Of a DNA stretch of 64,000 nucleotides, positions 1 to 64,000 are shown in pieces (the first letter of the stretch is position 1; the number at the start of each line of letters is the position of its first letter). The position numbers and the translations under genes are program-made. The DNA is taken from the NCBI GenBank assembly GCA_026707735.1, contig JAPOWH010000007.1, positions 62,001-126,000 of the forward strand. Reading direction: 5' to 3'. Under the pieces are notes generated by a model. That model ran no database searches, was not told the origin of the DNA, and saw only the letters and a list, made by a program, of their open reading frames with translations. This DNA is from Gammaproteobacteria bacterium (lineage in GTDB: Bacteria; Pseudomonadota; Gammaproteobacteria; Pseudomonadales; Azotimanducaceae).

Positions 1-572
1 AGTCGAATCTCCTCAATTTCGTCCAGAGAAAGTTCCTCGATGTACTCGAGCATTTCATCTGCCAACAAGCGGTATGTGGTTTGAAACGGCTCAACATTCG
101 ACGCGACTTCGAGGTCGTAATGGTATTTGCTGGCCAATGTCTCATAGACGCGCTCGAACCAGACTTTGCCGCGAGAATCCTGAACTCGCACTGCCAAGAC
201 TTGGCGTTCGCCATCTGAATGGAGAATGCCACCAGTCACCAATACATCCACGGCATAGGTGGCTTGCGGCAGTACCCGTACTGCTCCCCAATTACCTGTT
301 GACTGCAACAGGTCCGATGCGTAACTGGCAATGTAGTTGGCTTCAGCTCTGCGTATCTCCGGCGTGATGTTTCGCGTTACCAAGTCATCGTACGCTTCTG
401 GGATATTGGATTCGAATACGACCACGCCGACATCAAGCAAGAGATCGTCTGGCAATGCGCGGTCAGAGGTTCTGGGGGCCTGAGTGTCAACCACGCGCAG
501 AGTAGTGACTGAGCATCCTACGAGGAACAAGCAAATTGAGAGTCCGATGCATAGAACGCTCGCTTTCTTCAT
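1..572 (-). CDS. Putative outer-membrane lipoprotein (3' end outside window)
   Basis: About 190 residues are visible; the stop lies beyond base 1. The protein begins with a lipoprotein signal peptide (MKKASVLCIG..., lipobox LVGC, lipidated Cys20). The rest looks soluble, with alternating strands and helices, and I do not recognise the family. Its ATG (572-570) overlaps the TGA of the upstream gene (571-569) in an ATGA arrangement, so the two are very probably translationally coupled and act together in the envelope. The start is supported by the signal peptide and the overlap. Function unknown; a role in envelope assembly or integrity is inference from lipidation and neighbours only. Confidence 0.8.
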   Translation of the reverse strand, partial: MKKASVLCIGLSICLFLVGCSVTTLRVVDTQAPRTSDRALPDDLLLDVGVVVFESNIPEAYDDLVTRNITPEIRRAEANYIASYASDLLQSTGNWGAVRVLPQATYAVDVLVTGGILHSDGERQVLAVRVQDSRGKVWFERVYETLASKYHYDLEVASNVEPFQTTYRLLADEMLEYIEELSLDEIEEIR

Positions 573-1744
573 TTCAGACCCTCGATGTAATCCTCGTAGT
601 CTTCCCAGAGTTTCTCCTTCAAATCGGGATCCTCTTCGGCCATGGCGGCTTCCCGCAATTGTCGGGCATACACTTCCTTATCTCGAGCATCCGGAGTGTC
701 CGCAACCGCACGCGTTGTCGGCGGCAGGTTGGGCTGTCCACCATCTCCTTTGTTCGATGCGTCGTTGGTGGCGCCGCTTTCCTCAGTGTTTCCCGAGTCG
801 GCGGATCCGCCCTCAGTTTGAGACTGGGACTCAGCTTCTTCCAAGCCCAAGGGACCACCCGCGGCAGCGGCACGCTCATTGGCCCGCGCCAAATCATCGT
901 TACGCTCCTCCATGATCTCGCCATCAAGGATTCCAAGCACTCGTCTCAATTCCGCATCCTCAGGATTTAGGCCGCGATCACCTGCCTCGTCATCAAACTC
1001 TCCTGGAAGTTCTCCAATGCCGCTCTGATCATCTTGCGAGGCCAAACCACCCGGTTCAGGCAGCTGATTGCTGATTTCCCAGCCGCCACTCCTTTCATCG
1101 TCGCTTGTACCCGGCATCGGTGAACCAGCAGGCATTCCTCCTTCGCCAGCATCGTCTCCGTCGCTTGCCTCGTCACCTTCTGGTTCGCTTGTACTTAACG
1201 GTCCACCTGTTTCCAATGAGCCAGGCTCTGGAAATTCCATTCCACCTTCTGGGCCACCCTCGCCTTCTCCTTCTTCCTGATCTTGCTGCGCGCCACCCGT
1301 TGTCGGCATGCCCGGCATGTCAGCATTGGTTGGTCCGTCGCCATCAGTTGGCAATGACGGTGGCGAAGGCATGCCAGTCGACGACTCGGAGCCGGGTAGA
1401 GTGGTACTAGGAGGAATCGGCAATGAGGGGCTGCTTGTAGAAGATGGTATCGGCAGTGACGGCGTTGGCAATCCGGACGACTGTCCCTGACCGGTTCCCG
1501 CTCCGCCAGAGGGCTGAGTACTTGACTGCGAAGGCGGCAACGGGCTTGGCGTGGAACTAGGCAGCTGGATCGTGGGAAAGTTTCGAGGCGTACTTGACAA
1601 ACAGCCGCTCAACAACACAATCGCGATTCCAACCACCAAGAAGCGGATTGGCGTCAATACACGCTTCCTGCGACGACTATGGGTTGCCGTCGAGTCGGCC
1701 AGATTCAATTTGGTTTCAATTGTGTCGAGAGAAACGATGTTCAT
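569..1744 (-). CDS. Low-complexity Pro/Ser/Gly/Glu-rich lipoprotein
   Basis: The 391-residue frame has a basic segment, a hydrophobic stretch and a lipobox (LSGC, Cys48). A long disordered region follows, rich in Pro, Ser, Thr, Gly and acidic residues (about 50-300), then a more ordered, charged C-terminal helix (about 340-391, ending YEDYIEGLK). The 27 residues before the basic segment are unusual for a lipoprotein signal. A TTG at 1657, preceded by AGGA at suitable spacing, would give a conventional signal, so the true start may be there. The long linker suggests a surface or periplasm-spanning tether. It is the first gene of a coupled pair with the lipoprotein that ends beyond the window. 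Family not recognised. Confidence 0.75.
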   Translation of the reverse strand: MNIVSLDTIETKLNLADSTATHSRRRKRVLTPIRFLVVGIAIVLLSGCLSSTPRNFPTIQLPSSTPSPLPPSQSSTQPSGGAGTGQGQSSGLPTPSLPIPSSTSSPSLPIPPSTTLPGSESSTGMPSPPSLPTDGDGPTNADMPGMPTTGGAQQDQEEGEGEGGPEGGMEFPEPGSLETGGPLSTSEPEGDEASDGDDAGEGGMPAGSPMPGTSDDERSGGWEISNQLPEPGGLASQDDQSGIGELPGEFDDEAGDRGLNPEDAELRRVLGILDGEIMEERNDDLARANERAAAAGGPLGLEEAESQSQTEGGSADSGNTEESGATNDASNKGDGGQPNLPPTTRAVADTPDARDKEVYARQLREAAMAEEDPDLKEKLWEDYEDYIEGLK

Positions 1745-1851
1745 TACAGCCTGTTCCCGCCCTCTAGGCTTGATTTCTCAGCTACTACATTTAGAGACAC
1801 CTGCGCGACAACAAGGTTCATTGCTGTAACGCGAAATTTGCCCCCCGAAAT

Positions 1852-3153
1852 CTACTCTCCGCCGTTGACATCCGGAAAGAAGATGTACTCATGTGTCAAT
1901 ATTACCCCGTCTCGGGATGTCCTCTGTCCGTCTCGCATCACGGGACGGTATCGGGCCTCTTCCATTGCAGCCACGAACTCCTCGACAAATCTGTCGTCAG
2001 GCGCAACGGATTCGACGCTTACGTCAGTAACCAGCCCCTCAGAGTCAACGCTAAACTTTAGCTCAATTGTTCCTTCAATTGGCTCAACGAGATCTGCTTG
2101 AGGTTGGGGCTCTGGACTCCTTGCCAGAGGATAGTACAACGGCATCGGTTCACTGAATTCCTTTCTTAGGAATTGCGCGTTGGACTCATCCACAAACATA
2201 GCCCAAATGTCTCTATACACTACGTCAGCCAGTTGTACTTTGTCGAACAACAAGTACCAGTCTGCCAGATCTAATTTCGTATAGGCAAGAGATTCCACAG
2301 TGCTCGCGGTTCGTTCCTGTTCGATTTCAACCAGTTCCTTAAGCGCTTCCTCTCCAGGGGCGAACCGATTCACTTCGGCCTTGTACGTTGGAACGTTTTC
2401 GTCGGCGGATGTCGATTGATCGGTAAATTCGTCCTCAATCACAATTTCTCCAGGAGTGGTGAATCGCTCGTGGCGATAGCTCATTGCCAACCCCTTCAAC
2501 GCTCGAATGTTATTGGGGTCAGTCCGTTCAAGGTTCTCCTTTGTGATTTTCAGTGCATCGTCGAATAGTCCACGCGCGGCAAAGACGTTGCGGACTTCCA
2601 AGTACCACTCCGCCAACTCAAACAAACCGGGCAGCAGCTCGACAGCATCCTCTCCGTGGGATCGAATGTTGATACCGTAGGCATATTCATGTCGATCGGT
2701 TGCCCGCCCAATTTGGCCAAGTTCGTGGTAAGTGTCAGCTTCTCGATACACAGCGTCCAGTTGCTCGATGGAGTGCAAGCCATGGGCTAGGCGCGAGACG
2801 TGTCGGGCACGATCATAGGTGTCGAGTGCGTCTACATATTCGCCATTCTTTCGCAACCCATCTCCGAGTAGCAGAAGAGGCTCAACAAGTATGGGATCGA
2901 AGCGCGACCACTCCTCTTCCAATTGATCGATGAAACTGTTTGCTAGTGAAATGGCTTCGTCAGTTTCGTTTGTTGACAATCGAGATCGAATGGCATCCAG
3001 AGTATCTACTGATATTTCGGGAGTGCCCACTTGCACATTCTCGCCATTGCTGTCCTCTTCACTGAAGCCTGTACACGCAAAAAGCAGCACCGCTCCTACA
3101 GCAAGAAGCCGCCATAACGTTTGGACAATCGTGCCAGAGCGTTCAGTCTTCAT
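1852..3153 (-). CDS. TPR-containing lipoprotein with TonB-C-like C-terminus
   Basis: This 433-residue protein has a signal peptide with lipobox LFAC (Cys27). A helical middle region (about 85-230) carries TPR-like repeats with paired helices and conserved Gly/Ala/Tyr spacing. The C-terminal region (about 355-425) resembles the TonB C-terminal fold, with a segment reading GTIELKFSVDSEGLVTDVSV followed by a helix and a strand. Such modules occur in periplasmic proteins that contact peptidoglycan or TonB-type partners. It has no TonB proline-rich spacer and no N-terminal anchor helix beyond the lipid, so it is unlikely to be a true energy transducer. It lies 107 bases upstream of the lipoprotein pair and may share their transcript. 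Precise role unknown. Confidence 0.75.
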   Translation of the reverse strand: MKTERSGTIVQTLWRLLAVGAVLLFACTGFSEEDSNGENVQVGTPEISVDTLDAIRSRLSTNETDEAISLANSFIDQLEEEWSRFDPILVEPLLLLGDGLRKNGEYVDALDTYDRARHVSRLAHGLHSIEQLDAVYREADTYHELGQIGRATDRHEYAYGINIRSHGEDAVELLPGLFELAEWYLEVRNVFAARGLFDDALKITKENLERTDPNNIRALKGLAMSYRHERFTTPGEIVIEDEFTDQSTSADENVPTYKAEVNRFAPGEEALKELVEIEQERTASTVESLAYTKLDLADWYLLFDKVQLADVVYRDIWAMFVDESNAQFLRKEFSEPMPLYYPLARSPEPQPQADLVEPIEGTIELKFSVDSEGLVTDVSVESVAPDDRFVEEFVAAMEEARYRPVMRDGQRTSRDGVILTHEYIFFPDVNGGE

Positions 3154-3268
3154 TGCTTTGAGTTTTCCGTTCCACTTGTTATCTTACGAACAAATCCCAT
3201 AGGTTCGTTCAACGCACCGGTATAAACTTTCGTTTGGCACGTCGCTAGGTAGCGCCCTCGGCTGTATG

Positions 3269-3299
3269 TTTGACACCCAAATCACGAGAAATTTCTACT
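3269..3299 (+). promoter_or_regulatory. Possible promoter for tusA
   Basis: A perfect TTGACA -35 hexamer is at 3269-3274. The best -10 candidate (TCTACT, 3294-3299) matches four of six bases at a long 19-base spacing. If it is used, transcription would start almost at the tusA start codon, giving a leaderless or near-leaderless mRNA. Confidence 0.25.
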
Positions 3300-3304
3300 A
3301 GTCT

Positions 3305-3532
3305 GTGAAATACGACCATAAATTGGACACCTGCGGCCTCACATGCCCTGAACCACTCATGATGGTTCGCAACAAAGTGCGTGAAATGCAATCAGGAGAA
3401 CGCGTGCTCATCCTTGCAACAGATCCTTCGACACATCGAGACTTCTTGAATTACTGCCGGTTTCTGGGCCACAGCCTTGAACATGCCGAAACAGGCAACG
3501 AAATCCTCGAATACGTGATATGTAAAGGTTAA
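3305..3532 (+). CDS. tusA: Sulfurtransferase TusA
   Basis: TusA carries a persulfide and passes sulfur through the Tus relay for tRNA 2-thiouridine formation and other sulfur-transfer routes. The 75-residue length is typical. The catalytic motif LTCPEPLMMVR places the active cysteine at residue 14; a second cysteine is at residue 10 and another near the C-terminus. The start is GTG at 3305, with no ATG upstream in frame and no clear Shine-Dalgarno. It is followed after 8 bases by a gamma-glutamylcyclotransferase gene on the same strand, so the two probably share a transcript. TusA-like proteins are small and several subfamilies exist; the Tus role is likely but not proven. Confidence 0.9.
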   Translation: MKYDHKLDTCGLTCPEPLMMVRNKVREMQSGERVLILATDPSTHRDFLNYCRFLGHSLEHAETGNEILEYVICKG

Positions 3533-3540
3533 CTGACTTC

Positions 3541-3999
3541 ATGCATGAAGTGCACTATTACTTTGCCTACGGTAGCAACATGAATGTCAATCGAGCACGC
3601 GAGCGCAAGCTTCGATTCATCAACGTCTCGAGTGCTTGGTTGCACGGTTTCAATCTAAAGTTCAACAAGCGCTCACGTAACCAACCAGTTTCAGGTCGAG
3701 CCAACGTTGTGCAGCGCTCAGATAGCCTTGTCTACGGCGTGCTCTATCAGTTGATAAGCCCCTCAGAAATCGTGTCAATGGATCCCTACGAACACGCACC
3801 AATCGACTATCGACGCATGATCGTAGAGGTCAAATCGGCCGACTACTCTGTTTCGAGTTGGACATATGTTGCAAACCCTGCTGTTTTGGACAATTCGCTA
3901 CTGCCTACACGTTCATATCTCGACCACTTGATTGCCGGTAGGGAATACCTTCCCAAGACCTATGTCGCAAAGTTGGATCGAGTGGCTTGTGTTGATTGA
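3541..3999 (+). CDS. Gamma-glutamylcyclotransferase (GGCT/AIG2-like) family protein
   Basis: This 152-residue protein begins with the family signature YFAYGSNMN (7-15), which forms the substrate loop. The likely catalytic acid is Glu84 in MDPYEHAP, followed by the usual Tyr-Arg-Arg. Members convert gamma-glutamyl amino acids or glutathione derivatives to 5-oxoproline and a free amino acid in the cytosol. A gamma-glutamyltransferase gene lies 1.7 kb downstream on the other strand, so both halves of a gamma-glutamyl cycle are close together. It starts 8 bases after tusA. The family also contains proteins acting on other gamma-glutamylamines, so the exact substrate is uncertain. Confidence 0.8.
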   Translation: MHEVHYYFAYGSNMNVNRARERKLRFINVSSAWLHGFNLKFNKRSRNQPVSGRANVVQRSDSLVYGVLYQLISPSEIVSMDPYEHAPIDYRRMIVEVKSADYSVSSWTYVANPAVLDNSLLPTRSYLDHLIAGREYLPKTYVAKLDRVACVD

Positions 4000-4045
4000 A
4001 CAACCCTCAAATCAATCAGGTTTAGCTAAACCGACGTAGTCAGCC

Positions 4046-5122
4046 ATGGCCGAATCTTGTGACGTTGTCGTGATTGGAGCCGGCATAGTTGGCCTTGCTG
4101 TGGCTAGAGCCCTTGCCCAGCAAGGTCGAGAAGTCTTGGTTCTCGAAAAACACGACATGATTGGAACGGAGACTTCGAGCAGACACTCCGAAGTGATACA
4201 TGCGGGCATCTACTACCCAACTGGCTCTCTGAAAGCAAAGCTTTGTGTCGAAGGAAAGCACCTGCTATACAGGTACTGCGATGAGCACAAAGTTCCCCAC
4301 TCGCGGATCGGAAAGATCATTGTTGCCACTTCTCCCACGCAACTCTCAACGCTGGAGAAATACCAAAATCAATCCGTAGCAAACGGAGCAGGAGAGTTGC
4401 CTTGGCTCGAGCGCGCGGATGTAAAAGCCCTCGAACCCGACGTTGAGTGTCTCGCCGGCGTCTTCTCGCCGTCGACCGGAATAATCGACAGCCACGCCTA
4501 CATGCTGAGTCTCGAAGGAGAACTCGAAGCTAGTGGGGGGATGATTGCATTCAACTCTGAGGTCGAGTCCGTCACGTGCAATGGCGAGATAGTCGTCTCT
4601 AGTGCAGGAATGCAACTTTCGCCTCGAACCCTAGTAAACTCGGCGGGGCTCTACGCGCCCCAGATCTCGCAAAAACTGGGAAGGGATCATCAAGCCCACT
4701 TCGCAAAGGGCCACTACTACACTCTCTCCGGAGCTTCGCCATTCACGCATCTTGTTTACCCCATAGCGGAATCTGGCGGACTCGGCGTTCACGTGACAAT
4801 CGATATCGGCGGACAAGCCCGCTTTGGGCCCGATGTGGAGTGGATTGACGAGGTCAGCTACGATTTTTCCTATAGCAACCGTCAGCGATTCATCGAATCA
4901 GTGCGAAGCTACTATCCTGAGTTGGATGAATCGAAGCTACATGCTGGGTACACAGGAATACGACCAAAGCTCGTGGCACCGGATGAGCCACCGGGTGACT
5001 TCGTCGTTAACGGGCCTAAGGAGACGGAAATTCCCGGTTACGTTGAACTACTGGGGATCGAGTCACCTGGACTCACTGCTTCACTTGCCATAGCAAACAT
5101 GGTTGTTGAGCTTCTGTCGTAA
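4046..5122 (+). CDS. lhgO: FAD-dependent oxidoreductase, L-2-hydroxyglutarate oxidase (LhgO)-like
   Basis: The 358-residue protein opens with a dinucleotide-binding motif VVVIGAGIVGLAVARAL (8-24). The segment SSRHSEVIHAGIYYPTGS is a strong signature of the L-2-hydroxyglutarate dehydrogenase/LhgO branch of the DAO superfamily. LhgO oxidises L-2-hydroxyglutarate to 2-oxoglutarate and passes electrons to oxygen or quinones. The protein is shorter than E. coli LhgO (about 420 residues), and similar 360-370-residue homologues occur widely, so the exact substrate is less certain than the fold. It follows the cyclotransferase gene by 46 bases. Glycerol-3-phosphate or sarcosine oxidase activities are less likely given the signature. 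Confidence 0.75.
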   Translation: MAESCDVVVIGAGIVGLAVARALAQQGREVLVLEKHDMIGTETSSRHSEVIHAGIYYPTGSLKAKLCVEGKHLLYRYCDEHKVPHSRIGKIIVATSPTQLSTLEKYQNQSVANGAGELPWLERADVKALEPDVECLAGVFSPSTGIIDSHAYMLSLEGELEASGGMIAFNSEVESVTCNGEIVVSSAGMQLSPRTLVNSAGLYAPQISQKLGRDHQAHFAKGHYYTLSGASPFTHLVYPIAESGGLGVHVTIDIGGQARFGPDVEWIDEVSYDFSYSNRQRFIESVRSYYPELDESKLHAGYTGIRPKLVAPDEPPGDFVVNGPKETEIPGYVELLGIESPGLTASLAIANMVVELLS

Positions 5123-5251
5123 ACCAACTTTGCGTTATCGCCTTTTGAGCACTCAATTTGTAGCGCTGCTCCTCCGATATCCATCGGTCGGTCTACAATA
5201 ATTCGACTGGTTCATCTTCGAATGACTGCGCAACGTTGGCAGGGCACGACA

Positions 5252-5659
5252 ATGAGAAACTCGCGAAAACCAGATGACGAGTGGCGATCTAAACTAACCG
5301 ACCACGAATACCGCATTCTGCGGGAGGCCGCCACGGAACAAGCATTTACTGGAGAGTATTGGAACACTAAGGCGCCAGGCACCTATCAATGCCGAGCCTG
5401 TGGCCAACCATTGTTTGACTCGGAAACAAAGTATGACTCCGGTAGTGGCTGGCCGAGCTTCTACGAGCCAATCAAGCACGACGCTGTACAGACTCAAGAG
5501 GACCGTTCCATGTTCATGGTGCGCACGGAGGTCCTGTGTTCAGCTTGCGATTCTCACTTGGGGCATGTCTTTCCTGATGGTCCCCAACCCACAGGACTGC
5601 GTTACTGCATGAACTCCGCTTCGCTGCGTCTCGACGAAGACGAACAATCCGACGACTAA
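5252..5659 (+). CDS. msrB: Peptide-methionine (R)-S-oxide reductase MsrB
   Basis: MsrB reduces the R epimer of methionine sulfoxide in proteins using thioredoxin. The open frame begins at 5222; I chose the second ATG (5252) because an AGGG lies at good spacing and because family members begin just before the conserved DDEW...L segment. In the longer numbering the zinc-binding CxxC pairs are Cys57/60 and Cys106/109, and the catalytic cysteine is Cys129 in RYCMNSASL. Residues FTGEYWN and GSGWPSF are conserved substrate-site elements. Its stop codon abuts the stop of the convergent gamma-glutamyltransferase gene with no bases between. The protein appears cytosolic. Confidence 0.93.
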
Positions 5660-7252
5660 CTAGTATCCCGCCGCATTGCCCTCCTTTCGATGGTCTGATG
5701 CACCGCAATAGCCATCTTCCAATCGGGCGATCAATTGTGCACCGCCAAACAGATCAATAGACTTGTTTATTCGGGCTCGGTGCCCCCTCCTGATCAATCC
5801 CCTAAGGGTAGACTCCGAATAGCCCTGTTCAAGCTCGATCCCAAGCTCCGGCGCCACATGCCACCGCGGCGCGTCTGACGCCGCCTGAGGGTTTTCTCCG
5901 TGATCGAATATGCGAGTGATCATTTGTACGTGCCCTTGATGCTGCATGTGACCGCCCATGACGCCAAAGGCCAGCTCGGGTTTTCCCCGGCGAGTAACAA
6001 ACCCCGGAATGATGGTGTGAAACGGTCTCTTGTTGGGTCCCACCCGATTGGGATGTCCGTCTTCCAACGTAAATCCCGCACCTCGATTTTGCATTGCAAT
6101 ACCGGTTCCCTCTATGACGACCCCGGAACCGAATCCCATGTAGTTCGATTGAATGTATGAAACCATGTTTCCCTGCGAATCGCTAGCACAAAGGTAGACT
6201 GTGTCCGAACCAGATTGCAGTCCCGACGGCGGTGAATCAGACGCGCGTTCGTCGATTTTCGACGCAGCTGTATCAAGAACTTCAGAGGTCAGCAGTTCAT
6301 CCACGCCGACTTCCATGAAATCGGGATCCGAAAAATACTGAAACGCACAGCGTATTGCTATTTTCATAGTCTCGACCTGCAAGTGCGTCCACTTCTCTGA
6401 ACCGGGATCGAACTGTCGTACACCCAGTCGGTCAAGCAATCCCAAGGCGATAAGCGCCGCAACTCCCTGACCATTTGGCGGAATCTCATGCACAGTGATG
6501 TCGCCATAGTTCAACAAAGACGTTTCGCACCATTCCACGCGATGACTTGAAAGGTCATCGTGTCGCATTAGTCCGCCTTCTTTCCGTGCTTGTTCAACTA
6601 TGCGGTCGGCAAGGCGTCCCGAGTAAAACGAATCACCACCTGTAGACGCGATCTCGCGCAATGTCTCGGCGAGTTCGTTTCGAATGAAAAGCTCACCTGA
6701 TTGCGGTGCTCGTCCCTGGGGAAGAAAGTGCTGGCGAAATGGTTTGAACTTTCCCAGGGTCCCAATGGACCGACTCCAATGAAATGCTGTACGGCGCCCT
6801 ATGTGAAATCCCCTTTCCGCGTAATGTATGGCGGATTCAAAAAGGCGTTCGAACGGCAATCTGCCGAACCTATCAGAGAGTTCAACCCAAGCGCTTACGG
6901 CGCCTGGTGTCGTGACGGATTCCCAACCACGTATTGGCATAGATGTCCGGTCACGATAGTGATCCCACTCCCACAATTTGGGAGATCTTCCCGACGCATT
7001 GAGTCCATGCAGCGAATGTCCGTCCCACACTATTGCAAAGGCGTCGCTTCCCACGCCGTTTGAACAAGGTTCCACAACAGTGAGAGTGATTGCTGCCGAC
7101 AATGCTGCGTCAATGGCATTGCCGCCAGCGCGCAGCGCCTCGATGCCCGCCGCGGTGGCAAGCGGCTGTGATGTCGCAACAACGTTGCGAGCGAAGATCG
7201 GATCTCTTTGTGACGGGTAAGGTAGTTCCCAGTTTAGGTCGTCCGATCGCAT
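5660..7252 (-). CDS. ggt: Gamma-glutamyltransferase family protein (cytosolic type)
   Basis: This 530-residue Ntn-hydrolase-fold protein has the family features GGNAIDAALSAAITLTVVEP near residue 45, and a predicted autoprocessing nucleophile Thr351 in GSDTVYLCASD that would split it into large and small subunits. Family members hydrolyse or transfer the gamma-glutamyl group of glutathione. It has no signal peptide, unlike periplasmic E. coli Ggt, which places it nearer the YwrD-like cytosolic branch; some of those act on other substrates such as cephalosporins. The gene converges on msrB with stop codons directly adjacent. The cyclotransferase and msrB nearby suggest glutathione and redox turnover, which is inference. 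Confidence 0.85.
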   Translation of the reverse strand: MRSDDLNWELPYPSQRDPIFARNVVATSQPLATAAGIEALRAGGNAIDAALSAAITLTVVEPCSNGVGSDAFAIVWDGHSLHGLNASGRSPKLWEWDHYRDRTSMPIRGWESVTTPGAVSAWVELSDRFGRLPFERLFESAIHYAERGFHIGRRTAFHWSRSIGTLGKFKPFRQHFLPQGRAPQSGELFIRNELAETLREIASTGGDSFYSGRLADRIVEQARKEGGLMRHDDLSSHRVEWCETSLLNYGDITVHEIPPNGQGVAALIALGLLDRLGVRQFDPGSEKWTHLQVETMKIAIRCAFQYFSDPDFMEVGVDELLTSEVLDTAASKIDERASDSPPSGLQSGSDTVYLCASDSQGNMVSYIQSNYMGFGSGVVIEGTGIAMQNRGAGFTLEDGHPNRVGPNKRPFHTIIPGFVTRRGKPELAFGVMGGHMQHQGHVQMITRIFDHGENPQAASDAPRWHVAPELGIELEQGYSESTLRGLIRRGHRARINKSIDLFGGAQLIARLEDGYCGASDHRKEGNAAGY

Positions 7253-7434
7253 GATCCACTAATTCAGTTGGGAAAACTTAACCGAGCATGGGCAGCGCAA
7301 TCCAAACAGTCCGAACGGCCATTCATAGCTGGATTGAACAAGACTCTCCCGGTTGAGATCAGAGAGGAGCCAGCAAGGCCATCAACGTTAGTACCGAGCG
7401 CGAAGGTCCCTGTGTTGGTCTGCAATCGAACTTG

Positions 7435-8205
7435 CTAGCGACCCTTCCAGTTGGGAGGCCGCTTTTCTGAGAAGGCTCGCGGTCCTTCAATGAAGTCCTC
7501 GCTTTTTGATAGCGTGGCGACGGAGTCGTAGCGAACCGCCATGGACTCTTGCAGCGAATCAATCGACAAGCTTCTATACACCACATCCTTGCTCGCTCGT
7601 ATGGACAAAGGCGCACATTCCAAAATCTGCCCGACCCACTTGTGGGTGGCATCCATGAGCTCGCCATGAGGAACGACGTCGTTCACGAATCCGAGTTCCT
7701 TTCCTTCCTGCGGTGATACATGCCTGCCGGTCAAAATCATTCCCAATGCTCGCTTCACACCGATTTGACGCGGCAGTCTCTGCAATCCTCCTGCCAATGC
7801 CGCCAAACCTACCTTTGGCTCCGGCAATGCGAACAGAGCGTTCTCCGACGCAATGATCAAATCGCAAGCGAGCGCAATTTCGAACCCGCCGCCCATTGCA
7901 ACACCGTTGACCGCCGCAACCACGGGTTTTGTCAGGTCGAATCGCGACGTCAAGCCTCCGAATCCACGGGGCATTGGCACGCGTTCTCCACCCTCGGCCT
8001 GGTGGCGGAGGTCATTGCCAGCGCAAAATCCCCTACCTTCACCAGTGATGATTGCGACCCACAGGTCGTCGTCCGCGGCGAATGCATCGAAGACCTCACC
8101 AAGCTCCGCATTGCCTGGTGGATGCAATGCATTCAAGCGTTCAGGACGATTGATCGTGACCGTCAAAATGTGGTCACGCGAATCGATTCTGCAAAATTCC
8201 GGCAC
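7435..8205 (-). CDS. Enoyl-CoA hydratase/isomerase family protein
   Basis: A crotonase-fold protein of 256 residues. Both catalytic glutamates of true hydratases are present: the first in AMGGGFEIALACD (Glu109) and the second in LPEPKVGLAALAGG (Glu129), with the oxyanion-hole glycines. It should hydrate trans-2-enoyl-CoA thioesters in fatty acid or related acyl-CoA degradation. The frame is open from a TTG at 8220, but I chose GTG at 8205 because GGAGG lies six bases before it. No thiolase or dehydrogenase partner is beside it; it sits alone downstream of lepA. Substrate chain length cannot be told from the sequence. Confidence 0.85.
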   Translation of the reverse strand: MPEFCRIDSRDHILTVTINRPERLNALHPPGNAELGEVFDAFAADDDLWVAIITGEGRGFCAGNDLRHQAEGGERVPMPRGFGGLTSRFDLTKPVVAAVNGVAMGGGFEIALACDLIIASENALFALPEPKVGLAALAGGLQRLPRQIGVKRALGMILTGRHVSPQEGKELGFVNDVVPHGELMDATHKWVGQILECAPLSIRASKDVVYRSLSIDSLQESMAVRYDSVATLSKSEDFIEGPRAFSEKRPPNWKGR

Positions 8206-8299
8206 CAAATCCCTCCACAAATCGAGCTGCAGTTCGTCTCTACGCCATTGTAAGCACTAGCGCTCAGCTAGTGGCAGGGGGCTTCAGATAGGATTGTGT

Positions 8300-10111
8300 C
8301 TACCGATCTAGAGTCAATGCTGTTAGAAAGGCCTGTTGAGGAATTTCGACCTTCCCAATCTGTTTCATTCGCTTCTTGCCTTCCTTCTGCTTTTCAAGCA
8401 GCTTCTTCTTGCGGGTCACGTCGCCACCGTAGCACTTGGCGGTCACGTTTTTTCGCAGTGCCTTCACGGTCGTTCGCGCCAGCACCTTTCGGCCAATTGC
8501 TGCTTGGATGGCAACATCGAACATTTGTCGTGGAATAACCTCCTTCAGGGCAACAGCCACTTGGCGCCCGCGTGATTGAGCAACATCTCTGTGAACAATT
8601 ACGGCGAGGCTATCCACCCGATCTTCATTTATGAGAATGTCCAAACGGACCAGCGGTGCCGGCTCAAAACGATGAAAACCGTAGTCCAGCGATGCATAGC
8701 CCCGACTGACCGACTTCAATCTATCAAAGAAGTCCACAACCACTTCACCCAAGGGAATGTCATACGTCAGCGAGACTTGGCTACTGGTCATTTGCATGTT
8801 CTTTTGAACGCCGCGACGATCTATACATAGCTCGATAACGCTTCCTAGATGCTCTTGTGGCACTAGGATGTTCACACGAGCGATCGGTTCGCGTATTTCC
8901 ACCAAGTCTGCAACTTGATCCAATTGCGATGGACTATGGATTTGAACTGTATCCCCGCCTTGCCGCAAAACTTCGTACACCACGGACGGAGCAGTAACTA
9001 CGACATCCAGTTCGTATTCCCTCTCCAATCGCTCTTGAACGATTTCCATGTGCAACATCCCAAGAAATCCACACCGGTAGCCGAATCCAAGAGCATCTGA
9101 GTTCTCGGTTTCGTATTGAAGCGACGCATCGTTAAGGCCAAGTTTCTCCAGAGCTTTGCCTAACGCCTCGTAATCGTCTGGTTCACTCGGATACAAGCCC
9201 GCGTAGACTTGCGGTTTTAATCTTTCGAATCCTGGCAACGGAGCAGCGGGGTACTTTGCCGAGACGAGTGTGTCTCCGACTGGCGCTCCATGAATGTCTT
9301 TGATTCCCGCTACAACGTACCCCACATCTCCTGCAATCAAGGACTCCCTATCCTCTCGACGAGGAGTGAATACGCCAATCTGCTCGACCACATGCTCTCG
9401 TCCCACCGAACACGACAATATGCGGTCGCGCAGCCGAATGGATCCCTCGAATAGACGAACCAGGGAAACAACGCCAGCATAGCGGTCAAACCAGGAATCG
9501 ATAATCAGCGCACGCAACTGGTCGTTGAGCTCGCAATCCGGCGATGGTATCGCGCGCACAATGAGTTCTAGCAGGTCATCAATTCCTTCACCCGTCTTTG
9601 CGCTGATTCCCAATACGTCGTCGGTTGGCAGTCCGATAAGAGACTCGATTTCTCGCGAGGCTTGGTCAGCATCTGCCTGGGGCAGGTCCATCTTGTTCAA
9701 CACAGGAATCACTTCCAAGCCCTGTTCGATGGCGGCATAGCAGTTGGCAACGGACTGTGCCTCAACACCTTGCGCTGCATCGACAATGAGCAACGCTCCT
9801 TCGCATCCGGCAAGCGAGCGCGAGACCTCATAGCTGAAGTCCACATGGCCGGGAGTGTCGATGAAGTTCAGGTAGTAGGTGAGCCCATCGCGAGCTTCAT
9901 AGCTCAGTGCCACGCTCTGGGACTTGATCGTGATCCCCCGTTCGCGCTCGAGATCCATCGAATCCAAAACTTGATCTGCCATCTCGCGATCCGACAGTCC
10001 GCCGCAACGTTGAATCAGTCGATCCGCAACAGTCGACTTGCCGTGGTCTATATGAGCAATGATTGAGAAGTTGCGGGTTCGAGAAACTCGCGACTCAAGG
10101 GATTCGGTCAC
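8300..10111 (-). CDS. lepA: Elongation factor 4 (LepA), ribosome back-translocating GTPase
   Basis: The 603-residue length matches LepA. The GTPase domain has the P-loop AHIDHGKST, switch [18 protein letters not shown] and NKMDL motifs. The EF-G-like domains and the LepA-specific C-terminal domain ([10 protein letters not shown] ... [20 protein letters not shown]) follow. It binds ribosomes and is thought to aid translation initiation or recovery under ionic stress. The start is GTG at 10111, just before the conserved [11 protein letters not shown]. In most gammaproteobacteria lepB (signal peptidase I), rnc and era follow; here an enoyl-CoA hydratase gene follows instead. The M32 peptidase gene ends 19 bases upstream, so the two probably share a transcript. 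Confidence 0.97.
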
Positions 10112-10130
10112 TAAAGAAGGCAGATGATGC

Positions 10131-11624
10131 TTAAGTTGTTGAGCCGTAGCGCGCAGAAACGTGGTCTATGAAGGCTTGGCTGCCCAGCGGCGAGCCAGTT
10201 ACCGATTCGATCAACTCGAAGCTGGGCGTCAATTGACCGCGCGAATGGATGTTCTCACGCTGCCAATTCAACACTCTGTGGAATCGACCCGCTGCAATGT
10301 CTACTTCGATGTCCGGTACTTCGCGAAGGAGTGCTTGGTAGAGTTGCGCGGCCGTTAGCGCTCCCAACGTATAACAGGGAAAGTAGCCAATCAGTCCAGC
10401 ATACCAGTGAACGTCCTGCATGCAGCCGTCGCGGAAGTCTCCATTCAAGTCAATTCCGAAGGAGTCGCGCATGGCTTGATTCCATGCAGCTGGAATGTCT
10501 GCGACACTCAATTGATCGTTCAAGATTGCCTTTTCTAACCGATAGCGCAGTGCGACGTGTAGCGGATAGGTAGTCTCATCGGCTTCTACACGGATCTTTC
10601 CGCGTTCCACTCTTCTCACAGCACGAGCCAAATTCTCGACAATCCAAGAAGTTCCATTGCCGCGAACGTTCAAGCACTCCTCAATGAGTGGCTTGGCAAA
10701 ACTCAAGAATGCATCGCCACGGCATATCTGCATCTCCACAAAAAGGGATTGGCTTTCGTGAATCATCATTCCCAATGAGTGGCCCACTGGCTGGTCACTC
10801 CATTCCGATGGGAGCCCCTGCTGGTACAACGCATGACCCGTCTCATGAAGAACCGCGTACATGGACTCAAGAAAGTCGTCGGCCCCGAACCTAGTAGTAA
10901 TGCGTGTGTCCGTGTGCTCGCCGCAAGTGAAGGGATGATGGCTCGTGTCAATTCTTCCTCGACCAAAGTCGAACCCTATGGGCGTCATGAGTCGACGCGC
11001 AAGGTCTAGCTGCCTTTCTGGGGAGTAATCTCCGTGGAACTCCGGTGCCGTCGTTTGCGACGTCAACACGTTCTCCACAAAATTTGGCAGAAAATTCACC
11101 AAATCAGCGAACACCGGGTCGATGAATTCCGAGGATAGTCCGGGTTCATACTCGTCCAATAGTGCATCGTAGGGGTCCATCGCCAAGCTGTCGCTAAGCA
11201 AAGATGCGCGCTGCTTAGTTAGATTTACTACCTCAGACAGAAGCGGCGCTACCGCTCGCCAATCGTTTTCCTGCCGCTTTTCGCGCCATTCCTGTTCACA
11301 CGCCGATGTTGCTCTGGAAAGAGCAACAACCAGGTCTCCAGGGATTGCCGTAGCCCGCTTGCGCTGATGCTCTATTACACGCAAGTTCGCTATGTCCCAT
11401 TCGTTAGTCAGCCCTGACTTGATGACCGACTCCAGGAGATCTCCCACCTCCTCGCTCACCAACATGCCGTGTACAACCTCTCTCAAAACAGCAAGCGATT
11501 CAGCCCGCCGAGCCCCGCCGCCACGAGGCATCATCACGGCTTCGTCCCAAGAAAGATACTGTGACGCGTGATTAATGTTGTGAATTGCGCGAAATTTTTC
11601 GCGAAGTTTCTCTACATCGGACAT
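10131..11624 (-). CDS. M32-family metallocarboxypeptidase (carboxypeptidase Taq type)
   Basis: This 497-residue protein has the zinc motif HETGH (260-264, within [13 protein letters not shown]) and a downstream HESQSLFVE that supplies the third ligand glutamate. An earlier segment [17 protein letters not shown] is also typical of family M32. The enzymes are cytosolic, broad-specificity carboxypeptidases that trim single residues from peptide C-termini. The ATG start is preceded by a 217-base gap. It is positioned 19 bases upstream of lepA on the same strand. No functional link to LepA is known to me; co-transcription is inferred from spacing. Confidence 0.92.
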
Positions 11625-11841
11625 TGAACAATTAGCTTGAGATGCATGAAGGACTTGGGCGAAAAATTATAGTTACCGATGTCGATTCAAACTTGGTGCG
11701 CAAGACCGACGTAAACGGACTCAGGATTCTATGGAAATAGGAAACCGTACGATCCCGCCAAGAGCTGAAATCGTTACTCTATCGAGACCTCGCTGGCCAC
11801 ATCAACCAAAATCTGGAGTGCGACCAGAACTAGACCAAACG

Positions 11842-12720
11842 CTAACGTCGTCTTCTCGGCGGTAACGTTAAGACATTGAAGCCGGAACTAGTAACGGCTT
11901 GCTGATCCTCGGTTTCGGGATCCGTGCCAGCATTGACGCCCAAAATATCGCCGGGATCGTAAACGGATTGTTCCTGCCGGGGTGTCCACTCTGAAATCAT
12001 TTGCTGTGCCCGCTTCTGAATTTCCTCCACCTCAAGTAGCGTCTGATCTACAGTTACTTGATCTATCCCTGCAAAGTCTTCAATGGTGGGTATGTCGTCG
12101 TCAGGTTCCAATGGCAGTGCATCCGCGTCAGCAGCAGGTTGAGCATCGGTGCTAGCAACAGATGGCGCCCCTGCTTCGCCACCTTCATCGGTAGCGATTT
12201 CCTCATCTTCAGCAATCTCGGGCTCTGTAGGTTCGACCGGTACAGCAGCGACGATATCTTCGGCGGGAGGTTGCGAATCTACAACATCTGACTCCTCGGC
12301 ATCGGCGGCTGCTATTTCCTCAACCGGAACAGTTGGTTGTTCGGCTTCAGCTGTTGGTTCTTCAACGGGTGCCATTTGGAGCTGCGCTTGATTGGCTGTT
12401 GCGTCTACATTCCAAGACTCGTCCGATCCTTCCACAAACCAGACATCCTCCCACCCGGCTTCTCGGGCACTGTCCAAGAATGCAACACCATCCATTCCAG
12501 TGTCCACTTGGACCACAACCCGATAGACAACTGAGCCTTCCACCGTGCCAGGCTTCACCGTGGCATTGACGTCGAGCTTCGATGAGGCCCAATCGGCCTC
12601 GGAATCCGCGCGTTCTTGCGTAGTCCAGCTGCTGTAGACCACGAAGCCCTCCGCCAATGCGAATGTTGGCAACGCTATCAACACTGCTGCTGCCAATGCG
12701 CGAGCGAGTACCTTTCCCAT
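11842..12720 (-). CDS. Secreted SPOR-like protein with acidic low-complexity tail
   Basis: I chose the ATG at 12720 because it places a clean Sec signal peptide at the N-terminus (LARALAAAVLIALPTFALA, cleavage before EGF). An upstream in-frame ATG (12762) would add 14 polar residues. The mature N-terminus (about 24-100) looks like a small alpha/beta module similar to SPOR repeats (YRVVVQVDTGMDGVAFLDSA ... EDVWFVEG). A long Glu/Ala/Pro-rich disordered stretch follows, and the end is basic (PPRRRR). It lies 90 bases after rseC, where a periplasmic protease gene (mucD/degP) is often found in pseudomonads. A link to peptidoglycan or the envelope-stress module is inference. Confidence 0.65.
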   Translation of the reverse strand: MGKVLARALAAAVLIALPTFALAEGFVVYSSWTTQERADSEADWASSKLDVNATVKPGTVEGSVVYRVVVQVDTGMDGVAFLDSAREAGWEDVWFVEGSDESWNVDATANQAQLQMAPVEEPTAEAEQPTVPVEEIAAADAEESDVVDSQPPAEDIVAAVPVEPTEPEIAEDEEIATDEGGEAGAPSVASTDAQPAADADALPLEPDDDIPTIEDFAGIDQVTVDQTLLEVEEIQKRAQQMISEWTPRQEQSVYDPGDILGVNAGTDPETEDQQAVTSSGFNVLTLPPRRRR

Positions 12721-12810
12721 AAACGAGACGTTCAAATGTTGCTTATCTCTACTCATGTGCAAACTTGCCTGATCACTCGAAGCTATTCTAGCTGCGGCAC
12801 AATTCTTAGT

Positions 12811-13182
12811 TTACCCAAGAACTCGTACTCTTGGACGCAGCATTGCGCTGAACTGACTGCTTCGGCAATACGCGATAGCCGCGATTGCGGCTAGCACCAA
12901 TGCCAGTAGTGCAAGCGACCACGATTCAAAAAAATAGAAGACTGCTAAAGCGAAAAATAGCGGAAACCCTAATGCTATGGCAGTGCCTAGAGTGAGCGAG
13001 GCCGGCGATGTTTCCACTTCCACATCATCGCCAATGCTCAGTTTTTCATCCAACCAGAGTTCGACGTCTCGGTTGCTAATCAACCTGCAGGAACCTGGAC
13101 AACCATCGCAATAATTGCGCGCAAAACGGACCTTCGATTTTCCGTTTTCCGATGCGATAACGGTTCCGCACCCAAGCAGCAT
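12811..13182 (-). CDS. rseC: SoxR-reducing/sigma-E regulatory protein RseC
   Basis: This 123-residue inner-membrane protein has a cytoplasmic N-terminal cysteine cluster (Cys25, Cys28, Cys32 in NYCDGCPGSC, plus Cys5), a short beta region, and two transmembrane helices (about 67-86 and 88-107). This matches RseC/MucC, which modulates sigma-E signalling and in E. coli also takes part in SoxR reduction with the Rsx complex. It begins 18 bases after rseB in the order rpoE-rseA-rseB-rseC, which strongly supports the call. The start ATG gives the usual length. Confidence 0.88.
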   Translation of the reverse strand: MLLGCGTVIASENGKSKVRFARNYCDGCPGSCRLISNRDVELWLDEKLSIGDDVEVETSPASLTLGTAIALGFPLFFALAVFYFFESWSLALLALVLAAIAAIAYCRSSQFSAMLRPRVRVLG

Positions 13183-13200
13183 AGTTGCAGGGCTAGAAAT

Positions 13201-14205
13201 TTAGGGATCGAACTTTACGCCGCGCGCAACGCGCCAAACCGTCTTGGCAGGGAGATCGCCCACGACAGTCACAAGCTGGGACTTGCCATCGTTGTCCTGA
13301 ACGGTGTGCGATACGACAACCGTCGGACCGGAAATGGTTTCTGCGGTCAACTGGTTGTGCGATTCTGAGATCGGTTCCACTATTACCATGAGAGGCACCA
13401 TCCCATCGCTGTACATCACATGTCGTGCCGCTTCGCTTCCAATCGAGTCATCCAACCCTTGAGAGCTGAATCGTTGAAAACCCTTGGGAATCCAACCCAA
13501 ATGCCAATTCACATCGGATTCCTCAATCGGTTCATCCTGATTCTCTGATTGCTTGATGTGCATTTCCAGGTTTGGATGTGCGTGACCAGAGAACGAATGC
13601 TTGTCTCGATCGAGCTCGCCCGTCTCGAATTCTGTGAATTGCCAGATCTTTATCGGTCTCCGATCGTCATCTCGCATGTCGTAACGCAATAGCGCGTAGG
13701 TTCCCTCGTCGATCCATAGATGGATCGAGTAGCGATCGCCCTCGTTGGGAATCATTGAGATGCAAGCGGCTGCCCGACCTGCAATTCTGTCTTTGCCATC
13801 GAACTCGATGGTATATGTGTCGTCGATCTTGCCGAATGGAGGTTGAAACGTGCTGGATACTTGCTCCCGTTCAAGTTTGTCTCGCAATTTAAGGAGCTCG
13901 TCGTCGGCACCCAGCTGCAAGAACACGCTTCCGCCTTCTCGAATAAACGATCTGGGGCGTCCATTCAGGTTGGTGACGCGCTCATGCACCTCGCCATGTT
14001 CAACAATGTGGCTGTACCAGAGCGTTGTCATTTCCTGACCATCGAAATAGCTAATCGTACCCGCATAGCTAAGTTCTTGCTGCGCTTGGATCATTAGCTG
14101 AAACCAATCTTCGGCGCTTCGTTCCTCAGCTTTGCCGACAGCGACTAGCAGGCAGCAAGAGACGAGCGACAGCGCGCAATTTGCTTGGGCGCGGGAAAAG
14201 ATCAT
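13201..14205 (-). CDS. rseB: Sigma-E regulatory protein RseB (MucB)
   Basis: A periplasmic 334-residue protein with a Sec signal peptide (about 1-26), an N-terminal lipoprotein-carrier-like domain (starting AEDWFQLMIQAQQELSYAGTISY) and a smaller C-terminal domain. RseB binds the periplasmic part of RseA, protects it from DegS cleavage and senses mislocalised LPS. Its ATG overlaps the rseA stop (14202-14205, ATGA), so the two are translationally coupled and probably made in fixed ratio. Length and context match the family. The signal peptide holds adjacent cysteines (SCC) but no convincing lipobox. Confidence 0.92.
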   Translation of the reverse strand: MIFSRAQANCALSLVSCCLLVAVGKAEERSAEDWFQLMIQAQQELSYAGTISYFDGQEMTTLWYSHIVEHGEVHERVTNLNGRPRSFIREGGSVFLQLGADDELLKLRDKLEREQVSSTFQPPFGKIDDTYTIEFDGKDRIAGRAAACISMIPNEGDRYSIHLWIDEGTYALLRYDMRDDDRRPIKIWQFTEFETGELDRDKHSFSGHAHPNLEMHIKQSENQDEPIEESDVNWHLGWIPKGFQRFSSQGLDDSIGSEAARHVMYSDGMVPLMVIVEPISESHNQLTAETISGPTVVVSHTVQDNDGKSQLVTVVGDLPAKTVWRVARGVKFDP

Positions 14206-14771
14206 TCAGTAGTTATGGATGCTTTGCGAGAGGTTACTTGAGGGTGGGGTAGAGGGGCGCGGTTGTAGAGGTCGTATTCAATTAAGTATTGCAGTTGCTT
14301 TTGCTGAATGTCCGAGGGGATGCTGACTACATTGCCTGTCCTTGGCGCTTGCACTGCTCCGAGGGCGTCACCTCCTGACGCATTCACCTGATCGTCGGAC
14401 ACAGCCAGTGATTGGTTTCTCAAATCTCCTCTATCCGGCGTGAGGAAAAACACGCCTAGCACCAATGTAGCGGCCAAAGCTAGAACAGAAACACCTCCAA
14501 CCGCGGTCTTCCGATTGACGCGACGCCTTCCCTGCAACGCAACAATGTTGTAATCATCCGGGATTCTTGCCGCCTCTTCATCCCATTTTGGCGGATTATC
14601 TAACGATGAAAGCCTTTCGCCACGGAGAACTGCAGATATGGCGCTGTAACACCGCCAATCGCTTCGCAGTTCGTCATTGGAATTCGATTCATCCAGAACC
14701 CGACGTAGTTCGTTATTCTCTGCTTCGCCGTCCATACAGGCAGACAGCGACTCTTGCAACGCCTGCGCCAT
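14202..14771 (-). CDS. rseA: Anti-sigma-E factor RseA (MucA)
   Basis: The 189-residue protein has the RseA N-terminal sigma-binding domain (about 1-85, starting with the pattern LQESLSACMDGEAENNELRR), one transmembrane helix (about 95-115) and a periplasmic tail that would bind RseB. It holds RpoE inactive at the inner membrane until cleaved by DegS and RseP. It lies 99 bases after rpoE and overlaps rseB by four bases. The rpoE-rseA gap is larger than usual, but no other start fits better. Confidence 0.9.
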   Translation of the reverse strand: MAQALQESLSACMDGEAENNELRRVLDESNSNDELRSDWRCYSAISAVLRGERLSSLDNPPKWDEEAARIPDDYNIVALQGRRRVNRKTAVGGVSVLALAATLVLGVFFLTPDRGDLRNQSLAVSDDQVNASGGDALGAVQAPRTGNVVSIPSDIQQKQLQYLIEYDLYNRAPLPHPQVTSRKASITTE

Positions 14772-14870
14772 AGCGATTCTTACTCTCTACCCATAAAACA
14801 TTCAACCCCTAGTTGGCAGTTTGCCGGCAGGATTGACCCATTGTACACTCCACATTCGCGAATGCTCACC

Positions 14871-15446
14871 CTAGTTTCCTTCTCGAGCACGCATTCTCGT
14901 GGCGATCGCTTCTCGCGCACGAAAGATACGTGACCTGACTGTACCAACAGGACAATCCATGATATCTGCAATTTGCTCGTAACTTAGACCAGCGTACTCA
15001 CGAAGTGTTACCGCACTTTTTAATTCCGGTTCCAATTCTTGGATTGCGCGTTTGATGATTTGTTCCAGCTCAAGGCTCTCAAGAATGTTTTCCGGATTGT
15101 CCGTCTCGTGTAAATTTGGGATTTCATTGACTACCGCATCGTCGACAATGTCGATGTCCGATGTTGCTGGACGTCGACTACGGGAGGCAAGGTAATTCTT
15201 TGCGGTGTTTGCAGCAATTCGATAGAGCCAAGTGTAGAACTGGCTCTCCCCACGAAAACGCGGCATGGCCTTGTAAGCCTTGATGAAGGATTCCTGCACG
15301 ATCTCCTCGATGTCCTCATGCGTATCGACGAAACGGCTGACCAATGAGTGAATCCTATGCTTGTAGCGTTCAAAAAGCATATCGAAGGCGCGAGTGTCGC
15401 CATCTTGTACGCGTCTGACCAGCTCAGCGTCAGTATCGACTGCCAA
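14871..15446 (-). CDS. rpoE: RNA polymerase sigma-E factor RpoE (AlgU)
   Basis: A 191-residue ECF sigma factor. Region 2 (about 20-90) has the -10-binding segment DTHEDIEEIVQESFIKAYKA, and region 4 (about 130-185) has the helix-turn-helix AGLSYEQIADIMDCPVGTVR. It directs RNA polymerase to envelope-stress promoters. The rseA, rseB and rseC genes follow it, and nadB is divergent, the conserved gammaproteobacterial layout. I did not find a convincing sigma-E promoter (GAACTT/TCTGA type) in the 101-base divergent region, so autoregulation cannot be confirmed by eye. Confidence 0.97.
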   Translation of the reverse strand: MAVDTDAELVRRVQDGDTRAFDMLFERYKHRIHSLVSRFVDTHEDIEEIVQESFIKAYKAMPRFRGESQFYTWLYRIAANTAKNYLASRSRRPATSDIDIVDDAVVNEIPNLHETDNPENILESLELEQIIKRAIQELEPELKSAVTLREYAGLSYEQIADIMDCPVGTVRSRIFRAREAIATRMRAREGN

Positions 15447-15547
15447 TTTGCTTCCCGTTTACCGAGACCGTGAGAGCTACACGATCTGAGGATTTGAAAA
15501 TGTTGTATTGTAAGAACATGAACCATATAGCCGTCGACGCTTGAGTT

Positions 15548-17185
15548 ATGGCAACACACCTTAGATCTCAGGCGGACGTTTTAGTTGTTGGAGCTGGGGC
15601 TGCAGGGCTCAGTGCCGCACTGCATCTTGCGCCATTTCGCAACGTTCTCGTTTTGTCCAAGGAGAGTGTTCGTGGCAGCACCACCAATCGGGCTCAAGGA
15701 GGAATCGCCGCCGTATGGGATCCCGCGGACTCCTTGGAAGCGCATGAGAAAGACACCCTTAACGCGGGAGCGGGGTTATGCGACCCCAAGGTCGTAGAGT
15801 TTGTCGTCGCAAAGGCAAACGACGTTGTGGCGAATCTCCTCGATTTGGGTGTTGAGTTCGACAGAGATGGAGACGACGTTCATCTTGCAACCGAAGGTGC
15901 ACATAGCTTTCGACGGGTTTTGCACGTAGCCGACGCTACGGGGCTAGCGATTTCCTCGAAGTTGATAGAGCACGCGAGCAATCATCCAAACATCGAGACT
16001 CGTTCCGATCGAGTAGTCATCGATCTTGTAACTAGCGTAAAGCTAGGCAGAAACGATCAAAGTGTTTTTGGGGCATATGTCTATAACCGCAGGTTGGATC
16101 GCGTAGAGACCGTCTCAGCGCCCTGCGTAATCCTGGCCACCGGCGGCGCTTCAAAGGTTTACAAGTACACAAGCAATCCGGATGGCGCAACGGGAGATGG
16201 AATTGCTATCGGCTACCGAGCGGGATGTCGTGTCGCAAACATGGAGTTCAATCAATTCCATCCCACTTGCCTCTTTCATCCAGAAGCCCGTTCGTTTTTG
16301 ATTTCTGAGGCCGTTCGTGGGGAGGGCGGGCGTCTGATCCTGCCCAACGGAGAACGATTCATGCCGCGATTCGATCCGAGTGGGGAATTGGCACCCCGCG
16401 ACATTGTTGCGCGTGCCATCGATTTCGAAATGAAGCGATTGGGAATCGAGTGCGTGTTCCTTGACGCCAGCCACCTCCCAAGTTCCAAAATCAAAGACCG
16501 ATTTCCGCAAATACACCACAAGCTGCAGTCCGTGGGGATTGACATGGCACGGGACCCAATTCCTATAGTGCCTGCCGCACACTATACGTGTGGCGGAGTG
16601 CTGGTGGATCGCCACGGGTCTACTGACATCACGGGACTCTACGCCATAGGAGAGACAGCGTGCACTGGACTGCATGGAGCCAACAGATTGGCAAGCAACT
16701 CACTATTGGAATGCCTAGTGTTTGCAATGAGTTCGGCTCGGCACATACTTTCCCAAAACCGTGCTCGCGACAATGCAAATCCTGATATACCAGATTGGGA
16801 TGAAAGCATGGTTACCAACTCCGACGAAGACGTCGTTCTTACCCAAAACTGGTCTGAACTTCGTCGATTCATGTGGAACTACATGGGAATCGTGCGGACT
16901 GACAAGCGATTGGAGAGTGCTTCTCGACGAATAGCGCTCCTGAAGAATGAGGTTTACGACTACTACTCAAACTACCGAGTGAATAGCGACCTCTTGGAAC
17001 TCCGCAACCTCATCTTGGTTGCGGATCTAATGGTGCGATCTGCACAGTGGCGAAAAGAGAGTCGCGGGCTTCATTACACAATCGACTACCCCCAAACCAA
17101 TGTTCGAGGCATCCCCAGCGTATTGCATCCACGCCGCGACCCACTGGATGTATTCCAGCCAGCACGATCTGCTGCGCTTGGATAG
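15548..17185 (+). CDS. nadB: L-aspartate oxidase NadB
   Basis: NadB oxidises L-aspartate to iminoaspartate, the first step of de novo NAD synthesis, in the cytosol with FAD. The 545-residue protein has the FAD motif VVGAGAAGLSAALHL (15-29), the conserved SVRGSTTNRAQGGIAAV, the active-site region FNQFHPTCL, and a helical C-terminal domain. The homologous succinate dehydrogenase flavoprotein is excluded by the NadB-type substrate segments (GLHGANRLASNSLLECLVF) and the absence of sdh genes. The partner nadA is not in the window. It is divergent from rpoE, as in many relatives. Confidence 0.96.
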   Translation: MATHLRSQADVLVVGAGAAGLSAALHLAPFRNVLVLSKESVRGSTTNRAQGGIAAVWDPADSLEAHEKDTLNAGAGLCDPKVVEFVVAKANDVVANLLDLGVEFDRDGDDVHLATEGAHSFRRVLHVADATGLAISSKLIEHASNHPNIETRSDRVVIDLVTSVKLGRNDQSVFGAYVYNRRLDRVETVSAPCVILATGGASKVYKYTSNPDGATGDGIAIGYRAGCRVANMEFNQFHPTCLFHPEARSFLISEAVRGEGGRLILPNGERFMPRFDPSGELAPRDIVARAIDFEMKRLGIECVFLDASHLPSSKIKDRFPQIHHKLQSVGIDMARDPIPIVPAAHYTCGGVLVDRHGSTDITGLYAIGETACTGLHGANRLASNSLLECLVFAMSSARHILSQNRARDNANPDIPDWDESMVTNSDEDVVLTQNWSELRRFMWNYMGIVRTDKRLESASRRIALLKNEVYDYYSNYRVNSDLLELRNLILVADLMVRSAQWRKESRGLHYTIDYPQTNVRGIPSVLHPRRDPLDVFQPARSAALG

Positions 17186-17235
17186 GTGTTCACGATTCCC
17201 CAATTGGGCTAATGAGCACTACTAGCAGGAATGCG

Positions 17236-17475
17236 TCAACCGCTCAACCTAAATCTCAAGACTTCATTGACGATGTCCTGAAACTCACCTGCGTCGCTGG
17301 GGCGTTTCACTAACTCCAAGATGCGAACGTCGTCCAGCTCTAACAGCTGCTCGAAAGACCTCCTTTTCTCCTTGGACAATTGATCATAGGCATGCAGCGC
17401 GAAGGGACGAAGCAATGCGTCCAACTCCAGCATCCCTCTACGGGACCGCCAAATCACCAATCGCTTCATATCCAT
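17236..17475 (-). CDS. sdhE: FAD assembly factor SdhE
   Basis: This 79-residue protein belongs to the SdhE/SDH5 family, which promotes covalent flavinylation of succinate dehydrogenase and fumarate reductase. The motif WRSRRGMLELDALL (near residues 9-22) contains the RGxxE signature. Length is typical. It lies beside ygfZ on the opposite strand, as in E. coli, and converges with nadB. A second ATG at 17469 would shorten it by two residues and cannot be excluded. Confidence 0.92.
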   Translation of the reverse strand: MDMKRLVIWRSRRGMLELDALLRPFALHAYDQLSKEKRRSFEQLLELDDVRILELVKRPSDAGEFQDIVNEVLRFRLSG

Positions 17476-17597
17476 TTTCGGAGCACTCTTGCGATCCGCA
17501 ATGAATAGACCGCGCTATCGCGCAAGGCTCGGCCACAATGGAACGCCACCTCGTAAATCTCGACAATCGTCCCGATTTTCTTTGCTAAACTCAAACC

Positions 17598-18320
17598 ATG
17601 GGAAATCTTGGAATCCTAGCAGTAGAAGGTACAGATGCGGCAACGTTTCTGCAAGGCTACGTTACCGCTGACTTGGACCTTGTCGAGTCATCCCAGGCAA
17701 TGCCGATGGCCGTAACGGACATCAAGGGTCGTGTACTGGCCAACGGATGGGCGTATGGGAATTCAGAGTGTGTACGTCTGGTCATGCACAGCTCTCTATT
17801 GACAGGGACGGAACAACACTTAGGTCGCTACATGATCTTCTCCAGGTCGAGAGTTCGACAACTAGATCAAGCTATGGACTTGAGCGCAATTTCCTCGACC
17901 GACGGCATTGTCCTCCAACCTATGCAGTGGCGGCTCAGGGCTCAAGATTCCAACAGTAGCAATTGGCCGGATCTAACTGTCGACGAGCAATTGCCGCTGG
18001 TAACCCATGAGACTAGCGGCATGTTTCTACCGCAAATGCTTGGATTGACCGAACATGGCGTGGTCAATTTCACCAAGGGGTGTTATCTCGGGCAGGAAGT
18101 AATCGCGCGAGCACAACACAGAGGAGCGGTCAAAAGACGAATACAACGGTACAAGATCAAAAATGGCAAATTGCAGTTAGCTGAAAGACTCAGTGCGGAG
18201 AATGGCTCAAACGGGGTCGTAGTGGCCTGCAGCGCTAGTCATGCCTTGGTAGTCGTAAACGGTGCACCGCAAAATCTTACATCCGAAAACGGGGCTGATC
18301 TGGTTCTCACGCCTTCGTGA
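17598..18320 (+). CDS. ygfZ: Folate-binding Fe-S cluster repair protein YgfZ
   Basis: A GcvT-like, tetrahydrofolate-binding protein that supports maintenance of some iron-sulfur enzymes and tRNA modification. The signature KGCYLGQE (160-167) with the essential cysteine is intact. At 240 residues it is much shorter than E. coli YgfZ (326). An in-frame TAA lies a few codons before the ATG, so the N-terminus cannot be extended, and the C-terminal beta domain is also reduced. The divergent neighbour sdhE supports the assignment. Confidence 0.93.
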   Translation: MGNLGILAVEGTDAATFLQGYVTADLDLVESSQAMPMAVTDIKGRVLANGWAYGNSECVRLVMHSSLLTGTEQHLGRYMIFSRSRVRQLDQAMDLSAISSTDGIVLQPMQWRLRAQDSNSSNWPDLTVDEQLPLVTHETSGMFLPQMLGLTEHGVVNFTKGCYLGQEVIARAQHRGAVKRRIQRYKIKNGKLQLAERLSAENGSNGVVVACSASHALVVVNGAPQNLTSENGADLVLTPS

Positions 18321-18398
18321 GTACGCATCGCAACCGCACTCGCGAGTTGAATGTGAGTTGCATAAGGAGAAGCTGTGAGAAACCGCAGCAGCGCTAGC

Positions 18399-19226
18399 TC
18401 ACTGGTCTCCGCTGGAGCCTCCTGAACTCGTCCCGCTGCCAAGACTGCTTGTGCTGAGACCTGCATCTCTTCCTTGGCTGTTCGACGAGATGCTTATGAC
18501 TCCCCCGGCATCCGGCGACGTGACATTGATTGCGGTAGCATCGATTCCCGTACCAAAGGGACCCGAAGTTTCTTCGAATGCCGTGCTCATCCAATCTTGA
18601 AACAGAGCGTCCCGCAACGCAAATTCCTTCTTGAAATTGCAGGTAAGCTTTGAAATGTGCGTCCCAGCAACACGCGTGTGAATGCAACTTACTCCCGTTG
18701 CATCGGGACCGTATCTCTCTACAAACGCCGCAACAACTTCCTTGACCTTCGGTCGGAGCTGCTTTGGCAGCTTGCGCATGATTCTCTTGTAGTAGTTCTT
18801 GATTTGCGGATCAGAACGAGGTTCGGCGGCGACTCCTAACCATCCAATTCCGGTGGGAAAGCTTTTCTCCACTTCTCCCAAACCATTGAGATAGATGAAG
18901 CCAACTCGGGCTTGCGCCATCTTGAAGCCTCTCTTAGCAGAGGCGAGCAAATAGGGGAATGCCTTCTTGTATTGACGGGTCATGTAGTAGTACTCGCCAG
19001 TACGATTCACCTCGTGAAAGTCATCGAACTGAAATGCGTGCAGCACATCTTCCTGAATGCCTGTGATCACCATTTCCTCTACGCTAGCGAGTTCCGACGA
19101 CTCAGCAACTGTCTCTGTCGCATCTAACTCAGTGTCTTGAGCACTAGACGCTGCACAGAACAGGAACGAAGCGAGCGTGATTGCGAGACACAACGGTTCT
19201 GTATAGCGAGAGCCAACGTTATTCAT
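18399..19226 (-). CDS. Secreted Sel1-repeat protein, tandem paralogue 3
   Basis: A 275-residue protein with a Sec signal peptide (about 1-29, ending CAASSAQ). A TonB-box-like motif follows (VEEMVITG, near residue 50), then a Sel1/TPR-like segment (QYKKAFPYLLASAKRGFKMA and the following helix ending GLGE), a conserved WLGVAA, and a region holding two conserved cysteines near ATGVSC and LTCNF. The tail is Gly/Ser-rich. It is the last of three tandem paralogues on this strand and is separated from the middle copy by 144 bases. Sel1 repeats bind proteins; the partner is unknown. Function not recognised. Confidence 0.8.
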   Translation of the reverse strand: MNNVGSRYTEPLCLAITLASFLFCAASSAQDTELDATETVAESSELASVEEMVITGIQEDVLHAFQFDDFHEVNRTGEYYYMTRQYKKAFPYLLASAKRGFKMAQARVGFIYLNGLGEVEKSFPTGIGWLGVAAEPRSDPQIKNYYKRIMRKLPKQLRPKVKEVVAAFVERYGPDATGVSCIHTRVAGTHISKLTCNFKKEFALRDALFQDWMSTAFEETSGPFGTGIDATAINVTSPDAGGVISISSNSQGRDAGLSTSSLGSGTSSGGSSGDQ

Positions 19227-19370
19227 CTCAATGTCGCAGGCACAGTATGTTAGCGCTTGATTCTATATTGAAATCGCGCGTTTATTTGCCTACGGAATAG
19301 TCGAAAGGCCCCAGATTGTGCTGCACAAGAACCCTAGAGTGGAATCCTATGCAATTGCCTGCCCAACAGA

Positions 19371-20111
19371 TCAGCTACCGGCCGCTGGAGCTCCTCCTGT
19401 ACTCGGTGCAGACAAAGAATCCGCGCCGGCGCCCGGTCCTGTGGCGAAGGGTGTTACGGCTTGGTCGAATCCTGTGCTCAACCAATCCTGAAACAATGCG
19501 TCGCGATTCTCAAACTCACCTTCAAAATTGCATTTCAAATCCGAGACATGCGTACCGGCTCGCCGCACATGATCGCAACTCATTCCTGTGGCTTTGGTTC
19601 CATACTTGTCTATGAACGCTTGAACGACCTGCTCGATCTTGGGTTTGAGGTGCTCCGGAATTGTCTTCAGCAAATCCTTGTAGTAGTTCTTGATTTCAGG
19701 ATCCGACTTTGGCGAAGCCGCAACTCCCAACCATGCTAGAGCTGTGGCTTTGCTGGGCTTTATTGCCCCTTGCCCAGTTAGATAGATGTAGCCGACTTGG
19801 GCTTGCGCAACTTTGAACCCACGCTTGGCCGATGCAAGCAAATAGGGGAATGCTTCTTTGTACCTTCCAATTCGATAGTAGTACTCGCCCCTGTCATTGA
19901 CTTGGTGGAAGTCATTGAACGTAAACGCATTTTCAATGGCGCTTCTGACTTCCGTTACAACCATCTCCTCCATTGTCGTGTGTTCATATTCCGCTGATTC
20001 GTCAGCTTTATTTGAAGCATCCTCAGGCGACTTGTCTCCAATGATTTGGGCTGTCCCGCAGGGGGCAAGCCAAATCAGAAACGCCATGAGCAAGATGGAA
20101 GTTCGAGTCAT
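19371..20111 (-). CDS. Secreted Sel1-repeat protein, tandem paralogue 2
   Basis: The frame is open from 20174, but the ATG at 20111 has AGGA five bases before it and starts a proper signal peptide (ILLMAFLIWLAPCGTAQ), giving 246 residues. The mature protein carries the TonB-box-like MEEMVVTE, the FNDFHQVNDRGEYYYRIGRY block, the Sel1-like helix pair, WLGVAA and the paired cysteines (ATGMSC, LKCNF). It shares the whole core with the genes on either side and differs mainly in the N-terminal linker and the Gly/Ala-rich tail. The cysteine in the signal (PCGTAQ) is not in a convincing lipobox. Confidence 0.8.
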   Translation of the reverse strand: MTRTSILLMAFLIWLAPCGTAQIIGDKSPEDASNKADESAEYEHTTMEEMVVTEVRSAIENAFTFNDFHQVNDRGEYYYRIGRYKEAFPYLLASAKRGFKVAQAQVGYIYLTGQGAIKPSKATALAWLGVAASPKSDPEIKNYYKDLLKTIPEHLKPKIEQVVQAFIDKYGTKATGMSCDHVRRAGTHVSDLKCNFEGEFENRDALFQDWLSTGFDQAVTPFATGPGAGADSLSAPSTGGAPAAGS

Positions 20112-20267
20112 TTGTGTCCTATTGAATTGAGAAGCGCAGTTCAAGCAACAACGTATGGCTGCATCGAAATGCATCGACTACGGTCTTCTATTGTCTACGA
20201 GCGCTCTTGCAGAATCCGTTTGCAGCTACACCGGTTCGAACTTGCATGTCAGTATGTATGGGTTCGA

Positions 20268-21059
20268 TCAATTTCCACTTGGTGTGGCCGACCCTGTCAA
20301 GTCTCCGGTGGGGCCCGTCGGTATTGCGCCTGTGCTGTTTCCCTCTAACAAGCTATTCACATCCTGCAACGCAAACTCGGCCTTGAAGTTGCACGCCATT
20401 CGCGCAATATGGGACCCTGCAGGACGAGACATGATGCACTCCATGCCGGTCGCGTCGGGTCCATAGAGCTTCACGTATTCGCCAACTACCGCCTCTACCG
20501 CGGGCAGCAACTCCTCCGGTATCTTTCTCAACAACCTCTTGTAATAATTCCGAATTTGCGGATCGGTGTCCTCGGTTGCCGCAACGCCGAGCCACCCCAT
20601 CGCTCGCCAACCGTCACGCGGAATCTCGCCCAATCCTTGCTGGTAAATGAATCCCAGACGAGCCTGCGCCATCTTGAATCCCTGCTTGGCCGAAGCGAGC
20701 AAGTAGGGAAACGCCTTCTTGTACTGTCTAGTCCGGTAGTAGTATTCGCCTCGATTGTGCACTAAATGGCGGTCTGCAAACGTCTGTAGATTGGGAAACT
20801 CCGGTTGCTGACCTGTGATTATGATCTCTTCCATGATTTCGGTGGGTATCGAGGGTGGCTGAACTTCTTCGCCACTCTCGGCGGTTATAGTCTCCTCCGA
20901 AAATTCCGTGTCCGTCAGTTCATTCGTCTCGCCATCTTGCGTGGAGTCTGGAGTTTGCTGGGCGTTAGATGCAAACGCAAATAGCAACACAAACGGAATT
21001 GTGACAGCAAGACCTATTTTCGGCATGGCACCAGGAGTTTCTCGTGGCTGGGTTCGCAT
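20268..21059 (-). CDS. Secreted Sel1-repeat protein, tandem paralogue 1
   Basis: First of the three paralogues in the direction of transcription; 263 residues from the ATG at 21059, or 252 from the ATG at 21026, which gives a tidier signal peptide (IGLAVTIPFVLLFAFASNAQ). An acidic linker leads to the TonB-box-like MEEIIITGQ. The shared core follows: NRGEYYYRTRQYKKAFPYLL, Sel1-like helices, WLGVAA, a YGPDATGMEC cysteine and a MACNF cysteine. Its core is closest to paralogue 3. The 239-base gap upstream, shared with divergent yciB, should hold its promoter, but I see no clear consensus. Confidence 0.8.
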   Translation of the reverse strand: MRTQPRETPGAMPKIGLAVTIPFVLLFAFASNAQQTPDSTQDGETNELTDTEFSEETITAESGEEVQPPSIPTEIMEEIIITGQQPEFPNLQTFADRHLVHNRGEYYYRTRQYKKAFPYLLASAKQGFKMAQARLGFIYQQGLGEIPRDGWRAMGWLGVAATEDTDPQIRNYYKRLLRKIPEELLPAVEAVVGEYVKLYGPDATGMECIMSRPAGSHIARMACNFKAEFALQDVNSLLEGNSTGAIPTGPTGDLTGSATPSGN

Positions 21060-21298
21060 TGTCTAGCAATCGGTTTGTACTTTCTCAGCGACTATTTTGC
21101 TTTCAATCAGGGTTTCTATTGTATGTGCATTCTCAATCCGATAGAGTGGGTGCTCAGATCCAGCAACGTGTCATCCCCCTGAGAATCGGCGCAAGGACCG
21201 TTGAATTCCAATCACTCCGGGAGCCGAACATACCTAAACACACTCGAGCTACGTCTAAAATTCGGCACTAGAAAAACGGTCACGCAATTCATTTCGAT

Positions 21299-21844
21299 AT
21301 GAACCAGTTCTTTGAGTTCGCGCCAGCTGCGGTGTTCTTCGTAGTCTACTTGCTGGCCGGAATTTACTATGCCACCGCGGCACTTATGGTCGCCGTGGCA
21401 TTGCAGTTCATCGTGTATTGGATCTTCAAATGGCCCATTACAAAAATGATGTGGTTGATTCTCGTCGTAGCCTTTATTTCGGGTACTCTGACCATCGCAT
21501 TGCAGAATCCAATTTTCATCAAATGGAAGCCTACCGTTGTCTCTTGGATACTCAGCGCAATTTTGCTCACCAACCAGTTTCTCGGACGAAAAAATGTCTT
21601 GAAGTGGCTTGTGGGAGACTACGTCAAGCTATCAGAAAGGATTTGGAAACACCAAGCGCTTATCCTTGGAATAGGAATGTTCCTGTCGGGGTCTACGAAT
21701 CTCTTCGTGGCATACACCTTCAGCGAAGCCATATGGGTTTCCTATCGCTTTGCTTCAATCTTCATATGGCCTATTCTCTTCGCCATAGCTATGGCGGTGT
21801 ATCTGGCAGTCTTGGGTAAATTCAAGGACATTGAATCGAATTGA
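21299..21844 (+). CDS. yciB: Inner membrane-spanning protein YciB (septation protein A family)
   Basis: A 181-residue polytopic inner-membrane protein with five predicted helices. Family marks include the N-terminal FFEFAPAAVFFVVYLLAGIYYATA, the central GTLTIALQNPIFIKWKPTVV and the C-terminal membrane segments. YciB interacts with cell-division and elongation proteins and affects envelope integrity in E. coli; in Shigella it was linked to septation. It starts a plus-strand run with a small membrane protein and pdxJ and is divergent from the Sel1-repeat genes. Confidence 0.9.
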   Translation: MNQFFEFAPAAVFFVVYLLAGIYYATAALMVAVALQFIVYWIFKWPITKMMWLILVVAFISGTLTIALQNPIFIKWKPTVVSWILSAILLTNQFLGRKNVLKWLVGDYVKLSERIWKHQALILGIGMFLSGSTNLFVAYTFSEAIWVSYRFASIFIWPILFAIAMAVYLAVLGKFKDIESN

Positions 21845-21857
21845 CGGCAGTGGGTTC

Positions 21858-22157
21858 ATGAGAGGTACGCCATCCAAGTCCGCACGTATGGCTGCTTTTG
21901 CGATTATGGTGTGCCTGTGCATGCTTCCGACATTGGGTCAAGAAGATGCAGAAAATCAATCTGAACAGAAGTATTTAGAAGCCGTGACCCTAAATGAACG
22001 TCTCCGCACAGAGCTCGCTAACCTGAATTCCGACTTCGATCGAGCACGCGTAGCCCAGCGATGGGCATTGGCTTTGGTGGGACTGGGCGCTTTTGGCCTG
22101 GGATTTGTGCTGGGCTACGTAGGACGGCACTCGAAAGATGCGGCAAAGCAACCATGA
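21858..22157 (+). CDS. Small membrane protein with coiled coil
   Basis: A 99-residue protein (ATG 21858; an in-frame TTG at 21831 would overlap yciB). It has an N-terminal signal or anchor (about 9-28), a charged helical coiled-coil stretch (EQKYLEAVTLNERLRTELAN) and a C-terminal transmembrane helix rich in Gly (ALALVGLGAFGLGFVLGYV). The layout resembles the C-terminal part of SH3-domain/TMP-type membrane proteins, but no SH3 domain is present. Its TGA overlaps the pdxJ ATG (ATGA), so the two are translationally coupled. Function unknown. Confidence 0.7.
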   Translation: MRGTPSKSARMAAFAIMVCLCMLPTLGQEDAENQSEQKYLEAVTLNERLRTELANLNSDFDRARVAQRWALALVGLGAFGLGFVLGYVGRHSKDAAKQP

Positions 22158-22945
22158 CGACTGCACTGTCCGTAAACGTAAACAAGATTGCCTGGCTACG
22201 CAATGCCCGAGACGGAGACCGGCCCGACCTCATTCAATGCTGCCGAAAGATAATCCAGGCTGGCGCACAAGGAATCACGGTTCATCCTCGGTCGGACCAG
22301 AGGCACATCAGGCCGGCCGACGTCTACGCTGTAAATGACCTTGTCCATGAGCTGAATGTCGAATACAACATTGAAGGCAATCCAAGTGTTGGACGACTGT
22401 CTAACGGCTACCCCGGTTTTCTCGAGCTCGTTGAGGACACGTGTCCAACGCAATGCACGCTTGTACCGGACAACGCAACGCAACTCACCTCAGACCACGG
22501 ATGGGACCTAAGCAACGAGGTAAATTTTGAATGCGTTCGTACGTATATTCGTCGCATTCACGAAATCGGTGCGCGAGTTAGCCTATTTCTCGATCCGGAA
22601 CCCCAGATGGTGGAACGAGCTCGTGAATCCGGAGCGGACCGCATCGAGCTCTTTACAGGTCCTTGGTGCGATTTGGTGGCGCACGGTGGACTGACTAGCG
22701 AATACGCTCAACAGTGCCTTGCCAAGTATGTCATTGCCGCCAGTCGCGCCCGCGAACTAGGATTGCAAGTCAATGCAGGCCACGACCTCGATCTAGGAAA
22801 TGTCGGCCACTTCTGTTCTCAAGTTCCGGTTTCGGAGGTTTCCATTGGCCACGCGCTAGTTGCCGACGCCCTCGCATACGGACTGGAACGCACCGTCAAA
22901 CTCTACGTTTCTGCAATACAGGACGCTTTCGATACAGAACGCTAG
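22154..22945 (+). CDS. pdxJ: Pyridoxine 5'-phosphate synthase PdxJ
   Basis: PdxJ joins 3-amino-2-oxopropyl phosphate and 1-deoxyxylulose 5-phosphate to form pyridoxine 5'-phosphate. The frame is open from 22061, but the real start is the ATG at 22154, which gives the family N-terminus LSVNVNKIAWLRNARDG and 263 residues. Conserved active-site segments are HPRSDQRHIRPADV and the terminal-phase GADRIELFTGPW and NAGHDL. It overlaps the preceding membrane gene by four bases. In most gammaproteobacteria pdxJ follows recO in the rnc-era-recO operon; here that context is absent. Confidence 0.97.
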   Translation: MTTALSVNVNKIAWLRNARDGDRPDLIQCCRKIIQAGAQGITVHPRSDQRHIRPADVYAVNDLVHELNVEYNIEGNPSVGRLSNGYPGFLELVEDTCPTQCTLVPDNATQLTSDHGWDLSNEVNFECVRTYIRRIHEIGARVSLFLDPEPQMVERARESGADRIELFTGPWCDLVAHGGLTSEYAQQCLAKYVIAASRARELGLQVNAGHDLDLGNVGHFCSQVPVSEVSIGHALVADALAYGLERTVKLYVSAIQDAFDTER

Positions 22946-23015
22946 TGAAGGTCTCGGCTTGCTTTGCAGCAAGTGTGCTTAAAATTTGTGCTTTCTGCTC
23001 AATCGAGAACGAACC

Positions 23016-23585
23016 ATGCGAAAACTTCGACTAGCCATAGCGGGGCTTGCCGCCCTCCCTTTCGCCCTATTGGGCCAATTCAACGCAGGGGAATCAGAAG
23101 AACAAGTCACGCTCGAGGTTGGCGACGATGCGCCCGATTTCAGTCTGCCCGCGAGTGACGGCAACGAATACAAGCTATCCGAAGTCCTGAAGGACGGACC
23201 AGTTGTACTTGCATGGTTTCCCAAGGCTGACACCCCGGGTTGCACTGCCCAATGCAAGTCGATAGCAAAGAACGGCGACATGATTCGTGAATATAAGGTC
23301 ACATACTTCATGATTAGCGTCGACACGGTGGAGGACAACACCAAGTTTGCCGAAAAGTACTCTGCAGATTTCCCAATCCTTTCCGACACGACGAAGGAAG
23401 TAGCGAATGAATACGGCGTCTTGCGCACGATGGGCAAATACACAATTCCTGCCCGTGATACGTTCTACATTGGAACGGATGGCAAGATCCTAAAAATCGA
23501 GCGCAATGTGAAAGTTAATACTGCTGCGGAAGACATGGCCGCCAATCTAAAGGAACTCAACGTGGACCGTGTCGAGTCTACGTAG
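23016..23585 (+). CDS. Exported peroxiredoxin (AhpC/TSA, PrxQ/Bcp-like)
   Basis: The ATG at 23016 begins a signal-peptide-like segment (LAIAGLAALPFALLGQFNAG), then a 160-residue thioredoxin-fold peroxidase domain. The peroxidatic cysteine lies in KADTPGCTAQCKS, the PrxQ/Bcp pattern, with an extra cysteine four residues on that could act as resolving cysteine. It should reduce hydrogen peroxide or organic peroxides, here probably in the periplasm. An upstream in-frame start at 22986 would add ten residues and spoil the signal. It precedes the TonB-dependent receptor gene by 71 bases. Confidence 0.87.
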   Translation: MRKLRLAIAGLAALPFALLGQFNAGESEEQVTLEVGDDAPDFSLPASDGNEYKLSEVLKDGPVVLAWFPKADTPGCTAQCKSIAKNGDMIREYKVTYFMISVDTVEDNTKFAEKYSADFPILSDTTKEVANEYGVLRTMGKYTIPARDTFYIGTDGKILKIERNVKVNTAAEDMAANLKELNVDRVEST

Positions 23586-23656
23586 TCTAATGCGCCTTAG
23601 AGTAGTGACCGGCTACGCATAGAGAGGTCACCAATTACCCGCAGGTTAGTGTCGGG

Positions 23657-25777
23657 TTGAAGGAGTTCGTGCGCAGGCTAGCTCAGTTTCTGGCTAAAGC
23701 AACTCTTGGAATCCCATGGGTTCTGGCATTGTGTGTGCTTGTTATGGCGGCGCGCGCGGATGAACAGACAGCTCCCCATTCGAGCTCGGATGAGGAAGAA
23801 CAGATTGAAGAGGTCGTTGTAAGGGCAGATCCCGCAAGCTTGGCCGCCCGATCAAGTCAGGGAAGCGTGACTTCTGTAGGTGCTGCATCTGTTTCGCTGG
23901 TGCGAGCGACTCATCCCAACGAAATACTGTCTCGCGTTCCCGGAGTCTGGGTGGTGCGTGGTTCGGGCCAGGAGCATTTAACCGGCATGAGGTCGGGAGT
24001 ACTGGCTGGAGCTGGCGCTTGTGGAGCGTTCCTATTGCTTGAGGACAACATACCAGTTCGTCCAGTAGGGTTCTGCAATGTCAATGGCTTGTTCGAATTG
24101 AACACAGAACAAGCGGATTCGATCGAAGTGCTGCGTGGCCCCGCAAGCGCAATTTTTGGAGGAAATGCGCTACACGGAGTCATTAATGTACGCAGCTTCA
24201 TGGACGCCAACGCGCCCGCACGATTGAGTATTGACGCGGGTCCAAACGACTTCCTGCAATTCCGCGTCGACCATAGCAACCGCAGCTCACGCTTCAAAAT
24301 GCATTCCACCACGACGAATGGCTATCGCGAGTCCACTGGATACGCACAACACAAGGCAAACGCTCGGACAACAATCTCCTTCGGCAACTGGGAGTCCATG
24401 CACACCATCTCAGCAACTGTGCTTGACCAAGAGACTGGGGGCTATGTAAACGGCTTCGAGTCCTTCAAGAACTCGCAGCTAAGACGATCGAATCCAAATC
24501 CCGAAGCATTTCGCGATGCAATGTCGCTGAGAGCTGCCAGTCACTGGATTGGCGAATACGCGGAAGGAAGTCTCTACATAAGCCCCTACGCTCGACGGTC
24601 CACCATGAAATTTCTCCAGCATTTCCTGCCGGGTCAGCCGACAGAAAAGAACTCCCAGTCCAGTATGGGTGTTGTATCGCATTGGACGAAGACCCGTTCT
24701 CGACACACATACACTTTGGGAGCGCACTACGAGTGGATGAGTGCCCGTCTTCTTCAGCAGCAGAAAAACGCCACAATTGGCTCACCCTTCCTTGCTGCTA
24801 CCCGGCCTCCTGGAATTCACTACAACTTTGATGTCGCTGCGATCACGTTGGCTGTATTTGGCGATTCCATCATTTCACTCGGAGACGACGACGAAATCAA
24901 CGGAAGCCTACGCGTAGAACAGGTCAGGTACAACTACGACAATCTGCACCTCAACGGCAATACTCGGGACGATCGAACGCCTTGTGGATTTGGTGGGTGT
25001 CTGTACACCCGACCGGCAGACCGTACGGACAGTTTCTACAACGGCGCGGTCCGACTCGGCTACCGTCGATACCTTGGCGACCATACCCGTCTACGGGGAC
25101 TCATAGGGTGGGGATATCGTCCGCCGCAGACAACCGAACTCTATCGATTGCAGAGCGGGCAGTCTCTGGCAGACTTGACGAGCGAAAGACTTCGATCGAT
25201 GGAAGCAGGCGTGGAGGTCGTTCGCGAAGAGATTGAAATCAGCGTCGCTGCATATCGGGAATCGAACAAAGACCTAGTCTTTAGAGACGCAGAGGGAATG
25301 AATGTAAGCGACGGTGAAATCCTTGCTCAAGGAGTCGAAGTTGAGCTAACCTGGAAGGCAAACACGGAGCACACCATCGCACTAGCGGGCTCTCTTGCAA
25401 ATCACGAATACAGATTCACTCGCACTGTTGCCAGGGGCGAACAAATCAATAGGGGTGCAGAAGTGGACTCGGCACCTTCACTTCAATCCAGCGTCCGATG
25501 GAGCTATCAGCCACTTCTTCAAACTATGCTCGAGGTCGAATTCGTTCACATCGGCTCGCACTACCTCAACGCTGCCAACACAGCAAGATATGGTGGACAC
25601 ACTTTGGCGCACATCAGAGCAAACTGGATTTTCAATGCGAGTTGGCGGGGTTCGCTAAGGGTCGCGAACGCGTTGAATGCCAAGTACGCTGACCGCGCGG
25701 ACTATGCGTTTGGCAACTATCGCTACTTTCCGGGTGCCCCTCGCCAATTATTCGCGGGAATCGAGTACGCCTGGTAG
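23657..25777 (+). CDS. TonB-dependent outer-membrane receptor
   Basis: A 706-residue receptor with a signal peptide (about 1-34), a TonB box (EEVVVRAD, near 49-56), a plug domain (about 65-190, with EVLRGPASAIFGGNALHGVINV) and a C-terminal 22-strand barrel ending in an aromatic residue (EYAW). It imports a substrate such as a siderophore, haem, cobalamin or glycan fragment using TonB energy; the substrate cannot be read from the sequence. The plug has a cysteine pair (GACGAF and GFCNV) and an extracellular loop has another (TPCGFGGCLY). The start is TTG at 23657; a GTG four codons later is an alternative. Confidence 0.9.
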   Translation: MKEFVRRLAQFLAKATLGIPWVLALCVLVMAARADEQTAPHSSSDEEEQIEEVVVRADPASLAARSSQGSVTSVGAASVSLVRATHPNEILSRVPGVWVVRGSGQEHLTGMRSGVLAGAGACGAFLLLEDNIPVRPVGFCNVNGLFELNTEQADSIEVLRGPASAIFGGNALHGVINVRSFMDANAPARLSIDAGPNDFLQFRVDHSNRSSRFKMHSTTTNGYRESTGYAQHKANARTTISFGNWESMHTISATVLDQETGGYVNGFESFKNSQLRRSNPNPEAFRDAMSLRAASHWIGEYAEGSLYISPYARRSTMKFLQHFLPGQPTEKNSQSSMGVVSHWTKTRSRHTYTLGAHYEWMSARLLQQQKNATIGSPFLAATRPPGIHYNFDVAAITLAVFGDSIISLGDDDEINGSLRVEQVRYNYDNLHLNGNTRDDRTPCGFGGCLYTRPADRTDSFYNGAVRLGYRRYLGDHTRLRGLIGWGYRPPQTTELYRLQSGQSLADLTSERLRSMEAGVEVVREEIEISVAAYRESNKDLVFRDAEGMNVSDGEILAQGVEVELTWKANTEHTIALAGSLANHEYRFTRTVARGEQINRGAEVDSAPSLQSSVRWSYQPLLQTMLEVEFVHIGSHYLNAANTARYGGHTLAHIRANWIFNASWRGSLRVANALNAKYADRADYAFGNYRYFPGAPRQLFAGIEYAW

Positions 25778-25893
25778 CGCTCGAGACTTCCGACGACCTG
25801 CTGGACAAAACGTAGCAGACGAAGAGCGCTACTCGCTCAGTAGATGGCTACTGCCCAGGCGTGGCTGGACTCAAATCAGCTACACGCCGCTCA

Positions 25894-26214
25894 CTAATCG
25901 CCCGGAGCTCGGTACGATACGTTCTTTCGAATTGCTTCGTCGATCGTCTCCGGCGAAACCAGCACCTTCATCGTCACATCCAGCGCGCCTGCAGCGCCAA
26001 TGAACATCGATAGCGCGACCGCCGAAGCCTCGTCAGGAAGGTCTACAACCATAAGCAAATCGACATCCCCAAACGCGTAGTACATGGCATCTAGCGAACC
26101 GCCCAGACCCTCTACTGTCTGCGTCAGCGCCTCTCTTCTGCCGCTGCCTCCTTCTTTGAGCAAACCCTGCACTCCCGCTTGCGTATAGCTTGCTTGAAAT
26201 AGGTACTTTGACAT
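25894..26214 (-). CDS. GYD-domain protein
   Basis: The 106-residue protein from the ATG at 26214 matches the GYD domain family: it opens with KYLFQASYTQAGVQGLLKEG and carries the name-giving motif as YYAFGDVDLLMVVDLPD. These small alpha/beta proteins are common, probably bind small molecules or form dimeric ferredoxin-like folds, and have no established function. An upstream in-frame start at 26271 would add 19 residues and is less typical. A TATACT element lies upstream on the minus strand (26246-26241), but its -35 spacing is poor. It is divergent from the large permease fusion genes. Confidence 0.85.
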   Translation of the reverse strand: MSKYLFQASYTQAGVQGLLKEGGSGRREALTQTVEGLGGSLDAMYYAFGDVDLLMVVDLPDEASAVALSMFIGAAGALDVTMKVLVSPETIDEAIRKNVSYRAPGD

Positions 26215-26340
26215 GTCAATTCCAACCTGAAGTTTGAATGAGTATAAGACACGACAGTTGACTTGACGCAAATTGTCTGAGGCGCACTACATCTATTGAA
26301 TGCAAGATGCTACGCGTGGATACACTAACGGTCTCGTAAA

Positions 26341-26372
26341 AGAGCCAATTTCGATGTTTGCGCAATGGCTCT
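26341..26372. promoter_or_regulatory. Inverted repeat upstream of sigma-54 promoter (candidate activator site)
   Basis: AGAGCCA (26341-26347) and TGGCTCT (26366-26372) form perfect 7-base arms around an 18-base centre. The repeat lies about 65-95 bases upstream of the sigma-54 core, in the range used by bacterial enhancer-binding proteins. Its role is inference. Confidence 0.35.
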
Positions 26373-26436
26373 ATGTTTGCCAACACCCACAATCAAGTTT
26401 CGCATTCCAAATGCAAAGAGCAGCGGTTTGATGCAT

Positions 26437-26452
26437 TGGCACGAGAATTGCA
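26437..26452 (+). promoter_or_regulatory. Sigma-54 (RpoN) promoter of fusion gene 1
   Basis: TGGCACG (26437-26443), four bases, then TTGCA (26448-26452) matches the RpoN consensus core TGGCACG-N4-TTGCW exactly, with GG and GC twelve bases apart (-24/-12). The predicted transcription start is near 26463, leaving a leader of about 33 bases before the ATG at 26496, which has its own GGAGG. Confidence 0.85.
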
Positions 26453-26495
26453 CTGCTTTTAGTAGACCGGGACATCCGCGAGGGAGGAAGTGCCT

Positions 26496-29400
26496 ATGAC
26501 GTTGCAGCCGACAACAGTTCTCCGCGTGGCCGCAGCCGAAATGCGGACCTCCCGGCGATTGGTCAGGTTCTGGACCATTGTTGCCGTTCTCTCGATAATT
26601 TCACTCGCGGGCTACGCACTGTCTTGCTTGATCTTGAGTTTCACTGCCCCTTACTCACCATCGATTGGAGCAGCAACACCACTGTATTTGCTGGGAGGAA
26701 TCGATCCCACCTTCTTCCTGGCGTTTCAAATGGCTGTCCTTCTCCTGCTCTTCGACGCCGGGCACCAACATACGAGAAACCGCATCGACGAAGTGCTCGA
26801 CTCCATGCCCGTAACAAACCTGGAGTATCTCACAGGCAGAGTTTTGGGCATCTCCTTCCTGCTGTGGATGGTTGCGGCGGCGAATGTTCTGCTCATGCAA
26901 ACTTTCGGCGTCGCGGCGAACGCATTCAATTTCAGCTACGCCGAGCCAATTCAGTTGCATTCGATCATCAATCTCTTGCTAATTGATGCACCAGCCACCT
27001 TGCTGATCTGGGGTTCGTTCGTTGTTTTTCTCAGCGTCGTGCTGCGTATTCGCGTTCTCACCGTGGCCGTGGGATTGGCGGCCATGTTTGCTTGGTTCTT
27101 CTTGGTTCTCAATGTCCCCTATTCCCTGCTGTCCATCGTGTCGGCGTCGTCCAACGACAGCCTCTTTGTTTCCGATCTGATTCCGGAATTCGCGTCATGG
27201 CAAACAATCCTGGTCCGCATAGCCACGTTGCTTGGTGCCCTGGCGCTCGCCGTTGCCGCCGCAATTGCCATGCGACGACGCGATGGCACATCGATTCTGG
27301 CAAGCGCGTCGACCATCCTTGTGGCCATTGGTTTGTGCGGAGGGGCATATGCACTGAGCGCCACAAGCGTCCTTCAAGAATTCGGAAATCCCGCCAGATG
27401 GCACGAAGCCCACAAAGCGCAACACTGGTCCGATTCAGTCGACGTTCTGGAAATTTCTGGCACCGTTCAAATCTATCCAGGGAAGCGGCTCGACATTGAC
27501 CTCAGTCTCTCCCTGAAAATCGACTCCGATCCCGCGGAGCAACTGATCTTCACATTCAATCCGGGGATGACTATTAGCAACCTCGAATTTAATGGCAGTC
27601 CAGCGAGTTTTAGCTTTCAAGACGGATTGCTGAAACTAGACATTCAAGACGCCTTGACTCCTGACTCAGCACATGCGCTCCGCATTGTTGCCCACGGAAG
27701 ACCCAATCCTCGCTTCGCTCATTTTGACAGTGCCTTGAACTATATGACCAACCCTGCCGTGCCCATTCGATCTGTTCGCATCCTCGGCAAAGATAGCTCT
27801 GTCTTTCGATCCAACTTTGTCGCGTTGATGCCAGGCGTTCATTGGTATCCCATGCCTAGACCTGCACTTGAAGACTTTGCGTCGAGCGATCGAGGAACAG
27901 ACTACTTCAATGTGGACTTGTCAGTTGGACTTTCAAAGGAGAGCCTGCGGTTAGTCGGAACCGGCACCGCCATCCTCGAGGAAGGCAGCGAATCGACATA
28001 TCGAGTGACTTCGAAGGTGCCAGTTCCCGAAATCGGTCTGTTTGCAGCGGAGTACGAGAGTGCTTCGGTTGATGTTGACGGCGTAGCGTTCTCCATGCAT
28101 CTGCACAAACGGCATGCCAAGAACATGAATCTAACGGCTGGAATCGAGGAAGCATTCGCTACCGAGATATCAAACCGGTTGCAACGGCTCACAGAGCATG
28201 GATTGACGGTTCCCCAAGAGAGGATTTCCTTTGTTGAGGTGCCCAATCGATTGCGCACTATTGGCGGGGGATGGCGAATGGACAACGTGAGTTCACTGCC
28301 AGGAATTGCATTGATGAAAGCACAAGCATTCCCCAGAACAAATTTCAATCTTGCGATCCGATTTGCTAAACGCGAAGAATCACCGGAGCAAATTCCGGCA
28401 ACGCTAGCGAATCTCTTGTTTAGATACTTCGAAATGGGAATCGGAGTAGACAATTTGTGGACTACGGTTCCTGAGCATCTATGGACACATGTCACATCAG
28501 CCACGGGCGACCATGCTGAAGCGCTAGATCAAGTCGTACTTGCATTGATTTCCTTTCTGACAAGTACGCCTCAGCAATTCTTTTCGGTTTATTCAACGTT
28601 TCATGTAGCCAATACAACCGCCGTAAGCCCCTATACCTTGAATTATGGTTCAGACCCAGACGGATGGGCACCTTACCAGTTTGAGGTGCGCGAATCGGAA
28701 GTGAGCTACGGTAAGCGTCAGTCAATTTGGACATACATGGAAGGCAATGGACTGTCCGAACTTCCATCCTCCAATGGCAACCAAAGAGACCTTGAATTGA
28801 TGTTGACAAAGACCAACGCAATAGCGGACGGGCTGCTTCACGCCAACGGCATTGAAAAGATCCTGGGGTGGTTGACAGCTCTCCGTCTACAGTTTGCCGG
28901 TCAGAATTACACCTTCGACGATCTGATTCAGTTCGCAAAAGAGCACGAGATCGTGTACGACCCCTTCTTAACGGAATGGTTGGAAGAAACTCCTTTGCCG
29001 GCATACGCTTTTAAGCTAGTTTCGATGGAGCGAATCTCAGACGACGAGCACGGCGGTCCTCGCTACCAAACCTCTTTAGTTGTAAGAAATGTTGGACCAA
29101 TTTCAGGGTTCATTAGGGTTGAATACCCCCATGACCAAAATGCTGATCGACGATTTCCCTTCCTGCTGTCAACCGAAGGGATTCGAATTGAAGGAAACTC
29201 CGCAAGTCAGATCAATGTAGTCAACTCATACGCACTGAACCGGCTAAGTGTGGTACCTCATCTCTCGCTCAATCGCCAGCCAATGACACTTTGGCCGAAT
29301 GCCGAGTCCATTTCCGAAAGCCCCGACGAAGAGCCCGCTCCATTTGAAGAGAGCAGCACATGGATTCCGAGCTCCAACGGGATCGTGGTAGACGACCTCG

Positions 29401-29960
29401 ATTCTGGTTTTTCTGCAAACCAAACTGTACCCAAGATCACGCAATCGGCAAATCTAGGTCCATTCGATTGGTTTCGAGAGCACCGTTTGGAAATAGAACT
29501 GGAAGGCGGACTGCCAAGTTGGGGTCAAATGTATGGTTCAGGTTATTGGGGTACTACTACTAGGCAATTGTGGAACAGATTTGCAATTGAAAGTGCATAT
29601 GGCAAGTACCGAAGAACTTCAACCAGCCTATGGAACACACATTCAACGACATTTCCTACAGTTAGTTTTGAAGCCAAGACACCAGAAGCGTCTTTGTGGA
29701 GACTGGAATACCACATTCCGGCGACTCGTTTCATTATGGGCAGACGCAACACGATGAAATACCAGTTTGTTGTGTCCAACGAGAGCACTACCTACGATGT
29801 CGAATTCGAAAGCAATCCGGAAACCCCTGGCTGGCATGAGCTCGGACAATTCCAATTGACGGCGGGTCCGGTCGGTGTGGAACTCGTGCGAGCGGTCGGT
29901 TATGGACCTGTCTTCGCAGACGCAATCCGTTGGATCAAAGCTGATGACACACCGCTTTAG
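26496..29960 (+). CDS. ABC-2-like permease / M1-peptidase-like / golvesin-like fusion, copy 1
   Basis: I chose the ATG at 26496 because GGAGG lies eight bases before it; a GTG at 26490 is too close. The 1,154-residue protein has about seven transmembrane helices in the first 290 residues, with the ABC-2-type loop DEVLDSMPVTNLEYLTGR. A large periplasmic region (about 320-880) follows the M1 aminopeptidase plan: a beta N-domain, then GGGWRMDN near 590 where M1 enzymes have GAMEN. No HEXXH zinc motif follows; the equivalent helix reads HVTSATGDHAEALDQ. A golvesin/Xly-type domain ends the protein (about 955-1154; IVVDDLDSGF ... YGKYRR ... VFADAIRW). Related permease/M1 aminopeptidase fusions are known; this one looks catalytically dead. 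No ATPase partner is adjacent. Confidence 0.75.
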   Translation: MTLQPTTVLRVAAAEMRTSRRLVRFWTIVAVLSIISLAGYALSCLILSFTAPYSPSIGAATPLYLLGGIDPTFFLAFQMAVLLLLFDAGHQHTRNRIDEVLDSMPVTNLEYLTGRVLGISFLLWMVAAANVLLMQTFGVAANAFNFSYAEPIQLHSIINLLLIDAPATLLIWGSFVVFLSVVLRIRVLTVAVGLAAMFAWFFLVLNVPYSLLSIVSASSNDSLFVSDLIPEFASWQTILVRIATLLGALALAVAAAIAMRRRDGTSILASASTILVAIGLCGGAYALSATSVLQEFGNPARWHEAHKAQHWSDSVDVLEISGTVQIYPGKRLDIDLSLSLKIDSDPAEQLIFTFNPGMTISNLEFNGSPASFSFQDGLLKLDIQDALTPDSAHALRIVAHGRPNPRFAHFDSALNYMTNPAVPIRSVRILGKDSSVFRSNFVALMPGVHWYPMPRPALEDFASSDRGTDYFNVDLSVGLSKESLRLVGTGTAILEEGSESTYRVTSKVPVPEIGLFAAEYESASVDVDGVAFSMHLHKRHAKNMNLTAGIEEAFATEISNRLQRLTEHGLTVPQERISFVEVPNRLRTIGGGWRMDNVSSLPGIALMKAQAFPRTNFNLAIRFAKREESPEQIPATLANLLFRYFEMGIGVDNLWTTVPEHLWTHVTSATGDHAEALDQVVLALISFLTSTPQQFFSVYSTFHVANTTAVSPYTLNYGSDPDGWAPYQFEVRESEVSYGKRQSIWTYMEGNGLSELPSSNGNQRDLELMLTKTNAIADGLLHANGIEKILGWLTALRLQFAGQNYTFDDLIQFAKEHEIVYDPFLTEWLEETPLPAYAFKLVSMERISDDEHGGPRYQTSLVVRNVGPISGFIRVEYPHDQNADRRFPFLLSTEGIRIEGNSASQINVVNSYALNRLSVVPHLSLNRQPMTLWPNAESISESPDEEPAPFEESSTWIPSSNGIVVDDLDSGFSANQTVPKITQSANLGPFDWFREHRLEIELEGGLPSWGQMYGSGYWGTTTRQLWNRFAIESAYGKYRRTSTSLWNTHSTTFPTVSFEAKTPEASLWRLEYHIPATRFIMGRRNTMKYQFVVSNESTTYDVEFESNPETPGWHELGQFQLTAGPVGVELVRAVGYGPVFADAIRWIKADDTPL

Positions 29961-30042
29961 TTGGCAGCGACGGCACCATTCCGCGCAAGGCTACGGCAAG
30001 AGGTCCAAACCAAGGATCGCTTAAGATTGCCAATCCGAATTC

Positions 30043-33000
30043 TTGAGTTCGGAAATTGGACTTGACAGATACGTGAAACTTAGTGCAGGCACGTCGTTGA
30101 GCACCACGGGAAGCAGAATCCTTGCTGCAACTCGGGCCGAATTTGAAAACACCAAGCGGCTCACACGATTCAAGATTCTGCGGATAGTACTTCCGATGGC
30201 CACGCTTGTCGCGTACGCCATGTCGTGCTTTATCCAGTTGTTTGTCGCGCCGTATTCCCCAACCTTTGGTGCTGCGACTCCAAAGTACCTTCTGGAAAAC
30301 ATTGACCCTACATTCTTCCTGATCTTTCAGCTGGCGGCACTATTCCTTGTGTTTGATGCACCGCACCGCCATCGGCGCAATCAAATCGCCGAGGTCTTGG
30401 ATGCAAAACCTGTGTCGAATTTCGAGCTGCTTATGGGTCGAGTGATTGCAACAGCGGCGTTGATGTGGCTAGTTGTGGTAGTCGTCGTTCTCATTCCATG
30501 CTTGATCGGACTAATTGCCGCCGTTGGCGGGTTTGATTTTGCCGAACCCATCGCACTTGCTTCCGTTCTAAACCTTCTGTTTCTTGATGCACCCATTACG
30601 CTTCTGTATTGGTGTGCGATTGGTGTGTTCTTGACCAGCATTCTGCGATTTCGTGTTGCTGTCTTTGCCGTGGCTACAGGTTTCATGTTCCTTTGGTTCT
30701 TCTTGACCATTGAATCGCCCTACTCCGTCTTGCCATTAGTGTCGCCGTCCTCAAACGACACTCTATTCATTTCCGATTTGGCACCTGAACTGTTTTCAAC
30801 GCCTGTCTTTCTTGTCCGATTGGCCACTCTCCTGCTTGCATTTGCCTTCGTCCTGCTGGCGGCTATTTGGATCAAACGGAACGACAGTGCACGTCTGCCG
30901 AATGTTCGAGTTGCCGCACCACTTGCTCTTGTAGCTTGCGTAGGAATGTACGGCTTGGCCAGTGCGTTGGTCTTTGGCGCATTGGCGGACGAAAAGCGGT
31001 GGCGCGAAATTCATGCCGCCGCAAAGGAAGGACGAGAGGTAGATCTGAAGAGAATCTCAGGCACTATCCAACTGAATGCTAGATCCCATTTGGAACTCGA
31101 TCTGAAATTGGAATTTGCTACCGATTTGCAAGACTCTGAACCCTTTGTGTTTGCCTTCAATCCGGCAATGAACATTCAAACGTTGGAATTGAACGGATCC
31201 GTTGCTAATCACACGTTTCAAAATGGCTTGCTTCGACTGAGCAATCCAAACCTGCTTGAATCGAATTCTGACCAAACATTGCGAATCGTAGCACGGGGTC
31301 GACCCAACCCGCGCTTTGCCTACTTCGACAGCGCAATCAACTACCTGACTGATGCCGATGTCCCAATTCAGCTAACTTCTCTATTCGGCAGGGAAAACTC
31401 CCTATTCGGAGCTCGATATGTCGCATTGATGCCCGCCATTTGCTGGTACCCAATTCCCGGTCCGATCAATGGGCATTTCACGCGCCAACAGCGCGGGTCG
31501 GACTACTTCGATGTCGATTTGAATGTCAAGCTATCACCATCAAGTCTCTCGCTTGTCGGTACCGGAACTACGACTAGCCAAGGTGAGGAAGCGTCGACCT
31601 TCAGAGTTATGTCTCACGCACCAATGAGCGAAATTGGCTTGTTCGCTTCGTCATTTCTTCGCCTGTCGACCGAATTCGATGGAATGACTATTGCCATGTA
31701 CTTCCACAGGAGCCACACAAAGCACCTAGCCTGGATCGGAGACCTTGAACAATCCTTCAGAACGGAAGTACAAACGTGGCTACGACGCTACGTCGATCTC
31801 GGACTAACACTGCCGCAACAATCGTTGTCGTTTGTCGAAGTTCCAAGAAAACTACGCACAGTCGGAGGAGGCTGGCGAATGGACTCGGTCGCCGCGCTTC
31901 CGGGTGTCGTTCTTGTCAAAGAACACGGTTTCCCCACAGCTCCGTTGCCCATGGGTCTAGATCGACTTGAGGAGAGAATCGCCGACCGGGAGCAACGCCA
32001 GGCAAGCCAGACTGACCTTGTAGTGCAATACATGGCGCGCGGATTGGAAACGGACAATCTGTGGGTCAGTCTGCCTAACACCTTTTGGTCGGAAGTAACT
32101 TCTGCCACAGGAGAATACGCGCAAGCTCTTGACCAAATCGCTCGCTCCCTTATTGGGTCAATAGCACCCAATCATCGCCAATTCTTCTCGATCTACTCAA
32201 GTTCATACGTTGCACACATGACTGGTGTAAACCCCTTTATATCCGACGAATTTTTAGGGACCGCTCTTTACGACCGACCAGTGCCATCGCCCGTTCAATC
32301 GTTTGCTGACGACTATGGCCGGCGCGCATCGGTGTGGAATCATGTCGAGACTCTCGCATATTCGGATTTGCCTACGAACAACAATCAACGCGACCTCGAA
32401 TTAATGCTGTTCAAAAGCAACGAAATTGCTAGAGGATTGCTCTCGATAAACGGCGAGGAGAAGGTATTCAAATGGCTTTCCAACTTGCGAAGGAGATTCG
32501 CCGGATCCAACTACACACATCGAGACATGCTGGCGCTAGCCGAAGAGCACGAATTGATTGTTGATCCGTTTCTTACTGACTGGATAAGAAACGCCTCGCT
32601 TCCTGGCTATGTTGTTTCTCGAATGAGCGTGGATCGAATTGCCGACGATGCTAGAGGCAATCCCCAATACAAGACGAGTGTGACAGTTAGAAACATGGAG
32701 CCAGTTGGTGGATTCGTGCGACTGCAATACCCAACTGAAGAGACGTGGAGCTGGATGTTTCCCTACTACACGCAATCAAAAGGGGTTTACGTTAGTGCAA
32801 AGACTTCTACGCGCATAAACCTTATCACTCCCTATGAAGTTCGCACTGCTCGACTGCTTCCGGGTCTTTCCTTGAATCGAGGTGCGATTAGCCTACGAAA
32901 ATCCTCCTCGACTATCGATGAACTACTCGAGGTCCAGCCTCCCCCGTTTGCGCAGGCAAGCGAATGGATGCCAACCTCCGACAGCGGAATCATCGTCGAC

Positions 33001-33552
33001 GATCTCGATGCGGGATTTACAGTTACTCAACCCTCTCCCAATTTGGCGCGTCCGACGTCTCTAGGTCCCATGGGGTGGTTTGCGCCTCCACGTCTCCAGT
33101 TGGAGCTGGACAGTGGATTGCCCTACTTGGGAACCTATTACGCACGCATTTCCGAATTCCGTGTTGCTCGCGGTACTTGGGGACGCATTGTCGAAAGCTC
33201 TGCGTACGGCAAGTATCGAAAAACAGTAGCGCAGGCTTGGATCAAAGACAAGATCCACACTGCGCAGTTCACGACGGAGCTGCCTGAGTCCACCCTGTGG
33301 AGACTCTCGTTTCATGTTCCCCGGAGTTGGCGACCGGGTCCGAATGTGGATTTGCAGTGGCAGTTCAAGATTTCCAACGAGAGCGAGAATTGGTATCGCG
33401 AATTTGACCTAGGTTCCAAAGTGCCAGGGTGGAATTCAATCGGAGACTTCAACCTGCCCAAAGGCGCCATTAGTGTGGAACTGGCTGGCATTTCCAAACC
33501 TGGGCATGTCTACGCCGACGCAATTCGCTGGACTAGAGCAATCGATCCATAG
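30043..33552 (+). CDS. ABC-2-like permease / M1-peptidase-like / golvesin-like fusion, copy 2
   Basis: This 1,169-residue paralogue shares the full layout of its neighbours: membrane domain with AEVLDAKPVSNFELLMGR, GGGWRMDS near residue 607, VTSATGEYAQALDQ where a zinc motif would be expected, and a C-terminal domain starting IIVDDLDAGF near 983 and ending VYADAIRW. The start is uncertain: TTG at 30043 has no clear ribosome-binding site, and GTG at 30073 is an alternative. It lies 82 bases after copy 1 with no exact sigma-54 promoter in the gap, so it is probably read from the copy 1 promoter. Function unknown; anchored substrate binding or ABC-coupled export are possibilities. Confidence 0.72.
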   Translation: MSSEIGLDRYVKLSAGTSLSTTGSRILAATRAEFENTKRLTRFKILRIVLPMATLVAYAMSCFIQLFVAPYSPTFGAATPKYLLENIDPTFFLIFQLAALFLVFDAPHRHRRNQIAEVLDAKPVSNFELLMGRVIATAALMWLVVVVVVLIPCLIGLIAAVGGFDFAEPIALASVLNLLFLDAPITLLYWCAIGVFLTSILRFRVAVFAVATGFMFLWFFLTIESPYSVLPLVSPSSNDTLFISDLAPELFSTPVFLVRLATLLLAFAFVLLAAIWIKRNDSARLPNVRVAAPLALVACVGMYGLASALVFGALADEKRWREIHAAAKEGREVDLKRISGTIQLNARSHLELDLKLEFATDLQDSEPFVFAFNPAMNIQTLELNGSVANHTFQNGLLRLSNPNLLESNSDQTLRIVARGRPNPRFAYFDSAINYLTDADVPIQLTSLFGRENSLFGARYVALMPAICWYPIPGPINGHFTRQQRGSDYFDVDLNVKLSPSSLSLVGTGTTTSQGEEASTFRVMSHAPMSEIGLFASSFLRLSTEFDGMTIAMYFHRSHTKHLAWIGDLEQSFRTEVQTWLRRYVDLGLTLPQQSLSFVEVPRKLRTVGGGWRMDSVAALPGVVLVKEHGFPTAPLPMGLDRLEERIADREQRQASQTDLVVQYMARGLETDNLWVSLPNTFWSEVTSATGEYAQALDQIARSLIGSIAPNHRQFFSIYSSSYVAHMTGVNPFISDEFLGTALYDRPVPSPVQSFADDYGRRASVWNHVETLAYSDLPTNNNQRDLELMLFKSNEIARGLLSINGEEKVFKWLSNLRRRFAGSNYTHRDMLALAEEHELIVDPFLTDWIRNASLPGYVVSRMSVDRIADDARGNPQYKTSVTVRNMEPVGGFVRLQYPTEETWSWMFPYYTQSKGVYVSAKTSTRINLITPYEVRTARLLPGLSLNRGAISLRKSSSTIDELLEVQPPPFAQASEWMPTSDSGIIVDDLDAGFTVTQPSPNLARPTSLGPMGWFAPPRLQLELDSGLPYLGTYYARISEFRVARGTWGRIVESSAYGKYRKTVAQAWIKDKIHTAQFTTELPESTLWRLSFHVPRSWRPGPNVDLQWQFKISNESENWYREFDLGSKVPGWNSIGDFNLPKGAISVELAGISKPGHVYADAIRWTRAIDP

Positions 33553-33573
33553 CAGTCGCTTTCGCAATACCAG

Positions 33574-33589
33574 TGGCACGAAAATTGCA
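33574..33589 (+). promoter_or_regulatory. Sigma-54 (RpoN) promoter of fusion gene 3
   Basis: TGGCACG (33574-33580), four A residues, then TTGCA (33585-33589) is an exact RpoN core with correct -24/-12 spacing. The predicted start is near 33600, 28 bases before the ATG. An inverted repeat ATTGCA/TGCAAT (33584-33589 and 33601-33606) overlaps the -12 element. Confidence 0.85.
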
Positions 33590-33627
33590 TTAAATTTCAG
33601 TGCAATGGCCGCGTAGAGTCCTAGGCA

Positions 33628-36600
33628 ATGTCCACAGTTCCGTCCATCTCCAAGATTCTCTCTGTGGCTGCCGGAGAGGTCCGAACATCTAGGCGACAAG
33701 TACGATTCTGGACCATAGTCTTTCTTTTGTCGCTGTTTTCCCTAGCTGGCTATGGACTGTCATGCTCCTTCCTCGCCTACGCTGCAACGACCTCTCCATC
33801 CTACGGCACTGGCATTCCCCAGTACTTGCTGGGCAACATCGATCCCTCATTTTTCCTCATGTTTCAGATGGCTGCATTGTTCCTCCTGTTCGACACGTCA
33901 CACCAGCAGAAGCGGGATCGCATTGCCGAAGTCTTGGACTCAAAACCCATCTCCAATTTCGAATACTTGGCAGGACGCGTGCTTGGTATCGCAGCCCTGC
34001 TGTGGATTGTCGCAGTGTTGAACATTCTGGCGATGCAAGTGTTCGGCTGGGTCGCAACGACCACGAACATCGCTGTTGGTGACACCCTGCAGCTGCACTC
34101 CGTGCTCAACTTGATTTTCTTGGATGCGCCTACGACATTGTTGTTCTGGTGTTCCGTTGTCGTCTTGCTTGCGAGCGCATTGCGCATGCGCGTCGTGGTT
34201 GCAGCGGTTGGAGTCGGACTGATGTTCGCGTGGTTTACCTTGGTGCTTGAATCCCCCTACTCGCTGCAGGCGATCGTTTCCCCTTCCTCAAACGATTCGC
34301 TCTTCGTATCTGAATTGCTTCCTGAGCTTGCTTCGCCTTCAGTCCTTGCGATTCGCGCTGGTACCGTCCTAGCGGCACTTGCACTACTAGCAATAGCAAC
34401 CGTGATCCTTCCGCGACGTGACGGGCATGGCCAGATGAACAGTGTCATTTCAACCACAGCGGGGGGACTCGGTGCCGTACTAGCGACGCTGGGTTCTTGG
34501 AGCCACGTTGCGCACGTCAACGGTGCCGACCAGTGGGCTGAGGCACACCAAAACTTCGAATGGAATGCGACAACTGATCTGACCTCAATCACCGGAATGG
34601 TGCAAATGGAACGCAGTCGTCTCGCCATTGACTTGATCTTGAACGTTGAATGCCAAGAATCCAAATCAAACGAGCTCGTATTCTCGTTCAATCCGGCAAT
34701 GAACATTCAGACTCTGGAGATGAACGGGAATGCAGTGCAGTTCTCCTTCCAAAACGGCTTGCTCGTGATTGAGAATCCTAGTGCCCCGGCCGAGCCTCGC
34801 GCGCATACATTGCACATCGTTGCACATGGCGTTCCTGACCAACGATTTGCCTATTTGAACAGTGCATTCGACTACTTGAGTGTGCCGAAGGTGCCACGTC
34901 AAGCCATTGCTCTGTTTGGCAGCCATGCATCGATCTACGACTCCAGGTATGTTGCGTTGATGCCAGCAACACATTGGTATCCGGTTCCGGGACCAATACA
35001 ACAGGGCTACAGTTCACTGCAACATGGACTGGATTATTTTGATGTCGATCTCACTGTAGCCCTTGAGAACGACGATTGGCAATTGGTCGGGCCGACAGCA
35101 TCGATTCAACTTTCGGAACCAGCTAACGCCTATCGGGTTACCTCCGAACAGCCCATACACGAAATTGGGTTGTTTGCGTCGAACTTCGAAAGTGCGTCAA
35201 TCGACATCGAGGGCACTAGGTTCTTCGTTTATCTCCACAAGCGGCATGCATCTAACCTTCGATTAGTTGAAGAAATTGAAGTAACGGTGCGAGAAAGAGC
35301 TGGTACTTGGTTGAGCAAATTTTCTGAGCATGGATTAACGATCCCAAATCGTTCGGTTTCTTTTGTTGAAGTTCCTCGACGATTGCGGATGGTCGGCGGT
35401 GGCTGGCGGATGGATTCCAAACAAACGCTGCCCGGACTCGTGCTCTTGAACGAACGTGGCTTCCCCAACGCGAGGTTGGATTTGGTGCGAAAACGTCAAT
35501 CCGATAGCGAGACCTCACTGTCTCTGGGTTTGTTCGAATGGCTTGTCCATTACTCGCAGCAAGGAATCGGGCCGGATGATGTCTTGTCAGATTTAGCGGC
35601 GAAACTCTTGACCGACTCGACGTCCGCAACTGGTCAATACGCGCAGCCTCTGGAAACAATCCTTCAATTCTTGACCACATTTGTTGGCCGTGACGATTTA
35701 GACGAATTCTCTAATAGCTTCTTCAATGCTTATTCGACGATCCACTTTGCAGACACAACCGCAATTAGTTTGTTTGAAGGAGTTACTGGAATTGAGGATG
35801 GCGTGAGCAACTCCCAAGTGCCAAGCTCAATGCCCACTCTGCGAAGAGTACGCCAAAGGTACTCAACTCGTACCTCGATCTGGAACGATTTGGAAATCGT
35901 GGGATTTCCTAATCTTCCTACGGGCCATGGGCATAAGCGTGATTTGGAGTTTTCGCTCTTCAAATGCCGAGAAATCGCACGCGCGCTTTTCTCGATCAAC
36001 GGAGAGGATCTTGTTCTCAATTGGCTAGCAGACGTATTACACCAGAAGCAGGGAGGTAACTTCACGTACGTGGATCTAATCAGAATTGCTGAACAGCATG
36101 AGGTAGTGATAGATCCATTCCTAACCCATTGGCTTTCTTCTGCGTCGCTGCCTGGGTTTGCAGCATCCCCCTACACTACGTTTCGCATTCAAGACGACGA
36201 GCGAGGCAACCCCCAATTTCAGACGAGTGTCGCTGTTAGGAATACGAGCAATGTGGCGGGGTCCGTGCGTCTGCAATACCCTACCGAAGAGACTTGGAAT
36301 TGGATACATCCATACGTAGAGAGCAGCAAGGCTGTTCGGATCGAAGGAAACTCAACCAAACAAATCAATCTCCTTACTGCATACGAAATTCGAAGCGTCT
36401 ACCTAAATCCAGGGCTTTCGCTAAATAGAGACGTACTTGGACTAATTAGAGATCCATCCTCGCCTAACGAATTGACAAATCGTGAACCGGCAAGCTACGA
36501 AACGATCGGTTCGTGGTCGCCGCCATTCGAAGAAGGAATCATAGTCGACGACCTAGACCCGGGATTCGTGGTCCAGCAGAAAGCGCCACGCACCACGCGT

Positions 36601-37092
36601 CCTTCGCGCGTGGGTCCGAGGGCATGGTTTCGGATGCCACGCCTCGACGTCGAAATGGACCATGGGCTTCCCGTTAGAGGTCGCTGGATGTTCGAGTGGC
36701 ACCCGCCAAGAGGAATGTGGACACGAGTCTCAGAACCTCGCGCGTATGGGGAATATCGCAGAACTGCAGCGCTATTCTGGAGCAGAGGACACAATCCCCA
36801 AGCCGCATTCGTGACAGAAATACCAGAATCCACAAGATGGCGTCTTGACTACCACGCGCCGCAATCACTAAGCGATAGCTGGTATCGAGGCTTAAAGTAC
36901 GAACTTGTCGTAACCAGCGACACAGAGTCGTGGAATGTCGAATTGGATGCCCACAACTGGAACATCGGTTGGAACGTCGTCGACGAATTTGACCTGAATG
37001 AAGGTGCAGCGCGAGTAGATCTAGTGGGGGTATCGCAGCATAGCCTGTTGATTGCTGATGCCGTGCGATGGACCAAGATTACAGGTCAATGA
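33628..37092 (+). CDS. ABC-2-like permease / M1-peptidase-like / golvesin-like fusion, copy 3
   Basis: A 1,154-residue paralogue with the same order of parts: about seven N-terminal transmembrane helices with AEVLDSKPISNFEYLAGR, a periplasmic M1-like region with GGGWRMDS near 589, STSATGQYAQPLET in place of a zinc helix, and a golvesin-like C-terminal domain from IIVDDLDPGF (near 971) to LIADAVRW. It is closer to copy 1 than to copy 2 in the membrane part (RFWTIV start, LAGYGLSC). The ATG at 33628 has only a weak upstream purine run. It has its own sigma-54 promoter, so expression can be separate from copy 1. No recognisable enzyme active site is present. Confidence 0.75.
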   Translation: MSTVPSISKILSVAAGEVRTSRRQVRFWTIVFLLSLFSLAGYGLSCSFLAYAATTSPSYGTGIPQYLLGNIDPSFFLMFQMAALFLLFDTSHQQKRDRIAEVLDSKPISNFEYLAGRVLGIAALLWIVAVLNILAMQVFGWVATTTNIAVGDTLQLHSVLNLIFLDAPTTLLFWCSVVVLLASALRMRVVVAAVGVGLMFAWFTLVLESPYSLQAIVSPSSNDSLFVSELLPELASPSVLAIRAGTVLAALALLAIATVILPRRDGHGQMNSVISTTAGGLGAVLATLGSWSHVAHVNGADQWAEAHQNFEWNATTDLTSITGMVQMERSRLAIDLILNVECQESKSNELVFSFNPAMNIQTLEMNGNAVQFSFQNGLLVIENPSAPAEPRAHTLHIVAHGVPDQRFAYLNSAFDYLSVPKVPRQAIALFGSHASIYDSRYVALMPATHWYPVPGPIQQGYSSLQHGLDYFDVDLTVALENDDWQLVGPTASIQLSEPANAYRVTSEQPIHEIGLFASNFESASIDIEGTRFFVYLHKRHASNLRLVEEIEVTVRERAGTWLSKFSEHGLTIPNRSVSFVEVPRRLRMVGGGWRMDSKQTLPGLVLLNERGFPNARLDLVRKRQSDSETSLSLGLFEWLVHYSQQGIGPDDVLSDLAAKLLTDSTSATGQYAQPLETILQFLTTFVGRDDLDEFSNSFFNAYSTIHFADTTAISLFEGVTGIEDGVSNSQVPSSMPTLRRVRQRYSTRTSIWNDLEIVGFPNLPTGHGHKRDLEFSLFKCREIARALFSINGEDLVLNWLADVLHQKQGGNFTYVDLIRIAEQHEVVIDPFLTHWLSSASLPGFAASPYTTFRIQDDERGNPQFQTSVAVRNTSNVAGSVRLQYPTEETWNWIHPYVESSKAVRIEGNSTKQINLLTAYEIRSVYLNPGLSLNRDVLGLIRDPSSPNELTNREPASYETIGSWSPPFEEGIIVDDLDPGFVVQQKAPRTTRPSRVGPRAWFRMPRLDVEMDHGLPVRGRWMFEWHPPRGMWTRVSEPRAYGEYRRTAALFWSRGHNPQAAFVTEIPESTRWRLDYHAPQSLSDSWYRGLKYELVVTSDTESWNVELDAHNWNIGWNVVDEFDLNEGAARVDLVGVSQHSLLIADAVRWTKITGQ

Positions 37093-37188
37093 ATGACGGC
37101 CAACTAGTTCGTTGCCGATTTTTGCAAATCTTGGTTGGTTCCGGTGGGTAGTGTCCCGAACTCAGTCCCGGAGTAACAACAAAAGGTG

Positions 37189-37547
37189 TGGTGGAGGCGG
37201 CGGGAATCGAACCCGCGTCCGACAGTACTCCATCCTCGGCTCTACATGCTTATTCTTGCCTTTGATTTAACCCATCAGCGACCCGGCAGGACTGGATTCC
37301 GTTGAGCGAGTCCTCAGTTTTAGCCGCCGGATGATCGGACCATCTTCCGTGGCGATCCCGTAAGTATGATCCCGTCCACCCTATACGGGCATTCGAATGG
37401 ACAGGACTAGCGTGCTATCTAAGCCGCTAGAGCGTAGTTGTCGTCGTTGGCAACTAATTTAAAGTGAAACAATTGATTTACGAGAGCTGTTTCTCTCTCG
37501 GCATGCACCTGAGACTTTGCATCCGCCGTCGAATCCATTTCGCCCCC
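37189..37547 (-). ncRNA. ssrA: tmRNA (ssrA)
   Basis: The minus strand has the complete one-piece tmRNA. The 5' end GGGGGCGAAATGGATTCGAC (from 37547) pairs as a seven-base acceptor stem with the 3' end, which closes with a T-arm (GGGTTCGATTCCC) and an encoded CCA at 37189. The tag frame (37451-37419) reads GCC AAC GAC GAC AAC TAC GCT CTA GCG GCT TAG, giving ANDDNYALAA, a degradation tag ending in the usual ALAA. tmRNA rescues stalled ribosomes together with SmpB, whose gene is not in this window. Length 359 bases is normal. Confidence 0.97.
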
Positions 37548-37689
37548 AGTGACTACCTAATTTTGAGACATCTATCTATTCAACAGCGTTCATTTTAACC
37601 CGCGAAAAACGTGGAATCCAGCATTGAACCCGCATTCGAAGGGAGTCGATGGGGCGCAACTGCCCTAATAGCCAACTTATTCTCTATCC

Positions 37690-37705
37690 GAGGTTATTTA
37701 ACCTC
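37690..37705. repeat. Short palindrome in the ssrA-37820 intergenic region
   Basis: GAGGTTA-TT-TAACCTC has perfect 7-base arms with a two-base centre, more like a dimeric protein-binding site than a terminator. It is 115 bases upstream of the small gene at 37820 and 143 bases upstream of ssrA. No known regulator motif is recognised. Confidence 0.3.
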
Positions 37706-37819
37706 CGAGTTTGCACAGAGTGCTTGGCTATCGCTCTCCAATCATCGAATTCGCACCGACCCTATACAATGTTGACGGCAGAAAATGCGCTTTAGTCACT
37801 AGTTTCAACTTTAAACGCC

Positions 37820-38101
37820 GTGAGCGAAGAACGACGTCTAACACGTATGGTTTACGACGCCTTTGTTGCAGTCGTAGAGACCGGACGCAATGAAATCCAT
37901 CCGGGAGACATTGTCCAGTTCATGCGCGAGCAGAACCATCCAATGGGAATCTGGAACGTAAACGGGGAGCTGACCAAACTGCGAGGACTCGGCGTGGTCA
38001 GATTGAACGATGACAACGCCACGTGGACTTTGATTCCTGGGGTGGATTTCGAGGAGGCGTCTTTGAAGCCAAATGGAGAGGCAACTACTTCGAGCGATTG
38101 A
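37820..38101 (+). CDS. Small conserved-looking protein, possible winged helix
   Basis: A 93-residue protein with a GTG start. The pattern RRLTRMVYDAFVAVVETGRN...IHPGDIVQFMREQNHPMGIW-NVNGELTKLRGLGVVRL reads as a winged helix: three helices, then a hairpin ending in LGVVRLNDDNATWTLIP. Such folds usually bind DNA or RNA. The last 17 bases overlap the 3' end of the convergent ispA gene. I do not recognise the family; the fold is inference from the helix and strand pattern. Confidence 0.65.
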   Translation: MSEERRLTRMVYDAFVAVVETGRNEIHPGDIVQFMREQNHPMGIWNVNGELTKLRGLGVVRLNDDNATWTLIPGVDFEEASLKPNGEATTSSD

Positions 38102-38966
38102 CACAGAGATTCGCGATCTCTGCCAAGGTTGATTCCTGCAAGTCCATGCGATCTAGAACGTCAAACGCATTACCAAGCAATTTCGCTGCCTTGGCTTGAG
38201 CTCGTTCAACTCCAATGTGCGTTACGTAATTGAGCTTTCCCGCCGTGCCGTCGGCTTGGGCGGGTTTGCCCAAGACGTCTGAATGCTGCGTTGCATCCAA
38301 TATGTCGTCGGTGATTTGAAATGCCGCTCCCACGAAGCCCGCAAACTCACTAAGAGATCGATATTCGGATGTGGCAGGATCAAATCCAGCCACAACAGAT
38401 CCGATCTCCGCACTGGCACGGAACAGCGCGCCAGTTTTCGCGCCATTTAGAACATCCAGTGTCGAGGAGTCTGCAATGGTGCGATTCTCCAATTCCATAT
38501 CCATGGCCTGTCCACCGACCATGTTTGCCCAACCACCTGCATCCAACAGGGCTTGGAGTGCGTTCACCCGCTGTTGCGAACTAAGTTCTCCGCATTTAGC
38601 GAGAGTCTCATAGGCAAGCGATTGCAGCGCATCCCCAACCAGAATTGCAGTCGTGGTCCCGAACGCCGCATGGCAACTTGGTTTCCCGCGACGCAATGAC
38701 GCGTTGTCCATGTCAGGCAAGTCATCATGCACAAGGGAATAAGCATGCAAGTATTCGACGGCCGCCGCCGGACCAAGAGCTGCCTCCAGCGAACCGTTTA
38801 GGCCAATCGCACTTGCACACACCATACTTCCACGCAGTCGCTTCCCGCCATTCAAGACGGCATACTTCATACCATCGGAGAGCTGAGTCGAGTGTTTGGA
38901 TTCGAATGACAGATCGAGTTCCAGATAGTCATTCACTCGCTGTCGAATTGCCTGCAAGCCAATCAT
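38085..38966 (-). CDS. ispA: Polyprenyl synthetase, (2E,6E)-farnesyl diphosphate synthase
   Basis: IspA condenses dimethylallyl and geranyl diphosphates with isopentenyl diphosphate to make farnesyl diphosphate for quinones and undecaprenyl phosphate. The 293-residue protein has GGKRLRGSMV, the first aspartate-rich motif HDDLPDMDN (from Asp81) and the second DDILD, all intact. xseB lies 19 bases upstream, the normal gammaproteobacterial order xseB-ispA. The usual third member, dxs, is not downstream; instead a convergent small gene overlaps by 17 bases. Confidence 0.95.
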   Translation of the reverse strand: MIGLQAIRQRVNDYLELDLSFESKHSTQLSDGMKYAVLNGGKRLRGSMVCASAIGLNGSLEAALGPAAAVEYLHAYSLVHDDLPDMDNASLRRGKPSCHAAFGTTTAILVGDALQSLAYETLAKCGELSSQQRVNALQALLDAGGWANMVGGQAMDMELENRTIADSSTLDVLNGAKTGALFRASAEIGSVVAGFDPATSEYRSLSEFAGFVGAAFQITDDILDATQHSDVLGKPAQADGTAGKLNYVTHIGVERAQAKAAKLLGNAFDVLDRMDLQESTLAEIANLCVNRSK

Positions 38967-38985
38967 GCAAAAAAGCTCTTGAGTG

Positions 38986-39231
38986 CTAAGACCTAGTCGA
39001 ATCGTCCACCGACAGCTGTGCGATTCGTTCTTCTGCTTGTCTTAAAGCTTCTTGACATTTGCGTGCTAGTGCGACTCCCTTTTCAAAGGCTGTGAGAGAT
39101 TGTTCAAGAGTCAAGTCTCCGGACTCCATGTCCTGCACCAATGTTTCGAGTTGCTGAATTGATGCTTCGAAGTCAATCGTCGAAGCGCTTTCTTGTTCCT
39201 CATTCTGTTCCGTGTTTTCGTGATCAGACAC
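38986..39231 (-). CDS. xseB: Exodeoxyribonuclease VII small subunit XseB
   Basis: XseB pairs in several copies with XseA to make exonuclease VII, which degrades single-stranded DNA. The frame opens at 39282 inside pgpA, but the GTG at 39231 (preceded by AGAGG) gives 81 residues, the usual length. The core DFEASIQQLETLVQDMESGDLTLEQSL...FEKGVALARKCQ is diagnostic; the first 18 residues are acidic and variable. It begins 13 bases after the pgpA stop, in one run thiL-pgpA-xseB-ispA. xseA is elsewhere. Confidence 0.92.
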   Translation of the reverse strand: MSDHENTEQNEEQESASTIDFEASIQQLETLVQDMESGDLTLEQSLTAFEKGVALARKCQEALRQAEERIAQLSVDDSTRS

Positions 39232-39244
39232 TCTTGATCCCCTC

Positions 39245-39775
39245 TTAAGTTTCCACTGCGATTTTCCATGCCGCCAATGCAATTACACATGCCATTCCGC
39301 CTGCAACTAAATCGTCCAGCAGAATCCCCAATGCGTTACGCAATCGCTTGTCGATCCAGCCGATTGGCATAGGTTTCCATATATCAAAAAGTCGGAACAG
39401 AAAAAAAGCTACCACAAACACCCAGAAGTCAAATGGCAAGAACAAGAATGCAACGGATACTCCAGCAATTTCGTCGAGCACCACACACCGAGCGTCTGCG
39501 TAGCCGTACCGACGCACCAAGGCTAACAAGACTAGCAGTGAAGTACCACAAATCAGACTTGTCGCCACGGCTTGAATCCAATATTCCAAAGGGGAAATCA
39601 ACAGCCAGTAGGCAGCTCCTGCTGCGAGTGACGCTGCGGTACCTGGCGCCACTGGCATCCAACCCAGACCGAATCCCGTAGCGATAACGACAATCGGATC
39701 TTTGAAGCGATTCTGCTTTAGCTTATGGGCGACTTCGTCGCTAGCTTCCTTTCCAGCCACCTCCGCTCCCGTCAA
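39245..39775 (-). CDS. pgpA: Phosphatidylglycerophosphatase A
   Basis: PgpA removes phosphate from phosphatidylglycerophosphate to make phosphatidylglycerol in the inner membrane. The 176-residue protein has the signatures ATGFGLGWMPVAPGTAASLAAG, VLDEIAG and FRLFDIWKPMPI...LGILLDDLVAG, with four membrane segments. An additional 20-residue polar N-terminus precedes the conserved part. The gene overlaps the thiL stop by four bases, the standard nusB-thiL-pgpA arrangement. Confidence 0.95.
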   Translation of the reverse strand: MTGAEVAGKEASDEVAHKLKQNRFKDPIVVIATGFGLGWMPVAPGTAASLAAGAAYWLLISPLEYWIQAVATSLICGTSLLVLLALVRRYGYADARCVVLDEIAGVSVAFLFLPFDFWVFVVAFFLFRLFDIWKPMPIGWIDKRLRNALGILLDDLVAGGMACVIALAAWKIAVET

Positions 39776-40725
39776 AAGTGCGAATAACCTCTCCCTACCT
39801 CCAAAGGCTCTCCGTCCTGCAAGAATACAACGTTGGTCGTCTTGCTATTGACGCGTCCGATTCGAGTAAGTGGAGTAGCTGTACTCTCGCCAACTTTGGT
39901 GACTTCGTTGCGCATCGCTTGGTTCGCCGTAAAAAGCAATTCGTAGCTGTCGTCGTCGTTCAACGCTTTTGGAATATGCGTCTCGTGCCAAAACTCCAGT
40001 ACACCAACTTCTACTTGCATTCCGCATTTGCTGTGTTTAGCCAATTGCTTCAGTTCCGAGGCTAGACCGTCACTTACGTCGGTAGCGGACGAAGCCATCC
40101 CAGAAACTTGCAGAGCAAACTCAACTCTAGGTGTCGGCAGAAAATAGGCCGCAACCGGGTCGCAGTGTCGTTTCGACATAAGCTCCTCTAAGGAGTATGA
40201 AGCCGGGTCCGCCATCCTGCTTAGCGCAACACTCGTAGCTCCGATCCTCCCTGTCAACCATATGTCGTCACCCTCGTTCGCGCCCGATCTCCTCAGGTAG
40301 CAATCCGCACCCACACTTCCGAGCGCGGTAATTGCGACAGACTTGGGTCCGCGGGTTAGGTTTCCGCCAACAACCGTCAATCCAACTTCCATGCAACAGA
40401 CCCGCACTCCATCTGCAAAGCTGTACAACCAATCTTTGTCTGCAGCTTCCATGGTTAGGGCTACGGTCATGTAGCGAGGACGTGACCCCATCGCAACAAG
40501 GTCCGACACGTTGACTGCCACGCTCCGATACCCTACGAGATCCCCTGGAGTTCGCTTGGGGAAGTGTCGACCCTCCACGAGTACATCAGAGGTCACGACG
40601 ACCTCCTCATCGCTGGCGAATCGAACAACGGCGCCGTCGTCGCCAGTTCCTACTACTACATTGTGTCCACGAGCCGCAGAACCTAAACGACTTACTATCA
40701 AATCGATAGCTTCGAACTCGTTCAC
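39772..40725 (-). CDS. thiL: Thiamine-monophosphate kinase ThiL
   Basis: ThiL phosphorylates thiamine monophosphate to the active cofactor thiamine diphosphate using ATP. The 317-residue AIR-synthase-like protein starts with the conserved FEAIDLIVSRL and GTGDDGAVV, and has VAMGSRPRYMTVALTM and VVGGNLTRGP. The ATG overlaps the nusB stop by four bases and its own stop overlaps pgpA, so the three genes are translationally coupled. No thi riboswitch is seen upstream. Confidence 0.95.
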   Translation of the reverse strand: MNEFEAIDLIVSRLGSAARGHNVVVGTGDDGAVVRFASDEEVVVTSDVLVEGRHFPKRTPGDLVGYRSVAVNVSDLVAMGSRPRYMTVALTMEAADKDWLYSFADGVRVCCMEVGLTVVGGNLTRGPKSVAITALGSVGADCYLRRSGANEGDDIWLTGRIGATSVALSRMADPASYSLEELMSKRHCDPVAAYFLPTPRVEFALQVSGMASSATDVSDGLASELKQLAKHSKCGMQVEVGVLEFWHETHIPKALNDDDSYELLFTANQAMRNEVTKVGESTATPLTRIGRVNSKTTNVVFLQDGEPLEVGRGYSHF

Positions 40726-41147
40726 TCTTCGCCGTCCCTAGCAGTTCGTGCCAGCGCGTCGAGCACGGCATTGATGTATCGATAACTATCTTGCGCACCG
40801 AACATCTTGGCCAATTCAACCCATTCGTTGATTACCACACCAACTGGTACGTCCTCTCGCTCAATCAATTCAAAGCTGCCTGCCCGCAAACATGCGCGTT
40901 CTACTGGATTCAGTTCAGATAATGCCCGGTCAAGATAGGGCTCGTATGCCCTATCCAAGTCCTTGACTCCTCGCATCACACCATGCAGACAGTCATTGAA
41001 GTAGCGTTTGTCAGCTTTGTCCAACGATCCCTCGTCAGTGAAAAAGTCCACCATTTCCGTTTCGGTAGAGCCCGCCATGTCCCACTGATAAAGAGCTTGC
41101 AGCAGCACCCGTCTGCTTTGCCGCCGAAATCGTGGTGACACGTCCAT
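40722..41147 (-). CDS. nusB: Transcription antitermination factor NusB
   Basis: NusB binds boxA RNA with NusE (S10) in rRNA antitermination complexes. The frame is open from 41234 inside ribD; the ATG at 41147 gives 141 residues and the family start SPRFRRQSRRVLLQALYQWDMAG. The C-terminal VVINEWVELAKMFGAQDSYRYINAVLD is conserved. It begins seven bases after the ribD stop. The usual intervening genes ribE, ribBA and ribH are absent here. Confidence 0.95.
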   Translation of the reverse strand: MDVSPRFRRQSRRVLLQALYQWDMAGSTETEMVDFFTDEGSLDKADKRYFNDCLHGVMRGVKDLDRAYEPYLDRALSELNPVERACLRAGSFELIEREDVPVGVVINEWVELAKMFGAQDSYRYINAVLDALARTARDGEE

Positions 41148-41154
41148 ACTGCAC

Positions 41155-42231
41155 TCAGTCCATCGTCGAATTGGATATGACGATCCGCAAATCCGGACCA
41201 ATTCTTGCGATGGATTCAACTCGACCGTTAACACTATCGCAAAGGTCTTCGATCTTTAGGTTCGCCAACGGCATTGCGCTCGAGCCCAAAAGTTTGGGCG
41301 CGACAAAGACCACAAGCTCATCCCATAATCCCGAAGCAATAAAGGAGCCTGTCAGATTGGACCCGGCTTCTACGAGAACTTCGTTCACTCCTCGCTCCGC
41401 CAAGCGAGAAAGAACACCAGCTAGATCAGCCTTGGCGTCTGTGTGAGTCCACTTCTCCAGTTTGCAGGGAATCTCCGCATTCGCGTTGCACACAACGATG
41501 ACATCCCCTTTGTGCCTCAAAATCTCTGCGTCTGCTGGCATTCGACCATTTGTATCGAAAACAATGCGCAATGGGGTACATCCAGCATAGCGGTCCTCAC
41601 GAACCGTAAACCGGGGATTGTCCCTTAGCACCGTCCCAATTCCAGAAATGATCGCGCCACTTCGTGCACGCAACCGCTGTACATCTGAACGCGCTTCGGG
41701 ACTCGTTATCCATTGGCTATTGCCGTCAGACATTGCAATTCGACCATCCAACGACATCCCTGTCTTGATTCGAACAAACGGCATGGCGTTCGCGATGCGC
41801 TTTCTATATCCAGGATTAACGTGACGTGCTTCCGTCAATTCAAACAAGGAAACCTCTATGCCCGAGTGTTTTAGTTGTTCAATTCCCTTACCACAAACGT
41901 TGGGATGCGGGTCTTTCTCTGCGCAAACAACCCGGTTGATTCCGGCTTCTATAAGCGCTGCAGTGCATGGTGGGGTCCTCCCTTGCACACAGCAAGGCTC
42001 AAGACTTACATATGCAGTCGCTGACTTAGGCGATTCCTCACATCGCTTGAGCGCGACAATCTCAGCGTGGTCGGCGCCATCGCGGGAATGAAATCCTCTG
42101 CCAATAACCCGACCGTTCTTCACCAACAAGCACCCAACTCTGGGATTATTTCGTGTGACCGTATAGAGACCTTTCTCAGCCAATCGAATTGCGGCCAAGA
42201 GATATAGTCTGTCTACATCTGAATTAGTCAT
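41155..42231 (-). CDS. ribD: Bifunctional riboflavin deaminase/reductase RibD
   Basis: RibD carries out the second and third steps of riboflavin synthesis. The N-terminal deaminase domain (about 1-145) has the zinc motif HAE and PCCVQGRTPPC; the C-terminal reductase domain has KTGMSLDGRIA, SGIGTVLRDNP and LVEAGSNLTGSF. I chose the ATG at 42231 (358 residues) because it matches the family N-terminus; a GTG at 42261 is possible. It lies between glyA and nusB; nrdR, which often precedes it, is missing. No FMN riboswitch is visible in the 119-base gap to glyA. Confidence 0.95.
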   Translation of the reverse strand: MTNSDVDRLYLLAAIRLAEKGLYTVTRNNPRVGCLLVKNGRVIGRGFHSRDGADHAEIVALKRCEESPKSATAYVSLEPCCVQGRTPPCTAALIEAGINRVVCAEKDPHPNVCGKGIEQLKHSGIEVSLFELTEARHVNPGYRKRIANAMPFVRIKTGMSLDGRIAMSDGNSQWITSPEARSDVQRLRARSGAIISGIGTVLRDNPRFTVREDRYAGCTPLRIVFDTNGRMPADAEILRHKGDVIVVCNANAEIPCKLEKWTHTDAKADLAGVLSRLAERGVNEVLVEAGSNLTGSFIASGLWDELVVFVAPKLLGSSAMPLANLKIEDLCDSVNGRVESIARIGPDLRIVISNSTMD

Positions 42232-42350
42232 TGGTACACGTCGATTGAGACGCTCTGACACGCTCGTAGCCTACGCCAAGCGAAATGGGTGAGGCTGTTT
42301 CGATGCGCCTATGGGAATTTTCGCCAATTTGTTGTAGAGCAACTCCAAAG

Positions 42351-43610
42351 CTATGGGGCAGCGTAAACGGGAAATCCCTTGCATAGTTCAAGAACCTTCA
42401 ATCGAACCGATGCAATCATGTTGTCATTCTCGATGTCGTCAAGTATGTCGCACATCCACTCCGCGAGATTCCCGCATTGCTCCACACCGAAGCCGCGCCG
42501 CGTGACGGCAGGCGTTCCAATTCGCAGGCCGCTCGTCACGAAAGGCGATCTAGGGTCGTTCGGAACGGTGTTCTTGTTGACCGTGATATTGGCTCGATCA
42601 AGCGCTTCATCGGCTGCCTTGCCGGTCAGTCCCTTGTCAATCAAGTCCACAAGGAACAAGTGGTTGTCGGTGCCACCCGATACAACCTTGTACCCTCGCT
42701 CTTGAAGTCTGCTAGCCATGGTCTTCGCGTTTTCCAACACTCGTTGCTGGTACTCGACGAATTCTGGTGATAACGCTTCCAGAAAACACACGGCTTTCGC
42801 AGCGATCACATGCATCAAAGGTCCGCCTTGCGACCCCGGGAACAAGGAGGAATTGAGTTTCTTCTCAACGTCTGGATTGGAACGTGCCAAGATTATTCCA
42901 CCCCTTGGTCCTGCCAGAGTTTTGTGCGTGGTGGAGGTGGTCACATCCGCAACGGCTACGGGATTGGGATAGAGATTCGCCGCTACCAGTCCTGCAACGT
43001 GCGCCATGTCGACCAATAGGTAAGCACTCACTGAATTGGCGATTTCTCTGAATTTCGACCAATCGATTTTTCGGCTGTAAGCTGAAAATCCTGCAACAAC
43101 CATCTTCGGCCGATGTTTCTCTGCTAGCTGTTGAATCGCGTCGAAGTCTAGTCTTCCAGAGTCAGGGTCTACTCCATACTGAACTGCTTTGTAGAGCTTG
43201 CCGGAGAAATTCACAGGAGAACCATGGGTAAGATGCCCGCCGTCCGACAAACCCATCCCAAGCACTACATCTCCCGGTTGCAGCAACGCCATGTAAGCCG
43301 CTGCATTTGCCTGGCTTCCCGAATGCGGCTGTACATTCGCAAAGTCTGCGCCGAAGAGTTGCTTTGCTCGTTCAATGGCCAGCGACTCGACTTCGTCAAC
43401 GTGACTGCAACCGCCGTAATACCGTCTGCCTGGATATCCCTCAGCGTACTTGTTCGTCATGACGCATCCCTGGGCTTGCAGAACCGCTGGGGATGCATAG
43501 TTTTCGGAAGCTATGAGCTCTATGTGTTCTTCTTGACGCTGGGTCTCAGCGGAAATTGCATTCCAAACCAACGCATCGGTGTCCCGAAGAGCTTCTGAAC
43601 CGTTAAACAT
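42351..43610 (-). CDS. glyA: Serine hydroxymethyltransferase GlyA
   Basis: A 419-residue pyridoxal-phosphate enzyme that interconverts serine and glycine and charges tetrahydrofolate with one-carbon units. The cofactor lysine lies in [16 protein letters not shown], and the N-terminal [17 protein letters not shown] and YPGRRYYGG are conserved. The length is normal. It begins the run glyA-ribD-nusB-thiL-pgpA-xseB-ispA. In some relatives a glycine riboswitch or PurR site controls it; I see neither in the 113-base upstream gap. Confidence 0.97.
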
Positions 43611-43723
43611 GCTGACTTTGAGAGCAACACTGATAGGACGGTTATTTTATGAACGCCGCAGAACTTCAGCCACTGCAATATGTTCGATCGTGAATTGAAT
43701 TGCGCTAATCAGTAGATTGCCGT

Positions 43724-45100
43724 TTAGTCAAGCATATTGCTCAAAGTCTCGAGCGCATCGCTAAGCGACTTGACGAAGGCTACTTCCACACCAGCTATAG
43801 GTCGCTTTGCACGGTTGGCGATGGGCGCCATGATTCTTGTGAAACCATGCTTTTGAACTTCCCGGATGCGCTCTTGGCCATTGGGTACCGGACGTATCTC
43901 TCCAGTTAGACCCAACTCTCCAAAAACAACGAGATCGCGCGGCAGTGGACGATTGCGGAAGCTCGAATACACGGCCACCAAGACCGCGAGATCGACAGCC
44001 GTCTCGCCAACCCTTACGCCTCCCGTCACGTTAGCGAAGACGTCTTGGTCCGCAAGCGAAATCCCACAGTGCCGATGCATGATTGCCAGATGCATGGCCA
44101 ACCGCTGAGCGTCCAAACCAACGGCAACCCTTCGTGGATAGCCGCCTTGAACGTCGTCCACTAACGCTTGAATCTCCACCAGTAGAGGACGGGTCCCTCC
44201 CCAAGTCACTGTGACGACACTACCGGCAGCGGGCTCGGAAGACCGCTCCAAGAAAATTGCCGACGGATTGGACACTTCCCGCAAACCGCGATCACTCATT
44301 GCAAACACACCAAGCTCGTTGACCGCGCCAAACCTGTTCTTCACGCCGCGCAGAGTCCGATAGCGACTTCCAGGTGGTGAGTCGAGCATGACGAAGCAGT
44401 CGATCATGTGTTCGAGCACCTTGGGACCAGCAAGATTTCCCTCTTTGGTTACATGTCCTACCAACACAAACGTGCATTCCAATTGCTTTGCCAAGCGCGT
44501 AAGACGTGCCGCGCATTCGCGAACCTGAGTCACGCTTCCCGGCACGCTGTCAATCTCGTCTGCAAACATGACCTGTATCGAGTCGATTACAACTACAGAG
44601 GGCCGTTCCTTCTGCACGAGTTCACTGACTTGACCAACGGACGTTAGCGAGGCAAGTTCGACACTTGCGTTAGCCATTCCTAAACGAACCGCACGTCCCG
44701 CGATTTGCTGAATGGACTCCTCGCCGCTTACATAGAGACACGAGGACTGTTGGGCGAGATTGCCTGCCATTTGAAGTAGCAGTGTTGATTTGCCCGCCCC
44801 AGGGTCACCGCCGATTAGAACCACGGAGCCTGGAACTAGACCACCTCCAAGCACACGGTCGAACTCGTGCATTCCCGATGAAATTCGCTGATTTGCTTCG
44901 GCTCGAACTTCCGACAATCGAGCAATGGTCGCGACTCCACCGCTGTAGCCTGCACTGACATCCGATCCTATCTGCTTGTTCGCACGGGGAACGTCAATCT
45001 CCTCGAGACAGTTCCACTCCTCGCAAACGGAGCACTGGCCTTGCCACTTGGGATGCGAAGCCCCGCATTTGGTGCATGCAAATATTGTTTTGGTTTTCAT
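43724..45100 (-). CDS. radA: DNA repair protein RadA
   Basis: RadA (Sms) is a RecA-like helicase that drives branch migration during recombination. The 458-residue protein has the zinc finger (Cys9, Cys12, Cys23, Cys26), Walker A GGDPGAGKSTLL, the RadA-specific KNRFG motif and the C-terminal Lon-like domain. The length is normal. It lies upstream of glyA with a 113-base gap and downstream of a dioxygenase gene. A region rich in short inverted repeats precedes its start, without a LexA box. Confidence 0.96.
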   Translation of the reverse strand: MKTKTIFACTKCGASHPKWQGQCSVCEEWNCLEEIDVPRANKQIGSDVSAGYSGGVATIARLSEVRAEANQRISSGMHEFDRVLGGGLVPGSVVLIGGDPGAGKSTLLLQMAGNLAQQSSCLYVSGEESIQQIAGRAVRLGMANASVELASLTSVGQVSELVQKERPSVVVIDSIQVMFADEIDSVPGSVTQVRECAARLTRLAKQLECTFVLVGHVTKEGNLAGPKVLEHMIDCFVMLDSPPGSRYRTLRGVKNRFGAVNELGVFAMSDRGLREVSNPSAIFLERSSEPAAGSVVTVTWGGTRPLLVEIQALVDDVQGGYPRRVAVGLDAQRLAMHLAIMHRHCGISLADQDVFANVTGGVRVGETAVDLAVLVAVYSSFRNRPLPRDLVVFGELGLTGEIRPVPNGQERIREVQKHGFTRIMAPIANRAKRPIAGVEVAFVKSLSDALETLSNMLD

Positions 45101-45193
45101 CCGTTGGTGAGCCTAGTTCTAGTGCAATCCACCACTCATAGAGATGTAATCTGCTAGATTTGTACTAGGCTCGTCTGCGTGACGGCAAAGTAT

Positions 45194-45254
45194 GTGTGTA
45201 TTTGTACATGTTAACACACGTACATTGCAGTGCTAGGCGTAGGATTTAGCCTAG
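45194..45254. repeat. Cluster of short inverted repeats between radA and the TauD-like gene
   Basis: GTGTGT (45194-45199) pairs with ACACAC (45214-45219), with TGTACA inside the loop. Further on, CTAGGC (45233-45238) pairs with GCCTAG (45249-45254) around ten bases. The second is 26-47 bases past the stop of the dioxygenase gene and could be a weak hairpin terminator, although no T-run follows. Confidence 0.3.
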
Positions 45255-45279
45255 AGCCCAACACGGAGCCTTGAAAAAA

Positions 45280-46125
45280 CTAGGACGGAACGTTTCCTTG
45301 AACAACAATCCGATGCATTACTCGTCGTTCGCCATAGTCGGCAACCGCGTAGTGCATCACGGACCTGTTGTCCCATAGAACGAGATCATCTAAGTTCCAC
45401 TTGTGCCTGTAGGTGAATTCTGGCCGAACAAAGTGGGAGAAGATGCGAAAGAGAAGAATTTCACTCTCGTCTGATGGCATACCAACGATGTATTTCGTGA
45501 AATTGGGGTTGACATAGAGAGCCTTATGCCCTGTTTCGTCGTGTGTGCGAACTACCGGATGAATGGAATCTTCTACATCGGGCCCGAAAACCTTGCCAGT
45601 ATGGAAAGCTTTCTTATCCTCAATCTCATCCTTTAGAGATGGCGGCAACGTCTCATATGCCTTGTGTTGGTTGGAGAAGATCGTGTCTCCTCCCGCGGAG
45701 GGCAATCGTCTCGCATGCAACCCCGTGTATTTTGGTGGAGTCGAATGCCAAGTCATATCGGAATGCCATCCTCCGCCAGCCGGGTGCGAACCAGGAAAGA
45801 ACTTGAACTGCCGCCCCTCTTCGGAGCTCCCAATCCACTGCACATATTGAGTGTCTCTATGCTTGGTTGCGGGATGCGTCAGCAGTTCGCCCCACCGTCG
45901 TCCAAAGTCCTCTAGTTCCAGAGCGGACAGTTGCTGGTTGGGGATTACGAGCAAATGATGCTTGAGCATTAACTCATGCAATAGATCGATGGTTTCTTGA
46001 GAGTCGTCGGAACCAACATCGAGTCCCTGCACGCGGGCACCCAGCGTCACGCTCACCGGCTCGATGTCGAGGCCAGAGTCGATATCCTGATCTACAAACA
46101 ATTCTTGTGGCTTCACAGTGGTCAA
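45280..46125 (-). CDS. TauD/TfdA-family Fe(II)/2-oxoglutarate dioxygenase
   Basis: A 281-residue non-haem iron oxygenase. The facial triad is His121 and Asp123 (GGWHSDMTW) and His258 (DNRSVMHYAV); the Arg in RRVMHR is the likely 2-oxoglutarate contact. Relatives release sulfite from taurine or sulfonates, or cleave aryl-oxy-acetates and alkyl sulfates. No sulfonate ABC transporter is adjacent, so substrate is open. It sits alone between dnaB and radA, an unusual place, and its promoter must lie in the 167-base gap next to dnaB. Confidence 0.85.
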   Translation of the reverse strand: MTTVKPQELFVDQDIDSGLDIEPVSVTLGARVQGLDVGSDDSQETIDLLHELMLKHHLLVIPNQQLSALELEDFGRRWGELLTHPATKHRDTQYVQWIGSSEEGRQFKFFPGSHPAGGGWHSDMTWHSTPPKYTGLHARRLPSAGGDTIFSNQHKAYETLPPSLKDEIEDKKAFHTGKVFGPDVEDSIHPVVRTHDETGHKALYVNPNFTKYIVGMPSDESEILLFRIFSHFVRPEFTYRHKWNLDDLVLWDNRSVMHYAVADYGERRVMHRIVVQGNVPS

Positions 46126-46292
46126 GGCAGTAATAGGGGTGTCAAATCATACAACGATACGACCAAAAGTTCGAACTGACCCCGTGCATCCGAACATGTG
46201 AGTCGTCGATATAGCTCAATTCACATAGAACGGCAACTTTGGAAAATCACGACCGTTACTGCATCAACGGCAATCTGACGCCCCAATGAAAT

Positions 46293-47804
46293 CTACGCCC
46301 ATGGAACTGATGGGTCGTCTTTGTCTGGTTCGCGACGGCTCCTGGATTCTTGTGTCGATGTCGTTCGACCTTCGGACGCATATTGGCTTTCGGGTCCCTC
46401 AAACTTCATCAGCGGCTCGGTGAAGTTGAGCTTTACAGTTCCGCGTGGTCCGTTCCGGTGCTTGGCGACAATGATCTCCGCCTTACCTCGGTCAGCCGTT
46501 TCCTCATCGTACACCTCGTCGCGGTAGATGAAAGTGATTAGATCTGCTGCCTGCTCAATTTCGCCGCTGTCTCGCAAGTCCGACATCTTGGGTCGTTTGT
46601 CGTTTCTCACTTCAAGCTGGCGGTTAAGTTGCGACAAAGCAATTACTGGAACCTTGAACTCCTTTGCCAATGTCTTTAGCGACCGAGTGATTTCGCCGAG
46701 CTCGAGCACACGCGAATCAATGCGTCGCGACGCTCGCACCAACTGAAGGTAATCAACGACGATGAGAGACAATCCTTGATCGTCGCCATTTTGTTCCCTG
46801 CGATTACGTGCTCTAATCTCCCGATTGACTCTCCTTGCATACGAACGCATTTCGTCGACTGAAATGCTAGGTTTGTCTACAACGTAGAAAGGCTTTGCAG
46901 TAAGCACTCCTGTTGCACTTTCAAGCTGCCTCCACTGCTGCGTATCCAATTCAGCGCGTTCAAGCTTATGAAACGCAATGGCGGATTGAGACGCGAGCAT
47001 GCGCATTACAAGCTGCTCATGGTCCTGCTCTAAAGAAAAGAACAGCACCGGTCGAGGATTCTCATCCAAGATGACGTGCTCGCAGATGTTCAACGCGAAC
47101 GACGTCTTTCCCATTGAGGGTCGACCAGCAATGATGATCAGGTCGTTGTTGTGAAATCCCCCTGTAAGATCATCAAGGTCCCAGAATCCAGATCGCAATC
47201 CAGGCAATCTGCCACCTGTTTCCCGTAGTTGTTCAATCTGGGTTACGGTGGGAGTAAGGACTTCCGCAAGACTATGGTGGAATTTCTCCCCCGTCTTGTC
47301 CTTCGACAGGGCGAGCACTTTGGTCTCGGATTCCGCCAACACGTCCTCGGGCTTTAGGTCTCCGGGCACGGTCGCAATGTTCTTAATATAGCTGGCGACG
47401 CCAATGAGATCTCGCCTTAGTGCAGTGCCCCGAATCATCTCTGCGTATGCTTCGACAACGCGAGGATCATGCATCGTCTCGTTGATCTCGAACAAATACG
47501 GATAGCCGCCAACATCGTTGAGCTTGTCCGCGTTGCGCAGCGCATCACTTACGGTAACTTGGTTCAGAGGGCTGCCCTGCGTTGCAAGTAGGCGCATGGC
47601 CTCAAAGATCGTGACATGTCGCGGTTCGTAGAAGTCGATTGATTCAACGAGTCCCGTCAATCTGTCCCAAGCGGTGTCGTCCTTCATCACACACGCTAGA
47701 ACCGCTCTTTCTGCATCGGCGCTATGCGGCAGGTCTCGAGGAATTGGATCGGTCTGGTGGTCTACTAGATAGTCGTCTAGGTTGGATTCGAAGCTGTCAG
47801 ACAT
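46293..47804 (-). CDS. dnaB: Replicative DNA helicase DnaB
   Basis: The hexameric replicative helicase, loaded at oriC by DnaC or DciA type loaders. I chose the ATG at 47804; an adjacent TTG at 47807 adds one codon. The protein has the N-terminal primase-interacting domain (starting PHSADAERAVLACVMKD), Walker A GRPSMGKTSFAL, Walker B IVVDYLQL and the arginine-finger region DLRDSGEIEQAADLI. About 503 residues with no intein. A disordered tail rich in Ser and Arg ends it. A DnaA box and an inverted repeat lie in the 171-base region upstream. Confidence 0.97.
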   Translation of the reverse strand: MSDSFESNLDDYLVDHQTDPIPRDLPHSADAERAVLACVMKDDTAWDRLTGLVESIDFYEPRHVTIFEAMRLLATQGSPLNQVTVSDALRNADKLNDVGGYPYLFEINETMHDPRVVEAYAEMIRGTALRRDLIGVASYIKNIATVPGDLKPEDVLAESETKVLALSKDKTGEKFHHSLAEVLTPTVTQIEQLRETGGRLPGLRSGFWDLDDLTGGFHNNDLIIIAGRPSMGKTSFALNICEHVILDENPRPVLFFSLEQDHEQLVMRMLASQSAIAFHKLERAELDTQQWRQLESATGVLTAKPFYVVDKPSISVDEMRSYARRVNREIRARNRREQNGDDQGLSLIVVDYLQLVRASRRIDSRVLELGEITRSLKTLAKEFKVPVIALSQLNRQLEVRNDKRPKMSDLRDSGEIEQAADLITFIYRDEVYDEETADRGKAEIIVAKHRNGPRGTVKLNFTEPLMKFEGPESQYASEGRTTSTQESRSRREPDKDDPSVPWA

Positions 47805-47909
47805 CAACGTATTGAGTTCGTCCCTGATACTCTAAATGTTCATGTTAGTACAGAAAATAGTCAAGCTGGCAAGCGCAAGTTTCGCCAGCTAACAAAAGCA
47901 ATTTGCTTC

Positions 47910-47945
47910 AGTTAGTCTAGTCCGCCAATATCGTCGAGACTAACT
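47910..47945. repeat. Inverted repeat upstream of dnaB
   Basis: AGTTAGTCT (47910-47918) and AGACTAACT (47937-47945) form perfect 9-base arms around an 18-base loop, directly beside a DnaA box. A second short palindrome, AAGCAA-T-TTGCTT (47896-47908), follows it in the rplI-to-dnaB direction. They may terminate the ribosomal-protein transcript or bind a regulator of dnaB. Confidence 0.4.
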
Positions 47946-47946
47946 T

Positions 47947-47955
47947 TGTGGATAA
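47947..47955 (-). promoter_or_regulatory. DnaA box
   Basis: TGTGGATAA on the plus strand (TTATCCACA on the minus strand) is a perfect R1-type DnaA box, about 143 bases upstream of the dnaB start. A single box of nine bases can occur by chance, but its place before a replication gene is suggestive. Confidence 0.5.
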
Positions 47956-47978
47956 GTTCTGTTTACGTTCTGAACTGC

Positions 47979-48425
47979 TTATTCTGCGTCTACTATTACT
48001 CGAATCGTGCGTGAAACGTCAGCATGAACGTGTATTGCCACTTCATACTCTCCGACTTCCCGAATCACTCCGCCCGCCATTTTCACCTCGCTCTTATTTA
48101 CTTCAATGCCGAGATCTGAGATTTCGCGAGCAATTTCCACGGGACCAACCGATCCGTAGAGTCGCCCCGCATCGACTGAACGCGCCAAGAGAGTGATCTC
48201 AAGGTCGTCAAGCAAAGCTGCGCGCTTCTCGGCACCTTCGAGACGCTCAATCGCCAACGCTTTCAGTTCGGCCTCGCGTTCGGCAAAGACTTTCCGATTG
48301 TCATCTGTAGCCTTGAGTGCCAATCCTTTTGGGATCAAGTAATTTCGTGCATAGCCTGGCTTGACTCTAACTTCGTCACCGAGGTCGCCAAGATTAGCTA
48401 CGCGGTCCAACAACAAAACGTTCAT
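47979..48425 (-). CDS. rplI: 50S ribosomal protein L9
   Basis: A 148-residue protein with the L9 N-terminal domain (MNVLLLDRVANLGDLGDEVRV ... GYARNYLIPKGLA), a long linking helix and the C-terminal 23S rRNA-binding domain. It lies 11 bases after rpsR. Order rpsF-rpsR-rplI is conserved. Its transcript probably ends in the region of inverted repeats before dnaB. Confidence 0.98.
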   Translation of the reverse strand: MNVLLLDRVANLGDLGDEVRVKPGYARNYLIPKGLALKATDDNRKVFAEREAELKALAIERLEGAEKRAALLDDLEITLLARSVDAGRLYGSVGPVEIAREISDLGIEVNKSEVKMAGGVIREVGEYEVAIHVHADVSRTIRVIVDAE

Positions 48426-48436
48426 GCTTCGATCCG

Positions 48437-48667
48437 TTACGAGTGATGCTGGTCGGTATAGGGCAACAGCGCAAGATAACGTGCGCGTTTGATCGCTCGA
48501 GCTAGCTGACGTTGATACCTTGCACTAGTTCCCATCATGCGAGCAGGCACGATCTTTCCAGTTTCCGTGATGTATTGTCGCAAGGTCTCCAAGTCCTTGT
48601 AGTCGATTTCCTTGATGCCTTCTTCGGTGAACCGGCAGGTTCTCTTGCGTCTAAAGTTCCTGGCCAT
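48437..48667 (-). CDS. rpsR: 30S ribosomal protein S18
   Basis: A 76-residue protein with the family pattern [63 protein letters not shown] (only its ends quoted by position here: residues 9-71). It binds S6 on the 30S platform. Two bases separate its ATG from the rpsF stop. The priB gene, found here in enterobacteria, is absent. Confidence 0.98.
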
Positions 48668-48669
48668 AG

Positions 48670-49224
48670 CTATGACTCCTCGGACTTATCGTCTGAAGCG
48701 GAAGGCACGACTTCTGGCTCATCTTCCGAATCGGTCGCTAGTGCTTCCACATTTTCGCCGTCGCTTTCTTCTACGGAGGCGTCGTCTGCAATTTCCTCAC
48801 TCGATTCTTCCTCCTCCTGCATGGCCTTCTCTCGTGCCTTGCGCCGAGCGAGCATTTCTTCTTCCCTTCGTCGTTCGCGTTCGCGATCCCGTTCTTGTTC
48901 ACGTAGCTCCTCTTCGTAGATCTTGGACCTCTCTGTTTCAGGAGCCTTCCGCTTGAGGATCATGTTGCGCAGGACCGCGTCGTTGAACCGAAATGCGCTC
49001 TCGAATTCCTCGAGAACGCTTGAGGGAGCTTCAATGTTCATGAGAACATAGTGACCCTTGTGGATCTTGGAGATTGGATAGGCTAACTGCCGGCGTCCCC
49101 AGTCTTCGCATCGGTGAATAGCGCCACCTTCACGTTCGACCATGGCGCGATACCGTTCGATCATCCCTGGTACCTGCTCCGACTGGTCAGGATGGACGAT
49201 GAACACTATTTCATAATGTCGCAT
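48670..49224 (-). CDS. rpsF: 30S ribosomal protein S6 with long charged C-terminal tail
   Basis: I chose the ATG at 49224, preceded by GGGAG, over an in-frame start at 49278. Residues 1-95 are a normal S6 domain ([20 protein letters not shown] ... [19 protein letters not shown]). The remaining 90 residues form a highly charged extension: first a Glu/Arg helix (about 104-145), then an acidic Ser/Glu/Asp-rich disordered tail ending KSEES. S6 is usually 95-135 residues, so the 184-residue length is notable. In E. coli RimK adds glutamates to S6; here acidic residues are encoded. Confidence 0.95.
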
Positions 49225-49352
49225 GGATTCTCCCTTTGGCAAAAGTCCTCGAGCTTTCGACTGCATGTTCGAGAACAAGGAGTAGTGTTGAAATTGCGAA
49301 CCGAAGTTCGCAGACCAGTATTTTAGCCGAAGTGGCTAGGTCAGCGGCTTGT

Positions 49353-50147
49353 TTATGTATTGCGACGCTTTGTGTCCTGCTCCTTGTTCTGGTGAGCTTG
49401 CGCGCGCTGGCGAATGGCTTCATACAACAAGACTCCCGTCGCAACCGCGACATTTAGACTCTCGATCTGCCCTAGCATGGGAATCCCAACAATCTGATCG
49501 CACTTTGACGCGGTCAATGCTCTAAGACCTTTCTCTTCGCCCCCTGTCACGATCACCGTTGGCACGGTCAGGTCCACGTCGCTGTAGCTTGTGCTGGCCG
49601 AATGATCTGAGCCGATAATCCAGCATCCTTGGTTCTTTAGCCAATCCAATCTTCGTGCAAGATTGGCCACGTGCACAACGAACATCGACTCCAAAGCTCC
49701 CATCGACGTCCGATACACCGTGTCGGTCAGCGGTGCACTGCGACTCCTTCCAAGCAGCACGGCATCGACGCCGGCTCCCTCTGCAGTTCGCAAACAAGCC
49801 CCAACGTTGCGAGGATCCACAACACCGTCGAGACCCAAGATCAAAGGAGTCTGCCACGTCGCAAACACCTCCTGCAGTTCACTTTCTGTTTTGGCAACTA
49901 TCGAGTCGACATCTAGCACGACTCCTTGATGCGGTGCGCCATCGGTGATTCGATTTAGCGTTGAGCGAGGCACCGACTTGACCGCAACACGCTGCTCTTT
50001 GGCTAGAGTCCGTATAGCTTGCAGACGTTTGCCGTGAAATCCATCGGCGATCAAGACCCTACGCACTCGTTGCGGCGACTCCTTCAGCACCGAAGTCGCG
50101 CCATGAATTCCATATACACGATCCGAACTCTGAGGCCTACTCATCAT
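49353..50147 (-). CDS. rlmB: 23S rRNA (guanosine-2'-O)-methyltransferase RlmB
   Basis: RlmB methylates the 2'-O of G2251 in the 23S P-loop. The frame opens earlier inside rnr; the ATG at 50147 overlaps the rnr stop in an ATGA arrangement (a second ATG follows directly), giving 264 residues. The N-terminal L30e-like domain starts VYGIHGATSVLKESP, and the SPOUT motifs are VVDPRNVGACLRTAEGAGVD, VTGGEEKGLR and IPMLGQIESLNVAVATGVLL. The tail is rich in Gln, Lys and Arg. Order rnr-rlmB is conserved. Confidence 0.96.
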   Translation of the reverse strand: MMSRPQSSDRVYGIHGATSVLKESPQRVRRVLIADGFHGKRLQAIRTLAKEQRVAVKSVPRSTLNRITDGAPHQGVVLDVDSIVAKTESELQEVFATWQTPLILGLDGVVDPRNVGACLRTAEGAGVDAVLLGRSRSAPLTDTVYRTSMGALESMFVVHVANLARRLDWLKNQGCWIIGSDHSASTSYSDVDLTVPTVIVTGGEEKGLRALTASKCDQIVGIPMLGQIESLNVAVATGVLLYEAIRQRAQAHQNKEQDTKRRNT

Positions 50148-52087
50148 CGATCCCTGCGCTGTCTCTTGAATTTCAGCTTCCCCTTTCGAAACTCGTGCCC
50201 GATTTCGCTTTGTGTCGCGTCTATCAGGTCCAGCTTGCATTGTTCGACATCCACTGCAACGAGCCGTACTTTCATTACGTCTCCGATTTTGTATGTCGTG
50301 CCGGTGGCAACACCAACCAATTCCGAACCGTTGAGCTCGTAATAGTCGTCTTTGAGTTGTGACACGTGAACCATGCCCGATATGAAGAAACTGTCAAGCT
50401 CAACGAAAATGCCAAAGTCCTCCAAACGAACAATGTAGCCTCTGAACACCTTCCCGATTCTCTTTGAAAGCAGTGCACACTTCAACCAAGCATCCACACG
50501 TCGAGTAACGTCCGTAGCGCGTCTTTCGCAGAACGAAAGTTCGCTGCCAATGTCCTCTGCCAAGTTTTTGTTACCTGAAACATCGCCTTCCTTGTGCAAA
50601 ACAGACTTGATCAGACGATGCACAAGAAGATCCGCATATCTGCGAATCGGCGAAGTGAAGTGCACGTATTCGTCGAGTGCTAGGCCAAAGTGGCCATTGT
50701 TTTGAAACGAATACACCGCTTGCGTCATTGAGCGCAATACCTGCAACTCCCAAATCCACGGTGTACTTGTCGTAGACCGAATGGTTTCCAGCAATTGCTG
50801 CATTTCACGCGACGTATGGCCTTGCAACAGTCCGGATTCAAGAGAACTGGCTCGGAGGTCGTGTTTCAGTTCCGACAGCGACTTTGCATCGGGCCCGTCG
50901 TGTACGCGGTAGAGGGGAGATCGGTTGCGATCTTGCAGAAACTTTGCTGCGCATACGTTTGCTGCAATCATTGATTCCTCGATTAAACAGTGCGCTTCAT
51001 TTCGTTGATGGACGATCACGTCTGTGGGGGTTCCGTTAACGATGTGAACGACGGATTCTCGTTCGGTGAAATCCAGAGCGCCACGTAGTTCTCTGCGCTG
51101 TCGAAGAAGGAGATAGATTTCGTACAGGTCGCGCAAGGATTGGTTGATTGCATCTGAGCGACCCGCCAATTCTCCGTTTGTGATCTGCACCGCCTCGGTA
51201 TATGTCAATCGTCCAAACGATTGAATGGTGGCTTCGTAGAACTCGTAGGAATCAATCACCCCTTGAGAATCTAATCGCATATCGCACACGACGGCCAGTC
51301 TGGCTTCGTTTGGCTTCAATGAGCAAATGCCGTTTGACAGCTCATGAGGCAGCATGGGGACTACGCGATCTGGCAAGTACACCGAGTTCCCCCTGGACCG
51401 CGCTTCAACATCAATCGGCTCTCCGGCTTTCACATAGTGGGCGACATCCGCAATCGCGACACAAAGACGCCACGAACCCTCACCACAACGTTCACCAAAC
51501 ACGGCATCGTCGAAGTCTCTGGCCGATTCACCGTCTATGGTTACAAAGGGAGTACTGCGGAGATCTTTACGATTCGGTACGCCTGCCACATCTACGTTTC
51601 GCGGCAGTGCTTTGGCGCTGCAGTGAAAGGCTTGCTGATGTGGAACTTTGTAGGCGCGGAGCAAGGCGATCGCAGCGCGCGCAGATTCGTTGTCGGCTGT
51701 TAGGATTTCCTGGACAGACCCGCGCACCGTGTGTTGAGTGCTGCGGCTAACCTTGACCGTTGCGATGTCTCCATTCTGGAGGTCATTGGTAGGTTCGAGG
51801 GTGATGGAGAAACGTTCGGAAGGATCCAATGGTTGCAGTTTCCAACGATTTGACTCTTTGACGACAATTCCCGTTACTTCATCCGAGAAGTTCGAAGCTG
51901 GTTTTTGGCCGTTTACGAGTACATATCGGCCATGACTGTCCTTTGTTAGTTCGCCGTGGCGCACCATCGTCTTGAGCTGGACGGAAATTCCATCTGCATT
52001 ACGCAACAAGCCAACTAGCTTGCCGTATGGCGTCGGACCCGACTTTCGCAGGATTCTTCTTATGCGCGCTTTGGTGGCTTTCTTCAT
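50144..52087 (-). CDS. rnr: Ribonuclease R
   Basis: A 3'-to-5' exoribonuclease that degrades structured RNA and works with tmRNA in trans-translation quality control. From the ATG at 52087 it has 647 residues; a TTG at 52102 is an alternative. It has an N-terminal winged helix, cold-shock domains, the RNB domain with catalytic aspartates (TIDGESARDFDDAVF, Asp185/191/193/194) and a C-terminal S1 domain. It is shorter than the E. coli enzyme (813) and lacks most of the basic tail. The ssrA gene is in the same window but not linked. Confidence 0.95.
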   Translation of the reverse strand: MKKATKARIRRILRKSGPTPYGKLVGLLRNADGISVQLKTMVRHGELTKDSHGRYVLVNGQKPASNFSDEVTGIVVKESNRWKLQPLDPSERFSITLEPTNDLQNGDIATVKVSRSTQHTVRGSVQEILTADNESARAAIALLRAYKVPHQQAFHCSAKALPRNVDVAGVPNRKDLRSTPFVTIDGESARDFDDAVFGERCGEGSWRLCVAIADVAHYVKAGEPIDVEARSRGNSVYLPDRVVPMLPHELSNGICSLKPNEARLAVVCDMRLDSQGVIDSYEFYEATIQSFGRLTYTEAVQITNGELAGRSDAINQSLRDLYEIYLLLRQRRELRGALDFTERESVVHIVNGTPTDVIVHQRNEAHCLIEESMIAANVCAAKFLQDRNRSPLYRVHDGPDAKSLSELKHDLRASSLESGLLQGHTSREMQQLLETIRSTTSTPWIWELQVLRSMTQAVYSFQNNGHFGLALDEYVHFTSPIRRYADLLVHRLIKSVLHKEGDVSGNKNLAEDIGSELSFCERRATDVTRRVDAWLKCALLSKRIGKVFRGYIVRLEDFGIFVELDSFFISGMVHVSQLKDDYYELNGSELVGVATGTTYKIGDVMKVRLVAVDVEQCKLDLIDATQSEIGHEFRKGKLKFKRQRRDR

Positions 52088-52433
52088 GATTGTCTCTGGC
52101 AAGTCCGTATTCGCACAAGACTAGGCATCTATAGACTTCTACGGAACCCACGAGTGGGATGCAGCCAAGAGAGCGGAAAATCTACGCAAGAATGTGCACC
52201 GCACTAACGGGTGCGAATCAAGACATAATGTGAAAATATATTATACTAGAATTAGAATTGTTTGTTGGTTTAGTCCACCCACAGCGGACCGTAGGTCAGT
52301 TCCGACAATCAGCGTGACACTGTGGTCGCCAAACCGCTGTTGTAAAATCGTTTTTCGAGTTGAAGCGGGAAATCGCGCTCTTTGTGGGCTGCGGACTCTC
52401 GCCATCGACATTCCCGTTGCGCTTGCTCAAATC
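52088..52433. other. Intergenic region between rnr and tRNA-Leu
   Basis: 346 bases without a gene. It must hold the rnr promoter (minus) and the tRNA promoter (plus). An AT-rich patch is at 52231-52260. I see no hairpin terminator, repeat or short coding frame with a ribosome-binding site. Confidence 0.5.
52220..52247 (+). promoter_or_regulatory. Possible promoter for tRNA-Leu
   Basis: AAGACA (52220-52225) and TATACT (52242-52247) are 16 bases apart and match four and five of six sigma-70 bases. The start would be about 180 bases upstream of the tRNA, which is rather far, so this is a weak call. Confidence 0.3.
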
Positions 52434-52520
52434 GCCGAGATGGTGAAATTGGTAGACACGCCAGCTTCAGGTGCTGGTGGGGGCAACCCCGTGGAGGTTC
52501 GAGTCCTCTTCTCGGCACCA
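52434..52520 (+). tRNA. tRNA-Leu (CAG)
   Basis: An 87-base class II tRNA. The acceptor stem GCCGAGA pairs with TCTCGGC, followed by A and an encoded CCA (52518-52520). The anticodon stem CCAGC/GCTGG encloses the loop TTCAGGT, so the anticodon is CAG (52468-52470), reading CUG. A long variable arm and the GTTCGAGTC T-loop are present. Its position between rnr and the folE2-purA group resembles the pseudomonad arrangement. Confidence 0.97.
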
Positions 52521-52554
52521 AGCGCAAGATTGTTGACCAGCCGTTTCCGACTGA

Positions 52555-53505
52555 CTAAGGCACAGGTTTAAACCCATCGGGTAGTCCTTTGGCAACCATG
52601 CACACAGCGTTGTGAGCATGCAGGCTTTCGTAGTGCTCAACTCGCACTTGAAAGTCTACGACATCTGATTCCGCATCCAAACAGGTCTTCAATCGTCTGC
52701 CAGCGTCTTCACAAAACATCGGGTTCTGACCATTAAGCAGCGCAAACTCCTGTTCGTCAACGCGCTTAACGGCTGTTTGAACAGGTGTGGCTAGTGCGAT
52801 TTCCACGCTATCGATCAAATGCGTAAGTGGAAAAGTCTCAGAATTCGGGTCTACACGGACAACGACCCCTGCCGAGCTGCGCTGTCCATGGGGAGTCGCA
52901 ACTATTCCCTCATCCGACCCTAGCCAATGTCGGATGCGAGTCGCACTCACAGTACCCACGGATCCGAAATCCTGGTCAAATTGGTGCTGGATGGACTGCC
53001 TGGCCAATGCGGCTGATGCTGGACAGGTGCTCGAATAGTGAACGACGAACTGCAAGTCGACATGAACAGTTCCCTGCGCGTGCTCACCTCGAACAACGAC
53101 TGAGTAGTTGTTCCAACCGGCATGGTCAGAAACAAGTGCGGGACGACGCAGGTATTGGTCAAACGCGAACTCGACATACGCTCGAGTCGAGAAATCGCTG
53201 TGCGACTCTAGCATTTGAGAGAGGAAGTTGCTTACTGACACGGGAGCGAGGGGATGCTTGCCCGCTTTTTCGTCAAGGAGCATGTACAGACGAGACATGT
53301 GAATGCCTTTCGCTTTGGGGTCGCACAAATTCACGTAGAGCTGAACCGTGCTCGGCGCGCTGCGGACCTCCTTACCATCGCGGAACCGCATTGGAAGACG
53401 GATGCCGCTCATTCCAACCCAGTCCAACGGATCCTGCTCGTCCTTCAAGACACGCATTGCCACGTCCGGCATTACTTGATCGCCTATCGAATAGAGTTTG
53501 TTCAT
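52555..53505 (-). CDS. folE2: GTP cyclohydrolase FolE2 (type IB)
   Basis: FolE2 converts GTP to dihydroneopterin triphosphate, the first step of folate synthesis, without strict need for zinc. The protein from the ATG at 53505 has 316 residues; a start at 53532 would add nine. Conserved elements are GMSGIRLPMRF, KGIHMSRLYMLLDE, and YSSTCPASAALARQ with the metal-binding Cys161. In many bacteria FolE2 backs up zinc-dependent FolE under Zur control; I see no clear Zur palindrome upstream. The gene is tail-to-tail with the tRNA. Confidence 0.93.
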   Translation of the reverse strand: MNKLYSIGDQVMPDVAMRVLKDEQDPLDWVGMSGIRLPMRFRDGKEVRSAPSTVQLYVNLCDPKAKGIHMSRLYMLLDEKAGKHPLAPVSVSNFLSQMLESHSDFSTRAYVEFAFDQYLRRPALVSDHAGWNNYSVVVRGEHAQGTVHVDLQFVVHYSSTCPASAALARQSIQHQFDQDFGSVGTVSATRIRHWLGSDEGIVATPHGQRSSAGVVVRVDPNSETFPLTHLIDSVEIALATPVQTAVKRVDEQEFALLNGQNPMFCEDAGRRLKTCLDAESDVVDFQVRVEHYESLHAHNAVCMVAKGLPDGFKPVP

Positions 53506-53579
53506 GGTCAATGTCTGATCAGGTTTTCGCAATGCTATTGGTCAGTGCGTCCAACAATATGCGGCAGTTCGTGGCGCCG

Positions 53580-53783
53580 TCAAGTCGTTGGACTAGAAAT
53601 GCTTGACTTCTCCGCGTCGGTCAGTTCCCGCGCTTCGGCAACAACCATGACCGGTATGCCGTCTTTTACAGGATAGGCCAACCCGGCGGCAGACGACCAA
53701 AGCTCATTGGACGTTTTGTTGTAGACCAATTCTTTCTTCGTGAGCGGACACACGAGAATGTCAAGCAACTTTGGGTCAATCAT
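53580..53783 (-). CDS. Trm112/YcaR family protein
   Basis: A 67-residue protein matching UPF0434/Trm112: [18 protein letters not shown], then [20 protein letters not shown]. Eukaryotic and archaeal Trm112 activate methyltransferases; the bacterial function is poorly known. Only one of the usual zinc cysteines is present, as in many bacterial members. It lies 29 bases downstream of purA and may share its transcript. Confidence 0.9.
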
Positions 53784-53812
53784 GCGGATATTTTACGTTT
53801 CGGTCAATGGGT

Positions 53813-55132
<1,320 letters not shown>

Positions 55133-55206
55133 TTAACAGCATGTTTCTTGGATTTGGTTCGCACGCGAGAGGACACGCGAGCAGGGCAACTGGAACTCTC
55201 GCCCAC

Positions 55207-55246
55207 CTTAAAGCCATTGCGCCAGGAATAGCGCAATGGCTTTAAG
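55207..55246. terminator. Perfect 16-base hairpin between hflC and purA
   Basis: CTTAAAGCCATTGCGC (55207-55222) and its exact complement (55231-55246) enclose an eight-base loop. It begins 15 bases past the hflC stop on the minus strand. The ends are A/T-rich, but there is no long T-run, so it may act as a terminator, an mRNA-stabilising 3' hairpin, or both. Confidence 0.6.
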
Positions 55247-55260
55247 ACAACAAGACTAGC

Positions 55261-56145
55261 TTAATTTCCCGAGTCGCTCTTCAGATACTTGAAGAATTCG
55301 CTTGACGGATCAAGCACGAGCAAGGAATTGCCATCCGAAAACACCGTTCTGTAGGCGTTGATGCTTCTATAGAACTCGTAGAAATCGGGGTCCTGGTTGT
55401 AGGCCTCTGCGTAGATTCGCGCAGCTTCCGCATCTCCGTCGCCTCGAATCTGCTCCGCTTCCTTGTAGGCTTCAGCTTCAATCACGACGCTCTCTCTGTC
55501 GGCCGTGGCAGTGATTCCACGCGCAATCTCTGTGCCTCCAGCTCTATACTGGCGTGCCTCAATCGCCCGCTCCGAATTCATGCGGTCAAATACGGCTGCC
55601 GACACCTCTGGCGGCAGGTCAATTTTCTTGACGCGAACATCAAGAACTGCAATTCCGAACTCTGCCAACATAACCCGATTCAAGTCGTTGGTGAGCTCCT
55701 GCATCAGTTGGTCCCGTTCCCCGGATATCACGTCGTGCATGGTTCGTCTTCCGATTTGATTGCGCAACCCTTCATTGACTCGATCCTGCAGCCGACCATT
55801 AGCCGTTTCCTCTTCTCCCGAAGTAGCCGTGTAGTAGAGAGGCGGATCACCTACACGCCATTTGACAAACGAGTCGACGATGAGCGGCTTCTTTTCGCTC
55901 GTGTAGTACCTTTGAGGAGGCGTATCCATGGTAAGCACGCGCGCATCGAAGTACTTGACCTCGTCTGCAATTGGCAACTTAAAGTGGAGCCCTGGGTTCT
56001 CGCCGCCCTCGCCCGAAGTTAGTTCGCCGAAACGAAGCACGATCGCCCGTTGCCGCTCATCCACAATGTAGAACGCATCCAGAGCGAGTGCGCCCAATAT
56101 AACGAGCACTACGATGATGACTATAGTTTTAACACTGGCACCCAT
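55261..56145 (-). CDS. hflC: Protease modulator HflC
   Basis: An SPFH/stomatin-like inner-membrane protein that forms a large cage with HflK around FtsH and modulates its proteolysis. The 294-residue protein has an N-terminal transmembrane helix (about 6-24), AFYIVDERQRAIVLRFGEL and the SPFH domain, then a coiled coil with ARQYRAGGTEIARGI. AGGAGG lies before the ATG and overlaps the hflK stop, so translation is coupled. Length is close to that of E. coli HflC. Confidence 0.96.
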   Translation of the reverse strand: MGASVKTIVIIVVLVILGALALDAFYIVDERQRAIVLRFGELTSGEGGENPGLHFKLPIADEVKYFDARVLTMDTPPQRYYTSEKKPLIVDSFVKWRVGDPPLYYTATSGEEETANGRLQDRVNEGLRNQIGRRTMHDVISGERDQLMQELTNDLNRVMLAEFGIAVLDVRVKKIDLPPEVSAAVFDRMNSERAIEARQYRAGGTEIARGITATADRESVVIEAEAYKEAEQIRGDGDAEAARIYAEAYNQDPDFYEFYRSINAYRTVFSDGNSLLVLDPSSEFFKYLKSDSGN

Positions 56146-56156
56146 TTTTTTACCTC

Positions 56157-57284
56157 CTACCGTTGACCCGATTGTCCACGAGGCAAGTTCCCTTGTCCAA
56201 GCGTGTCCGTAATCGAACCCGACAGCGATAAGGGACCACCAATCTGCGAATTGCGCAGCAACTGATCTAGTGGCAACAACAGGAGATTATTGCCGCTGCC
56301 AACGTCCACCAAGACTTTGGGTGTTGACTGCAATACCTCTTCCATCGCGGTAATGTAAAGACGATCTTTAGTCACTCTCTTGGCGGCTTGGTATTCGACG
56401 AGCAACTTGGTGAATCTATCGGCCTCGCCTTGCGCCCGAGCGATTACCTGATCCCGATAGGCCGTGGCGCTCTCGATTATCTTCGCGGCTTCGCCTCGAG
56501 CCTCAGGCACCACCTGCTCGGCGTGTGCGTTTGCCAAGTTCACGGTGCGAATTTGATCCTCCTTGGATTTTTGCACGTCGTCGAAGGCTTCCTGAACTTC
56601 CTCAGGAGGACCGACACTGTCGATGTTGACCTCGCGAACGCGAATTCCCGTCAAGTACCGATCCAAGTACGTTTGCAGTCTTGCCTGAACATCGTCCCCG
56701 AGCAGTTCGCGTCCTTCCGTAATTACCGCGTCCATGTTTGAACTTCCGACCACATGTCGCAGCGCGCTTTCGGTCGCATGTTCGAGACTAAGCTCCGGGT
56801 CGCGAATGTGGATCAAATTGCTGATTGGATCCTCGACGACGTATTGCACTACAAGATTGACCTTGACGATGTTCTCGTCCTCTGTAAGCATGTCTTGCTG
56901 GTGCTGGCTCGAGTGGACTCTTGTTATGTTGACCTTCTCGACTTTGTCGACTATTGGTGGATTCCAGTTCAGACCAGGACCTTTTGTTGCTTCTTGCACC
57001 TTGCCGAAACGGAAGACGACTCCTCTTTCCTGAGCATCGACCTGATACCAGCCGAAGGCGAACCAAACAACCACCAGAACCCCTACCAGAAGCAGTATGA
57101 GCATGGGTGAAATGCGAAAGCCCTTTCCGCCACCGGCTGAGCCTGAACCTCCTCCGCCTCCAAACATACCCTTGAGTTGACCTTGCAACTTGCGGAATGC
57201 GTCGTCCAAGTCTGGCGGACCTTTCTCGCCACCCTGATTTGCCCAGGGGTCTCGCTTCCGACCGTCATTGTCGTTCCAAGCCAT
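56157..57284 (-). CDS. hflK: Protease modulator HflK
   Basis: The partner of HflC in the FtsH-modulating membrane complex. The frame opens at 57344 inside hflX; the ATG at 57284 has GGAG and gives the standard AWNDNDGRKRDPW start (375 residues). A Gly-rich cytoplasmic segment leads to a transmembrane helix (about 58-80), then the SPFH domain and coiled coil. It begins 23 bases after hflX ends. Confidence 0.96.
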   Translation of the reverse strand: MAWNDNDGRKRDPWANQGGEKGPPDLDDAFRKLQGQLKGMFGGGGGSGSAGGGKGFRISPMLILLLVGVLVVVWFAFGWYQVDAQERGVVFRFGKVQEATKGPGLNWNPPIVDKVEKVNITRVHSSQHQQDMLTEDENIVKVNLVVQYVVEDPISNLIHIRDPELSLEHATESALRHVVGSSNMDAVITEGRELLGDDVQARLQTYLDRYLTGIRVREVNIDSVGPPEEVQEAFDDVQKSKEDQIRTVNLANAHAEQVVPEARGEAAKIIESATAYRDQVIARAQGEADRFTKLLVEYQAAKRVTKDRLYITAMEEVLQSTPKVLVDVGSGNNLLLLPLDQLLRNSQIGGPLSLSGSITDTLGQGNLPRGQSGQR

Positions 57285-57307
57285 TGTTACTCCATTTGCA
57301 TTAGCAT

Positions 57308-58588
57308 TCAGATTGTAGATTGAGATTGCGGGGCGTGCAAGCAAAATCCGTGCCGTGATTCGAGTTCCTGCACCTGCTCTCGCGCAAGGTTCACCGTAAG
57401 TAGCGCTCGCCCGTCTTCCGAGTACGATTCAGCCTCAACCGCATGCATTTGGTAGAGCATGGAACGGATCTTTCCCTCCGTCGGCTCCAACTCGATGCAA
57501 TACTTCCTTGGCAGACCTTGCAACTTGCGAAGCACATGCTCCTGAAGCTCGTCTAAGCCATCGGAGTGCTTTGCGCTCACATAGGCAGCCCCCTGTCGTA
57601 TCCCTGTACATTCGTTGGTCAAATCCGTCTTGTTGTATACAGCAATTTTTGGAATGGACTCCGCGCCTATCTCTGCAAGCACCTTCTCAACTGACGACTG
57701 AACCTCATCCAAATTCGCAGCAGATGCATCCATTACGTGCACTAGCAAATCAGCGTTGGTCGCCTCCTCCAGTGTTGCTTTGAAAGCAGCAACCAAGTCC
57801 ATTGGGAGGTCCTTGATGAAACCCACGGTATCGGCGAGAAGCACCTGGTAGCGACCCGCCAAATCAAGTTGGCGAACGGTAGGGTCCAAAGTTGCGAATA
57901 GCCGATCATCGGCATAGACCATAGACCGTGTCAGAGCATTGAAGAGAGTTGATTTGCCCGTGTTTGTATAGCCGACGAGTGCCACGGTGGGAATGCGAGA
58001 CCTCATTCGTTTGCGCCGCTGCTGTGTTCGTCGCCGTTGCACCTTCTCTAGACGGGAGCGCGTCGTGCTAATGCGCTGCTGGAGCAGATATTTGTCTATG
58101 GCGAGCTGCTTCTCTCCAACACCTCTCAAATTTACGCCGCCTCGTTGACGATCTAGGTGCGTCCAGCCTCTAACCAAATGCGATTGAGCATGTGACAACA
58201 TCGCCAGTTCAACTTGAAGCTTACCCTCGTAAGTACGTGCGCGAGCCTCAAATATATGCAGTATCAATTCCGTACGAGTCAGAACCCTTACGTTTAGCTC
58301 AACTTCCAGATTTCGCTGCTGGGTAGCGGTAAGCTCATGGTCTAACAAGAGAAGATCTAGATTCCTGCTACGAATAGTGTCCGCGAGGTCTTGTAACTTT
58401 CCACGCCCAATGCATGTTGCAGGGTGAGCTGCATGTCTTGCCACGGATTCCGTAAATTCAACACTCAATCCGGCTGAATCCGCCAACTCCCGCAACTCCT
58501 CTACATCATGCTCGTGGTAGGCGGAGTTCCCTATGCGTACGATTAGAAGGAGGGTCTTGAGTCCTTTCTCTGGCCGATCAAAAAACAT
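57308..58588 (-). CDS. hflX: Ribosome-dissociating GTPase HflX
   Basis: HflX is a GTPase that binds 50S subunits, splits stalled ribosomes under heat stress and interacts with rRNA. The 426-residue protein has the HflX N-terminal domain, the G1 motif GYTNTGKSTLFN, DTVGFIKDLP and NKTDL. The usual glycine-rich linker (GGIGLRGPGE-type) reads GGVNLRGVGEKQL, a small variation. It lies downstream of miaA with only 100 bases between, where hfq is usually found. Confidence 0.95.
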   Translation of the reverse strand: MFFDRPEKGLKTLLLIVRIGNSAYHEHDVEELRELADSAGLSVEFTESVARHAAHPATCIGRGKLQDLADTIRSRNLDLLLLDHELTATQQRNLEVELNVRVLTRTELILHIFEARARTYEGKLQVELAMLSHAQSHLVRGWTHLDRQRGGVNLRGVGEKQLAIDKYLLQQRISTTRSRLEKVQRRRTQQRRKRMRSRIPTVALVGYTNTGKSTLFNALTRSMVYADDRLFATLDPTVRQLDLAGRYQVLLADTVGFIKDLPMDLVAAFKATLEEATNADLLVHVMDASAANLDEVQSSVEKVLAEIGAESIPKIAVYNKTDLTNECTGIRQGAAYVSAKHSDGLDELQEHVLRKLQGLPRKYCIELEPTEGKIRSMLYQMHAVEAESYSEDGRALLTVNLAREQVQELESRHGFCLHAPQSQSTI

Positions 58589-58688
58589 TTAACGTAATGT
58601 GAATAGTGGGTCTAAGTTGAACGCACCACCAATTGTAGGCTCGTTACGAGCTGGTTGTGAGTTCTATTGATGCGAAAATCGCCAGCAA

Positions 58689-59693
58689 CTAGCTCACGAA
58701 CGCTCGAATCGACGCTGCAAGCGCTGTTAATGGATCCTGATCGACCAACTCATGGTGGACAGAAAGATTTCGCCAACTACGCAGCCAGGTCAATTGTCGA
58801 CGAGCCAGCTGGCGAGTCGCGGCAACAATGCTTTCTGCTGTAGAAGTGTCCACAGGTCCCTCGGGGTTTGACTCAAGGTACCGCCACAGCTGCCGATAGC
58901 CAACGGCTCTCATAGACATGGCGTTTGCGGAAAGGTTCGGTCGCGCCATCAAATCTCTGACTTCATCGGCAAATCTAGCCTCCAACATGGCAGATACTCG
59001 TGCAGCTATTCGCCGGTGAAGTTCTTCCCGAGGAACGTGGAGTAAGGAGTACTCGCAATATTGGCAACGCAATCTCTCGGTTGCCGGCACTCCTGTCCGG
59101 TCGCGTAGCAATTTCGACATGGGGACGCCCGACACCGTGCATACCTCAAGTGCTCTCTCGATTCTGGGATAGTTATTCGGGTGAATTCGTGCTGCCATTT
59201 GGGGATCAATCTGCTGTAAATCCGCGTGAAGCTTACTTACGCCATGCTCTTCCGCCTTCAGTCGCAAGCTCTCCCGAAATTCAGGATTGCGAGCGGGCAA
59301 CTCTGCAATTCCCTCGCGAAACGCCCTTAAATAAAGCATGGTTCCACCTACAAGCAATGGGATTTGGCCCCTTTCAAAGGCAGTTTCAACGGCTTCGTCC
59401 GCAGCGGAAACAAAATCCCCTACGGAATAATCGATTTCAGGTTCCAGTATGTTGACGAGAGCATGGGGATACTTCTGTAGCGTGTCGATGCTTGGCTTGG
59501 CAGTGCCTATATCCATGCCACGATAGATCATCGCGGAATCCACGCTGATCAAGGACACATCGAATTGATCCGCTAGTCGAATCGCCAATTCCGTCTTGCC
59601 ACTCGCCGTGGGTCCAAGCAGGGCAACAACGCGTCTGGGGGTCGCTGGGTGCAATGAGAATCCTGCTACAGGATTTAGCGTCCCCGTAGAAAC
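58689..59693 (-). CDS. miaA: tRNA dimethylallyltransferase MiaA
   Basis: MiaA transfers a dimethylallyl group to A37 of tRNAs that read codons beginning with U. The P-loop LLGPTASGKTELA and DSAMIYRGMDIGTAKP are conserved, along with the YRQLWRYLE and RQLTWLR tail. The start is uncertain: the frame is open from 59750 within mutL; I chose the GTG at 59693 (334 residues), which overlaps mutL by 19 bases; a TTG at 59654 is possible. It is part of tsaE-amiB-mutL-miaA-hflX. Confidence 0.92.
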   Translation of the reverse strand, partial: VSTGTLNPVAGFSLHPATPRRVVALLGPTASGKTELAIRLADQFDVSLISVDSAMIYRGMDIGTAKPSIDTLQKYPHALVNILEPEIDYSVGDFVSAADEAVETAFERGQIPLLVGGTMLYLRAFREGIAELPARNPEFRESLRLKAEEHGVSKLHADLQQIDPQMAARIHPNNYPRIERALEVCTVSGVPMSKLLRDRTGVPATERLRCQYCEYSLLHVPREELHRRIAARVSAMLEARFADEVRDLMARPNLSANAMSMRAVGYRQLWRYLESNPEGPVDTSTAESIVAATRQLARRQLTWLRSWRNLSVHHELVDQDPLTALAASIRAFVS

Positions 59694-61447
59694 ACCTTGT
59701 CCAAAGCCTTCAGACTTTGAACGCGAAATGTAGGACGCCCATGATTGCACTGTCCGGCATTCTCCGTACGTTCCATGTCCCGTAGCAATGCGTTCATTTC
59801 GGAGATTGTCAATTGACGATTGAAGCGAATCGCATCGTGGCAGGCAAACGACGCTAGCAGCTCGTTTTCCCGATCCTTGATCGCTTCAGTCGTGCCGTGT
59901 TCTCCCCACTCCTCAAGCACATCCAGCACGAGCTGACGAATATCGGTCGACTCCAATTGGGCAGGAACTTCGCGCACGGTAATCGTGTCGTCGTCCGCTA
60001 TCTCCAGCTTCAATCCAAGTTTGGTCAATAATTCTTGAGCAGATCGAGCGGCTTCGGCTTCTGTACTGCTCGCCGCAATCTCAATCGGAATCAACAATCG
60101 TTGTGACGCCAATTTCCTGGCATCACGCGCTTTCTTCATCTTCTCGTATACCACGCGCTCATGTGCGGCATGCATGTCGACGATCACCAAACCATCAGCA
60201 TTTTCGGCAAGAATGTAGGCACCATGAATCTGACCGAGTGCGTAGCCCATTGGTGGGATGTCACCGCGATTCGCCGTAGATTCAACCGGCGACGGTGTGG
60301 ATCCTCTTAGCAATTCTCGGTCTGGATCGGGCAACGCGTCCGATTCTCCCAACGACAACGGTGCTTCCACGTAGGAGTCCACCGCGGACTGCAAGGATCC
60401 ACCGGAGCCGACTCGATGCTGCTCCATCTCAAGTGGCGCAGGCTTGCGTGTACCCACGCCGCTCAACTCGTGATACATGCCTGACATCAAGAAGCCGTGA
60501 ATTCGCCGAGGATCGCGAAAGCGCACCTCGCGCTTGGTCGGATGCACGTTTACATCCACTTCGCTTGTTGCTATCAAGAGGTTGAGGACAAAAACAGGAT
60601 GTCTGCCATGAAACATCACATCCTTGTAGCCTTGCTTAACTGCATGTCCAACAAGGCGATCAATTACATAGCGTCCGTTGACGAAGAAGTATTGTCGGTT
60701 TGATGAGCTTCGTGTGAGTGTCGGCATTCCCACCCATCCGCGCAATCTGAGATTGTCGTGTTGCAGATCGATCTCCAGAGACTCGTCCGCAAACCCCGCG
60801 CCTAGAACTCGAGACACACGCTCGAACGCGGACTCTTCGGCTTGCATTTTCTCTACAACCTTTCCATCGTTCAACAACGTGAATGCACACTGCGGATGTG
60901 CAATGGCCAAAACGCGAACGCAGTCCGCCACATGGCCCAATTCGGTGCGAGCTTGCTTGAGGAATTTACGTCGCACAGGTGTGTTGTAGAACAGATCGGT
61001 GACATTGATGGTCGTCCCTTGAGTACCCGAACTCGGTTCGAACGACACTTCTTTACCACCCTCAACTCTCAACGCCCACGCCGATTCGGCATTGGCGGTT
61101 CGGGAAGTAATCTCCATCTTCGAGACAGCGGCGATACTTGCCAGGGCTTCGCCACGAAATCCCATTGTGGACACGGCCACTAAATCTTCAGCGGTGCCGA
61201 TCTTGCTGGTAGCGTGACGTTGCACAGCCAATCGCAGATCGTCGGATTCGATACCATCGCCGTCATCGGAAACGCGTACGCGACGCAACGCTCCGGCTTC
61301 CACCTCAACCAGAATATTTGAGGCGTGGGCATCCAAGCTATTCTCGACCAGCTCCTTGACAATCGAGAATGGGCGTTCGACTACCTCTCCCGCAGCGATC
61401 TGATTGGCAACGCGTTCGTCCAGCCGTCGAATGCGTGGCTTGACCAT
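59675..61447 (-). CDS. mutL: DNA mismatch repair protein MutL
   Basis: MutL links MutS to downstream repair. The ATG at 61447 shares a base with the amiB stop (TGATG). The 590-residue protein has GHKL ATPase motifs KELVENSLDAHA, DDGDGI, ATSKI and GFRGEALASI. The C-terminal domain has DMHAAHERVVYE, ACHDAIRF and CNHGRPTF, close matches to the MutL endonuclease motifs (DQHA-x2-E-x4-E, ACR, CPHGRP). This suggests a nicking MutL, as in bacteria that lack MutH. Confidence 0.96.
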   Translation of the reverse strand: MVKPRIRRLDERVANQIAAGEVVERPFSIVKELVENSLDAHASNILVEVEAGALRRVRVSDDGDGIESDDLRLAVQRHATSKIGTAEDLVAVSTMGFRGEALASIAAVSKMEITSRTANAESAWALRVEGGKEVSFEPSSGTQGTTINVTDLFYNTPVRRKFLKQARTELGHVADCVRVLAIAHPQCAFTLLNDGKVVEKMQAEESAFERVSRVLGAGFADESLEIDLQHDNLRLRGWVGMPTLTRSSSNRQYFFVNGRYVIDRLVGHAVKQGYKDVMFHGRHPVFVLNLLIATSEVDVNVHPTKREVRFRDPRRIHGFLMSGMYHELSGVGTRKPAPLEMEQHRVGSGGSLQSAVDSYVEAPLSLGESDALPDPDRELLRGSTPSPVESTANRGDIPPMGYALGQIHGAYILAENADGLVIVDMHAAHERVVYEKMKKARDARKLASQRLLIPIEIAASSTEAEAARSAQELLTKLGLKLEIADDDTITVREVPAQLESTDIRQLVLDVLEEWGEHGTTEAIKDRENELLASFACHDAIRFNRQLTISEMNALLRDMERTENAGQCNHGRPTFRVQSLKALDKVFLRGR

Positions 61448-62832
61448 CAATTTTGGCGCATGCGTATTGGGATCGTCAGCAACTGGTTAATGTAGATGCG
61501 ATCACTCGGAAGCTTGTTCGCTTGTCGAATCGAAGTGACTGATACGTTGTTGGCTAAGGCAATCTCGCCTAAGGTGTCTCCTCGTTGGACGCGATAGGTT
61601 TTGAAGTCTCGGCTGTAGGTGCATTCCACATCGCCCCGGCTCAGCTTAGTGTGCCACGGGGGATTGTCGCAGAAATACGCCAGTATCCCTTTCGCTATTG
61701 CCTGCCCCACCGCTAATTGGTGCGACGCCTGTCCCAACAGACGTGCATCCTGCGGATTGGAAAGAAACCCGGTTTCCACCAGTATGGAAGGAACCTGTGT
61801 GGACTTAAGCACGACAAAACCTGCATCCGTCACACGAAAGTCGCCCCTGTCTCTTGTCAGTCCTTTCGGATGAACATGCGCAACTGAGGAGAGTTCCGCA
61901 AGTACGCTTTTGCCCACCGATACTGAACTGTCGAGCACAACGTCTCGTGCTCTTTCGTTGAGGAACTTGTACTGATCGGGCTCTTCAAAGCAGTCGGAAT
62001 TCACCCATGATGCTACACCGCCTCGCCAATCCGCGCGATTTTCGTTTTCCACCGACCAGCGATCCAATTCTGTTTGCGCCTTGCCGCTGTCCAAGACATA
62101 AACACTAACGCCACGAGGACCCGGCCTCTTGAACGAATCGGCGTGTATGGACACAAAGAGATGGGCGCGCTGACCCAACGCAATATTGCGACGGGTGACC
62201 AATGGAACTTCATAGTCCCCGTCGCGCGTCATGATTACTTTGAATCCAGGCGCGCTCTCAAGCGCAGTTTTTGTGTGCCTTGCAATTGCTAGGTTTACGT
62301 GCTTCTCGAACATCTTCGTAATGCCGATTGCACCTGGATCCTCACCGCCATGCCCCGCATCCAATACAACTACGACGTCCTCATGAGGCTCTGTGTCAGT
62401 CGAACAGTCGTCGAGCACGAATTCGCTGGGCAGATCAATCACAAGACGGTGACCGTAGGGACCATATGGCTCAAGTTTGAAGACCGTGGGATCCACTTGA
62501 TTCTTCAGATCTAGGACTACCCGATACTTTCCCTGACCGCTATCGGCATGTCGAACCCGCTTCAATACGCGACTGTCGATGTCGCCGATATCCAATCTTC
62601 TCTGTAGCGAGGTGTTTTGCAGGTCTATGTAGATGCGTGGCGGTCCCTCAAGCGTTCCAAATGTGAACTCGGCTTCCTGCTCGAGATCAAGCACCACTCG
62701 AGTGTTGTGTGGACCTTCATTCCAACGAACGCCCAAGAGCTCGTTCGCGTGAATCGGAATGGCAACCGCAAGACACAAAGCAGCCATAACGGATGCGCGC
62801 GATAGAGTGCTAACACATGGAAGAGTATTCAT
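61447..62832 (-). CDS. amiB: N-acetylmuramoyl-L-alanine amidase AmiB/AmiC type
   Basis: A periplasmic zinc amidase that cleaves septal peptidoglycan. The 461-residue protein has a signal peptide (about 1-30), an AMIN domain (about 33-135), an Amidase_3 domain (about 150-385) with VVLDAGHGGEDPGA, the second histidine in FVSIHADSF and the catalytic Glu in LVETGFLSNPQDARLL, and a C-terminal LysM domain (about 412-458). The domain order matches E. coli AmiB. It overlaps tsaE by 23 bases and touches mutL. Confidence 0.95.
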   Translation of the reverse strand: MNTLPCVSTLSRASVMAALCLAVAIPIHANELLGVRWNEGPHNTRVVLDLEQEAEFTFGTLEGPPRIYIDLQNTSLQRRLDIGDIDSRVLKRVRHADSGQGKYRVVLDLKNQVDPTVFKLEPYGPYGHRLVIDLPSEFVLDDCSTDTEPHEDVVVVLDAGHGGEDPGAIGITKMFEKHVNLAIARHTKTALESAPGFKVIMTRDGDYEVPLVTRRNIALGQRAHLFVSIHADSFKRPGPRGVSVYVLDSGKAQTELDRWSVENENRADWRGGVASWVNSDCFEEPDQYKFLNERARDVVLDSSVSVGKSVLAELSSVAHVHPKGLTRDRGDFRVTDAGFVVLKSTQVPSILVETGFLSNPQDARLLGQASHQLAVGQAIAKGILAYFCDNPPWHTKLSRGDVECTYSRDFKTYRVQRGDTLGEIALANNVSVTSIRQANKLPSDRIYINQLLTIPIRMRQN

Positions 62833-63250
62833 TGAAATAGCTTATGATTGCAATGCGTCCCTCTCTCTGGGTCGCCAATGAAATGACGACATTAGCAGGG
62901 GGAAGCTGTCCACGTCCCTGTTCTGGCCACTCGACAAGCTGCAAGTGACTCAACTCCAGCTGTTCCAGCAATCCAATATAGTCCAATTCGCGAGAATTAT
63001 CAATACGGTATAGATCGATGTGCAAGACGTCCACGCCCCGCAGGCGATAGGGTTCGACGATCGTATAAGTGGGGCTTTTGACTGGCCCCTCGTGGCCCAA
63101 TGCTCTCAGCCATCCCCTAGCCAGCGTCGTCTTACCGGAGCCCAGTGGCCCTTGCAGATAGACAAGTCCCGTTGAAATCTTGCTCGCAAGAGAGGCCCCG
63201 AGTTGAAGTGTAGCCGCTTCATCGGCCAATTCGATCTGCTGTCGGCTCAT
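62810..63250 (-). CDS. tsaE: tRNA threonylcarbamoyladenosine biosynthesis ATPase TsaE
   Basis: TsaE works with TsaB and TsaD to make t6A37 in ANN-reading tRNAs. The 146-residue protein has Walker A LQGPLGSGKTTLARGWLRAL and the conserved PTYTIVEPY and HIDLYRI. It overlaps the amiB start by 23 bases and begins six bases after the nnrD stop, the usual operon order. Confidence 0.95.
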   Translation of the reverse strand: MSRQQIELADEAATLQLGASLASKISTGLVYLQGPLGSGKTTLARGWLRALGHEGPVKSPTYTIVEPYRLRGVDVLHIDLYRIDNSRELDYIGLLEQLELSHLQLVEWPEQGRGQLPPANVVISLATQREGRIAIISYFNEYSSMC

Positions 63251-63256
63251 GCCGCA

Positions 63257-64000
63257 CTACACCAAATGACGAATGTTGTTAATCAAGTCGCCGGCGACTA
63301 CAGAACGATCCGCAAGCAATCTCGCCGCTTCGTTCCCAGCTCGGCAATGCACCGCTACGGCCGTCTTCGCTGCATCGACAGACGAGTCCAGCTGTGCATG
63401 TGCGGTCGCTACTATTCCCGTTAGGACATCGCCGCTTCCTGCGGTAGCAAGCGACGGATTCGAGCAGCGAACGAGCGCAATGAGCTCGCCTTTTTCAGCT
63501 ATGAGGCTACCAGCGCCTTTCAAAATGCCTATGCAACGCAACTCACGGGTTAGCCGTTCAATCGCGGCGGGACGGTTGCTTTGGATTTGGCTGCTCGTCA
63601 TTGACAACAGGTGCCCAGCTTCACCGGGATGGGGCGTCAGAATTGAGTCGGGAGGAAGGGAATGCTCTTTCAGCAACCGTAGTGCTCCAGCATCGACCAC
63701 GAGTCGACCAGGTCCCCTACTCAACACCCCCGCAAGCATGGACTGGCTCCAAGCACTTTCGCGCAATCCGGGTCCGACCGCAACGACGTCTGCACTCTCA
63801 ACCAATCCAGCAATGTCCTTTTCTGAGTCTGCACCCATGACCATGACTTCCGGACAACGTGCTAGAAATGCGCTAACGTGCTGTGGACGAGTTGCCGCGG
63901 TCACTAGACCAGCCCCTGTTCGAAGAGCAGCTTCTGCAGCAAGGATTGCAGCTCCACCGCTTCCCAGATCTCCACCAACAACAAGCACATGCCCGAGTTG
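63257..64000 (-). CDS. nnrD: ADP-dependent NAD(P)H-hydrate dehydratase NnrD (5' end outside window)
   Basis: The C-terminal carbohydrate-kinase-like domain of the NAD(P)HX repair enzyme, which dehydrates damaged NAD(P)HX. The frame continues past 64000 (QLGHVLVVGGDLGSGGAAI), so the N-terminal NnrE epimerase domain, if fused as in E. coli, lies outside. The nucleotide-binding LTPHPGEAGHL and catalytic AGSGDVLTG motifs are present. The visible part has 247 residues. Confidence 0.93.
   Translation of the reverse strand, partial: QLGHVLVVGGDLGSGGAAILAAEAALRTGAGLVTAATRPQHVSAFLARCPEVMVMGADSEKDIAGLVESADVVAVGPGLRESAWSQSMLAGVLSRGPGRLVVDAGALRLLKEHSLPPDSILTPHPGEAGHLLSMTSSQIQSNRPAAIERLTRELRCIGILKGAGSLIAEKGELIALVRCSNPSLATAGSGDVLTGIVATAHAQLDSSVDAAKTAVAVHCRAGNEAARLLADRSVVAGDLINNIRHLV

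Follow-up and report, generated by a model that had tools for sequence, protein, structure and literature searches.

Many divergent ABC-2-type permeases with M1-like and golvesin-like periplasmic parts may share one ABC/RND chassis in a gammaproteobacterial genus

Export pumps are usually regarded as fixed sets of parts. Fusions of an ABC-2 membrane part with an M1 peptidase domain are classified as TC 3.A.1.145, represented by Q1D520 of Myxococcus xanthus; the fusion is described as a chain of 13 helices that carries a zinc aminopeptidase domain (PMC3924187). In ECF transporters, substrate subunits compete for a shared ATPase module (PMC7755397), and the ATPases MsmK (PMC4519317) and MceG (PMC9947336) are each linked to several transporters. 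In the literature on ABC-2/M1 permeases, golvesin and sponge-symbiont expansions, the relevant report found was PMC3924187, with PMC9166713 on the golvesin-like domain.

The window analysed here is a stretch of 64,000 nucleotides from a gammaproteobacterial contig (JAPOWH010000007.1, positions 62,001 to 126,000). It contains three neighbouring plus-strand genes of common architecture, as the sequence-only reading had claimed, and all three are intact open reading frames. Copy 1 (P0001, 26490..29960, 1156 aa) starts with GTG, the earlier reading having used the ATG at 26496, and is read as an orphan half-size ABC-2-type permease with a dead-M1 and golvesin-like periplasmic part. Copy 2 (P0002, 30043..33552, 1169 aa, start TTG; a GTG at 30073 matches the listed start of its relative L031) and copy 3 (P0003, 33628..37092, 1154 aa) have the same architecture. 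The intergenic gaps measure 82 bases between copies 1 and 2 and 75 bases between copies 2 and 3. Between positions 25800 and 38200, promoter-like sites numbered 2 against 9.6 in shuffles and terminator-like sites 12 against 12.7, with neither kind in either gap. The copies had been called divergent and kept by selection, and both statements hold: the two outer copies are 43% and 42% identical to the middle one, and dN/dS between the middle copy and its relative is 0.17.

Sequence comparison bears out the overall domain order of ABC-2-type membrane part, M1-like region and golvesin-like end. The membrane part is N-terminal as proposed, but the suggested seven or so helices correspond in a simple plot to 6 hydrophobic segments in copy 1, 8 in copy 2, some of which overlap, and 5 in copy 3, all of them before residue 315. 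The ABC-2-type loop noted earlier is present as EVLD(S/A)xP in all three; in copy 2 it lies after the second hydrophobic segment (30352..30456, + strand, residues 104-138, FDAPHRHRRNQIAEVLDAKPVSNFELLMGRVIATA). The Pfam ABC-2 model gives a marginal match only (E 0.057, copy 3), and the copies are assigned to the ABC-2 permeases by the coupling loop after the second helix together with homology to ABC-2 proteins. The golvesin-type C-terminal end proposed earlier is matched by the Pfam model Golvesin_C (PF25275) in all three window copies, at 29565..29930 (residues 1026-1147), 33166..33537 (1042-1165) and 36712..37074 (1029-1149), all on the plus strand, with E-values of 9e-7, 1e-5 and 2e-4, although each match scores under the curated cut-off of 31.6 bits. 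At E <= 0.01 the model matches 10/18 members of the genome (best 7.5e-11). An AlphaFold model of copy 2, built from 5 aligned rows, was unusable (mean pLDDT 37.7); the order of its helices and strands agrees with the domain reading, which counts as no evidence. A sequence search for relatives of solved structure gave none that was convincing. Membership of an anti-phage defence family was also considered and rejected, as no PADLOC model matched the four permeases tested (the three window copies and the operon copy described below); the operon ATPase had ATPase-domain matches only.

The three genes make up only a few of the roughly 19 copies of a family scattered over the genome (20 open reading frames representing 19 genes), and the earlier reading missed the copy that sits in an operon elsewhere. 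Permease matches were found in 18/18 genomes of the genus, at 2-34 per genome; the relatives SB0661_bin_9 and COS3_bin_7 may be of sponge origin, judging from their labels. The proposed tandem triplication did not survive phylogenetic analysis. A single clade of the three window copies is rejected (p-AU 7.9e-5), and copies 1 and 2 each have their closest relative in another genome and at a different locus, which rules out a recent triplication. The nearest relative of copy 1 is L115 (G007, contig C12; 57% identity), while copy 3 falls into a group with five genes from other species, of which four show 50-51% identity to it. Copy 2 is 83% identical to a gene that lies at the aceE locus in another species. 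It is concluded to have moved between species, because its synonymous difference (pS) from this relative is 0.39, as against 0.73-0.85 for 12 other genes. The G003 version of copy 2 lies on a 7.3-kb contig about 90% identical to G007, flanks included, whereas five other G003-G007 genes have pS of 0.65-0.76; that contig may therefore be mis-binned, and the transfer claim rests on evidence other than this contig. No shared motif upstream of the 19 copies stood clearly above shuffles: the best 7-mer occurs in 5/19 copies, where the null mean is 3.75, and the best 8-mer in 4, where it is 2.8.

One copy per genome is part of an operon encoding an ABC ATPase, the permease, a membrane-fusion protein (MFP) and an RND pump. 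In the genome of the window this operon is located away from the three genes, no such ATPase is encoded next to them, and most other copies of the genome are likewise far from it. The ATPase occurs exactly once in each of the 18 genomes of the genus (E <= 1e-60), and by coordinates a permease adjoins it in every one. Extra permeases stand in line upstream of the ATPase in 7/18 of these genomes (G002, 8; G012, 5; G005, 3; G009, 2; G008 and G006, 1 each; G014, a partly broken set). At the family level, with the 10 best candidates per genome scored, the ATPase was found in 50/200 genomes, one each, and outside the genus a permease adjoins it in 31/32 genomes; in G113 there was no permease within the 19 kb examined. 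Outside the genus, this pattern does not hold in every genome. In three genomes of another genus (G096, G128 and G174), two permeases lie between the ATPase and the MFP gene.

The context of the operon copy suggests the function of the family, and the presence of many permeases against a single ATPase in each genome of the genus suggests swappable recognition parts on one machine. We propose, with about even confidence, that one exporter chassis is common to many interchangeable permease/receptor subunits, as an export analogue of ECF transporters. Each gene would encode a half-size ABC-2-type export permease with about six or seven helices and a cytoplasmic N-terminus, carrying a large periplasmic receptor in which an M1 fold without catalytic function is joined to a golvesin-like end, possibly glycan- or polymer-binding. 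The operon copy would work with its own ABC ATPase, MFP and AcrB-like RND pump: the ATPase would power the permease, and the periplasmic part would capture substrate and pass it to the conduit of MFP, RND pump and outer membrane. The other copies, including the three window genes, would be alternative specificity subunits docking on the single ATPase and probably also on the same MFP/RND chassis, either by themselves or paired with the operon permease as heterodimers. Members of the permease set diverge rapidly, are gained and lost, and pass singly from one species to another. Docking on the shared ATPase, the direction of export and the class of substrate are what we infer from this arrangement. 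Conservation behaves as expected for a fixed engine with a variable receptor, since among ten operon copies it falls from 0.69 in the coupling loop to 0.37 in the golvesin end, and the operon permease evolves faster than its partners (pN between G005 and G009 0.113, against 0.020 for the ATPase and 0.022 for the RND pump). The fuller picture, in which the ECF logic is turned to export on a far larger scale, is put forward tentatively, at somewhat under even odds: each cell would have a single ABC/RND chassis for dozens of hypervariable, interchangeable permease-receptors, each with a dead peptidase fold and a golvesin-like end. These would evolve by birth and death, stand in arrays upstream of the motor gene and be transferred singly between species, and the bacterium would gain a repertoire of exported or expelled compounds that can change.

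The best-surviving alternative, which we hold to be unlikely, is that the orphans have abandoned transport and now serve, independently of any ATPase, as receptors, lectins or adhesins anchored in the membrane, with their M1-like and golvesin-like domains displayed in the periplasm. Most copies of the genome have no such ATPase nearby, and in two well-covered genomes with permeases the family ATPase was not seen (G182, 98% complete with 27 matches; G019, 96% with one match). A CBM6-CBM35-CBM36-like domain occurs in two lectins of commensals, although the two characterised bearers, xanthan lyase and golvesin, are enzymes, not lectins (PMC9166713). The coupling loop has been lost or altered in some copies, namely in 3/18 orphans of the genome (L018, L020 and L022), with L019 keeping it partly, and in G007, where it is lost in L123-L125 and changed in L120-L122. 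Most orphans nevertheless retain both the membrane part and this loop. In ABC-2 permeases the coupling loop is the contact with the ATPase. Among 17 full-length orphans of the genome, mean pairwise identity is 0.41 in the loop and 0.26 in the other membrane segments. Of seven regions averaged, the loop is the most conserved, though not uniquely so: two 25-residue windows of the M1-like part score higher (0.47 and 0.45). The permeases standing in line with the ATPase also speak against an ATPase-independent role.

Another possibility, improbable in our judgement, is that the orphans do function as ABC permeases but are powered by ABC ATPases from elsewhere in the genome instead of the operon one. 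Other ABC ATPases are present in every genome, with 65 first-look candidates in that of the window, and the operon ATPase is itself of general ABC-2 type, its best NCBIfam models being DrrA and GldA, both under cut-off. However, permease presence tracks the operon ATPase: 50/50 genomes with the ATPase have permease matches, and the ATPase occurs in 0/141 genomes without one, if both samples are the same 200 genomes, as their labels suggest.

We give an equally small chance to sensing or target protection of the kind known from BceAB biology, in which the permeases would recognise many compounds from hosts or competitors and, together with the ATPase, clear them from the membrane or signal, with no RND export. 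Such a role would suit ABC permeases that have a large part outside the cytoplasm, diverge fast and are exchanged between species. In addition, three genomes (G074, G178 and G190) have ATPase and permease with no MFP or RND gene in the stretch examined, and the RND part is thus not universal. On the other side, MFP and RND genes follow downstream in 17/17 genus loci uncut by a contig end, and in another genus the operon also includes a fusion of an RND pump with an ABC ATPase domain (1597 aa in G174), which links the ABC and RND parts.

The M1-like region spans 31000..32622 in copy 2 (+ strand, about residues 320-860) and lacks a zinc motif. Its GGGWRMD (31864..31884, + strand, residues 608-614) lies near what we take to be the position of the GAMEN exopeptidase motif of M1 enzymes. 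Pfam Peptidase_M1 has no match in the window copies or other members of the genome. In hhalign comparisons, the family profile aligned with the ABC-2/M1 fusion L068 at E 7e-13, over the membrane part and the N-terminal M1 part, and with two Pfam-confirmed M1 peptidases at E 2e-9 and 1e-8, whereas 9/9 controls (six unrelated proteins and three shuffles) gave E 0.25-0.77. In L068, Pfam matches ABC-2 models and a HEVAHQWW motif is present; Peptidase_M1 went unreported by Pfam in its truncated sequence. The earlier reading of an M1-peptidase-like region thus stands, by profile comparison, for the fold but not for a zinc peptidase. HExxH is absent from 20/20 open reading frames of the genome (19 genes), its three occurrences in 110 proteins all fall outside the catalytic stretch, and the HEILH of two true M1 proteins aligns with non-HExxH residues. 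Because no copy keeps the M1 zinc motif, the fold is, as judged from sequence, catalytically dead. That these proteins are active M1 aminopeptidases tethered to the membrane, as the M1 fold and the zinc aminopeptidase domain described for the known fusion (PMC3924187) might suggest, is ruled out for practical purposes by this loss.

If the shared-chassis proposal is true, about 19 permeases per ATPase (up to 34 matches in relatives) would form a modular exporter with a repertoire, following the logic of ECF import. We know of no permease family of comparable size in shared-ATPase systems. The variable periplasmic receptors would then indicate which compounds these uncultured bacteria use in trade or conflict. 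The family also supplies clear examples of a peptidase fold put to use as what is presumably a binding module, and of the passage of individual transporter genes from one species to another.

Compared with TC 3.A.1.145, the window family is alike in fusing an ABC-2 membrane part to an M1-type domain. Here, however, the helices are about half as many, the zinc motif is missing, a golvesin-like domain has been added, the operon includes RND and MFP genes, and there are many orphan paralogues; no window copy combines about 13 helices with a zinc peptidase domain in a single chain. The operon resembles RND tripartite efflux systems, as its MFP matches TIGR01730 (RND_mfp) above cut-off and its pump matches ACR_tran, but it also contains an ABC ATPase and an ABC-2/M1-like permease, and in G174 there is a second pump, the one fused to an ABC ATPase domain. 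The MsmK and MceG systems differ in being importers with few partners. ECF transporters import micronutrients with unrelated S-components, whereas here ABC-2 permeases with RND/MFP partners are presumed exporters that would share one ATPase; the proposed logic of many substrate subunits on one ATPase module is the same, and within the genus the genomic layout fits this shared-module pattern.

The three adjacent window genes (26490-29960, 30043-33552 and 33628-37092, plus strand; 1156, 1169 and 1154 residues; copies 1, 2 and 3) are intact, with unbroken reading frames, where the sequence-only reading had located them, and the divergence it claimed is confirmed, the middle copy being 43% and 42% identical to the two others. 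Against the roughly seven N-terminal helices that it proposed, copies 1, 2 and 3 show 6, 8 (with partial overlap) and 5 hydrophobic segments in a simple plot, none of them reaching residue 315. The proposed golvesin-like end is recovered by Pfam as Golvesin_C at the C-terminus of all three copies, each time under the curated cut-off, and in 10 of 18 own-genome members (best E 7.5e-11); the only other Pfam match in the window copies is a marginal one to ABC-2. The ABC-2-type and M1-like parts are borne out by profile comparison, in which the family profile matched an ABC-2/M1 fusion protein (L068) at E 7e-13 and two Pfam-confirmed M1 peptidases (L069, L073) at E 2e-9 and 1e-8, against 0.25-0.77 for controls comprising six unrelated proteins and three shuffles. 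L068 is termed a fusion on the basis of its ABC-2 matches and a HEVAHQWW motif, and Pfam reported no Peptidase_M1 in the truncated piece analysed. The genes are flanked upstream by a TonB-dependent receptor (23657-25777), 57-59% identical at the same site in genome G007 of another species, and directly downstream, on the opposite strand, by a tmRNA gene (37189-37547, minus; Rfam RF00023, E 5e-79).

A peptidase function of the M1-like region is contradicted by the absence of HExxH from all 20 own-genome ORFs of the family and from the catalytic stretch of all 110 family proteins of at least 820 residues from 28 genomes; three of these 110 carry the motif elsewhere, where the M1-like part begins or within the linker. 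GAMEN is a motif of M1 enzymes, and near the place expected for it many copies have GGGWRMD. Judged by its motifs, the M1 fold of the family is predicted to be dead.

The own genome holds 20 profile matches over ten contigs, the window's included; two run into contig ends, and the parts they cover (9-857 and 841-1167) complement each other, from which we infer 19 genes. Matches occur in 18/18 genomes of the genus (2, 2, 2, 2, 3, 3, 3, 3, 6, 14, 18, 20, 25, 29, 30, 30, 31 and 34 per genome), which are not gene numbers because broken genes and contig ends split matches; in G007, 25 matches represent 16 full genes and 9 pieces. Decayed permease pieces of G007 (L127-L134; C2:429388-430479, C3:375677-376380, C2:268165-268458), short and some with stops, are signs of gene death. 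In the wider family Azotimanducaceae, 59 of 200 genomes match, three weakly, and a second genus, g58 (G074, G113, G174, G182, G194), also has many copies, a large share fragmentary (6-30 matches, many of them fragments, in each of five genomes counted in full). Among 368 other genomes of the class, one (G551) has a full-length relative and 13 further genomes have short weak matches, which in the ten inspected resemble, by eye, ABC-2, GldG-like or M1 proteins; none of 397 other genomes of the phylum matches at E <= 1e-10. Copy numbers from the family, class and phylum searches are unreliable because only three (family) or two (class, phylum) candidates per genome were scored.

One copy per genome of the genus stands in an operon, preceded by the gene for an ABC ATPase and followed by those for a membrane-fusion protein (MFP) and an RND pump. 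On own contig C23 (locus L014, minus strand) these are the ATPase (8205-9224, ABC_tran), the permease (4749-8201), the MFP (3652-4773, RND_mfp above cut-off) and the pump (550-3648, ACR_tran); the best NCBIfam models for the ATPase, DrrA and GldA, both score under their cut-offs. Exactly one such ATPase was found per genome at E <= 1e-60 (18/18), a permease adjoins it by position in all 18, and MFP and RND follow in 17/17 loci, the 18th (G001) being interrupted by a contig end. The gene order is identical in G551, from another family. Additional permeases are also found in line with the ATPase: in G002, eight lie upstream of it with gaps of 3-311 bases, the gap to the ATPase being 82, and the ATPase is followed by the usual permease, MFP and RND, and other operon loci have five (G012), three (G005), two (G009), one (G008, G006) or a partly broken set (G014). 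The other 11 genus genomes showed no extra permease in the stretch fetched (1.5 kb only in G013).

In the wider family, the ATPase occurs once in each of 50 of the 200 genomes (for each genome the ten best candidates were scored), and every one of the 50 has permease matches; in 31 of the 32 that lie outside the genus, coordinates place the two side by side (G144 and G154 fetched and checked; the G154 permease is split into two ORFs). Two permeases lie between ATPase and MFP in G096, G128 and G174 of g58, where a further gene beside the exporter operon encodes an RND pump fused to an ABC ATPase domain (in G174 1597 residues, L157:12858-17648; ACR_tran 5-1032, ABC_tran 1316-1457 by Pfam); the motor in these three genomes is thus not strictly alone, yet the fusion links an ABC part to an RND part. 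Similarly long genes, resembling both the operon ATPase and the RND pump, occur in L153, L158, L159, L163 and L164 of g58. The exceptions are G113, with no permease in 19 kb around its ATPase, and G074, G178 and G190, where the fetched stretch has the ATPase and a permease but neither MFP nor RND; MFP and RND are both present in G096, G128, G154, G162, G168, G174 and G198, which belong to that genus too. The in-line permeases and fusion roughly balance these exceptions. Nine permease-positive genomes lack the ATPase: G021, G136 and G147 have weak permease matches only, G186 has an ATPase piece (74% identity) at a contig start adjoining a permease, G065, G084 and G110 have ATPases of only 34-38% identity, and G019 (96% complete) and G182 (98%) have none of this family at E <= 1e-45.

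The coupling loop (EVLD(S/A)xP type) has the highest mean pairwise identity of seven averaged regions, 0.41 vs 0.26 for other membrane segments in 17 full-length own orphans (copies without an adjacent ATPase), and 0.69 vs 0.47, with 0.37 for the golvesin part, in ten operon copies. In own orphans, two M1-like 25-residue windows exceed it (451-475, 0.47; 601-625, 0.45), and the motif is lost in L018, L020 and L022 and changed in L019, as in G007 it is lost in L123-L125 and changed in L120-L122. The permease of the operon has changed more quickly than the proteins encoded with it: it is 48% identical between the own and G007 operons vs 86% (ATPase), 78% (RND) and 60% (MFP), and its nonsynonymous difference between G005 and G009 is 0.113 vs 0.020 (ATPase) and 0.022 (RND). 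Values of dN/dS of 0.07-0.27 across seven pairs, one near saturation, indicate that intact copies are kept, in agreement with the selection originally suggested.

The tandem triplication that had been proposed is rejected, since a single clade of the three copies has p-AU 7.9e-5. Phylogenies of 106 and of 36 proteins join copy 1 to a gene of G007 and copy 2 to genes of G007 and G003, and copy 3 stands beside five genes from other species. In G007, the relatives of copies 1 and 2 occupy other loci; the equivalent G007 site, likewise flanked by TonB-receptor, GYD and ispA genes, has a single permease (L116) of at most 44% identity to any own-genome copy. Beside L116 on G007 contig C5 lie three small paralogues in tandem, whose starts are signal-like (L145:5586-7957, 217-242 residues), the first two sharing KKLDPGVVNDWMRATV. 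Copy 2 and its G007 relative differ at 39% of synonymous sites, vs 73-85% for 12 other genes, all from fetched loci, and their similarity begins and ends at the gene (30048-33576); a single gene therefore moved between the species after their split. Synonymous differences of 0.34-0.50 are seen in nine pairs of permeases in the G002 group, vs 0.69-0.75 for ATPase, RND and MFP; other G002 pairs have higher values. The history of the family is one of birth, death and exchange. The 7.3-kb G003 contig JAPOXO010000021 (L030) has flanks ~90% identical to G007, other G003-G007 genes being far more diverged, and may be mis-binned. The relatives SB0661_bin_9 (VXNM01000003) and COS3_bin_7 (JAPOXO010000021) presumably come from sponges.

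The genes, order, copy numbers, conservation and movement of the permease family are direct observations; docking on the ATPase, transport direction and substrate are inferred. Half-size ABC-2 permeases work as dimers, and an orphan may therefore form a homodimer, or a heterodimer with the permease of the operon. Either dimer would sit on two ATPase copies, substrate would be bound by the dead M1 fold and the golvesin end, and MFP and RND would carry it outward. PMC9166713 describes two commensal proteins that contain a CBM6-CBM35-CBM36-like domain as lectins, and terms xanthan lyase and golvesin, which bear this domain, enzymes. The literature searched, which lacks most subscription papers, yielded no description of a permease family of this kind. 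The nearest described proteins are the ABC-2/M1 fusions of TC 3.A.1.145 (PMC3924187). For ECF transporters, different S-components are proposed, in PMC7755397, to compete for one module, and this proposed logic of a shared module is the same as that suggested here for the permease family.
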